NCBI GenBank assembly: GCA_026988015.1
Contig: JALSMA010000063.1
Span: 1 to 38,782, forward strand
DNA from: Desulfobulbaceae bacterium
GTDB lineage: Bacteria > Desulfobacterota > Desulfobulbia > Desulfobulbales > Desulfocapsaceae
DNA length: 38,782 nucleotides
Direction: 5' to 3'
The notes under the pieces: generated by a model
Database searches by the model: none
What the model was told of the DNA's origin: nothing
The model's input: only the letters and a program-made list of their open reading frames with translations
Made by a program: the position numbers and the translations under genes
Shown here: positions 1 to 38,782 of the stretch, one piece after another
Numbering within the stretch: position 1 is the stretch's first letter
Layout: each line of letters opens with the position of its first letter

Positions 1-42
1 TGCATGGGCAACTATGTGGGAGAGTAGGTCACCGCCGATTTC
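1..42 (+). rRNA. rrf: 5S ribosomal RNA, 3' end only
   Basis: The first bases read like the 3' third of a bacterial 5S rRNA: a GCATGGGCAACTATG stretch, then GGGAGAGTAGGTCACCGCC, matching the conserved 'GCGAGAGTAGG..' loop and closing-stem region. A strong terminator follows within a few bases, as expected at the end of an rrn operon. The 5' part lies outside the window and the exact 3' end is approximate. Confidence 0.85.
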
Positions 43-48
43 TTATAG

Positions 49-90
49 AAAAGGCCCCAATCAGTTTCTCTGATTGGGGCCTTTTTTTTT
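49..90 (+). terminator. Rho-independent terminator of the rrn operon
   Basis: A perfect 12-bp stem (GGCCCCAATCAG at 53-64 and its complement at 70-81) encloses a 5-base loop and is followed by a run of nine T. It sits directly behind the 5S rRNA end. Confidence 0.95.
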
Positions 91-123
91 GTCATGATAT
101 TCCTGCACCCTGCCTAACTCTGC

Positions 124-152
124 TTGACAGCTCCTTCTTTTCCGACTACTAC
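124..152 (+). promoter_or_regulatory. Candidate sigma70 promoter for the glmU-like gene
   Basis: A perfect -35 box TTGACA (124-129) is followed after 17 bases by a weak -10-like TACTAC (147-152). It lies ~50 bases ahead of the start codon at 200 and after the rrn terminator, where a new promoter is needed. The -10 match is poor. Confidence 0.4.
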
Positions 153-199
153 CTTTTCAGCCGCCCACTACCCATGAATCTCACAATAAAGAGAGTAAA

Positions 200-1216
200 A
201 TGTCTTACAATTCCTCCCTCTACCTTATTATCCTTGCCGCAGGAAAAGGTACCAGGATGAAATCTCAGAAGGCCAAGGTACTTCATGAAGTATTTTATGC
301 TCCTATGATTCATCATGTCCTTCAGGCAACCAGCTCTTTAGAAGCGCGCAGAACCATCGTTGTTATAGGACACCAATGGGCCGCTGTAAAAGAGAGCCTT
401 GCATCCTTTTCCCCAACCACTGTTATCCAGCAAGAGCAACTTGGAACTGGACATGCTGTTCTTTGTGCCAAAAGTGCCATTGATGTCTATGAAGGCAATG
501 TAATGATTCTCTGCGGGGACACCCCACTGATTCGCCCTGAAAGTCTTACAGACATGCTTACCCAGCACTGCAGTAATGAATCTATCATAACTGTCATGAC
601 CACTTCCCTCTCAAACCCGACGAATTACGGACGTATAATCAGTAATACTGACAATACCATCAGCTGCATAGTTGAAGAAAAAGACACCGATTCTGAGCAG
701 AAAAAAATCAAAGAGATCAATTCAGGAATTTACTGCATAAATACCAAGTTCCTGTTTTCACATCTTGCAAACATCGGCACAGATAACAGCCAGGGCGAGG
801 TTTATCTCACTGACATCGTAACCCAGGCTGTGTCAAAAAATATCCCTGTCCATAAATATCTTAACCCTGATGCCGCCGAGGTGCTCGGTGTTAACTCAAG
901 GCTTGAACTTTCTCAGGCTCACAGTGCTCTGCAAATTCGCCAAAATCATAACCTTATGGGTGCAGGTGTAACAATGATACAACCAGAAAGCATACAGGTT
1001 TCCCCAGATTCCACAGTTGCAAAAGATGTCCGCCTTCATCCTGGTGTGGCAATTTCAGGAGTATCTAACATTTCTGAGGGCTGCGAAATTGGTACCGGCG
1101 TCCTCCTTCACGATGTAATTTTAGGAGAGGACTGCACCATTGGGGCCTACAGCTGCCTTAAACACTGCAGGATTTCCAAGAATTCCGAGATTCCAACACA
1201 TAGCAAAAGCTGCTGA
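200..1216 (+). CDS. glmU: Short GlmU-like UDP-GlcNAc pyrophosphorylase, most of the acetyltransferase domain absent
   Basis: This is a 338-residue nucleotidyltransferase that would form UDP-GlcNAc from GlcNAc-1-phosphate and UTP for peptidoglycan and LPS synthesis. The GlmU signature LAAGKGTRMKSQKAKVLH is at about residues 12-29. QLGTGHAV, CGDTPLI, VEEKD, EINSGIY and GEVYLTDIV follow in the usual order, then the GVNSR linker. Only the first turns of the left-handed beta-helix (about residues 255-330) are present. The acetyltransferase active-site region found in full GlmU (about 450-460 residues) is missing, and the downstream DNA does not encode it in any frame I could recognise. The start is ATG at 200 after a GAGAG sequence. 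It is either a natural short form or a truncated bifunctional gene. The usual glmS neighbour is not here. Confidence 0.85.
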   Translation: MSYNSSLYLIILAAGKGTRMKSQKAKVLHEVFYAPMIHHVLQATSSLEARRTIVVIGHQWAAVKESLASFSPTTVIQQEQLGTGHAVLCAKSAIDVYEGNVMILCGDTPLIRPESLTDMLTQHCSNESIITVMTTSLSNPTNYGRIISNTDNTISCIVEEKDTDSEQKKIKEINSGIYCINTKFLFSHLANIGTDNSQGEVYLTDIVTQAVSKNIPVHKYLNPDAAEVLGVNSRLELSQAHSALQIRQNHNLMGAGVTMIQPESIQVSPDSTVAKDVRLHPGVAISGVSNISEGCEIGTGVLLHDVILGEDCTIGAYSCLKHCRISKNSEIPTHSKSC

Positions 1217-1397
1217 TTCTTTACTCAATCTTCCCGACTGTTAAAATCTGTATTGGCAAGAGAGCTCTATCCGATTATAATGACGCGACTGAGTAAAGAT
1301 ATCGTCATCATCTTTTTTCATTGTCCGATTCCTCAACAATGAAAGATATATCCTTGAACATCCTGTTTCACGTTCTGTTTTATTATGAATCAAGGAT

Positions 1398-1552
1398 GAT
1401 GGCGTCGTAGAAACTCTTCACCTGCTTCGTTGCTGTGTTTTTTGTTCAATCACCACGTACCCTGGTATGCCGGAATAAAACAAAAATATGCGCCTCGCAT
1501 CTGAAGTTTTTTTACTTACCCATCTATCAATTGACCTTCTTACGAGTCCATC
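1398..1552 (+). repeat. MITE-like dispersed repeat, copy A
   Basis: The element starts GATGGCGTCGTAGAAA and ends CTTACGAGTCCATC, so its ends form an imperfect terminal inverted repeat. Internally it has CTTCACCTGCTTCG, then TGTTTTTTGTTC, and later CTCGCATCTGAAG; the same blocks in the same order occur at 3892 and, inverted, at 7902. ATCAAGGATGA occurs at both borders, which suggests a target-site duplication or nested insertion. No ORF is inside it. Confidence 0.75.
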
Positions 1553-1555
1553 AAG

Positions 1556-1758
1556 GATGACAAACTCATAAATAGATCAAAAACAGGATGGAATTGTTGG
1601 TAAGCGTAGACTCCGAAGAACTCTATTTCCGAGGCACGGTAATTTCCTATCTTTTCAGTCTGCTAAAATACATTGAAAAGAAAAATAATTTGTTCCACAA
1701 GGGCACTTCCTGAGGGAGGCGCATAACGAATAAGATGATGATTTTTTACGAGCCCTCA
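1556..1758 (+). repeat. Divergent relative of the MITE-like repeat
   Basis: The right part (GATGATGATTTTTTACGAG near 1734-1753) matches the right end of the element at 4058-4184. An internal block around 1635-1665 (GAGGCACGGTAATTTCCTATCTTTTCA) resembles 4082-4108. AAAAACAGGAT near 1580 also occurs near 7923 inside copy D. The left border is uncertain and the whole looks mosaic. Confidence 0.4.
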
Positions 1759-1800
1759 AAGTAGCCACATACGCTCAATTTGCACAACAAACCTTGCACC

Positions 1801-2001
1801 ATGAACCTTACAGTTAACGGCAACACCAAATTATTTCAAGATATTAAGACTGTAACAGATTTACTGATTACTCTGAACCTTGAACCTGAAACGGTTGTTG
1901 TTGAACACAATACTACTATCATTCAACCTGGAAGCTTTGATTCTGCCCATCTTGCAGAAGGTGACCAGGTAGAAATAATTCGATTTGTTGGAGGCGGCTG
2001 A
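1801..2001 (+). CDS. thiS: ThiS sulfur-carrier protein
   Basis: A 66-residue ubiquitin-like sulfur carrier for thiazole synthesis. It begins MNLTVNG, as ThiS proteins do, and ends in the essential Gly-Gly (IIRFVGGG), whose C-terminus is adenylated and thiocarboxylated to carry sulfur to ThiG. An in-frame TTG at 1780 would add seven residues, but the ATG at 1801 gives the normal family length; neither has a good ribosome-binding site. The thiG ATG follows after one base, so the two are translationally linked. The partner ThiF is not in this window. Confidence 0.9.
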
Positions 2002-2002
2002 T

Positions 2003-2785
2003 ATGCTGACCATCGCAGGAACAGAATTTCGTTCCCGACTTTTCCTTGGCACAGGAAAGTTTTCTTCCCCATCTGTTATGGCAGAAGCCATAGCAGCATC
2101 AGACTGCCAGATGGTCACCGTGGCTCTACGCCGTGTTAATCTTGATGATCCTGACGATGACATCATGAAGGCTCTTGGTCTTCACGACTACACCTTTCTT
2201 CCAAACACTTCAGGAGCGCGTGATGCCAAAGAGGCTATTCGTCTTGCGCATCTTGCACGTGCTGCATCAGGCAGTTCATGGCTGAAACTAGAAGTCACCC
2301 CTGATCCGCGAACCCTGCTTCCAGACCCTGTGGAAACCCTGCTTGCAACAGAACAGCTTGTAAAAGACGGTTTCATCGTACTTCCCTACATGAATGCTGA
2401 CCCAATCCTGGCCCTGAGACTTCAGGATGCGGGAGCAGCTGCTGTAATGCCCCTTGGTGCCCCTATTGGGACTAACCAAGGTGTCCTTACCGACTTTCAG
2501 GTTGAAATAATTATTGAACAAGCCAAAGTTCCTGTTGTTGTTGACGCTGGAATCGGGGCTCCCTCCCATGCTGCCTATGCCATGGAAATGGGTGCTGATG
2601 CCGTCCTTGTAAACACTGCAATATCTGTGGCCGGTGACCCCATTGCCATGGCCGCAGCCTTTGCCAAAGCAGTTGAAGCTGGTAGAACGGCTTTTGTTGC
2701 CGGAATGGGACAGAAAAGTAAACAGGCCAGTGCCTCATCCCCTGAGTCAGGAATGCTTTCTTCAGACCTCGGGTTTCTAAACTAA
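2003..2785 (+). CDS. thiG: ThiG thiazole synthase
   Basis: This 260-residue TIM-barrel enzyme condenses deoxyxylulose-5-phosphate, dehydroglycine and ThiS-thiocarboxylate into the thiazole phosphate of thiamine. Family blocks are clear: [16 protein letters not shown], the LKLEV segment carrying the Schiff-base lysine, [23 protein letters not shown] and [10 protein letters not shown] start at ATG 2003 because GGAGG lies at about 1990-1994, inside the end of thiS; an in-frame TTG further upstream is less likely. Length is normal. It sits between thiS and thiH, with a 1-base gap to each. Confidence 0.95.
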
Positions 2786-2786
2786 A

Positions 2787-3890
2787 ATGTTTCAATCACC
2801 TAATTTCCAGACACTCAGCAGTGAAATCATCACCCCAACTGCCACTGATGTCGAGCGAGCCCTTGATAAAGACCGCCTTCAACTCCATGACCTTGCCGCC
2901 CTGCTCTCTCCCGCTGCAGAACCCTACCTGCAGCAGATGGCGGTAAGATCCGCTAATATCACCTTAAAGCGTTTTGGTCGTACGACCCAGCTCTACGCCC
3001 CCATCTACCTGTCCAATTACTGCACCAACCGTTGTGCCTACTGTGGTTTTTCTGCCGACAACCTCATCAAGCGTAAATGTCTCACCCTTGAAGAGGTTGA
3101 AAAAGAGGCTGCAATACTACATGACCGAGGTTTTCAACATATTCTTCTGGTTTCAGGGGAAGCAGAAAGTGCTGTTGACGTGGAATATATGGAAGCTGTT
3201 GCCCTGCGTTTACGCAATAAATTTGCAGCGGTCTCCATTGAAATTCAGCCGATGTCCACTGAACACTACATGCGTCTCTTTGAGGCCGGTATTACTGCAG
3301 TCGCTGTTTACCAGGAGACCTATGACCGTGACCTGTATAAACAGGTTCATCTCTCCGGTAAGAAAAGCGATTACGACTACCGCCTGGAGACTCCCGCTCG
3401 AGTCGCTCAAGCTGGAATGCGTGAAGTTGGCATTGGTGCATTACTTGGATTAGCCGACTGGCGCGCTGAAGGATTGGCCATTGGCCACCACCTTAACTGG
3501 CTCCGCAAGGAATTTTGGTCGACTGCTTTCACAGTCTCCTTTCCTCGGATGCGCCCTGCTGCTGGCGAGTTTGAGCCATTACAACTGGTCAGTGAACGTA
3601 ACCTCAGTCAACTCATTTTTGCCCTCCGTCTCTTTGACCAGGATGTTGGTCTCATTGTGTCCACCCGCGAAGAGGAACGCTATCGTAACGGCATGCTGGG
3701 CCTTGGCCCCACCAGATACTCAGCCGGATCCTGTACTGCACCTGGTGGATATGGGGACTCTGATTCCGAGGGAGAGCAGTTCAGCGTAGGCGATCACCGC
3801 TCACTCGATGAAGTGTGTACTATGATTCGAAATAAAGGGTTTGATCCGGTCTGCAAAGACTGGGATCGTGAATTTCAAATTAGTAACTAA
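2787..3890 (+). CDS. thiH: ThiH tyrosine lyase (radical SAM)
   Basis: This 367-residue radical SAM enzyme cleaves tyrosine to dehydroglycine (and p-cresol) for the anaerobic thiazole pathway, as expected for a strict anaerobe that uses ThiH rather than the oxygen-dependent glycine oxidase ThiO. The CX3CX2C cluster motif is at C79, C83 and C86 (SNYCTNRCAYCGFS). SGEAE, EIQPMS, VYQETYD and the C-terminal SAGSCTAPGGY segment match the family. The start ATG is one base after the thiG stop, so thiSGH forms one operon. A repeat element begins immediately after the stop codon. Confidence 0.95.
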   Translation: MFQSPNFQTLSSEIITPTATDVERALDKDRLQLHDLAALLSPAAEPYLQQMAVRSANITLKRFGRTTQLYAPIYLSNYCTNRCAYCGFSADNLIKRKCLTLEEVEKEAAILHDRGFQHILLVSGEAESAVDVEYMEAVALRLRNKFAAVSIEIQPMSTEHYMRLFEAGITAVAVYQETYDRDLYKQVHLSGKKSDYDYRLETPARVAQAGMREVGIGALLGLADWRAEGLAIGHHLNWLRKEFWSTAFTVSFPRMRPAAGEFEPLQLVSERNLSQLIFALRLFDQDVGLIVSTREEERYRNGMLGLGPTRYSAGSCTAPGGYGDSDSEGEQFSVGDHRSLDEVCTMIRNKGFDPVCKDWDREFQISN

Positions 3891-3891
3891 T

Positions 3892-4048
3892 GATAGCGTC
3901 GTAAAAACTCTTCACCTGCTTCGTCGATGCATTTTTTGTTCAATTACGACGTACCCTGATACGCCGAAATCAAACAAAAAATACCCGGCTTCGCATCTGA
4001 AATTTTTTTTCTTAGCTATCCATTAATTAACCTTGTTACGAGATTGTC
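3892..4048 (+). repeat. MITE-like dispersed repeat, copy B
   Basis: It begins GATAGCGTCGTAAAAACTC just after the thiH stop and ends near GTTACGAGATTGTC. It shares the CTTCACCTGCTTCGTCG, TTTTTTGTTCAATTACGACGTACCCTG-type and CTTCGCATCTGAAA blocks with copy A, in the same order. ACTAATGAT occurs at both borders, consistent with a target-site duplication. Confidence 0.7.
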
Positions 4049-4057
4049 ACTAATGAT

Positions 4058-4184
4058 GATGTCGTAAAAACCTTTATAGCTGAGACACCGAAATTTCTTA
4101 CCTTTTCAACATACGTTATGCATGCCGGAAAGATAAGAAATTTGCAGTAATTTAAGGAGATGATGATTTTTTTACGAGTCCATC
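4058..4184 (+). repeat. Related inverted-repeat-ended element, copy C
   Basis: It starts GATGTCGTAAAAACC and ends TTTTTTTACGAGTCCATC, the same terminal inverted repeats as copies A and B. The interior differs: GAGACACCGAAATTTCTTACC near 4082 is partly mirrored by AAGATAAGAAATTT near 4130. It directly follows copy B and lies 34 bases before the next start codon, so it could affect expression of the purH-like gene. Confidence 0.6.
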
Positions 4185-4218
4185 ACGAATAAACAATGAA
4201 TTTTAGTGGAGTAATTCT

Positions 4219-5508
4219 ATGAGTGATCTAAAAAAAATGTACACTACCATTCTTGGGGACAGCTTCCCCATGGATATGACCATCTCATTTGGTGACCAGA
4301 AGCTGGTATATCGAAAACGCACTTGGGGAATCCCCATGGAGGATGGTTCCATTGATGAAAGGGGCATTCGCTACGGTGAGAACCCAGATCAGGAAGCTGC
4401 TCTTTACGAACTCGTTAACGGGAACCTCACTCTTGGTGAGTGTAAATTCATTGATCCAGGCAATGGTCTTGTTTCTGCGATTGCCGTGGAAGATATGCTT
4501 CAGGTCGGTAAGCACCCCGGTAAAATCAACCTTACTGATGTGGATAACGGACTCAACATCATTAAATACATGACCGACAAACCTGCTGCTGTAATCCTTA
4601 AGCACAACAACCCCTGCGGAGCTGCCATTGGTGACACCCTCACCGATGCCTACAGTAAAGCCAACCGCTGTGACCGTATCGCCGCTTTTGGCGGGGCAGT
4701 TATCATGAGTCGACCCGTTGACAAAGAAACAGCAAAACTTATGTCTGCAAATTATCTTGAAGTTGTCTGTGCTCCAGACTTTGAAGAAGGGAGCCTTGAA
4801 ATACTGGCAGCCAGAAAGAATTTACGTGTCATAAAAATGAGCAGTATCGACCGCCTCGCTGATTTTGAGAAATTCCGTTTCGTTGATTTTAAAAGTCTCA
4901 TAGATGGTGGTATTATAGCACAACAGTCTGCTGTGAATTCAATCCGTTCCATCGCAGACCTTCAACCAGCAACCGCTACAAGGAAAGGGGTTCAGTACAA
5001 GTGTGACCGTGAGCCCACTCAACGTGAAATAGATGACATGATCTTCGGCTGGGCCGTTGAACACGGTGTCACCTCAAATTCTGTTCTTTATATCAAAGAT
5101 GGTTGCACCGTAGGAATTGGTACAGGAGAGCAGGATCGTGTTGGAGTTGCAGAGATTGCAGTCCACAAAGCTTATATAAAATATGCTGATATTCTCTGTT
5201 TTGATGAGTATAAAATCCCCTACGCTGATCTTTGTCTCGAAATTTCACAGGGAAAAAGAGATCTCTCTGAAAAAGAAGCCATTGATGCCAAAGTGCAGGA
5301 AGACCGTGCCAACCTTCCTGGATCAGTTATGATTTCCGATGCTTTCTTCCCATTTCGTGATGGTGCAGATGTCGGCATAGAGCAGGGTGTCACAGCAATA
5401 CTTCAGGCTGGCGGGTCCATGCGTGACTCTGATACCATCCAGGCCTGCAACGAAGCAGTCCCCAAGGTTGCCATGATGTTCACTGGCCAAAGGTCCTTCA
5501 AACACTGA
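4219..5508 (+). CDS. purH: Stand-alone AICAR transformylase (PurH-like, no IMP cyclohydrolase domain)
   Basis: This 429-residue protein corresponds to the C-terminal half of PurH, which formylates AICAR with 10-formyl-THF in purine synthesis. Conserved elements are RYGENPDQ, KHNNPCG (K128, H129, the catalytic Lys-His pair), AFGGAVIMSRPVD, VLYIKDGCTVGIGTGEQDRV, SDAFFPFRDG, AGGSMRDSD and the terminal FTGQRSFKH. The ~200-residue IMP cyclohydrolase (MGS-like) domain that precedes these in bifunctional PurH is replaced by only ~45 residues. IMP cyclohydrolase must therefore be encoded elsewhere. The start is ATG 4219 with GGAG about 8 bases upstream. Two repeat elements occupy its upstream region. 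Confidence 0.9.
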   Translation: MSDLKKMYTTILGDSFPMDMTISFGDQKLVYRKRTWGIPMEDGSIDERGIRYGENPDQEAALYELVNGNLTLGECKFIDPGNGLVSAIAVEDMLQVGKHPGKINLTDVDNGLNIIKYMTDKPAAVILKHNNPCGAAIGDTLTDAYSKANRCDRIAAFGGAVIMSRPVDKETAKLMSANYLEVVCAPDFEEGSLEILAARKNLRVIKMSSIDRLADFEKFRFVDFKSLIDGGIIAQQSAVNSIRSIADLQPATATRKGVQYKCDREPTQREIDDMIFGWAVEHGVTSNSVLYIKDGCTVGIGTGEQDRVGVAEIAVHKAYIKYADILCFDEYKIPYADLCLEISQGKRDLSEKEAIDAKVQEDRANLPGSVMISDAFFPFRDGADVGIEQGVTAILQAGGSMRDSDTIQACNEAVPKVAMMFTGQRSFKH

Positions 5509-5533
5509 TTCAATTCATTCCGTTTTTTTTACC

Positions 5534-5568
5534 AAAGGGCAGGCAGAGGGATTCTCTGTCTGCCCTTT
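5534..5568 (+). terminator. Hairpin behind the purH-like gene, probable terminator
   Basis: A 13-bp stem with one mismatch (AAAGGGCAGGCAG / CTGTCTGCCCTTT) lies 25 bases after the stop codon. No proper T-tract follows, since the eight-T run is on the 5' side, so termination efficiency is doubtful. Confidence 0.5.
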
Positions 5569-5634
5569 CCTGCATCAGCTACTTCCTCTTTCCCCTTGTT
5601 ACAGCCATCTTTCTTTTTTTGTAAAATAAATTTT

Positions 5635-5662
5635 GTTCTACAGCTAATTTAGTATACAATAC
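5635..5662 (+). promoter_or_regulatory. Possible promoter of the chemoreceptor gene
   Basis: TTGTTC and a downstream TATACAAT are spaced 14-16 bases apart in a very A+T-rich stretch ahead of the chemoreceptor gene. The match to sigma70 boxes is only fair, and the motif class used by chemotaxis genes in this lineage is unknown to me. Confidence 0.3.
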
Positions 5663-5732
5663 GCTAACGATTAACTTTCAAATAAAATTCACGAATATAT
5701 AGTGGTATTGCCTCCTACAGGAGATTCCCATA

Positions 5733-7859
5733 ATGCGTTGGAATGATATATCAATTGCTAGAAAGCTGGCCATCGGTTTTGGATTTGTCGGCCTCTTACT
5801 TATTGTCATCAGTCTGGTCAGCGGTCTCGGATTCCAAAAACTTTCACACAAAATCAATCAGAATATCTTTCTCAGCGAACTGTCCAACACCATGTTGCTG
5901 CGTGAAATTGATCACATGAACTGGCAGAACAGGGTCATAATATTCCTTCTTGATGACAACGCAATCACTCTTAAGGTATCCACAGATGACCATACCTGTA
6001 AACTTGGTCAATGGCTCTACAGTGATGAAAGAAAGCAGGCTGAGGAAATTGATCCATCCCTTGCCCCCCTGTTTAGACAGCTGGAGATACCTCATCGATC
6101 CCTTCATAAATCTGCTCAAGAAATCCAGATGAAAGTTGATGAAGAGGATGGTTTCAAAGACGGGGCAATGTCCATTTACAACACCAAGACCCGCGCATCA
6201 TTGCAGAGAATAAAAGCCATCTTTAATGACATTGGCAACCTGATAAGCCAACATTCCCTTAAGGGTAACCAGGAGTTACAGAAGGATGTCACCCTCAAAA
6301 TTCGGACAATCATCACCTTGGCCGGCCTGGCCCTCCTGTTGGCATTTCTTTTCAGTTTCTTCATATCAAGAAAAATAAGCAGTGCCCTGAAAAAATCAGT
6401 GGCTCTCGCAGAATCCCTGTCTGCTGGAGATCTGACCAAACGACTGGATTTGCAACAAAAGGATGAACTGGGAATGCTTTCCACTGCCCTCAATAAGATG
6501 GCAGACAAACTAAACACTATGATCGGCAATATGAACAGTGAAGTACTAGGCCTAGCATCAACCTCAAATGAATTGAATGTTATCGCCCAGTCCATGTCAG
6601 AGAACAGCAGCAATGTTTCTTCCCGCGCAAATTCTGTAGCTGCCGCTACTGAGCAACTCAGCAACAATATGAACTCTGTTGCAGCCGCAAGTGAAGAAGC
6701 ATCCACCAATGTATCCATTGTGGCCACCGCTTCCGAGGAAGTTACAAACTCAATCACAGAAGTTGATGCAAAAACCAAGGAGGCCAGAAGTATCACAGAA
6801 GATGCTGTGCAGTTAGCCAATAGCTCATCAACTAAGGTCGATGCACTCGGAAAAGCTGCAAACCAGATATCAAAAGTCACAGAGGTTATCACCGAAATTT
6901 CTGATCAGACTAATCTGCTGGCCTTGAATGCCACAATTGAAGCTGCCAGAGCAGGAGAGGCAGGAAAAGGTTTTGCTGTGGTTGCAAATGAGATAAAGGA
7001 ACTGGCTAAACAAACGGCCGCAGCAACGGGTGAGATTAGAGCATCCATTGAATCCATGCAGGGTTCCACCGACGAAACCGTTTCAGAAATCAGACAGATT
7101 ACTGATGTAATTGGACGAGTTGATGAGATTGTATCAGGGATAAGTGAATCTGTTGCCGAACAGACCGCTACCACCAATGAAATTGCAGAAAATATCCAAC
7201 AGGCAGCAATGGGAATTGCCGAGGTAAATGAAAACGTGGCTCAGAGTTCATCTGCTTCGGTGGAAATTGCTCAGGACATAACAAATATGTCCTCACTCAC
7301 TGATAATCTTTCCAATACCGGTGCAACAGTCAAAAGCAGTGCTAATGATCTGGCTGCCATTGCCGAGACCTTAAGGAGTATGGTAACGCTCTTCAAAATA
7401 GACGCTGCCTCAGCCGAACAGAATACAACTCGGAGAACTTCAGGGCCGATACGAAACCTTCTTACCTGGGATCAGAGCATAACCACAGGGCTCACCACCA
7501 TTGACCAGCAGCACAGACAGCTGGTGGATCTGATAAATGATCTCCATAAGACTATGAAACTCGGTAGTTCCGCAACAGAAGCCGGGAAGATCCTCGACAG
7601 GCTGATACGGTATACTGCCAGTCATTTTGCCACTGAAGAAAAAATGTTCCAACGCTACAGATACCCTGAATTTGCATCCCACAAAGAACACCATGACAAA
7701 CTGGTAGAACAGGTGGTGGCATTTCAGAAGGAATTTACCAGTGGCAATGCGGTACTCTCAACCGAATTGATGAACTTCCTGAGAGAATGGCTGGTGGAAC
7801 ATATCAAAAAAACTGACATGAAATATGTCCCCTTCCTGAAAAACTGCGGGGTTCGTTGA
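5733..7859 (+). CDS. Methyl-accepting chemotaxis protein with CZB-like sensor and C-terminal hemerythrin
   Basis: This is a 708-residue transmembrane chemoreceptor. TM1 is about residues 12-32. A periplasmic segment follows with H61, the CKLGQWL block (C89) and the LEIPHRSLH block (H121, H125), which are the His/Cys zinc ligands typical of CZB domains. TM2 is about 192-212, then HAMP. The cytoplasmic signalling hairpin carries the conserved tip [21 protein letters not shown]. Residues ~576-708 form a bacteriohemerythrin with H594, HxxxE (631/635), HxxxH (650/654) and HxxxxD (690/695), the full di-iron ligand set. Family knowledge (DcrH) makes O2 or redox sensing the likely role of this domain; the CZB-like part may sense zinc or oxidants. 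The start ATG has AGGAG upstream. Confidence 0.92.
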
Positions 7860-7901
7860 CAGCATCGGGGAGTTCGTGCTTTTGTACAAGATCCATTTTT
7901 T

Positions 7902-8079
7902 GATGGCGTCGAAAAAAAAGTCAAAAACAGGATAGACAGGCAGAAACGGGTACTTCATTAAACTTCACATCCGAGTCGAGTATTTTTACTTTAATTTCAA
8001 CCTACTAGATACTGTCTCAATTAAACAAAACAAAAATACAGCAACGACGAAACAGGTGAAGCATTTTTACAAGTCCATC
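7902..8079 (-). repeat. MITE-like dispersed repeat, copy D (inverted)
   Basis: Its ends are GATGGCGTCGAAAAA and TTTTTACAAGTCCATC, imperfect terminal inverted repeats. Read on the minus strand it contains GCTTCACCTGTTTCGTCG, TTGCTGTATTTTTGTT and ACTCGGATGTGAAGTTT in the same order as copies A and B. It fills the space between the chemoreceptor stop and the convergent deacetylase gene. Poly-T tracts flank both ends. Confidence 0.75.
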
Positions 8080-8083
8080 TTTT

Positions 8084-9028
8084 TTAATGAGCTGCAAGTT
8101 TGATCAACAGTTCCTGAGCACTCACCAGTCGCACCCTTTGCAGGAACTGCCCTCTGCAGTGCGTCAACGCCGCAAGAGTTGCATCATTTGGGTGCCCGAT
8201 TCCAATTGCCCAGCCGTTTTGTTCCGCACTCTGCACAAGTTTATGGAGTTGTTTACACACCTTATCCTGAGAGTGTACGTTGTCGAGGAAAATATGCCTT
8301 CTTGCTGCTGGTACCCCCACAGCCTTTGCGGCAGCCAGTCCCTGACTTGATGCAGTGGTAAAACTGTCGACAAAGAACAGTCCCTGCTCACGGAGAAGTA
8401 CCATGAGATCCTCCATTCTTCCCCGATCTTCAGTGTATGAAGATCCCATATGGTTATTGACCCCTACAGCATGAGGAACCTTTTGTAGATTCTCCATAAA
8501 TAATACTTCCTGCTCCTCTTTAGTCTGTTCCCTTAACAAAGCACCGGGCCCCGGATCCCACTCATCCCCCTTAGGCTCCATTGGTTGATGGAGGAGAACA
8601 ATCCGGCCAGCCTGGAAAGCCATTTCTTCTAGTTCAGCAGTAAATGGTGCCGCGGCAAGAAAGGAAAAAGTGAGGTTCATCGGAAGTTGTAGCAACTCAT
8701 GGCCGACATCCCGATGATAGCCCATATCATCGATAATAATAGCAACCATCGGCAACTTATCATCCCGAACAGGTGCTATATCAGGCGGCAGCTCAGGTAT
8801 CGTAGTGTAAGGCTCTTCAAAGGCTATGGTAGCCTTTTCCGCAGAAGCGGCACCATGCGCGATGGTTGTCCGAAAAAAAATCACATACCCGGCAGCACCC
8901 ATTGAAAATATAAGTATCCCCAGCAGTACCAAAAAAGAAAAAACGCGCAGTGACAACAATGATTTCTTTTTGTTTTTTTTCTTACGCCGTGTCGCCAGTG
9001 GCCTTTTTTTTCTCGTTTTCCTGCTCAT
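8084..9028 (-). CDS. Divergent polysaccharide deacetylase family protein (YibQ-like)
   Basis: This 314-residue membrane-anchored protein has a very basic N-terminus (about 27 residues rich in Lys/Arg), one TM segment at about 28-50, then a periplasmic domain. It carries the family features VAIIIDDMGYHRD (paired Asp), LLHQPMEPKG, GVNNHMGS and FVDSFTTASS, characteristic of the divergent polysaccharide deacetylase (DUF610) family related to NodB enzymes. The biochemical substrate is not established for this family; a role on peptidoglycan or another envelope glycan is an inference. It starts with ATG and is transcribed away from the prenyl synthase region. The terminal copy of the repeat element touches its 3' end. 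Confidence 0.82.
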   Translation of the reverse strand: MSRKTRKKRPLATRRKKKNKKKSLLSLRVFSFLVLLGILIFSMGAAGYVIFFRTTIAHGAASAEKATIAFEEPYTTIPELPPDIAPVRDDKLPMVAIIIDDMGYHRDVGHELLQLPMNLTFSFLAAAPFTAELEEMAFQAGRIVLLHQPMEPKGDEWDPGPGALLREQTKEEQEVLFMENLQKVPHAVGVNNHMGSSYTEDRGRMEDLMVLLREQGLFFVDSFTTASSQGLAAAKAVGVPAARRHIFLDNVHSQDKVCKQLHKLVQSAEQNGWAIGIGHPNDATLAALTHCRGQFLQRVRLVSAQELLIKLAAH

Positions 9029-9231
9029 GATAGATACTTTATAAAAGTAAGAATAAAATGGATCTGATTAGCGTCCGCCCTCTAGTGAGAATTCCCCTTT
9101 TAAATCGAAGCGTAAGGAAAATTTCACCACAGCCTCCCCTGAAAACGCCCTTATACCTGGTATTTCGAAGACACATCTTTCACGGCGACGGCGAGTTAGA
9201 GGGAAAATGCCATTTGTGGACAGGAAACGGG

Positions 9232-10260
9232 TTACTTGTCTCGAGTAAGGACATACTGCGCCAGGGCCTCAAAAATTGACAGAGTCGAACTGTTTTTTTC
9301 ATTTGCAAAAAGTGCAAGCCCTGTAACTGCCTTGGTCACCATGGTCTCAGCCCTCTGTCTGCTCCTTGAAAAACCCTCATATTTTACGATGAGCTCACAG
9401 GCCTCTTGAAAACCGTTCTGTCGCGTTTTTCTATCGTCTAGAAGAAAAAGAAGCCTCTCTTTATCCTCTTTGCCTGCCGCCTCCAGAGCTAGAATAAGGG
9501 GCAGGGTCATCTTGGCTTCCTTAAAATCATTCCCGATTTCTTTGCCGGTCTGCACGACATCACCCTGATAATCCAAAAGGTCATCAATAATCTGAAAAGC
9601 TGTTCCTAGGCTTAATCCATATTCGGCAAGAGCCTGACGTTTGGCAACTGGAGCATCCGCTGCCAGAGCTCCTATCTCACAGGTGGCTGCAATCAGCAGG
9701 GCAGTCTTCCCCCTCACAGCTGAAAAATAGTCCGCCTCTGAGATGTTATAATTCTGCGCATTCCGAAGTTGCAGAAACTCTCCGTCAACCATTGCATTTG
9801 TAGCCTGGCAAAAGATCTGCAAAGCTTCTTTTCCTCCAAGAGAACCCACTAAATTCATGGATCTTGAATGAAGAAAGTCACCACCAAGAATGGCGGCAAT
9901 ACTTCCAAAAGCCTTATTAACTGATGCTTTTCCACGTCTCATATTGGCACTGTCAATCACATCATCATGGAAGAGTGTGGCCCCATGAAGGTATTCAAAG
10001 GCGATGGCAAGCTCATATATGCCTGTCCCCGTACCACTGCCTGCCCCCCCGCAGAGCTTCGAGGACAAAACAACCAGCAGTGGCCTGAGACGTTTTCCAC
10101 CATTCAGGATTCCATGTTCCAGGACCTGGCTCAGCAAAGGATCAGCATTTGCAGTTGCTTGCTCCAGATCCCGTACCAAGACCTTTTCAATTTTGAGTAT
10201 CTCAGGCCTAATGGCTGCCATCAATAACTCCCTAGGTGTTGCACTACCACTCTCTGTCAT
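9232..10260 (-). CDS. ispB: Polyprenyl diphosphate synthase (octaprenyl-type)
   Basis: This is a 342-residue trans-prenyltransferase that would build the long isoprenoid side chain of (mena)quinone. It has GGKRLRP at about 54-60, the first Asp-rich motif HDDVIDSA with D99 and D103, and the second motif IIDDLLDYQGD at 225-234. A small residue (Ala/Thr) precedes the first Asp motif rather than the bulky aromatics of short-chain synthases. I start at ATG 10260 because AGAGGA lies 7 bases upstream; an in-frame GTG at 10296 would add 12 residues. Chain length cannot be fixed from sequence alone. It may be cotranscribed with the helicase gene upstream on the same strand (132-base gap). Confidence 0.88.
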   Translation of the reverse strand: MTESGSATPRELLMAAIRPEILKIEKVLVRDLEQATANADPLLSQVLEHGILNGGKRLRPLLVVLSSKLCGGAGSGTGTGIYELAIAFEYLHGATLFHDDVIDSANMRRGKASVNKAFGSIAAILGGDFLHSRSMNLVGSLGGKEALQIFCQATNAMVDGEFLQLRNAQNYNISEADYFSAVRGKTALLIAATCEIGALAADAPVAKRQALAEYGLSLGTAFQIIDDLLDYQGDVVQTGKEIGNDFKEAKMTLPLILALEAAGKEDKERLLFLLDDRKTRQNGFQEACELIVKYEGFSRSRQRAETMVTKAVTGLALFANEKNSSTLSIFEALAQYVLTRDK

Positions 10261-10392
10261 ATAATAATCCTCTTTGCGGAATCCAGCGCCATCCACACCT
10301 GAATAGAACTTACAAGTTACTTCCGGCCAGAAAGTACCTTGGGAAGAACCGGAATTCCTCTACTTGCTTATTCGAGTTTTCAATACAAAATT

Positions 10393-12342
10393 TCATTTAC
10401 CAGCACCGAAAAATTTCTGAACCTCATCAAGCTCACGCACCACAGGTGATGGAGGCAAGCTGGCACGAAAAATCCGTCCATACCCTTTTGAATAGAGACG
10501 AATATCCAGGATACCAATAACTCCCTTATCACTGGTTGAACGCATTAGGCGCCCAACACCCTGACGCAAAGTAAGGATGGCCCGTGGGATCTGGAACTTA
10601 AAAAAAGCTTTACCACCTTCCTCCTCTATCGCCTTCACCCGGGCCTGAATCACCGGATCACTGGGAACCTCAAAGGGCAACTTATCAATAAGTACGCAAC
10701 TTAATGAGTCACCGGAAACATCAACACCTTCCCAGAAACTCGCAACGGCAAGCAGAACCGAGTCATTTGTTTCCCGAAACTGATGGAGCAAAGCATGACG
10801 CGACGCAGTCCCCTGCACCAGTACTGGGTAATCAAGCCTGCTGCTGAGATACTCGGCTACCAAATCCATAGCCCTGAAACTTGTAAAAAGTACCAGTGCC
10901 CTCCCCCGACTGAGCAGCAACAAATCATGAATGCGCTCACGCAGGGAATCCATATAATTTGAAGCTGCTGCTTCGGGAAATCCCTGCTCAGGTATATATA
11001 ACAGAGTTCTACCTTTATAGTCAAAAGGGGATTGAAGGCACAGTGTTTTACACTCTTCTGTAATTCCAAGTCTCTCACGCATGTATTTAAAATCACCAGC
11101 CGTCGTCAAAGTAGCAGAAGTCATAATGCAGGATTGTACTGAATTATAAAGGCAATCCTCCAGCTCTTTTGCCACATTCACAGGAGTGGCAGAAAGGCCC
11201 ACCGTCCTTTCCCGCCTTTCGTACCACCGCACATAATAATCTTCACCCTCATTTCCAGTACCTGCTATCTCACGAAGATTTTTCCGAAGAAGCAACGTCC
11301 TGTCTCCAAACAGCTTCCATATTTCACCTTGCGCAGTCACTTCAAAACAGCGGGTGGCAAGAGTATCCAGCCCTTGAAGGAGACTTTCCAGAACATTATG
11401 CCATTCCCCTGCTTTTTCAAGAAGAGGCAACAGGGGATATCTTCCCCTTTGTGCAGGAAACATTGCAGTAAAAATATCAAGTCGCTGTTTCACCCCCCGT
11501 GCGGTTCCCAGTAATTTGTCAACTTCAGATTGCTGCAAATCTGTTTCGGCCTGTCTTTCCAGGTCACCAATAAGATCCAGGAGCTGGTAATAACTGAAAT
11601 GTTTTCCAAAAAAATTGGTAGCAACATTTTCCAGATGGTGTGCCTCATCAAAAACAACACTTTGATACCTTGGCAGAATCTCACCAAATCCATCCTGCCG
11701 AAGTGCCAGATCAGAAAAAAACAGATGATGATTAACAATGAGTAGACGAGCCGATCCGGCGCGTTTACGCAAACGGTTTACAAAACAAAGCTGACTCTCC
11801 GGACAGCTCCCTCCAAGGCATTGATTGGATTGTGCAGAAATCTTGGGCCAGAGCGGTGAACGATCAGGAAGCCATGCTAACTCTGCACGGTCACCAATAT
11901 CAGTTTCCCCAAGCCACTCCTCAATCCTCTTAAGATCGCCTTCCTCTATAAGCAATCCCTGTGGGCTGGAGCGATACTGATACCAGCGATAATGACAGAG
12001 ATAATTTTGCCGACCTTTAATACAAAGTGCCGGAATATCTTTTCCAAACATCTTCTCAAGGAGAGGAATTTCTTTTTTAAGAATCTGATCCTGCAAATTA
12101 ATTGTGGCGGTGGATACAACCACCCTCTGATCGGAAAGCAGGGCAGGAACCAGATATGCCAGGGTTTTACCAATACCAGTTTCTGCTTCAACAAGAAGTA
12201 GCGATGCACGTCCATCCTGCCTTTCAACACCATCAGCAAGCGTTGTCAGAACCGCCTCTGCCATTTCCTCCTGGCCCTGTCGTGGTTCAAAGCCAGAAAA
12301 CCCAGCTGCAAGCTTTCCATCTTTCCCAAAAATTTCCTTCAA
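10393..12342 (-). CDS. dinG: ATP-dependent helicase of the DinG/YoaA (XPD-like) family
   Basis: This 649-residue superfamily 2 DNA helicase has Walker A AETGIGKT at 53-60 and DEAH at 232-235. An XPD-type iron-sulfur domain has cysteines at about 116, 175, 180 and 186 (LCHYRW, NQCLGGSCPESQLC). The C-terminal motif is VGRLMRSTSDKGV with the usual RLYSKGYGRIF. Such enzymes unwind 5'-tailed DNA during repair. The gene starts with TTG: the sequence TTGA overlaps the stop codon of the upstream HEAT gene by 3 bases, and GGAGGAG lies 5 bases ahead, so translation is coupled. DinG and YoaA cannot be separated confidently. Confidence 0.88.
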   Translation of the reverse strand: MKEIFGKDGKLAAGFSGFEPRQGQEEMAEAVLTTLADGVERQDGRASLLLVEAETGIGKTLAYLVPALLSDQRVVVSTATINLQDQILKKEIPLLEKMFGKDIPALCIKGRQNYLCHYRWYQYRSSPQGLLIEEGDLKRIEEWLGETDIGDRAELAWLPDRSPLWPKISAQSNQCLGGSCPESQLCFVNRLRKRAGSARLLIVNHHLFFSDLALRQDGFGEILPRYQSVVFDEAHHLENVATNFFGKHFSYYQLLDLIGDLERQAETDLQQSEVDKLLGTARGVKQRLDIFTAMFPAQRGRYPLLPLLEKAGEWHNVLESLLQGLDTLATRCFEVTAQGEIWKLFGDRTLLLRKNLREIAGTGNEGEDYYVRWYERRERTVGLSATPVNVAKELEDCLYNSVQSCIMTSATLTTAGDFKYMRERLGITEECKTLCLQSPFDYKGRTLLYIPEQGFPEAAASNYMDSLRERIHDLLLLSRGRALVLFTSFRAMDLVAEYLSSRLDYPVLVQGTASRHALLHQFRETNDSVLLAVASFWEGVDVSGDSLSCVLIDKLPFEVPSDPVIQARVKAIEEEGGKAFFKFQIPRAILTLRQGVGRLMRSTSDKGVIGILDIRLYSKGYGRIFRASLPPSPVVRELDEVQKFFGAGK

Positions 12343-12761
12343 CTATACTCCTCCAGAACATCCATGGCCACTTCCCTGACCTGTGGCGAATCATCATCTA
12401 GTGCCTTTTCGACACACCCCAAAGCGGCACTTGTTCCAATTATCCCAAGGATATTAATCGCATCCCCCAGCACATAACCGGGGCTGGAGTCCAGCACCCA
12501 GCAAAGAGACGACACGGTACCTTCAAAATCATCAGGACAATGACGTTTTAGTTCTTGAAAAGGTACACTTAAACCAAGACGCACACTGAACCACTCATCA
12601 TTAAGCAACTCGGCCACCCTGGGATCAGAAGATACACCCCGCTTAAACATCTCGACAATATTATCGACATGCCCCATTTCAAGGAAATCAGCAATAACCT
12701 TCTTTAATTCTGCGTCACTCGCTTTGTCGCGCACCGCTTCTCCTGTTAAAACGAGTTGCAT
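12339..12761 (-). CDS. Small HEAT-repeat protein
   Basis: This 140-residue, probably all-helical soluble protein has a C-terminal stretch (ALGCVEKALDDDSPQVREVAMDVLEE) with the HEAT/PBS-lyase repeat pattern, and the preceding ~35 residues look like a weaker repeat. It likely acts as a binding scaffold; no catalytic residues are seen. Its stop codon overlaps the TTG start of the helicase, implying linked expression. No function can be assigned. It is divergent from the sensor kinase gene on the other strand. Confidence 0.75.
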   Translation of the reverse strand: MQLVLTGEAVRDKASDAELKKVIADFLEMGHVDNIVEMFKRGVSSDPRVAELLNDEWFSVRLGLSVPFQELKRHCPDDFEGTVSSLCWVLDSSPGYVLGDAINILGIIGTSAALGCVEKALDDDSPQVREVAMDVLEEYS

Positions 12762-12880
12762 AAATTGCTAGATTGATATCGATTTTCCTTTTCTTTTTCA
12801 ATCAGCCCTGTACAATCAATTGTGGAATTATTCTTGAATATTATCAACACTCAACCTCTATTCACCCATATGGTTTCCCC

Positions 12881-14722
12881 ATGGTTGGTCCTCCCGTAAT
12901 CACTCAAGACAACGAGTCCACTGCGTCAAGAAACTATCTTGATCCCGGTGAGTCTATTGTAATCGTTGACGATTCAAAAGAAATTATTCTTATTTTTGAG
13001 AATCTTCTCAGCGGTGAGGGGTTCACCGTCCACACGGCCGCCACAGCAGCTGAGCTTTACGTCATTCTGCAACGAGAACCCGTTGCCCTGCTACTCCTCG
13101 ACATTGGACTTCCCGACTGTGACGGTACTGAAATATTAGATGACATCGTTCGTCGCTATCCGGACCTCAGCCTCATCATGCTCACCGGGACTACTGATCT
13201 TAAAGTGGCACTCAGTTGTCTGCGCCGGGGAGCCGATGATTATCTCGCAAAACCAGTTACCCTTGAAGAATTCAGCCTCTCAATTCGCAGAACTCTGCAA
13301 AAACGGCGTTTACTTATAGATAATCGCCGCTACCAGAAACAACTCGAACTCACAAATTACCGCACCCAGTTTCTCCATCAGCTCAACCTGAAGATGAACA
13401 GTGCCTACCTCAGCAGCATTGAATTAGACAGTGTCCTGCAATCCATACTGGTCGGAATTACCGCCGAAGAGGGACTCAAGTTCAACAGGGCATTTCTGCT
13501 GCTTTTCAACCATGACAACACTGAACTTCAGGGCAAAATGGCCATTGGTCCCCCATGTAAAGCTGAAGCCGGTCGAGTCTGGGATGAAATCAAAAGAAAC
13601 AATCTCCACCTGACAGATATCCTCAATATCGTCAAAACATCCTGCCTTGATAAAGACACTGAACTCAATACCATCATTCAAAGCCTTAATATTCCTGCCA
13701 GCGAGGATGAGCATGTTCTGATAAAAGCCTGTTCCTCAAGAATCAGCATCCATGTCCAGGATGGCCAGCTGAAAGAAGAACAGGTATCAGCCCAACTCCT
13801 CGAGATTCTGCAGGAAACAAATTTTATAATAACGCCGTTATTTTCCCCCAAGAAATCACTTGGTGTTATCATTGCCGACAACTTTGTAACAGGCCATCCC
13901 ATCTCAAAAGATGACATCAATTCTCTGGAGATATTTGCCAACCAGGCAAGTCTTGCCATAGAGCATAGCCATTTATATATGGATATGCAAAACAAGATCA
14001 CAGAACTGGAAGACGTAACACATGAGCTTGAAAAAAACAAAGATCTTCTTATTGATGCAGAACGATACTCGGCGCTTGGCCACATGTCAGCCCAACTTGT
14101 TCATGCCATCCGAAACCCGATTACTTCAATAGGAGGAATGGCACGTTTGCTTTCACGTAAAAATGAGAATGAAAAAAACAAAAAATTCCTCGACATGATG
14201 ACCATGGAAGCAGCCAAGATAGAAGCAACCCTCAACGATCTTTTTAATTTTGTAGGTGATGAGAATCCCGAGAAATGTATTCAACCTCTCTATCCTCTCA
14301 TCCGGAAGAGCGTTATGCTTTTTTACGGAGCTATGAAAAAACAGTCCATTTTCTATCAGCTTAATCTCCCGGAACCTGACCCTGAACTCTTCATAGATCA
14401 GAAACTCATCCGCCAGATGCTTCTCCACCTCATCAGAAATGGTATCGAGGCCATGACAGCAGGGGGTATTTTGACGATAGACTGCTCCAAGGATGATTCA
14501 CACATTATCATAACTATCGAAGATACTGGAAACGGAATACCTGCAGTAAACCTTGACCGGGTGACAGACCCCTTCTACACCACAAAAACCTATGGAACCG
14601 GAATGGGTCTCACCCTAGTAAAAAAAATAGTGGATGAGCATCAAGGATTTTTTTCTTTGAAACAGAGTGAAAGTGGCGGAATGACAGCAACTATAGGACT
14701 CCCTGCAGACATCAGAGAATAG
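12881..14722 (+). CDS. Receiver-GAF-histidine kinase
   Basis: This 613-residue soluble signalling protein has an N-terminal receiver domain (D30/D31, phospho-acceptor D74 in LLLDIGLPDCDG, K124 in YLAKP). A central GAF-like region (about 185-370), a short coiled coil (about 370-400) and a C-terminal kinase core follow. The kinase core has the H-box HAIRNP (H408), N-box RNGIEAM (N520), G1 EDTGNGIP and G2 GTGMGL. There is no transmembrane segment. I start at ATG 12881 because it leaves a normal receiver N-terminus; a TTG at 12773 is also in frame, and neither has a clear RBS. The receiver at the N-terminus suggests it is a downstream or relay kinase. No dedicated output regulator is adjacent. 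Confidence 0.88.
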   Translation: MVGPPVITQDNESTASRNYLDPGESIVIVDDSKEIILIFENLLSGEGFTVHTAATAAELYVILQREPVALLLLDIGLPDCDGTEILDDIVRRYPDLSLIMLTGTTDLKVALSCLRRGADDYLAKPVTLEEFSLSIRRTLQKRRLLIDNRRYQKQLELTNYRTQFLHQLNLKMNSAYLSSIELDSVLQSILVGITAEEGLKFNRAFLLLFNHDNTELQGKMAIGPPCKAEAGRVWDEIKRNNLHLTDILNIVKTSCLDKDTELNTIIQSLNIPASEDEHVLIKACSSRISIHVQDGQLKEEQVSAQLLEILQETNFIITPLFSPKKSLGVIIADNFVTGHPISKDDINSLEIFANQASLAIEHSHLYMDMQNKITELEDVTHELEKNKDLLIDAERYSALGHMSAQLVHAIRNPITSIGGMARLLSRKNENEKNKKFLDMMTMEAAKIEATLNDLFNFVGDENPEKCIQPLYPLIRKSVMLFYGAMKKQSIFYQLNLPEPDPELFIDQKLIRQMLLHLIRNGIEAMTAGGILTIDCSKDDSHIIITIEDTGNGIPAVNLDRVTDPFYTTKTYGTGMGLTLVKKIVDEHQGFFSLKQSESGGMTATIGLPADIRE

Positions 14723-14897
14723 ATACAATCAGATCCAGAAAGGCTAACTAACCTTTTAACATATTAAAATAGAGAAACAAACCAGAACTGAGGTGTTAGG
14801 GAAATAGTTTGCGGCACCGCCGAATGTTTACGGATCAGGTATCCTTACGTTACTTCACTGAGTCGCCACGGATATAATGACGACTGATCAACGTTCC

Positions 14898-16316
14898 TCA
14901 GCCGGATGATTCCTCAACTCTCATCGCTGACAGTAACGCTCCAAGGACCGACAGTACGGATGTAATGGTGAATGTTACCTTCAATGCAAACATGAAATTT
15001 TCTACCTGATCAGGACTGTACTCTTTTAAATCCACCCCTCCGCTTACTTGTGAGAAAATCACAGCAAACAGCAAACCTGCAAGGGATACCCCAAGGAGCA
15101 TCCCGAGATTCCTGGAAGTTGCCAGCATACCCGAGCTGACGCCGGTATGTTCTCTGGAAACATTTTTCAACACAGTAGCACTGTTTGGTGATAAAAACAG
15201 AGCCTGACCAAATCCCAACAACATTAAACGCCAGGCAACATCCATTGCCCCACTCTCTGTTGACAAAAAACAGAGCAAGAAAAGAGATAGCGCCGAAATA
15301 CTAAGCCCTGCCGTGGTCAGGAATCTTGCTCCAATCCGATCATAGAGGTGTCCAGATAAAGGAGACACTATAAAAACTGAAATGGGTACAGCCATCATTA
15401 CAAAACCAATATTCTCAGTTGATAACCCGATAACATAATCGAGATAAAAGGGCATGAGAATGAGGACAACAAAAAGAACACTAAACGACAGAGCGGCACA
15501 AAACATTGCTATGCTGTATGACTTGTTTCTAAAAAGAGCCAAGGGAAACAAAGGATACTCCTGATCGAGCTCCACCTTAACAAGGAGCCCCAGAAACAGA
15601 ATTAAGGCAAGCAATTCCATAAATACAACTATATCCATTTCTAAACTGTGATTTGTTGAAAGCAACACTACCAAGGTAATAAACCCTGTCCAGCACAGCA
15701 GCCCCCCCCAATCAAACGGAATTCCACTCCGGAAGACTCTTTTCTCAGAAAATGGTTTTAAGAACAACACACCGGCAACAGTTCCTGCGAGGCTGACCGG
15801 TACTGTAACAAGGAATATCTCACGCCAGGAATAATTATGAATTAAAACACCTGAGATCACGGGCCCGCTCATCAACCCGATTGAAGTTGCAACTCCAACA
15901 AGGCCAAGTGCTTTTCCAAGCTGATTAAGTGGAAAAATCGTTTTAATGATGGCAGGTCCTGTCGCCATCATCATAGACGCACCGATCGCCTGTATAAATC
16001 GAAAAAATATCAGTTCTAGGAGGGTGGCAGAAAGATAGCAGGCAATAGATCCAATCGAAAAAATCAACATTCCCAGGAGGTACACCAAGCCGAGTCCCAG
16101 GCGGTCAGCAACCCTTCCCCAGAAAAGCAGAGACGCAGTGATGGTGAGCAGATACACCTGAACCACCCACTCAGTTTGAGGCAACCCGGTTCCAAAGCTT
16201 CGCATGATGGAAGGCAAGGCCACATTAATCATGGAGCTGTCCATGGTGGACAGAAATACTCCGAGAGCAACCACAAAAAAGACTATCCAGCGATTATGTT
16301 TTGGCGGCAGGGACAA
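14898..16316 (-). CDS. MFS exporter, DHA2 (EmrB/QacA) type
   Basis: This is a 472-residue, ~14-TM proton-coupled exporter. The first helix carries the DHA2 signature FLSTMDSSMINVALPSIM. Motif A-like GRVADRLG follows between TM2 and TM3, and motif C-like GLMSGPVISGVL in TM5. Such pumps export drugs or other small amphiphiles; the substrate is unknown. The first in-frame start is TTG at 16316, with no obvious Shine-Dalgarno, so the true start is uncertain. It is followed downstream by ~175 bases with no visible gene. It is separated from the porin gene by a terminator. Confidence 0.85.
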   Translation of the reverse strand: MSLPPKHNRWIVFFVVALGVFLSTMDSSMINVALPSIMRSFGTGLPQTEWVVQVYLLTITASLLFWGRVADRLGLGLVYLLGMLIFSIGSIACYLSATLLELIFFRFIQAIGASMMMATGPAIIKTIFPLNQLGKALGLVGVATSIGLMSGPVISGVLIHNYSWREIFLVTVPVSLAGTVAGVLFLKPFSEKRVFRSGIPFDWGGLLCWTGFITLVVLLSTNHSLEMDIVVFMELLALILFLGLLVKVELDQEYPLFPLALFRNKSYSIAMFCAALSFSVLFVVLILMPFYLDYVIGLSTENIGFVMMAVPISVFIVSPLSGHLYDRIGARFLTTAGLSISALSLFLLCFLSTESGAMDVAWRLMLLGFGQALFLSPNSATVLKNVSREHTGVSSGMLATSRNLGMLLGVSLAGLLFAVIFSQVSGGVDLKEYSPDQVENFMFALKVTFTITSVLSVLGALLSAMRVEESSG

Positions 16317-16344
16317 AAGAGAGGTGGGGGGAAATAGAAAAGCA

Positions 16345-16384
16345 AAAAAAACGGGCTCTGGAACCCAGAACCCGTTTTTTAGAA
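16345..16384 (-). terminator. Rho-independent terminator after the porin-like gene
   Basis: A 12-bp stem with one mismatch (AACGGGTTCTGG / CCAGAGCCCGTT on the minus strand) is followed by a run of eight T in the minus-strand reading. It lies ~25 bases after the porin stop codon. Confidence 0.85.
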
Positions 16385-16409
16385 CACTACTAACTCTGAA
16401 CTGTACTGC

Positions 16410-17603
16410 TTAGAAACTTACTGCCATCTGTCCGTATGCTGAGAAGGCGTCATCTACGAGATCACCATCACTTGCAAGGTAACCAGCTCTGGCAAGAAGA
16501 GAAACACCTTTGCCAATCTGATATTTAGCCTGACCAGAAACTTCGAATGGATTCTCACCATATACTGCTGTGCCGTTATCATCAATGTCCATGAAGACAA
16601 GGTTACCGGTGAAGCTGAGTTTCTCGGAAGCCTGGAACTTAGAGCTGGCACCAACAAAGATGGTGTCTCCGCCCATACCGACACGACTGATATTAGTGGT
16701 TGGAACATCTCCACCAATCATCAACCAACCAAAGGTCTGGTCAGTAGTAAAACCGTCCATTGTGTAACCAACACGTACGGTGGGAGTAACTGAACCAAAG
16801 GTTGCATTCCACTCAGCATAACCACCATACTGGTCATCTGCACCAACCATTACAGTGTCACCTTCTTTATAGGATTGCTCGATGATGATATTATTTCCAC
16901 CAAAGCTCATTCCAAAATTAGCGGATCCTTTGATGCCACTCTTATCGGGAGTAATTGAGTTGTCAGCAACATAAACGACACGAACATTAGCATTAAATGC
17001 GTCGCTGAATTTCTGCCTGTAGGTAACACCCCAGACATCTTTGTCACCTTCGTAGGTACTTCCAATGATCTGTCCTACGACGTCAATAAGATTGCCTTGA
17101 GAATCCTGCCCACTCCAGGTAACATCTGTGTAAGTGGTAGCATACTCATAGATTTTTTTATCGTAGGTGAAGGCCAGCGCGAGTCCACCTTGCTTATAGA
17201 GTATACGAAAACGATCTGCACGCTCATCATCAAGGAACCAAGGAGAGAAAGCGATGGGCATTTTACCACCAGCAATATCAACATTTCCTACTTTGAAACC
17301 AAGAAATGCGTAATCGGACCATACATTGTAGTCACCTTTTGCACCTGCGGTATAATCCCCACCAGTTCCCCAAGTACCATCAAGGAAACGTACACGGGCT
17401 TTAACGTAACCACCACCTTCTGTGGATGCATTAACTTTAACACGCACACGGGAATCCCACTTAGTGACGCTGTCACCAATACCTTTGTCGTTAAAACGCA
17501 AACGAGTACGGGCATCACCACTCAGATCAACTTCAGCAGAAGCAACAGTTGCAACACCAGCAACCATCATAAAAGCTGCAGCAACGCAAATTACTTTCTT
17601 CAT
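16410..17603 (-). CDS. Porin-like outer-membrane beta-barrel protein
   Basis: A 397-residue exported protein. The signal peptide is about residues 1-23, with cleavage after ASA in VATVASAEVD. The mature part begins EVDLSGDARTRLRF and is built from alternating short strands, ending in the C-terminal Phe (QMAVSF) recognised by the BAM complex. The repeated amphipathic patterns and length suit a 16-stranded general porin, comparable to the abundant outer-membrane proteins of Desulfobacterota. AAGGAG lies ~9 bases before the ATG. A strong sigma70 promoter and a terminator flank it, so it is probably a highly expressed single-gene unit. Pore specificity is unknown. Confidence 0.85.
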   Translation of the reverse strand: MKKVICVAAAFMMVAGVATVASAEVDLSGDARTRLRFNDKGIGDSVTKWDSRVRVKVNASTEGGGYVKARVRFLDGTWGTGGDYTAGAKGDYNVWSDYAFLGFKVGNVDIAGGKMPIAFSPWFLDDERADRFRILYKQGGLALAFTYDKKIYEYATTYTDVTWSGQDSQGNLIDVVGQIIGSTYEGDKDVWGVTYRQKFSDAFNANVRVVYVADNSITPDKSGIKGSANFGMSFGGNNIIIEQSYKEGDTVMVGADDQYGGYAEWNATFGSVTPTVRVGYTMDGFTTDQTFGWLMIGGDVPTTNISRVGMGGDTIFVGASSKFQASEKLSFTGNLVFMDIDDNGTAVYGENPFEVSGQAKYQIGKGVSLLARAGYLASDGDLVDDAFSAYGQMAVSF

Positions 17604-17706
17604 CTCTATTTTCTCCTTAAATTTTCGTATTCCTCAAAAAAAGGAAACGTCATTTAGCTGCCCGCCAATAGCGACAAACAACCATATCTACTAAATAATT
17701 CACTGA

Positions 17707-17735
17707 ATAATATCTGTAGCACAAGCCCCTGTCAA
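17707..17735 (-). promoter_or_regulatory. Strong sigma70-type promoter of the porin-like gene
   Basis: On the minus strand there is a perfect TTGACA (17735-17730), a 17-base spacer and TATTAT (17712-17707). It lies ~100 bases before the start codon, leaving a 5' leader of about 95 bases. Confidence 0.8.
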
Positions 17736-17777
17736 GTTTTTTCCACAGGAAGTTAAAAAATTTATACTGTTTTTTCT

Positions 17778-19382
17778 TTACTCAATTGCCTGGCTGCCCC
17801 CGGCAACAAAACTCATCCCGTACACTGAAAGGCGACTGCCACCGGACCCAAAGAGAAAACCTTCAATAATATCACCCTTTTCAGGTTCCACAATAAACAG
17901 GCGCCCTTCCCGATTCCCATCGGAACCGACCTTTGAATAAAACTGAAAATCAACAATGGAGTTAGGGAAAAGGTTTGTGTGCCACATTTCCACAAAACCG
18001 CCCTTAGCCCAGACCAGACCACGAACCTGACCATTTTTGTAAAGCCTGGTCTTACTCATCACCTTCGGAGAATAAAGCTCATTGTCCACGATAAGAATAT
18101 CCTGATACCCATCATTGTCAAAATCCGTGACAACCAGGCGAATTGGGGCTGTATAGTTTTCCAGAAGCTCCCGACCACCAAACCCCGATGGAGAAGTGTA
18201 AACCAATTCAGAATTCGCTGTATACACCAACAGCTGCTCCTCTCTATTAATAGTCACCGTTTCCGGAACCTTATCACCATTGAGATCAGCAAAAACAAAA
18301 TCAAAAAGATTGACGGATTCCGGTACGATAACTGCGTCCCCAGCACGATAGTTGCCTTCAGAATCGACAGTCATCCGATAGATACCGGCCTGCATTGCAC
18401 CACCGAGTCCATTCTGCTGCCCGGCAAGAACCAAGCCCTCTCCCGGAATTTCAAGGGGTCTCAGGTACCAGTAGACATTTTCATGAAGCCACTTCACCCC
18501 CTTCTCAGGAGTCCATTCAAGGACATACGAGCGGGGTTCTTTATTTCTGGTGCTGCTGATATAGATCTCCATAACCCCGTTTCCATCCAAATCTGCGACA
18601 TTCACAGCATGAACATTCAGCCCCCCTGGCAAAGAGACAGTATCCAACGCCAGGATCTTCTTCCCCCGCAGCTGATAAATATAGAGTTTAGTGTTTGCAC
18701 AGAGAATTATTTCGTCCTGCGAATCTCCATCAACATCTGCAGCTGTCATCCCCTTTGACTGGGCTGGGATAACCGCACTTTTGTATCGTTCAGTTGCCTT
18801 CACAACAAGTTCTGTCTGGGAGATAAATTCATCCTGGCTGATGGATAATGCGAAACCGCTATTGGCTTTTATAGCCCGATCCGGGTGAGGGGTTGTGAAT
18901 CCAGTGGCAATCACATCCTCTTCAGCCTGTTTGCCTGCAACTTCCCTGGAACTTTGAATTCCAAATACAGTATCCCCGATTTCAGCTACCAACTCATCAA
19001 GAGCCACCATCAGGCCGGAACTTCCGGCAGCAACACGCTGAAACTGCGTTGATTTATCATTTTGCGGCGCAAATACTGCTGCAGAAATTTCGATTCCGCC
19101 ATTTATTTTACGCAGCGAACTTACGACACGATATGAAGACGCGTCCCTCTTTTCAGAGACCTTCCCTTCCATAACAGCATCCAACCCAGTTACCTGGGCC
19201 AGCCTGCCTGCGAGCATGAGCCGCACACTGTTACGCAAATATCCAAATTCGCCAGCATCCTTTGCGTCTGTCGGGTAAAACACCATCTGTTTTCCCTCCA
19301 CCGCTGTGACTTCAGTTGCCGTCAGCGGAATAACAGCAACCATAAGCCATACCACTAAAAATTTACTCAAAAGATTAACCAT
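17778..19382 (-). CDS. Exported FG-GAP/VCBS beta-propeller protein
   Basis: This 534-residue protein has an N-terminal signal peptide (about residues 1-28). An N-terminal region of ~190 residues follows, reminiscent of TolB-N-like or lipoprotein domains. Then come FG-GAP calcium-binding-type repeats: AADVDGDSQDEIIL, VADLDGNGVMEIYI, FADLNGDKVPETV and VTDFDNDGYQDILIV. These DxDxDG loops predict a seven-bladed-type propeller in the periplasm or outside the cell. GAGGA lies 5-6 bases ahead of ATG 19382; the GTG one codon upstream is less likely. The function is unknown, and binding of protein or glycan partners is only an inference. Confidence 0.8.
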   Translation of the reverse strand: MVNLLSKFLVVWLMVAVIPLTATEVTAVEGKQMVFYPTDAKDAGEFGYLRNSVRLMLAGRLAQVTGLDAVMEGKVSEKRDASSYRVVSSLRKINGGIEISAAVFAPQNDKSTQFQRVAAGSSGLMVALDELVAEIGDTVFGIQSSREVAGKQAEEDVIATGFTTPHPDRAIKANSGFALSISQDEFISQTELVVKATERYKSAVIPAQSKGMTAADVDGDSQDEIILCANTKLYIYQLRGKKILALDTVSLPGGLNVHAVNVADLDGNGVMEIYISSTRNKEPRSYVLEWTPEKGVKWLHENVYWYLRPLEIPGEGLVLAGQQNGLGGAMQAGIYRMTVDSEGNYRAGDAVIVPESVNLFDFVFADLNGDKVPETVTINREEQLLVYTANSELVYTSPSGFGGRELLENYTAPIRLVVTDFDNDGYQDILIVDNELYSPKVMSKTRLYKNGQVRGLVWAKGGFVEMWHTNLFPNSIVDFQFYSKVGSDGNREGRLFIVEPEKGDIIEGFLFGSGGSRLSVYGMSFVAGGSQAIE

Positions 19383-19546
19383 CACTTTCCTCTATATAAT
19401 AATATTGAACAAGATTTATAACTTTTCAGACAAAACAATTCTACCGTACTTTCACTATCATCGCAATCAACAAAGTATTCAGGATATTAGCAGAAAGCAC
19501 TCATAACAAACAGTCTCTGAAAAGTCGGCACGATATGGATTTCTTC

Positions 19547-19575
19547 TTGACTTATACCGTAAAAAAACCTACTAA
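19547..19575 (+). promoter_or_regulatory. Possible promoter of the small outer-membrane protein gene
   Basis: TTGACT and TACTAA are separated by 17 bases, about 47 bases ahead of the start. The -35 is good and the -10 weak. Confidence 0.35.
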
Positions 19576-19621
19576 TAAGAAATAGTAAAATATTTTGTAC
19601 CTTTTTAAAGTACACTCGGTA

Positions 19622-20164
19622 ATGACAATGAAACATTCTCTCTCCATACTGCTCAGCCTGCTCCTCTTCTGCTTCGCCACTAGTGCGTCTGCAGGAGACA
19701 ATAACCTGCGACAGGGAGAATATAAACTTCTGGCATACTCCATAAAGAATGGTGGGGCTCTTCCCGACAAGACTGACAGCGCCTCAAGAAGTATTAGCTT
19801 CCACAGTCTTTATATCTCACCAGAGGCCATGAACACCGTCCTTAACAGTGAAAATTCACTGGAGGTCATCAATAATACAAGTTACAAGGGATTTGCTATT
19901 AAGGCCGCATATGCTGCGACACCCGCTTTCACCTTTCACAGCTCCCTTGGCCTGACTGACACTCAGGAGAACAGTGACATCGCCTATGCCGACCGGGTCG
20001 GTTGGGAACTTGACCTTGGTGTTGCCTACAGGTTTCTTAATAACTTTGCATACGAGGTCCATTTTGGATACATGGACACTGGTGAGCTCTTCAAGGAGAG
20101 TACCAGCTACACAGACGTTGACAATATCACCATCGTCACCAACAAGCTGACCATGAGTTTCTAG
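19622..20164 (+). CDS. Small outer-membrane beta-barrel protein
   Basis: This 180-residue protein has a signal peptide (FCFATSASA, cleavage before GDNN) and a mature part of alternating amphipathic strands ending in Phe (LTMSF). That pattern fits an 8-stranded OmpA/OmpX- or PagP-like barrel. No enzyme motif is recognised. Starts at 19622 (MTMKHS) and 19628 (MKHS) are both possible; neither has a clear RBS. It is the first plus-strand gene before the glycan cluster, separated from it by ~70 bases, and may or may not belong to that unit. Confidence 0.7.
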   Translation: MTMKHSLSILLSLLLFCFATSASAGDNNLRQGEYKLLAYSIKNGGALPDKTDSASRSISFHSLYISPEAMNTVLNSENSLEVINNTSYKGFAIKAAYAATPAFTFHSSLGLTDTQENSDIAYADRVGWELDLGVAYRFLNNFAYEVHFGYMDTGELFKESTSYTDVDNITIVTNKLTMSF

Positions 20165-20233
20165 TATCGAGCTCCTGAGCGCTGTCTACTTATCAGATTT
20201 TCCACACTCCCATAGCTTCTGAAGTATATACCC

Positions 20234-20809
20234 GTGCGATTCCGACATTCTTCACAGACCAGACAGGAACTGGAGACTTCCCTTAAAGAATCTCGCCGCA
20301 GACCTCATTCCAATATCCACAAAGGCAAACTCATTCTCGCACCGGAAATTTTTCAAACCGCGGGCAGCGAAACTAACATTATTATCAGCCGTTTCTCCAT
20401 TCTGGACAACACAGGTTCCATCCATATTGGCCCTTGGTGTATGATAGGAGCCAGGGCCAGGATTTACACCCACGACCATTGCCACCAGAGCAGAACCCCC
20501 CTGCTTGCCGTTCAGGAAAAACATGGGGTCATCTGGCAGGACAAATACCTGGGTAAAGATGTATGGATCCATGAAAACGCAATCGTTCTTTATCAGGCAT
20601 CCATCCTTCCCGATGGGTTTGTCCTGGGAGCAGGTTCTGTACTGACAAAAAACCCCGGTCCTTACGAGATATGGGCAGGGGTACCCGCCAAAAAAATTGC
20701 AGATCGTAAAGAACTCACCCCCACCGAGCTTGATGCTTTTTTCAAAACGCCAAAGTTCTCCTTGAAGGAACACCTTCAACTTGATGAGTTACAGGACAGT
20801 AAGTTCTGA
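20234..20809 (+). CDS. Left-handed beta-helix acyltransferase (WbbJ/LacA-type)
   Basis: This 191-residue hexapeptide-repeat acyltransferase has turns such as GSIHIGPWCMIGARARIYTH and the His-containing catalytic loop THDHCHQ. Further turns follow (WIHENAIVL, DGFVLGAGSVL) and a closing block GVPAKKIADR typical of sugar O- or N-acetyltransferases. It would use an acyl-CoA to decorate a sugar, consistent with the glycosyltransferases that follow. The start is GTG 20234 with only a weak upstream GAAG; a later start is possible. It is the first gene of the glycan cluster. Confidence 0.82.
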   Translation: MRFRHSSQTRQELETSLKESRRRPHSNIHKGKLILAPEIFQTAGSETNIIISRFSILDNTGSIHIGPWCMIGARARIYTHDHCHQSRTPLLAVQEKHGVIWQDKYLGKDVWIHENAIVLYQASILPDGFVLGAGSVLTKNPGPYEIWAGVPAKKIADRKELTPTELDAFFKTPKFSLKEHLQLDELQDSKF

Positions 20810-20848
20810 TGCCCAACTATGCAGTACTGACAGAGCAGCAATGTTAAT

Positions 20849-22045
20849 ATGACTCTTACGCCCACCTATAATATCCTCATGTACTCCCATGATACCTACG
20901 GTCTTGGGCACATTCGGCGTTCCATAGCCATAGCCAGTCACCTCTCCGCTAAAGAGGTCAATATTCTCATACTCACCGGTTCCCCCTTAGCTGGCCGCTT
21001 TGCCTTGCCGGACCAGGTGGATTTTGTCCGAATCCCTGGAATGATAAAAAAGACCAACGATGAATATCAATCACTTTCTATTCGAATAGACCCGAACCAG
21101 GCGCTAAACATCAGGAAGAACATAATTTTTGCAACAACCACTGCATTCAAACCTGACCTTTTCATTGTTGACAAGGAACCCCTTGGGTTGAAACGTGAAG
21201 TTCTCCCTACCCTGGAATGGCTCCGAAAATCTCTGCCTGAGACCAAGACCATCCTTGGTCTTCGCGATGTCCTTGATGATTCCCCTGTAGTCTGCAAAGA
21301 CTGGAGCGAAAAAAACGTCTATGCTTATCTCGAAGAACTTTATGATGAGATATGGATATACGGAAATCGCGAAATTTACGATCCAATCGTGGAATACAAA
21401 ATCCCTTCAAGCCTGAAACCAAAAATCTGTTTCACCGGTTACATCCCACGCAAACATTGGCCTCAGACAGTGAGAAACAAAATACGCAAACGATACCGTA
21501 TTCTTGAAGAAGATGTCTTTATCCTCGTAACCACTGGCGGCGGTGGCGATGGCTGTGAACTGCTGGACCACTATCTATCCATGCATGATTTCTTCCCTAC
21601 TTCGCTCCCCTTCAAATCCTTAATGATAACCGGACCGTTCATGCCTAAATCAAGCCGAGAAAAAATCAAAAAACGCGCCAAACGTTACGGTATCAAATCA
21701 CAGCCCTTTCATCCTCGTATGGAACAGCTCATCGGAGCAGCTGATCTTGTTATCTCCATGGGTGGCTACAATACCCTGTGCGAGATTCTCAGCCAGCAGA
21801 CGCCAGCTCTGATCATCCCCAGAGAGACACCAAGAAAAGAACAGTTGATCCGTGCCACAAAACTCACCGAACAGGGACTCATTGACTTTCTTCCTTGGAG
21901 CAATGTCTCTGCCCAGTTGCTGCGTGACAAAATCATGACCATCTTAACCAGGAGTCACGAATACAAAGAGAAAATGGCAGGATTCAAACTTTCAGGACTA
22001 GACACCATGCGCGAAAGAATGGAACACTTCAGAGACTGTTCATGA
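20849..22045 (+). CDS. MurG-like glycosyltransferase (first paralogue)
   Basis: This 398-residue GT-B-fold enzyme has the N-terminal block YSHDTYGLGHIRRS and a Gly-rich VTTGGGGDG. Its C-terminal donor-site block is GAADLVISMGGYNTL, followed by PRKEQLIRA, like MurG and GT28 enzymes. It resembles the protein at 25065 (GIGHFHRS, MAGYNT), so the two are probably paralogues that add or recognise related sugars. The donor and acceptor are unknown. It starts at ATG 20849 and its stop overlaps the next gene's ATG by 4 bases (ATGA). Confidence 0.85.
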   Translation: MTLTPTYNILMYSHDTYGLGHIRRSIAIASHLSAKEVNILILTGSPLAGRFALPDQVDFVRIPGMIKKTNDEYQSLSIRIDPNQALNIRKNIIFATTTAFKPDLFIVDKEPLGLKREVLPTLEWLRKSLPETKTILGLRDVLDDSPVVCKDWSEKNVYAYLEELYDEIWIYGNREIYDPIVEYKIPSSLKPKICFTGYIPRKHWPQTVRNKIRKRYRILEEDVFILVTTGGGGDGCELLDHYLSMHDFFPTSLPFKSLMITGPFMPKSSREKIKKRAKRYGIKSQPFHPRMEQLIGAADLVISMGGYNTLCEILSQQTPALIIPRETPRKEQLIRATKLTEQGLIDFLPWSNVSAQLLRDKIMTILTRSHEYKEKMAGFKLSGLDTMRERMEHFRDCS

Positions 22046-23316
22046 AAAACAGTAGTGTCAAATCCACCATAGGCTACATTTTAAAGGGCTATCCACGAAT
22101 TTCAGAAACCTTTATTTCCAACGAGATACTACTTCTCGAACAGCTTGGTTTCAACCTGCACCTCTTCCCCATGCGACACCCCAGGGAGGACTTCTGCCAC
22201 GACTCTGTCAAACAGATCATGGCAAAGGTTGATTATCTCCCTACAGAGTTATTACTGGACTTTCCGCGCCTGCTGCTTCCCAATATTTTTCTCGCTGTCA
22301 AAAGGCCAGACTTGTTCAAACAAGGTCTTAAACTTGCTCACAAACGTTACAAACGAACCGCGAACCTGGCCACATTCAAGCACCTCCTCCAGGCCGGTTA
22401 TCTCTGCAACTCCCACCTCCTGAAACACAATTCAATAGCCCATCTCCATGGTCACTTTGCCCACTCTCCCACTTCAGTAACCATGTTTGCCGCCCTCCTC
22501 TCCGGTAAAACCTTCAGTTTTACAGCTCATGCTAAAGATATCTACACCTCAAATACAGAGCAACTCCGTGAGAAAATTCGACTGGCAGAATTCGTCATCA
22601 CCTGTACAGACTACAATCGCAGATATCTTGAAAAAACAGCAGAAGGCCTTGGCACCCCCATTCACTGCATCTATCACGGTATTGACCTGCAACTCTTTTC
22701 TCCTGCCACTGATCACACTGTATGCAGTCCTCCCTATAAATTGCTCACCGTTGCCAGAATGACTGAAAAGAAAGGGCTGCCCACACTCTACAAAGCACTT
22801 CGGATCTTAAAAGATAATAACATTGACTTCCATCACACCCTGATTGGCGATGGTGATGACAAGAAAAATATCCTCCAGCTCATAGAAGATCTGGATATGC
22901 AGGCACACTGCTGTTGTCCGGGGACTCAAACCCACAGCGAAGTTTTAAAGCAGTTTGAAGCCAGTGATCTTTTTGTGCTGGCCTGTGAAATAGCAGCCAA
23001 TGGCGACCGTGATGGTATCCCAAACGTACTGGTGGAGAGCCTGGCCATGGGTGTTCCTGCACTTTCCACCACTGTTTCTGCTGTCCCCGAAATTCTTATT
23101 CATAACAGAAGTGGAATCACCATCTCCCCGTCACAACCTGAAGAAATGGCCGCCAATATAACAGAACTTCTCACCAATGGTAACCTCAGAGCACAAATCA
23201 TCCAGGGTGGAACAGAGCACACCAGGGAACATTTTAACAACCGGACACTTGTGGCTGCACTGGGCAATATCTTCCAGAAGCAACTGGAGCAAAACCGCAA
23301 CGCAGCTCTTTCCTGA
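22042..23316 (+). CDS. GT4 family glycosyltransferase (WcaL-like)
   Basis: This 424-residue retaining GT4 enzyme starts with YILKGYPRISETFISNEI, a block seen in colanic-acid WcaL-type enzymes. It has HGHFAHSPTSV in the acceptor domain, IYHGIDLQLFSP before the linker, and the E-x7-E donor motif region DRDGIPNVLVESLAMGVP. It transfers a nucleotide-activated sugar during polysaccharide or glycolipid assembly. It overlaps its neighbours: ATGA with the preceding gene and TGATG with the next. No signal or TM segment is visible. Sugar specificity cannot be read from sequence. Confidence 0.87.
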   Translation: MKNSSVKSTIGYILKGYPRISETFISNEILLLEQLGFNLHLFPMRHPREDFCHDSVKQIMAKVDYLPTELLLDFPRLLLPNIFLAVKRPDLFKQGLKLAHKRYKRTANLATFKHLLQAGYLCNSHLLKHNSIAHLHGHFAHSPTSVTMFAALLSGKTFSFTAHAKDIYTSNTEQLREKIRLAEFVITCTDYNRRYLEKTAEGLGTPIHCIYHGIDLQLFSPATDHTVCSPPYKLLTVARMTEKKGLPTLYKALRILKDNNIDFHHTLIGDGDDKKNILQLIEDLDMQAHCCCPGTQTHSEVLKQFEASDLFVLACEIAANGDRDGIPNVLVESLAMGVPALSTTVSAVPEILIHNRSGITISPSQPEEMAANITELLTNGNLRAQIIQGGTEHTREHFNNRTLVAALGNIFQKQLEQNRNAALS

Positions 23317-24443
23317 TGCGGATCTGTTTCTACGCGCCCTTCAAACCCCTTGGCCACCCCAATCCTTCCGGTGATCTTATCATCGCAACCGGACTCCGTG
23401 ATTTCCTCAAATCACGCGGACATAAGGTTTTAACGGCAAGCAGACTCCGATCACGCTGGCTGCACCTCAAACCCTGGCTGTTTCCCGAAGTTGTAAAAGA
23501 ATACTTCAACGCCGCTAAACTGACCCAGAGTTTCCGACCGGATATCTGGCTCACCTATCATAGCTACTACAAAGCACCTGATCTCCTTGGCCCCGGACTA
23601 TGCAGAAAGTTCAACCTCCCCTATTGTATTTTTCAGGGAATTTACTCCACAAAACAACGACGCAGCCTCAAGGGAAAAGCTGGTTTCTACCTGAATCGCC
23701 ATGCTCTGCTGCGCGCTGACCATATCTTCAGTAACAGAGCGCTTGACTACAAAAACCTGGAACGACTTATTCCAACCAGGCGCCTGAGCCACATCAAACC
23801 TGGTATTTTTCCTGAAATGTTTTATTTTAACAATGAGTCAAGAGAGCAAATACGTCGTACATGGCAGGCGGGTAATGAACCGGTTATCCTCTCTGCAGCC
23901 ATGTTTCGTCCTGATGTGAAGACTCAAGGATTGAACTGGATGATAAAGAGCCTTGCACAGCTGGCACACCAGGGGACGCCATTCAAATTGGTTATCGCAG
24001 GAGATGGCAGTGAACGGGAAACGGTGATGTCCCTTGCAGAACGCCACCTCCCTGGTCGTGTTTATTTCACTGGAAAGATAGAAAGGAAAAATATGTACCG
24101 TTTCTATTCAGGCGGAGATATCTTTGTCTTTCCCGGTATCAGAGAATCCCTGGGGATGGTCTTTCTTGAAGCCCAGTCCTGCGCACTTCCTGTAATCGCC
24201 TTCGACAATGGCGGTATCCCTGAGGTTGTTGCTCAAGACAAAACGGCTCTTCTCACCGCACCATTTGATACAGATCAATTCTGCTCTGCAGTCAAAAAGT
24301 TACTGCAGGACAAAGCACTACGTACTCGAATGGGAAAAGCTGCAGTAGCACATATTCGCAACAACCATGATCTCCAAAAAAACTACCTCCAATTTGAAAA
24401 AATTCTAATCCATCATGCAGAGTCTCATCAACGGACAGCATAG
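23316..24443 (+). CDS. GT4 family glycosyltransferase
   Basis: This 375-residue GT4 enzyme begins MRICFYAPFKPLGHPNPSGD, with the usual Gly-rich N-terminal loop. VILSAAMFRPDVKTQG starts the C-terminal domain. The donor motif FPGIRESLGMVFLEAQS holds the conserved Glu pair, followed by LPVIAFDNGGIPEVV. Its ATG shares one base with the preceding stop, and its 3' end overlaps the phosphatase gene by 29 bases. The long overlap is unusual even within this compact cluster. Confidence 0.87.
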   Translation: MRICFYAPFKPLGHPNPSGDLIIATGLRDFLKSRGHKVLTASRLRSRWLHLKPWLFPEVVKEYFNAAKLTQSFRPDIWLTYHSYYKAPDLLGPGLCRKFNLPYCIFQGIYSTKQRRSLKGKAGFYLNRHALLRADHIFSNRALDYKNLERLIPTRRLSHIKPGIFPEMFYFNNESREQIRRTWQAGNEPVILSAAMFRPDVKTQGLNWMIKSLAQLAHQGTPFKLVIAGDGSERETVMSLAERHLPGRVYFTGKIERKNMYRFYSGGDIFVFPGIRESLGMVFLEAQSCALPVIAFDNGGIPEVVAQDKTALLTAPFDTDQFCSAVKKLLQDKALRTRMGKAAVAHIRNNHDLQKNYLQFEKILIHHAESHQRTA

Positions 24444-25068
24444 CTCCGCAACCCTTATCGCCTTGCTACGCCATGGCAAAACCATATGGAACGAAGCAGG
24501 ACGCATCCAGGGTCATGAAAATTCACATCTCTCAATGACTGGGAAACAGGAAGTTCATGGCTGGGGACGTTTCCTGGCAGGCATCTCAATTGACAAGATC
24601 GTGGCAAGCGATCTGGGGCGTGTCAAGGAAACTGTGGCCATCCTGCAACAGTACAGAGAACCGCTTCCAGTAATATGGGAACCAGCTCTCAGGGAGCAGA
24701 ACTGGGGCGAGTGGGAGGGCTTGACATTTAAAGAACTGCAGGAGAAAAGCGGAACATTCCTTGAGCAACAGGTGCGGGCAGGGTGGGATTTTTGTCCTCC
24801 CCGGGGAGAGAGCAGGCGTGAAGTTCTACAACGGGTTCTACCCTCTGTTATAAACCTGGCAAAAAAATACCGGAATCAGCGAATACTTATGGTCTGCCAT
24901 GAGGGAGTTGTCAAATCACTCATCTACCATCTGGCAGGCAGAGCCTTTCTTCCAGAAGAAAAAACACTTCTCCAAAAACGTCTACTCCACCTTCTTATTG
25001 CAGCAAACGACAAACTCTCTCTGGGGCCTCTTAATATCTTTCCGGCAACAACAGGAAAAAAGAGATGA
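24415..25068 (+). CDS. Histidine phosphatase family protein
   Basis: This 217-residue branch-1 histidine phosphatase (phosphoglycerate-mutase/CobC-like) has the catalytic RHGKT (R19, H20), then SDLGRVKET, the acid REQNWGEWEG and the second His in VCHEGVV (H162). In this setting it probably removes phosphate from a phosphosugar or glycan intermediate, rather than acting in glycolysis or cobalamin synthesis; that is an inference from position. The ATG at 24415 lies inside the preceding GT4 gene. The stop overlaps the next ATG by four bases. Confidence 0.85.
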   Translation: MQSLINGQHSSATLIALLRHGKTIWNEAGRIQGHENSHLSMTGKQEVHGWGRFLAGISIDKIVASDLGRVKETVAILQQYREPLPVIWEPALREQNWGEWEGLTFKELQEKSGTFLEQQVRAGWDFCPPRGESRREVLQRVLPSVINLAKKYRNQRILMVCHEGVVKSLIYHLAGRAFLPEEKTLLQKRLLHLLIAANDKLSLGPLNIFPATTGKKR

Positions 25069-26234
25069 AGATAGCCTGCTACTGTCAGCATGTACTCGGG
25101 ATCGGTCATTTCCATCGTAGCCTGGAAATTTGCAAGACCCTGGCGACCAACCATGAAACCGTGATGATACTCGGTGGTCCAGATGTTGATCTTAAACAAT
25201 CTGCCGTTCATTTCCTCCAGCTTCCCGGTCTGCAGATGAATACAGATTTTTCAAATCTCCTGCCCTGTGAAAAAGACAAGGACCTTGAAGCAATTAAGCG
25301 CAACCGTAAACGCCTGCTGTTTAATTTTTTTGCCTCCTTTCAACCTGATGTCTTTCTGATTGAGCTCTATCCCTTTGGCCGGAAGGCATTTCGCTTCGAA
25401 CTCGACCCCATCCTCAAAGCAGTTGCAGCAGGAACCCTTGCCCCCTGCCTCAGACTCTGCAGCCTGCGCGATATTCTGGTGGAGAAAAAAGACAAGGCCA
25501 AATATGAAACAAGGGTACTGAAACAGTTACGCCACAACTTTGACGGCCTGCTGATCCACTCTGACCCTGCATTCATCCCCCTGCAAAAAACCTTTTCTAA
25601 TGTGAGCAGCATCCCGGTTCCCCACTATTATACCGGCTTTATCACCCCGGCAACTGCCGGAAGCAGCGGGACCAGTATCCGCAACGACCTTGGTCTTTCC
25701 CGACAGGACAGTTTGGTTGTGGCCTCCATCGGAGGCGGAAATGTTGGTGCCGAACTCCTCAAAGCCACCGCTGCCGCAACTGTTCTGTTGCAGAGGCAGA
25801 AGAGAAACATCCACGTCCACTTGTTCACTGGTCCTTACAGCGCCCCAAACCTTGCACAAGAAATAAACCAGCTCAGTGCCAACACTGTCATAGTACATGA
25901 TTTCTGTTCCAACTTTCCGCAGTGGCTTGATGCCGCAGATTTGTCCATCTCCATGGCCGGCTACAACACCTGCATGAACCTTCTTGCTGCAGGTATTCCG
26001 GCCCTGCTCTATCCATTTGGCCAGAACAGAGAGCAACACATGCGAATCACAGCCTTTACGAGTACTGCTGATTTCACCTTGCTTGAAGTAGAAGATCTTC
26101 AGCCTGAGTCCCTGGCTGCCAAGATTCTTCATCAGCTGAAATTCCCTAAAAAAAGACATCATGTTCAGCTGGACGGGGCGCCACAAAGTGCCGGGATGAT
26201 CAGTGACCTGCAACTCTGGAGCGAAACAGCATGA
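25065..26234 (+). CDS. MurG-like glycosyltransferase (second paralogue)
   Basis: This 389-residue GT-B protein has CQHVLGIGHFHRSL at the N-terminus, VVASIGGGNVGAELL in the middle and LDAADLSISMAGYNTCMNLL near the donor site, then QNREQHMRI. These blocks parallel YGLGHIRRS, GGGGDG and MGGYNTL in the gene at 20849. It starts with ATGA overlap to the phosphatase gene and ends with ATGA overlap to the deacetylase. Acceptor and donor are unknown. Confidence 0.83.
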   Translation: MKIACYCQHVLGIGHFHRSLEICKTLATNHETVMILGGPDVDLKQSAVHFLQLPGLQMNTDFSNLLPCEKDKDLEAIKRNRKRLLFNFFASFQPDVFLIELYPFGRKAFRFELDPILKAVAAGTLAPCLRLCSLRDILVEKKDKAKYETRVLKQLRHNFDGLLIHSDPAFIPLQKTFSNVSSIPVPHYYTGFITPATAGSSGTSIRNDLGLSRQDSLVVASIGGGNVGAELLKATAAATVLLQRQKRNIHVHLFTGPYSAPNLAQEINQLSANTVIVHDFCSNFPQWLDAADLSISMAGYNTCMNLLAAGIPALLYPFGQNREQHMRITAFTSTADFTLLEVEDLQPESLAAKILHQLKFPKKRHHVQLDGAPQSAGMISDLQLWSETA

Positions 26235-27004
26235 AGCCATCTAGTCTATATCAGCACCTTCCACACGACAGTGCATATCAGGTAAAAACAGCCGTTGAAA
26301 AGGGACTTGCCAGGGGCAACGGAGAGGCCACGATTTTTTTCCGCGCCGATGATATTGGAGTTCCTGGAAAACAGTTCAGCCAACTGATAAACCTTTTCAA
26401 CATCCACAAACTCCCCCTCTGTCTCGCTGTAGTTCCCACATGGCTCACCGATTCTCGCTTTCAATCACTTCAATCCCTCACTGGACCGTCCAGCTCACAA
26501 TGGTGCTGGCACCAGCATGGCTGGTGCCACAAAAACCATGAAGCGAATGGAAAGAAGCAGGAGTTCGGGCCATATCGACCCGCTGTCCGCCAAGTTGCAG
26601 ATCTTCTGAAAGGGAAAAATCGCCTGGAAAAAATCATGGCCAAAACTTTCTTTCCATCCTTTACTCCCCCTTGGAACCGCTGCACCATTGACACCCTCAA
26701 CGGGCTCAGAGAACTTGGTTTTTCAGCAGTCTCAAGAAGTAACAACGCCAGCCCTGCTCCACCTGCCGGTCTCCCTGATTATCAGGTAAACATAGACCTG
26801 CACACCAGAAAAGAAGACCACCCGCAGCTCGCATTCAATACACTCCTTCTTGAAATAGAACAAAGTATCAGCAGTGGTACGGCAGGGATTATGATTCACC
26901 ACCAACGCATGGATGAAGCAGCTGTTGCCTTTTTAGAAATCCTGCTGAGAACAGTCGCCGGCACCCATTCCCTCCATCCTGTTCAGTTCATCGATCTCAC
27001 TTAG
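26231..27004 (+). CDS. NodB-like polysaccharide deacetylase family protein
   Basis: This is a 257-residue soluble protein related to polysaccharide deacetylases. Conserved elements include FRADDIG (D40, D41, general base plus metal Asp), WCWHQHGW (H94, H96) and FTPPWNRC, then the C-terminal MIHHQRMD region. It would remove acetyl groups from an acetamido sugar in the glycan made by the cluster, balanced by the acyltransferase at the front. It lacks a signal peptide, so it would act in the cytoplasm on precursors. It is the last gene of the overlapping cluster, and a promoter for the next module follows at once. Confidence 0.78.
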   Translation: MKPSSLYQHLPHDSAYQVKTAVEKGLARGNGEATIFFRADDIGVPGKQFSQLINLFNIHKLPLCLAVVPTWLTDSRFQSLQSLTGPSSSQWCWHQHGWCHKNHEANGKKQEFGPYRPAVRQVADLLKGKNRLEKIMAKTFFPSFTPPWNRCTIDTLNGLRELGFSAVSRSNNASPAPPAGLPDYQVNIDLHTRKEDHPQLAFNTLLLEIEQSISSGTAGIMIHHQRMDEAAVAFLEILLRTVAGTHSLHPVQFIDLT

Positions 27005-27010
27005 GAAAGA

Positions 27011-27040
27011 TTGACAAAAAGAAGGAAAAAGCGATATGCT
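27011..27040 (+). promoter_or_regulatory. Sigma70-type promoter of the FtsX/ABC membrane module
   Basis: TTGACA (27011-27016), an 18-base spacer and TATGCT (27035-27040) match sigma70 boxes well. It lies 6 bases after the deacetylase stop and ~220 bases ahead of the ftsX-like gene, so the module can be transcribed apart from the glycan cluster. The leader contains a C-run and GGAGGG pairing near 27090-27110, but no known riboswitch class was recognised. Confidence 0.65.
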
Positions 27041-27261
27041 CCACATAGGTTGTTCTTTCACATTAATTTGGATCCGTGAACGTCGGCATGCCCCCCCCTG
27101 GAGGGAGGCAAAAAATTCCTTCGACCACACTTGGTGAGATATTTTACAATAGGCTTTCAATGTGTTACTAGGAACGCAATCACAAACCCGTCATAAATGC
27201 AGGTGTAATTCAACAGCATCACGCACCTCTTACGCCACTACCCCAGGGAAACAGAAGAGCA

Positions 27262-27912
27262 ATGAGACAACTGGTAGTTCTGCCATGGAAGCAGTCGCTC
27301 ATAATGTCATACAAGTCAATCAGGGCGCGTTTTTTTCGTTCTCTTGTCACCACCATGACCCTTGTTCTGGCTGTCTCTTTCCTTGCCTTCAGCCAAATCA
27401 GCATCGATATTGCAGATGCCATGCTGGTTTCAGACAACCCTGTTTTTCATCGCATCCTGCTCCAGTCCGGCTATGATATACTACCTGATGACGTCAGCCT
27501 TTCGGCATCACCAAAACAACGTTGGATAGTTGTCTTGTCACTCTTGGTTTGCGTGGTGGGAATCATTAACGCCCAACTCATGTCAGTGACAGAACGATTC
27601 AGGGAGATCGGCACCATGAAATGTCTTGGAGCACTTGACAGATTTATCGTGCGAATATTTGTGATGGAGGCTTCAATGCAGGGATTTGCAGGATCTGTCA
27701 CCGGAGCATTTGTCGGCGGAATTGCAGCCTGCTCCGGAGCGATCTTCCGTTTCGGGACAGATATTCTGCCAATCTTCCCATGGCAGGATATCCTCTCGAC
27801 TTCTGCCTTGGCCATAGGAACCGGCATAGGACTCAGCCTTCTCGGAGTATTATATCCCGCGATCATGGCCGCGCGAATGCAACCTGTGGAGGCCATGCGG
27901 GTCGAACAATAG
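27262..27912 (+). CDS. FtsX-type ABC permease, small form
   Basis: This 216-residue inner-membrane protein has about four TM segments (around 28-46, 88-106, 139-160 and 182-203). The FtsX hallmark TERFREIGTMKCLGALDRF sits between TM2 and TM3, and it ends PAIMAARMQPVEAMR. It lacks the large periplasmic MacB_PCD domain usual between TM1 and TM2; only ~40 residues are there. It would pair with the ATPase that follows and probably with the FtsX half of the 1604-residue protein. ATG 27262 follows an AGAAGAG sequence. Its stop is directly followed by the ATPase ATG. Confidence 0.85.
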   Translation: MRQLVVLPWKQSLIMSYKSIRARFFRSLVTTMTLVLAVSFLAFSQISIDIADAMLVSDNPVFHRILLQSGYDILPDDVSLSASPKQRWIVVLSLLVCVVGIINAQLMSVTERFREIGTMKCLGALDRFIVRIFVMEASMQGFAGSVTGAFVGGIAACSGAIFRFGTDILPIFPWQDILSTSALAIGTGIGLSLLGVLYPAIMAARMQPVEAMRVEQ

Positions 27913-28653
27913 ATGAACAGGGAAATGATAATAAAACAGATCGTTCGAGTCACCGGTGTCACCAAGGATTTTGACCTCGGAAAAATTGTGGTCAATGTAC
28001 TTAAGGGAATCGACCTCGAGATAGAGACTGGAAAATATGTCTCAATCATGGGGCCGTCTGGTTCCGGAAAATCCACCCTCTTTAATATGATCGGCGGTCT
28101 TGATAAGCCCACTGAGGGCAAAGTTTTTATAGACGAAGTTGATATTGCCCAACTCGATGCCTACGAGCTGGCCTGGCTGCGCTGCCGAAAAATCGGCTAT
28201 ATTTTTCAGACGTTTAACCTGATCCCGGTGATGACAGCCCTTGAAAACGTCACCCTGCCCATGACCTTTGCTGGAGTTCCCGGAGATACCGCTATTTCCC
28301 GTGGCATGGAATTGCTTGCCCAGGTTGGTCTTGAGGGCAGACACGCTCACAAACCAGCAGAACTCTCCGGTGGCCAGCAGCAGCGTGTGGCAGTGGCCAG
28401 GGCACTTGCCAATACACCATCAATTATTCTAGCAGATGAACCAACAGGAAACCTTGACCTCAAGACAGGAGAGGAGATCATATCCCTGCTTAAACAGATG
28501 AGTGAAGAACAGGGAGTGACTGTTATTTCCGCAACCCATGACTACAAAATGCTCAATGTCTCCGACCAGGTGATCTGGATTCGGGATGGCCGGGTTGACA
28601 AGATTCAAGACCGTGATGAACTTGAAATCCACACCGGAGGAATGAGCAGCTAA
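27913..28653 (+). CDS. ABC transporter ATPase, LolD/MacB type
   Basis: This 246-residue nucleotide-binding protein has Walker A GPSGSGKST at 47-55, Q-loop at Q99, signature LSGGQQQRVAVARAL starting at 151 and Walker B IILADEPTGNLD. The pattern is that of LolD/FtsE/MacB ATPases, which drive FtsX-type mechanotransmission rather than classical import. The first ATG directly abuts the permease stop; another ATG lies four codons further in (27925). Its partners are the flanking FtsX-type proteins. Confidence 0.92.
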   Translation: MNREMIIKQIVRVTGVTKDFDLGKIVVNVLKGIDLEIETGKYVSIMGPSGSGKSTLFNMIGGLDKPTEGKVFIDEVDIAQLDAYELAWLRCRKIGYIFQTFNLIPVMTALENVTLPMTFAGVPGDTAISRGMELLAQVGLEGRHAHKPAELSGGQQQRVAVARALANTPSIILADEPTGNLDLKTGEEIISLLKQMSEEQGVTVISATHDYKMLNVSDQVIWIRDGRVDKIQDRDELEIHTGGMSS

Positions 28654-28658
28654 CCATC

Positions 28659-31600
28659 ATGCCCTCTCTTAAGACTCTCTCTCTCATTGGGTGTATTTTT
28701 CTCCTCTCTTCACTGCTGGGCACCACACTGGCCTGTGCAGAACAACCCCTTTCTCTCCATGATCAGATTGTCGGGATCAGCAGTGCTGCAGAAAGAACCA
28801 CGGGGAGCGAGGGCTGCAGCAGCGCCGCAGAGTTTATTCGAGACCAGTTCAGATCCCTTGGTGTTGATCCTGAAACCTATAAGTTTCTCATCCCGGTTCG
28901 TCAATTCCAAGGTGCTGCACTCAGGGTAGATGATAAAAGTATCAACCTCAACACCCTCCGCTATAACGCCATTACGCCAGAAGCAACAGATGGTACCCTC
29001 GAAGGGGCTCTCTATTACGCAGGAGGCGGAGACTGGTCAGAGTTGCAAGGTCTGGCCATCAAAGATGCTATCATTATACTGGACAGCGAATCAGGTCAGA
29101 ACTGGCAACAACTGGCATCACTCGGTGCCAGGGCGATTATCTACAGTAATAAAGACAGCAAACCTGCAAAGTATGTCTTCCAGGAAAAAGAAGAGCTCAC
29201 CCCAATCCAACTCCCCTGTTTCTGGATAGATAAAGAGAGGCTCAAAGAGTTTTTTCCAGAATTTTCTTTTGACACCCCGGGACTCATTGCCGACAAAACC
29301 GGCATCACCTCAAAGGTTCAATGGCAGGAAGTTCTCTCGGAAACGATCTATGGAATCATACCAGGCACCGATCCTCAGCTGAAACAAGAACTTCTGATAC
29401 TTGATGCGTTTTATGACAGTTCAGGCTTTGTCTCCAGCAGGGCCCCCGGTGCAGACGAGGCCAGTTCCATTGCAACCATGCTCCAGACAGCAGCAGCATT
29501 GCAGCAGAACCCACCATCCCGTTCGGTTCTGCTTGTGGCCAGCAGCGGTCACAATGAGGCCTTAGCCGGTGTACGGGAGATACTCTGGAGTATCAACTCC
29601 AAATCAAAACAGTTGCGAAGACAAAAAAAAGAACTCAAAAAAGGTATCGCTGAAACAAAATCCCACCTCGAGGCCCTGCAAAACATTTCCTGGCCCCTGC
29701 AGAATGACCCAGAGCGTGACTCTATCATAGCCATTGCCATAGAGGAACACCTGAAACTTTCGGTTGACACCATCTCCCGGGAGCTCAACCGCCTCCGCTT
29801 AAGCAATAGCACCATTCCGGAAAACAGTGGAGAGATCAAACGACTCTCAAAGATCCGTATGCTCTACCGACGCCTTGGATGGCGCAAGACTTTCCACAAC
29901 ATGGGGGTTGACGAGGCTGAGATGTTCCGTAAGGCCATCCCTGCATCCATTGCGATCAACAAGAAACGCAAACAGGAACTCAAGACCCAGATGAGTTGCC
30001 TGAAGAGCAGTTATGCCTTCAGGAATCTCCTCTCCGACTATGACATAGCTGCCTTTATTTCACTCCATCTTTCCAGTCACGGTAATGGCCTCGGTGCTTT
30101 TCACCAGGGATTTCTTTACAAGCTGAAGGCCAGAGTCAACCGGACAGGCATATTCTCAGTCATCGCAGACCTCCTTGATAAGACAGCAGCCCAGAGCAGC
30201 AGTCAGACCCGCTATGTCAACACCCTGCGTCCCAGTCGCCTGCGTTCATGGGATTCCTGGTTTCTTGACACACCCCCTCTTGGCGGAGAAGTTGCTTCCC
30301 TCGCCGGCCTGCTTGGCATTACCCTTGTGACCACCGGCGACTCCCGTGCGGCCTGGGGAACGCCCTGGGATAATCCCGAAAACATCAACTGGGACAGTCT
30401 TGAAAACCAGGCTCTCCTTGTACGTGACATGGTTACTGCAATGGCCGGAAACACTCCTCTGCAATCAGGAAGACTACCGCGCAATGGATTCTCAACGGTA
30501 ACAGGTCGCGCCAACCTCCTGCTTCAGGGTGAACTTTTTGCCGACCACCCTGCTGCAAAAACCGTTCTTCTCGCTTACCAGGGAGACCAGAAGTACTACA
30601 GTATGGTGAACTCTTCCGGTACTTTTCGCATCAAAGGGGTGGCAGATAAAAAACATGTTCTGGACAAGGTTATCATCGAAGGATACCGCTTTGACGAACA
30701 GAGCGGCCGGGTACTTTGGGCCATTGACAAAAAACAGACAGGAAAGAACAACTACCGCCTCAAGATCAGACGCAGTGAAACCAAAACCGATCTTATTCTC
30801 TTCAGCTGCAGAGAGACAACCATCTTTGGGCTACTGGAACCAAGAAATTTCAACTATCTCACCAAAGTAGAACTCCTTGACGGCAGGCGGGATGCCCCCC
30901 CCGCCCATTACTGGTACAGCCGGATTGACACCCGCAACTCCACCATGGCCTCCATCTACACCGAACCGGGTACATGGCTCAAGGCCACCCTCTCTGATAA
31001 TGTCCTGACCCGTAAGATGATCCTTATTAACGGGACTCAGCACAACTCAATGGGCCTTGGGTATCCCGTTGACACCTACAGCCGCATAGACAACACAGTT
31101 TACCGGGCAGCCCGGGATATATGGACTCTGCTCTCTCCCAGAATCAAAAACCTTGAAAAACACGGCATTTACGATGATAAAATAAGCCAACTGGAGGTAC
31201 GTGGCCTCACAGCACTGATACGTGCAGAAACCAGCCTCAAAGCGTATGACTACAAAACATTCAGCAGTGCCGCCTCCGAATCCATGGCCCTTGCCAATCG
31301 GGTCTATGTGCAGGTAGAAAAAACTCAGAAGGACGTACTCTTCGGAGTACTCTTCTATATCGCACTCTTTGTTCCTTTTGCCTTCTGCATGGAACGTTTT
31401 CTTTTTAATTTCGCAAACATATACAAACGAATCATCGCCTTCTGCACAATCCTGATTATCCTCATCACCATAATATATCAGGTACACCCCGCTTTCCAGC
31501 TCGCCTACAGTCCCACTGTGGTTATCCTGGCTTTCTTCATCCTCGGCTTGTCACTGATGGTAAGCCTCATCATCTTCTTCCGCTTTGAAGAAGAGATGAT

Positions 31601-33473
31601 TCTCCTGCAACGCCGGGCCAGTCACAAACGCCCCTCTGAAATCAGCCACTGGAAGGCCTTCACCGCCGCATTCTTCCTTGGTGTTTCAAACCTCAGACGG
31701 AGACGGGTGCGCACCATTCTCACCTGCCTGACACTCATCATCCTCACCTTTACCATCATGAGTTTTACCACAGTAAAATCTGGTGAACGACAAAGCCGGC
31801 TCCTCTTTCAGGAAACATCACCTTACCGCGGACTTCTTCTCAAACGGGTAGACTGGCGCAGCCTGCCAGTGGAAGCCGTATCCAGCCTAGTTGACAGTTT
31901 CGAGGACACAAAGGGTATTGCCCCGCGTATCTGGCTTGAGGCACACAACCCCAGCCAGGCAGTGCATGTCCCCCTGCAACATGGTGACAACAGGGCCGAA
32001 CTCGAGGGTTTGATAGGACTTTCCCCCTCGGAAGCAGATATCACTGGACTGGACAAGCTGATGCAGTCCGGCAGGTGGTTCAACAGCAATGACCGTCTCA
32101 GCATCATTTTAGATCATGATATGGCGGAGGCCCTCCAGGTAAAAAGCGATGGCAGTTCTACAATACAGCTCTGGGGCTCCCCCTTCACCGTAATCGGGAC
32201 ATTCAGGGGTGCAGACTTTGATCAGGCCCTTGATCTCGACGGTGAACCCCTGACTCCAGTCACCTTTCCGGAAGATTCGGGAACAGAAATCACAGAAGTC
32301 GAACAGGAGGCCATGGAATCAGGGGATGATATTCGTTCTTTTCAGAGCAGATATCACCATATTCCAGCCTCTCAAGTGGCCATTATACCAGCATCCACCC
32401 TGCTCACCCTCGGCGGAAAACTCAAAAACCTGGCCGTACTCCCACAGAACAGTACCTCTATCAGTGCAACTGCAGAGTCTCTGGTTGACCGTTTCTCCAT
32501 GGCTATTTTTGCGGGTGAAACCGATGGGGTCTGGCTCTATAACCAGAGTGACTCCATCCAGTACAGTGGTGTACCCAATATCCTCATTCCGCTTCTTATC
32601 TCTATCTTTATTGTACTCAACACCATGATCAGCTCCGTCTACGAACGGAAAAATGAAATTTCCATATACACCTCAGTGGGTCTGGCTCCCTCCCACGTCT
32701 CCTTTCTCTTTGTTGCTGAGGCACTGGCACTTGCCGTTATATCGGTGGTTCTGGGATACCTGCTGGCACAGGTGTCCGCCTCGCTCTTTGCAGGAACCAG
32801 CCTCTGGGCTGGACTCACTGTGAACTATTCATCCATGGCCGGTGTTGCGGCAATGGTACTGGTCATTGGAGTAGTACTGCTCTCTGTTATCTACCCATCC
32901 CGGGTGGCTGCAAAAATTGCCATTCCCGATGTCAATGCTAACTTCAGTCTCCCCGTACCGGTGGACAACCGTATCAGCATAACCCTGCCCTTTTTCATGA
33001 AGTATGAAGAAAATGACTCCATCGGTGGATTTCTATTCAGTTACTTCAAGTCACACCAGGATGTCTCCCATGGACTCTTTTCCACCGGTCCTGTAGATTT
33101 AATCTTCAGCTGCTGCAACATTGAGGAAATGCGAAACCTGGTCAAAAATGCTGCGGAACCCCGTTCCATCTACTGCACCTATATCCGGTCAAAGGTGTGG
33201 CTTGCTCCCTTTGACTTCGGCATCATGCAGTGGGTAGATATTCAGTTCTGCCCGGTGGATGGCAATGCAGCCTACCTGGAGGTCAAGGTTACCATGGAGC
33301 GCCGTTCCGGTGAAGAACAGGTGTGGCAAAGAATCAACACCTCCTTTATTCATGACTTAAGAAAACAGTTACTGGTGTGGCGTTCCATTGACGATTCCAG
33401 CCACAGCCATTTTGCAGCAATTTTCCAGAAGATAGCTGCAGAGAGCCAGGTAGAGGAAGGAGGCAGGCAGTGA
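28659..33473 (+). CDS. Giant fusion of degenerate M28-peptidase-like domain and FtsX permease
   Basis: This is a 1604-residue membrane protein. A signal peptide (about 1-28) is followed by an M28-like periplasmic domain (about 30-620) with an inserted charged helical segment (about 312-430), then a CarboxypepD-reg-like beta domain (about 625-720). Three TM segments follow (about 900-985). An FtsX unit comes next: a TM near 1030, a MacB_PCD-like periplasmic part, and three TMs about 1300-1430 with the hallmark YERKNEISIYTSVGLAPSHV. A soluble C-terminal domain of ~180 residues ends it. The M28 metal motif AHYDS is here AFYDS (F251), and GEE is GHN (297-299), while PGAD (D266) remains. Hydrolytic activity is therefore doubtful. 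The stop overlaps the next ATG. Confidence 0.82.
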   Translation: MPSLKTLSLIGCIFLLSSLLGTTLACAEQPLSLHDQIVGISSAAERTTGSEGCSSAAEFIRDQFRSLGVDPETYKFLIPVRQFQGAALRVDDKSINLNTLRYNAITPEATDGTLEGALYYAGGGDWSELQGLAIKDAIIILDSESGQNWQQLASLGARAIIYSNKDSKPAKYVFQEKEELTPIQLPCFWIDKERLKEFFPEFSFDTPGLIADKTGITSKVQWQEVLSETIYGIIPGTDPQLKQELLILDAFYDSSGFVSSRAPGADEASSIATMLQTAAALQQNPPSRSVLLVASSGHNEALAGVREILWSINSKSKQLRRQKKELKKGIAETKSHLEALQNISWPLQNDPERDSIIAIAIEEHLKLSVDTISRELNRLRLSNSTIPENSGEIKRLSKIRMLYRRLGWRKTFHNMGVDEAEMFRKAIPASIAINKKRKQELKTQMSCLKSSYAFRNLLSDYDIAAFISLHLSSHGNGLGAFHQGFLYKLKARVNRTGIFSVIADLLDKTAAQSSSQTRYVNTLRPSRLRSWDSWFLDTPPLGGEVASLAGLLGITLVTTGDSRAAWGTPWDNPENINWDSLENQALLVRDMVTAMAGNTPLQSGRLPRNGFSTVTGRANLLLQGELFADHPAAKTVLLAYQGDQKYYSMVNSSGTFRIKGVADKKHVLDKVIIEGYRFDEQSGRVLWAIDKKQTGKNNYRLKIRRSETKTDLILFSCRETTIFGLLEPRNFNYLTKVELLDGRRDAPPAHYWYSRIDTRNSTMASIYTEPGTWLKATLSDNVLTRKMILINGTQHNSMGLGYPVDTYSRIDNTVYRAARDIWTLLSPRIKNLEKHGIYDDKISQLEVRGLTALIRAETSLKAYDYKTFSSAASESMALANRVYVQVEKTQKDVLFGVLFYIALFVPFAFCMERFLFNFANIYKRIIAFCTILIILITIIYQVHPAFQLAYSPTVVILAFFILGLSLMVSLIIFFRFEEEMILLQRRASHKRPSEISHWKAFTAAFFLGVSNLRRRRVRTILTCLTLIILTFTIMSFTTVKSGERQSRLLFQETSPYRGLLLKRVDWRSLPVEAVSSLVDSFEDTKGIAPRIWLEAHNPSQAVHVPLQHGDNRAELEGLIGLSPSEADITGLDKLMQSGRWFNSNDRLSIILDHDMAEALQVKSDGSSTIQLWGSPFTVIGTFRGADFDQALDLDGEPLTPVTFPEDSGTEITEVEQEAMESGDDIRSFQSRYHHIPASQVAIIPASTLLTLGGKLKNLAVLPQNSTSISATAESLVDRFSMAIFAGETDGVWLYNQSDSIQYSGVPNILIPLLISIFIVLNTMISSVYERKNEISIYTSVGLAPSHVSFLFVAEALALAVISVVLGYLLAQVSASLFAGTSLWAGLTVNYSSMAGVAAMVLVIGVVLLSVIYPSRVAAKIAIPDVNANFSLPVPVDNRISITLPFFMKYEENDSIGGFLFSYFKSHQDVSHGLFSTGPVDLIFSCCNIEEMRNLVKNAAEPRSIYCTYIRSKVWLAPFDFGIMQWVDIQFCPVDGNAAYLEVKVTMERRSGEEQVWQRINTSFIHDLRKQLLVWRSIDDSSHSHFAAIFQKIAAESQVEEGGRQ

Positions 33474-35467
33474 TGTCTAACCAGCAACCAGCCACCATCA
33501 TCCGGCTACGTGCCATTATTGCAGGAATCATCCTGGCTGTTGCCATCTGCCTCCTCACACCATTCAACAATATCTACCAGCAGGCAACCCCCCTCGGTGG
33601 CGGTCATTTCCCACTGGCACCATTTTTTATTTTCATCCTGCTGGTGATTTTCACTGCGGTCAGCGCCAGAATATTTCACAGTAAAAATCTTCTCTTCAGT
33701 GGCAGTGAACTGCTCATCATCTGGATTGAGATGGTCATCGGATCCGGAATCGCTTACACTGGCCTTGCCAGAACTCTGCTCCTCAACCTGACCACCCCCA
33801 TTCACTACGCAACCATTGGAAATCAGTGGCAGGAAAGCATTGTCACCCTTTTACCGCCCGGGATTGTGCCCGCAGATATTGGGGCAATCGAAATGCTCTA
33901 CCGCGGCATTCCAGGTGGTCGCAGCATGAGTTGGTTTGAAGTGGCCGCAGCCATCCCCTGGCAGGCATGGATCTGGCCACTGCTGTTCTGGGGTATTTTT
34001 ATCATGCTCGCCTATGGTTTCATGCTCTTTGTTATCAACATACTTTCCCGACAGTGGATTCACAATGAACGGATCAACTTCCCCCTGTTACGGGTTCCTG
34101 AAATGCTGAGCAGTTCACTTGACCAAGGAAAAATCGGCAGCTTCTTCAGGAACAGGTTTCTGCTTGCCGGGCTGTTTATCCCAATATCCCTTCACCTCTT
34201 GAACGGCCTCCACTTCTACTATCCGTCAATTCCCCAGCTCTCCACCCTCATCCTTGCCGGGCCCTACTTCCCGGACCATGGTATTTTTGCAGGTTTCCAT
34301 AAACTAAAGATATATATATACCCCGCTTTCATCGGTTTTGCCTTTCTCACATCCCGCCAGATTTCATTCAGTTTCTGGTTCTTTTTTATTCTCGGTGGGC
34401 TGGTAACCGGTATCCTCGGGATCCTTGGATACAATATTCCTGCCTCAGAACTTGGCATCACCTTTGGCCCCACCCTTGCTAGACCTGAAGAAACCCAAAT
34501 GATCGGTGCCTACGGCATATTCTTTGTCTTTCTGATCTGGCTGGCTCGAAGCCACCTTCTTGAGGTAACAAAGGAGTCCTTTTTCCTCTCAAAACCGACA
34601 CAATCCCGCACAGAGTGGTTTGATGTACGAGTCTCCTTCTGGGGGGCAGTGTTCTGCTTTACAGCACTTCTCTACTGGGCAGTGTACCTTGGGATGAGCC
34701 TGCTCACGGCCACCCTGTTTTTCAGTGCCGCATTTATGATAATGCTGGTGGCCACCCGTATTATCTGCCAGGGAGGACTGGCATATTTCACCCTCACTGC
34801 TGCCCCCATGGACGGTCTTCTGGTCATGGGTGGGACAAAACTCTTTGGCGGCATCAACGGCCTGCTCTCTGCGATGTCCCAGAAAGTTCTCTTTGTGGAT
34901 CTGCGTGAGTCTTTGATGCCATCACTGCTGCATGCCAGAAAACTGAGTCATGGTAAAAATCCAGGAATATTGATTTTCTCAGGCCTCTTTTTCACCATTC
35001 TCACCAGCCTAGTTGCCTCCATTCTTGCCATGATGACGCTTTACTACCGCTATGGAACGCGAGAGTTGCAGATGGAATGGGCAAGCAGAACAACGGTTAC
35101 AGTTTTTGAAAACGCCCACAGACTGGTCACAGCACCAATTGAAAGCGGTGGCTGGATCACCACTTTTGCCATTGTTGGTGCGCTGGTCATGCTGGTACTG
35201 GTGATCTGTTACCATCGTTTTTACTGGTGGCCAATTCATCCCCTTGGCTACCTCACCGCTTACAGTTCAGCAATGCGGATTCTCTGGGTCAGTTTTTTCA
35301 TAGGATGGGCCTGTAATGCTCTCTGCATGCGATATGGTGGGGTTTCACTCTTTAAAAAAATCCAGTTTTTCTTCATTGGACTCATCATAGGTGACTTCCT
35401 GATGGGTGGCGGCTGGGCGATCATTGGATTGTTTACAGATTCCGGCTATCAGGTACTGCCGGATTAA
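33473..35467 (+). CDS. Polytopic membrane protein, DUF6785-like (OPT-like), first of pair
   Basis: This 664-residue protein has roughly 14 hydrophobic segments spread over its length. The loop NERINFPLLRVPEML aligns by eye with EKLPFPMAPVGAL in the next gene. I recognise it as like the DUF6785/DUF6784 proteins that often occur next to FtsX and M28 genes; the resemblance to oligopeptide transporters (OPT) is an inference. The start is ATG 33473 (overlapping the preceding TGA), with AAGGAGG ~10 bases upstream; a GTG at 33470 is possible. Substrate and direction are unknown. Confidence 0.72.
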   Translation: MSNQQPATIIRLRAIIAGIILAVAICLLTPFNNIYQQATPLGGGHFPLAPFFIFILLVIFTAVSARIFHSKNLLFSGSELLIIWIEMVIGSGIAYTGLARTLLLNLTTPIHYATIGNQWQESIVTLLPPGIVPADIGAIEMLYRGIPGGRSMSWFEVAAAIPWQAWIWPLLFWGIFIMLAYGFMLFVINILSRQWIHNERINFPLLRVPEMLSSSLDQGKIGSFFRNRFLLAGLFIPISLHLLNGLHFYYPSIPQLSTLILAGPYFPDHGIFAGFHKLKIYIYPAFIGFAFLTSRQISFSFWFFFILGGLVTGILGILGYNIPASELGITFGPTLARPEETQMIGAYGIFFVFLIWLARSHLLEVTKESFFLSKPTQSRTEWFDVRVSFWGAVFCFTALLYWAVYLGMSLLTATLFFSAAFMIMLVATRIICQGGLAYFTLTAAPMDGLLVMGGTKLFGGINGLLSAMSQKVLFVDLRESLMPSLLHARKLSHGKNPGILIFSGLFFTILTSLVASILAMMTLYYRYGTRELQMEWASRTTVTVFENAHRLVTAPIESGGWITTFAIVGALVMLVLVICYHRFYWWPIHPLGYLTAYSSAMRILWVSFFIGWACNALCMRYGGVSLFKKIQFFFIGLIIGDFLMGGGWAIIGLFTDSGYQVLPD

Positions 35468-35470
35468 AAC

Positions 35471-35493
35471 GGTTTCGGGGTCAACCCGAAACC
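35471..35493 (+). terminator. Perfect 9-bp hairpin between the paired membrane-protein genes
   Basis: GGTTTCGGG, a 5-base loop and CCCGAAACC form a perfect stem four bases after the stop codon. No T-tract follows and the next ATG is 11 bases on, so partial attenuation or mRNA stabilisation is as likely as termination. Confidence 0.5.
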
Positions 35494-35504
35494 TCTTTGA
35501 AACT

Positions 35505-37463
35505 ATGTATGACGACAAAGAACTAAAAGAATATCGGGACCTTCTTAAGGCCCCGGATCATTTTGAAGAGGGCTTTGACTGGAAGACCATCGTGGGTGCT
35601 GTCTTCATCGGGTTTCTGATGATGCCTGGCTCCATGTATCTGCAGCTGGTCATTGGCCAAGGCATTGGCCCCGCTGCCCGTTGGGTAACTATCATCCTCT
35701 TTGCAGAGGTAGCCAAACGAGCCCATTCCGAACTCAAACAGCAGGAGATATTCCTCCTCTACTACATGGCAGGAGCAGCGCTGGCATCACCTTTTTCCGG
35801 ACTCCTCTGGAATCAGTACCTGGTGCAGTCCGATGCCGCACGAATGCTTGGGCTCACTGAATTTATTCCCTCATGGGTTGCACCAGGGCCCGATTCGCAG
35901 TCCATGGTCGAGCGAAGCTTTTTCCATCGCGACTGGTTAATCCCCATCCTGCTGCTTGTCGGATCGCAGATCATCCAGCGCATTGATCACTTCGGCTTGG
36001 GATACGCCCTGTACCGGATAACCTCTGACGTCGAAAAGCTCCCCTTTCCCATGGCTCCGGTTGGCGCACTCGGCACCATGGCCCTTGCCGAATCCACTGA
36101 AGATAAGAAAAAAAGCTGGAAGTGGCGTGTCTTCTCAATTGGTGGCGTCATTGGCCTGGTATTTGGCGCATTTTATGTACTGCTGCCCATCGCCTCCGGG
36201 CTCATTTTTAATGAACCAATCCGTCTGATCCCCATTCCCTGGATAGAACTCACCAGCCACACCGAGGACATATTGCCGGCTGTTGCAACGGGAATTCAGC
36301 TGGATCTGGGGCTGGTTTTCATCGGCATGGTGCTGCCATTCTGGGCTGTTATCGGTGGACTCATCGGACTGATTATCACCATCATCCTCAATCCCATTCT
36401 CTACGCCCAGGGAATCCTGCAGCGCTGGCATCCTGGAATGGCCACCGTCGATACTGTTTTTGCAAACAACTTTGATTTTTACATGAGTTTTGGAATCGGT
36501 CTGGGTCTGGCTATTGGGGTAATTGGGGTCTGGTCGGTGGTACGCTCCTACCGCAGTACCAAAGAACACATGGGAACATTGCAAGATCTCTTTCAGCCGC
36601 CTGAAGGGCGAGGCGATTTCAATTTCTGGATATCCATTGCGATCTACTTTTTTTCGACATTGGCCTATGTCGGGCTCTGCGTATGGCTGGTACCCAATTT
36701 CCCCTGGATATTTTTTCTCGGATACGGCTTTATCTATACTCCCATCATTTCTTATATTACCGCCCGAATGGAAGGGATAGCGGGACAATTCGTTAGCCTG
36801 CCCCTGGTCCGTGAGGCCAGTTTCATTGCCGGAGCACGCTATTTCGGATACCAGGGGATTGAGATCTGGTATGCCCCCATCCCCATTCATAACTACGGGG
36901 AGGCAACTGTTCAGTTCAGACAGATTGAACTGACCGGAACATCCATCCGCGGTATCATCAAGGCGGAGATTGTGGTCTTCCCCATAGTGATGGTGGCAAG
37001 TCTACTCTTCTCCCAGTTTATCTGGAGACTGGCCCCCATTCCATCAAGTGCCTATCCCTATGCCCAGGAACTCTGGCATCTTCAAGCCTTGAATACTCTG
37101 TTGATGCAGACCTCCACCATGGAAGGTAACTCCATGTTTTATCAGGCATTGAGCAGCACTACAGTATTCTCGGGGCTAGGTTTCGGCCTGCTTATGTATT
37201 TTATACTCAGCCTTTTTGGTCTGCCTATCCTGCTAATTTATGGTGTGGTCCGTGGCCTTGGACAATCCACCCCCCACGGTCTGATTCTCGAAGTTCTGGG
37301 CGCATTTCTTGGCCGTTACTTCTTTTACAAACGGTACGGACCGATGTGGAGACAATACGCACCGGTCCTGCTTGCGGGGTTCTCATGCGGAATGGGACTC
37401 ACCGGGATGTTTGCCATGGGACTCGCCTTGATCATGAAATCTCTGGGACACATGGCATATTAA
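35505..37463 (+). CDS. Polytopic membrane protein, DUF6784/DUF6785-like (OPT-like), second of pair
   Basis: This 652-residue protein starts MYDDKELKEYRDLLKAPDHFEEGFDWKT-like soluble residues, then ~15 hydrophobic segments. Recognisable loops are SDVEKLPFPMAPVGALG, LGYGFIYTPIISYITARMEG and YEIWYAP-like IEIWYAPIPIHNYG. It is a distant relative of the preceding gene and would form its partner. I chose ATG 35505; an in-frame upstream start at 35406 would lie inside the preceding gene and span the hairpin. No good RBS is visible. The stop is 8 bases from the convergent lipoprotein stop. Confidence 0.72.
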   Translation: MYDDKELKEYRDLLKAPDHFEEGFDWKTIVGAVFIGFLMMPGSMYLQLVIGQGIGPAARWVTIILFAEVAKRAHSELKQQEIFLLYYMAGAALASPFSGLLWNQYLVQSDAARMLGLTEFIPSWVAPGPDSQSMVERSFFHRDWLIPILLLVGSQIIQRIDHFGLGYALYRITSDVEKLPFPMAPVGALGTMALAESTEDKKKSWKWRVFSIGGVIGLVFGAFYVLLPIASGLIFNEPIRLIPIPWIELTSHTEDILPAVATGIQLDLGLVFIGMVLPFWAVIGGLIGLIITIILNPILYAQGILQRWHPGMATVDTVFANNFDFYMSFGIGLGLAIGVIGVWSVVRSYRSTKEHMGTLQDLFQPPEGRGDFNFWISIAIYFFSTLAYVGLCVWLVPNFPWIFFLGYGFIYTPIISYITARMEGIAGQFVSLPLVREASFIAGARYFGYQGIEIWYAPIPIHNYGEATVQFRQIELTGTSIRGIIKAEIVVFPIVMVASLLFSQFIWRLAPIPSSAYPYAQELWHLQALNTLLMQTSTMEGNSMFYQALSSTTVFSGLGFGLLMYFILSLFGLPILLIYGVVRGLGQSTPHGLILEVLGAFLGRYFFYKRYGPMWRQYAPVLLAGFSCGMGLTGMFAMGLALIMKSLGHMAY

Positions 37464-37471
37464 TCAGGGAA

Positions 37472-37969
37472 CTATCTGCTGTCGCGTAATTCCTGACGTG
37501 CACAAGCAGAAGCTCCTGCATGCATAAATGGAAATATTTCAACCACTCCTGGTGTTGGTTCGCGGATAGTTGTGGTGTCTTTTTTTGAGAACCAGACACC
37601 AATTTCCTTTCCATCAGGCGTAGTGAGTACTCCTCCTTGGTTGGTACAGAAGCCAACTTCATCAATTCGCATCCAGGCAACCATTTTGCTGAGTTCCTCG
37701 GAGGTCAGCTCTATTTTCATCCACAGTTCCGACTGCAGCTGATAGTCATTGGAGAGTGCGATAATGGCCACGGGATCATTCAAGACACCGTCCACGTAAT
37801 AGGTATGACCAGGAAGGATTTCCCCGGAATCAAAGATTACATCAACTTCCATCCGTTTTTGCAGTCCACCCGATGCTGCCAGAAGAGAGGCACATCCGGT
37901 GAAAATAACAGCAACAAGTAAAAGGATCATTACATATAAAAAAGGTGATACATATTTCTTTTTCAACAT
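37472..37969 (-). CDS. Predicted lipoprotein of unknown function
   Basis: This 165-residue protein has an N-terminal hydrophobic segment ending in a lipobox (VIFTGC), so it should be a lipid-anchored envelope protein. The mature part, ~138 residues, has no family I recognise. ATG 37969 has AAAGAGG 5 bases upstream; an in-frame GTG is one codon earlier. It is convergent with the membrane module and divergent from the next small lipoprotein. Confidence 0.7.
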   Translation of the reverse strand: MLKKKYVSPFLYVMILLLVAVIFTGCASLLAASGGLQKRMEVDVIFDSGEILPGHTYYVDGVLNDPVAIIALSNDYQLQSELWMKIELTSEELSKMVAWMRIDEVGFCTNQGGVLTTPDGKEIGVWFSKKDTTTIREPTPGVVEIFPFMHAGASACARQELRDSR

Positions 37970-38093
37970 CACAGCCTCTTTGATGATTGGTTGTTTACCA
38001 CTTCTGTATTTTGTATTGCAATAGCCCGGCGAATAGTCAAGTCTGCTTCAGCAGATTTTATACACTTATCTCATAAATTCAAGGTACCCGACC

Positions 38094-38321
38094 ATGTTAA
38101 CAAAACAGATGTTCATAGCCTCAATCCTCCTTCTTGTAATAAATGGCTGTTCCGGCGACACCTCAACAAGAGAAGGTGAGAAAAAGAAGCTGACAACAGA
38201 GATGGCAGACCGTGCGCTACAAGCAATACAAACTCCCATTGACAAAGCACAAAACGTGAGCGACATGACGGAGATACACAACCGGCATTTGAAAGATAAG
38301 AAAGAGGAACTGGAACAATAA
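38094..38321 (+). CDS. Small predicted lipoprotein
   Basis: This 75-residue protein has a signal segment with lipobox VINGC (C19) and a charged, probably helical tail with many Lys and Glu. It is too short to assign a family. AAGG lies ~11 bases before the ATG. It faces away from the lipoprotein at 37472, sharing the 120-base spacer between them. Confidence 0.6.
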   Translation: MLTKQMFIASILLLVINGCSGDTSTREGEKKKLTTEMADRALQAIQTPIDKAQNVSDMTEIHNRHLKDKKEELEQ

Positions 38322-38469
38322 GATTAATTAGATTCATTACAGAGAGCTCTGTTTGTCAATCGCAACCCCTCATCTCCGCGCCCTCTCAATTGCAGCAAGT
38401 TACGGGCAGGCATGAGTGTAAATGGCAACTCAGCATTGTTCCAATTACCTGTGGTAAACTCGTCAAAAG

Positions 38470-38657
38470 GGGTTCATCCGACTAAAGCGTACTTCTGAAA
38501 TATATTTTGCAAAAAAAGTGGACATGCGATTTCCTTAATTAGAAGAACCACCAACTAATAGAGGAGGGAAAACATGTCCACTAGTTTACTGTATCACGCT
38601 TTTGGCATTCGTGAATATAAATATGTACGTACGGAATACAATGAAGGCCATACAAAT
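38470..38657 (+). mobile_element. Left part of an ISL3-type insertion sequence, interrupted
   Basis: The fragment runs from a plausible left end (GGGGTTCATCCGACTAAAG) through a GAGGAGGG ribosome-binding site to the start of a transposase gene, and is cut at 38657 by an IS66-type end. The left border is a guess from G-rich ISL3-like ends. The rest of the element should lie right of the window. Confidence 0.5.
38574..38657 (+). pseudogene. ISL3 family transposase, N-terminal 28 codons
   Basis: ATG 38574 follows GAGGAGGG by 5 bases. The 28 residues (MSTSLLYHAFGIREYKYVRT, then EYNEGHTN) look like the start of ISL3-family transposases as I remember them. The frame is broken exactly where the IS66 terminal repeat begins. 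Confidence 0.6.
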
Positions 38658-38782
38658 GTAAGCGCCCCATTAAGCACACGCCACCTCATGCCAGTTGTTT
38701 TCGAGTAATATTCCAAGGCAGCAGAGCCTCATAGTCCTCCAGCATCTCCGCCACTGGTAGTTTCTCAAAGATATATCGCAGG
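38658..38782 (-). mobile_element. End of an IS66-family element inserted in the ISL3 transposase
   Basis: GTAAGCGCCCC at 38658 matches the GTAAGCG-type terminal inverted repeat of IS66 elements. The transposase C-terminus reads on the minus strand toward this end. The 8 bases before it (ATACAAAT) would be the target duplication, if repeated beyond the window. Confidence 0.75.
38686..38782 (-). CDS. tnpC: IS66 family transposase, C-terminal fragment (runs off window)
   Basis: The last 31 codons are visible: LRYIFEKLPVAE, then MLEDYEALLPWNITRKQLA and a stop. The RYIFEKLP...YEALLPW pattern is the conserved C-terminal tail of IS66 transposases, which end close to the inverted repeat, as here (28 bases). 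The rest is outside the window. Confidence 0.8.
   Translation of the reverse strand, partial: LRYIFEKLPVAEMLEDYEALLPWNITRKQLA

Follow-up and report, generated by a model that had tools for sequence, protein, structure and literature searches.

ABC units comparable to the one considered here serve lipoproteins in LolCDE and a glycolipid in HgdD-DevBCA, according to the available sections of PMC5985334 and PMC6161253, respectively. In those of the former, MacB is described as not carrying its substrate across the inner membrane by ATP hydrolysis, and BceB as having one periplasmic domain per two permease halves. Here, we describe a locus of a Desulfobulbaceae bacterium (contig JALSMA010000063.1, analyzed as a window of 38,782 nucleotides, i.e., the whole stretch of DNA studied) in which five genes, A to E, on one strand (+; 27262-37463) encode a membrane system downstream of a set of glycan genes.

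Gene coordinates and Pfam matches (Table 1) bore out the five same-strand genes proposed in a sequence-only reading of this DNA, and the overlaps or tiny gaps that it described were present at the first three junctions: A and B abut, B and C are separated by 5 bp, and C and D overlap by 4 bp. Gene E does not overlap D, however, since 38 of 46 length-filtered orthologs (from 87 with a match) are 652-653 aa, placing its start at 35505, not 35406, and thus leaving a 37-bp gap after D. The promoter that had been assigned to the module corresponded to a sigma-70-like match, but such sites as a class were not clearly enriched (15 found versus 10.5 ± 3.4 in shuffles).

Table 1. Features of the membrane module and of the adjacent glycan genes, in order of position in the window.
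Feature	Positions	Strand	Basis
GT28a, GT-B glycosyltransferase (MJ1255/MurG-like), first core gene	20849..22045	+	Pfam Glyco_tran_28_C; NCBIfam weak MJ1255/MurG
GT4a glycosyltransferase	22042..23316	+	nearest NCBIfam EpsE, below cut-off
GT4b glycosyltransferase	23316..24443	+	nearest models BshA/EpsE, below cut-off
Histidine-phosphatase-superfamily protein	24415..25068	+	Pfam His_Phos_1, 150.7 bits
GT28b glycosyltransferase	25065..26234	+	Pfam; presence tracks module genome by genome
DAC, divergent polysaccharide-deacetylase-like protein	26231..27004	+	DUF2334, below cut-off
Sigma-70-like promoter match, 10/12	27011..27040	+	in 257-bp gap from glycan cluster to module
Gene A, mini-FtsX permease, 216 aa	27262..27912	+	PF02687, 60 bits
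Gene B, LolD/MacB/DevA-type ABC ATPase	27913..28653	+	ABC_tran, 117 bits
Gene C, pseudo-M28/FtsX fusion, 1604 aa	28659..33473	+	FtsX 45.2, M28 32.0, MacB_PCD 27.3 bits
C residues ~31-608, PA and pseudo-M28 aminopeptidase fold	28749..30482	+	model pLDDT 91.4
C residues ~303-458, long helical insertion inside M28 fold	29565..30032	+	DSSP of model
C residues 893-972, three TM segments linking ectodomain to FtsX half	31335..31574	+	hydropathy over alignment
C residues 1021-1411, FtsX/MacB-type permease half and periplasmic core domain	31719..32891	+	Pfam MacB_PCD, FtsX; hydropathy
C residues 1412-1604, C-terminal domain, inferred cytosolic	32892..33470	+	hydropathy topology, conserved columns
Gene D, polytopic membrane protein, 665 aa	33470..35467	+	DUF6785 549.7, DUF6784 125.5 bits
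Gene E, orphan polytopic membrane protein, 652 aa	35505..37463	+	orthologue lengths, alignment, hydropathy

By family assignment, the module core is a type VII (MacB/LolCDE/FtsEX-like) ABC unit of ATPase B and permeases A and C, matching the two FtsX-type permeases and one ATPase recognized previously. Both permeases lie above the PF02687 cut-off of 25.5 bits, and B orthologs have intact Walker A and B motifs (50/50) and LSGG[QE] (48/50). Gene A is not a fragment, because its 50 orthologs passing the length filter span 211-232 aa; only 42 residues separate its first two hydrophobic segments, such that it is without a periplasmic core (Porter). A MacB-like core between TM1 and TM2 was present in C only, where the PF12704 match was marginal (cut-off 27) and a profile match to MacB 5lil_A was also obtained. 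The best NCBIfam models were LolCE for A and LolD for B. Scores nevertheless fell below equivalog cut-offs for identification as LolCDE (A-LolCE 46.7 versus 362.45 bits; B-LolD 222.3 versus 307.75), MacB (PRK10535; B 220.3 versus 966), or FtsEX (B-FtsE 203.5 versus 264.85; A-FtsX_Gneg 27.5 versus 255).

Of these three proteins, C alone has a periplasmic part of any great size. That this part is an M28-like domain fused to the permease, as had been suggested, was supported by its predicted structure, which aligned with the BSAP aminopeptidase (6hc6_C; Z 27.9, rmsd 4.8, 375 residues) and with transferrin receptor 1 (Z about 25). BSAP is an active aminopeptidase, while transferrin receptor 1 is not a peptidase; both share the PA and M28 folds with C. 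In C, the M28 domain instead forms the ectodomain of an ABC permease and contains a long helical insertion, whose helices reach up to 42 residues by DSSP of the predicted model. What the earlier suggestion overlooked was the state of the active site. Among 32 sequences compared, the first zinc-site His was replaced by F in 31 and by P in one, the Glu-Glu position was H in 30 and the next residue never Glu (Asp in two), and the last His was G, S, or N in all 32, with Asp266 kept in 31. Thus, the domain is predicted to be a pseudo-enzyme in which the fold is kept and most zinc and catalytic residues are gone.

The main rival to the reading that we favor below is an FtsEX-EnvC-like regulator, in which the ABC unit would transport nothing and ATP would move the coiled, dead metallopeptidase arm of C, thereby switching on or positioning an enzyme in the periplasm, for example one that ligates, polymerizes, or hydrolyzes glycans and that might be D/E. 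In favor are the FtsX permeases and the single ectodomain with a pseudo-peptidase fold and long helical insertion, and motion of this kind performs work in the periplasm according to the available sections of PMC5985334. However, no conserved periplasmic enzyme occurred beside the module in the neighborhoods read, for which gene picking was partly crude, and B scored higher against LolD and MacB than against FtsE, albeit by a small difference. We consider this regulator unlikely, though worth weighing.

Conservation of gene order was assessed in 80 named loci retrieved using D as the sole bait, 41 of which had at least 9.8 kb of upstream and at least 2.6 kb of downstream flank. The order A-B-C-D-E on the same strand was found in 38 of these 41, and the grouping is not due to chance. 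With enough flank, C was upstream of D in 63/64 loci and E downstream of D in 66/68; one locus (L048) had D without the other four genes. Order was looser phylum-wide than in the named loci. Specifically, among 20 module genomes of a phylum survey, B adjoins C in all 20, D adjoins E in 19 (E is located apart from D in G073), A was detected next to B-C in 18, and C adjoins D in 15, with a contig break between them in one more. A-B-C (or B-C) was apart from D-E in four of these genomes. C and D were 12 kb apart in G106, 2.8 kb apart in G161, and on different contigs in G254 and G295, where contig ends were not the cause and A was not found next to B-C in a search of the B-C neighborhood only. 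Rare adjacency of the five genes was therefore not what we observed, and the earlier proposal of a conserved membrane system lacking a description held: none was found, and DUF6785 and DUF6784 were not mentioned in the open-access literature searched.

As to the two polytopic proteins, all 64 aligned D orthologs matched both DUF6785 and DUF6784, but none of 37 E orthologs did so at E ≤ 10, and no Pfam family was found for E. The distant D-E relationship that had been claimed was not detected by profile comparison, in which the E profile is shallow. An OPT-like character, likewise claimed, found no backing in PF03169, which matched none of the 37 E or 64 D orthologs (E ≤ 10) and, in the genome itself, nothing at D or E, the sole match being on another contig (12.7 bits); hhalign gave probabilities below 1% for both proteins, with an OPT profile of two near-identical sequences and a shallow E profile. 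The proposed count of about 14 TM segments each compares with 15 hydrophobic peaks in D and 13 in E by a rough count. E is highly conserved (mean column identity 88%, 37 sequences), exceeding ATPase B in 45 of 47 loci. Its structure model was poor (pLDDT 38.7) and so lends no structural support to the transport channel that D and E had been suggested to form.

Upstream of the module, the genes at 20849-27004 comprise, by family, a predicted cytosolic glycan-building set of four GT-B glycosyltransferases, a phosphatase, and a deacetylase-like protein, and the cluster is conserved. The sequence-only reading overlooked this cluster, although it is adjacent to the module and co-occurs with it even when unlinked. 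No initiating phosphoglycosyltransferase, flippase, or polymerase was among the matches listed for the six core genes, nor did Pfam matches for genes from 19595 to 37463 include flippase, polymerase, or ABC-2 genes; E, being without a family, may be an export component of another type than Wzx/Wzy or ABC-2. The opposite direction, an importer or salvage system in which D/E, aided by the ABC unit, take up an oligosaccharide or peptide for processing by cytosolic enzymes, appears improbable. M28 and PA folds do occur in peptide-binding and peptide-cutting ectodomains, and the deacetylase and phosphatase could be catabolic, yet the four glycosyltransferases point to synthesis, D and E are without an OPT match, and no recurrent catabolic enzyme or receptor was present in the neighborhoods read, which give a partial view.

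Presence of the module followed that of the glycan genes. Among 297 genomes of the phylum, D was above cut-off in 20, spanning 12 families, and E, long C matches, and strong GT28b matches (E ≤ 2.2e-55) were in the same 20; two further genomes had only GT28 matches near 1e-23, which is where the GT28a paralog scores. Seven of the 20 (G277, G254, G106, G026, G073, G213, and G295) carry GT28b at a site unlinked to the module. DAC orthologs were present in 18, ten of which have the gene at a distance from GT28b as well as from the module. G213 and G277, which belong to one genus, yielded no DAC ortholog at E ≤ 1e-10; G255 had DAC and no module. Among 144 nearer relatives, 47 had both E and GT28b, 89 had neither, and eight were discordant, seven of these explained by contig ends. 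Fisher values for co-occurrence were 1.6e-31, 1.2e-25, and 2.0e-28, with phylogeny ignored. Because strong GT28b matches fell in the same 20 genomes as C, D, and E, seven of them unlinked, module and glycan cluster are probably one system. Beyond the stretch that had been delimited (27011-37463), the functional unit reaches upstream to about 20849; overall, the earlier observation was confirmed in part and its interpretation supported in part.

Co-inheritance by linkage in a few lineages, with no common function, is disfavored and the least probable of the explanations considered. Both parts are patchy and often adjacent: 18 of 41 loci had GT28b, in the orientation of the module, in the 10 kb of upstream flank. 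Against this stand the retention of both when unlinked, the separate DAC genes, the number of families, and the contig ends behind most exceptions. A BceAB/Ytr-like ABC unit that senses envelope stress or inhibitors and shares only a lifestyle with the glycan genes also seems quite unlikely. In having a single large periplasmic domain, the permease pair is similar to BceB as described in the available sections on it, and YtrF is a sequence neighbor of the FtsX half of C, but a crude reading of neighborhoods revealed no recurrent regulator or two-component pair beside the module, and GT28b was in 20/20 module genomes, unlinked cases included. The co-occurrence speaks for shared function, not for export.

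We favor, at not quite even odds, the view that genes 20849-37463 are one two-part system for ATP-driven export or assembly of a glycan or glycolipid made there. In this proposal, ATP binding by B would move the A/C permease pair, the motion of which would pass to the pseudo-M28 arm by mechanotransmission. The arm would bind, rather than cut, either the product or a partner in the periplasm, and would so drive the exporting or assembling of what the cytosolic set has made. D and E may be the subunits in the membrane by which this glycan or glycolipid is carried, anchored, or transferred, with E, conserved at least as strongly as the ATPase, the likeliest core of that step. Since hydrolysis by MacB, as described in the available sections of its source, does not move substrate across the inner membrane, crossing would need D/E or an unlinked flippase. 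The export or assembly step and the roles of D/E are the least certain parts of the proposal. Less likely than the proposal as a whole, yet a serious possibility, is that this constitutes an undescribed envelope glycan/glycolipid export or assembly pathway without Wzx/Wzy, ABC-2, or synthase, in which a type VII ABC unit with a dead M28 arm, the new and extremely conserved E family, and the DUF6785 protein D serve a dedicated cytosolic set of six enzymes.

The locus offers a first functional context for DUF6785/DUF6784 and for E, a family without a Pfam entry. Since the membrane machine and the glycan pathway, both orphans, are paired genome by genome, loss of either part is predicted to abolish one and the same surface product. 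Should transport or transfer be carried out by D/E, relatives of sulfate-reducing bacteria, which have a role in sulfur cycling, would be using a new way to bring glycans or glycolipids through the bacterial envelope or onto it.

Compared with known systems, the module has in common with MacAB-TolC (MacB/type VII) an FtsX permease, a marginal PF12704 core, a LolD/MacB-class ATPase, and probable mechanotransmission. Unlike MacAB-TolC, it has no MacA or TolC gene, its ATPase is separate, its permease pair is unequal, with A lacking a periplasmic domain, and C adds a pseudo-M28 ectodomain of ~865 residues and three TM segments, alongside two extra polytopic proteins. The heterocyst glycolipid exporter DevBCA, as portrayed in the available sections on it, likewise has a MacB-like ABC unit, and DevA was among the better models for B; the module differs in being without a DevB-like adaptor or TolC-like gene and in having the pseudo-M28 ectodomain and D/E. 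LolCDE likewise combines a single ATPase with two FtsX-type permeases that differ from each other, whereas here A is without a periplasmic domain and C carries an M28 fold. EnvC consists of a coiled coil and a degenerate LytM domain. FtsEX-EnvC thereby resembles the module in combining an FtsX permease with a periplasmic helical, dead metallopeptidase arm, but no link to division was seen, and in the module the arm is of M28, not LytM, type and is fused to the permease.

The sequence-only reading had proposed a membrane system of five genes; these five same-strand genes, A to E, proved to be real, and a glycan cluster of six genes upstream of them had been missed. The features concerned are collected in the table.

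Features of the module, the glycan cluster and neighbouring DNA (positions in nucleotides)
Feature	Position	Strand	Length	Description
Chemoreceptor	5733-7859			zinc-binding CZB domain and C-terminal hemerythrin domain
Acyltransferase-like gene	20234-20809			hexapeptide type, just upstream of GT28a
Glycan cluster	20849-27004	+		directly upstream of the module; four glycosyltransferases (two of GT28 type, two of GT4 type), a phosphatase of the histidine superfamily and a divergent protein resembling deacetylases (DAC)
Module A-E	27262-37463	one strand		five genes
Gene A			216 aa	FtsX-type permease
Gene B			246 aa	ABC ATPase, LolD/MacB/DevA class
Gene C			1604 aa	FtsX permease fused to M28-like ectodomain
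C residues 893-972	31335-31574			three extra TM segments preceding the FtsX half
Gene D			665 aa	DUF6785 + DUF6784
Inverted repeat	35471-35493		9 bp	inside the D-E gap
Gene E	start 35505		652 aa	without Pfam family
Lipoprotein-like gene	37472-37972	-		downstream of the module

A scan of named genomes that used only D as the query confirmed 99 loci, of which the best 80 were taken; most were labelled Desulfo- or Deltaproteobacteria, the nearest being Desulfocapsa-like, and a few carried only the label Proteobacteria or Pseudomonadota. A Desulfogranum species and Desulfatibacillum alkenivorans are among these carriers. The order A-B-C-D-E on one strand was retained in 38 of the 41 named loci with sufficient flank, the flank being too short in the other 39. 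The exceptions were L048, L057, and L068. L048 held a D homologue (10001-11983, 60% identity) with A, B, C, and E orthologues absent from its 22 kb, which would fit either DUF6785 being used separately or a binning error. L057 contained full-length D with only fragments of C and E, a second, seemingly incomplete module copy on the same chromosome (CP070652.1) as L072, which has the full module. In L068, C was partial and E absent.

Of the 87 E proteins a length filter retained 46; for C, A, and B it retained 55 of 83, 50 of 51, and 50 of 52. The E protein of the window was aligned with 36 of the 46 (alignment A1). Because 38 of the 46 filtered E orthologues were 652-653 aa long, the start of E should be the one tabulated, and the D-E gap is therefore 37 bp, without overlap. 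A hairpin similar to the inverted repeat in this gap was seen in L022 and was absent from the other gaps compared. Across the 47 loci with all five genes, median identity to the window was 83% for E, 79% for B, 60% for D, 58% for A, and 51% for C, and E exceeded B in 45 of them; conservation of an orphan membrane protein above its own ATPase is unusual.

The module was looser across a phylum sample of 297 genomes, 20 of which carried it. B adjoined C in all 20, D adjoined E in 19 (the exception, G073, has E mid-contig on a contig other than that of D), and A adjoined B-C in 18, not being found beside B-C in G254 and G295. C adjoined D in 15, with G213 additionally at a contig break; the two were 2.8 kb apart in G161, 12 kb apart in G106, and on separate contigs in G254 and G295, where a simple contig break is ruled out because the stretches read extend past C and D. 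Since C and D are separated in some genomes, and A was not found beside B-C in two of them, the module may comprise two sub-modules, A-B-C and D-E. A-B-C (or B-C) was seen apart from D-E in G106 (L202/L203), G161 (L188), and G254 and G295 (L224-L227).

We compared the occurrence of the module with that of the glycan cluster. D was above the cut-off in 20 of the 297 genomes, these 20 spanning 12 families, and E, long C matches, and the glycosyltransferase GT28b (E<=2.2e-55) were present in the same 20. A 21st genome (G001) had only a 70-residue fragment of D, below the cut-off; 88 further genomes matched C weakly, among the matches listed in the FtsX region only; and GT28 matches in G056 and G243 (~1e-23) were at the level of the paralogue GT28a. 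DAC was detected in 18 of the 20, the two without a match being G213 and G277, which belong to the same genus; G255 had DAC without the module, and G118 gave a weak DAC match.

Linkage does not account for this pairing, as the genes lie apart in some module genomes. GT28b and the module were unlinked in seven of the 20: they were 1.2 Mb apart in G277 and 290 kb apart in G106, GT28b was 70 kb from E in G254 with B-C on another contig, and in G026, G073, G213, and G295 they were on separate contigs, module genes being absent from the stretch read around GT28b. In ten module genomes DAC lay near neither GT28b nor the module, namely in G073, G106, and eight in which the 13.7-16 kb read around DAC contained no other gene of the set. 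Additionally, cluster and module were divergent with ~8 kb between them in G161, and ~7 kb was inserted between them in G105. Among 144 nearer relatives, 47 had both E and GT28b, 89 had neither, three had only E, and five had only GT28b. The contig ended before the partner in seven of the eight discordant relatives, and A and B were on four of the five GT28b-only contigs; G315 (72% complete) was the one left without this explanation, the first 9,000 of the 10,081 bases of its GT28b-only contig having been read. Fisher tests, which ignore phylogeny, gave 1.6e-31 for GT28b, 1.2e-25 for DAC, and 2.0e-28 for the nearer relatives. Module and glycan cluster very probably form one functional system.

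Annotated neighbours further upstream of the glycan cluster varied between genomes. In G026, a radical SAM/SPASM protein (L205:8563-9528) lies within the cluster where others have the histidine phosphatase, and in G135 an exo-beta-N-acetylmuramidase NamZ gene (L193:14186-15382) adjoins it. The hexapeptide acyltransferase-like gene of the window had a relative at that position only in G105 among the neighbourhoods compared and is at most accessory. The downstream lipoprotein-like gene was left out of the system, with matches only in L025 and L098 of 101 loci, many of which end near there. The chemoreceptor is possibly an oxygen or redox sensor.

The ATPase motifs of B were intact in nearly all orthologues. 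Just 42 residues separate the first two hydrophobic segments of A, which thus has no periplasmic subdomain. By hydropathy, C begins with a signal-like segment and an ectodomain of ~865 residues; three TM segments then lead to the FtsX half, whose MacB-like core spans ~270 residues, and a C-terminal domain closes the protein. As A lacks a periplasmic subdomain, the two permeases would form an unequal pair in which only C contributes a large periplasmic part. The extra TM segments of C contain many invariant columns, and D/E might dock there.

The model of C residues 27-893 was confident (mean pLDDT 91.4) and matched the PA+M28 aminopeptidase fold of BSAP, an active enzyme (Z 27.9, rmsd 4.8, 375 residues), with a helical insertion at residues ~303-458 (helices up to 42 residues); past residue ~608 it was scarcely covered by the fold search. 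A fold search of viral proteins gave a single match at E<=0.001, to a baseplate protein; its TM-scores were <0.1, and it was set aside. In 32 aligned sequences (alignment A2: the window and 31 of the 55 filtered C proteins), the first zinc His of the M28 site was F in 31 and P in one, the Glu-Glu pair was replaced by H in 30, the next residue being never Glu and Asp in two, and the last His was G, S, or N in all 32. An active M28 peptidase was accordingly rejected, most zinc and catalytic residues being replaced, and because the first His, the Glu-Glu pair, and the last His are all substituted, the alignment indicates that the domain is most likely a pseudo-peptidase. Replacement of the catalytic Glu would not by itself show the domain to be inactive, because PDB entry 2anp, one of the structures matched in the fold search, is titled as a functional Glu-to-His mutant; judged from these residues, the lost His ligands outweigh the lost Glu as evidence. 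D266 was retained in 31 of the 32 sequences, H470 was invariant, and H474 and H298 were present in 31 and 30; the three histidines may constitute a remodelled or different binding site.

Hydropathy gave about 15 membrane segments in D and about 13 in E. Both had initially been taken as OPT-like and distantly related to each other. We set the OPT identity aside, as a PF03169 match was absent from both and profile comparisons were negative, though weak; homology between D and E was likewise undetected with shallow profiles, and the two may share a fold. E had only chance-level Pfam matches at E<=10, and its structure model (pLDDT 38.7) was unusable. We infer the roles of D and E solely from position and co-occurrence.

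All six glycan cluster enzymes look cytosolic, and no initiating transferase, flippase, or polymerase was among the listed matches of the six proteins. Their product would be an oligosaccharide or glycolipid, perhaps de-N-acetylated, which the module, we tentatively propose, exports or assembles: B would power the A/C permease pair, its motion would be passed on to the pseudo-M28 arm of C by mechanotransmission, and carriage or transfer of the product would fall to D/E. The main rival is that the module regulates a periplasmic enzyme, as FtsEX-EnvC does; export or assembly of an oligosaccharide or glycolipid is the simplest reading.

Finally, relatives of D were absent from the viral contigs searched, as were relatives of C and D from the plasmids searched. 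DUF6785/DUF6784 went unmentioned in the open-access literature searched, which also yielded no paper on FtsX with M28 and related topics, and we found no known counterpart of E or of the whole pathway. The ABC core is part of a known superfamily. Such a unit can serve a glycolipid in HgdD-DevBCA (PMC6161253) and lipoproteins in LolCDE (PMC5985334). All type VII members have a periplasmic subdomain as far as the authors of the latter review know; A differs from them in having none. The A/C pair, with its one large periplasmic part, would resemble BceB as described there (PMC5985334).
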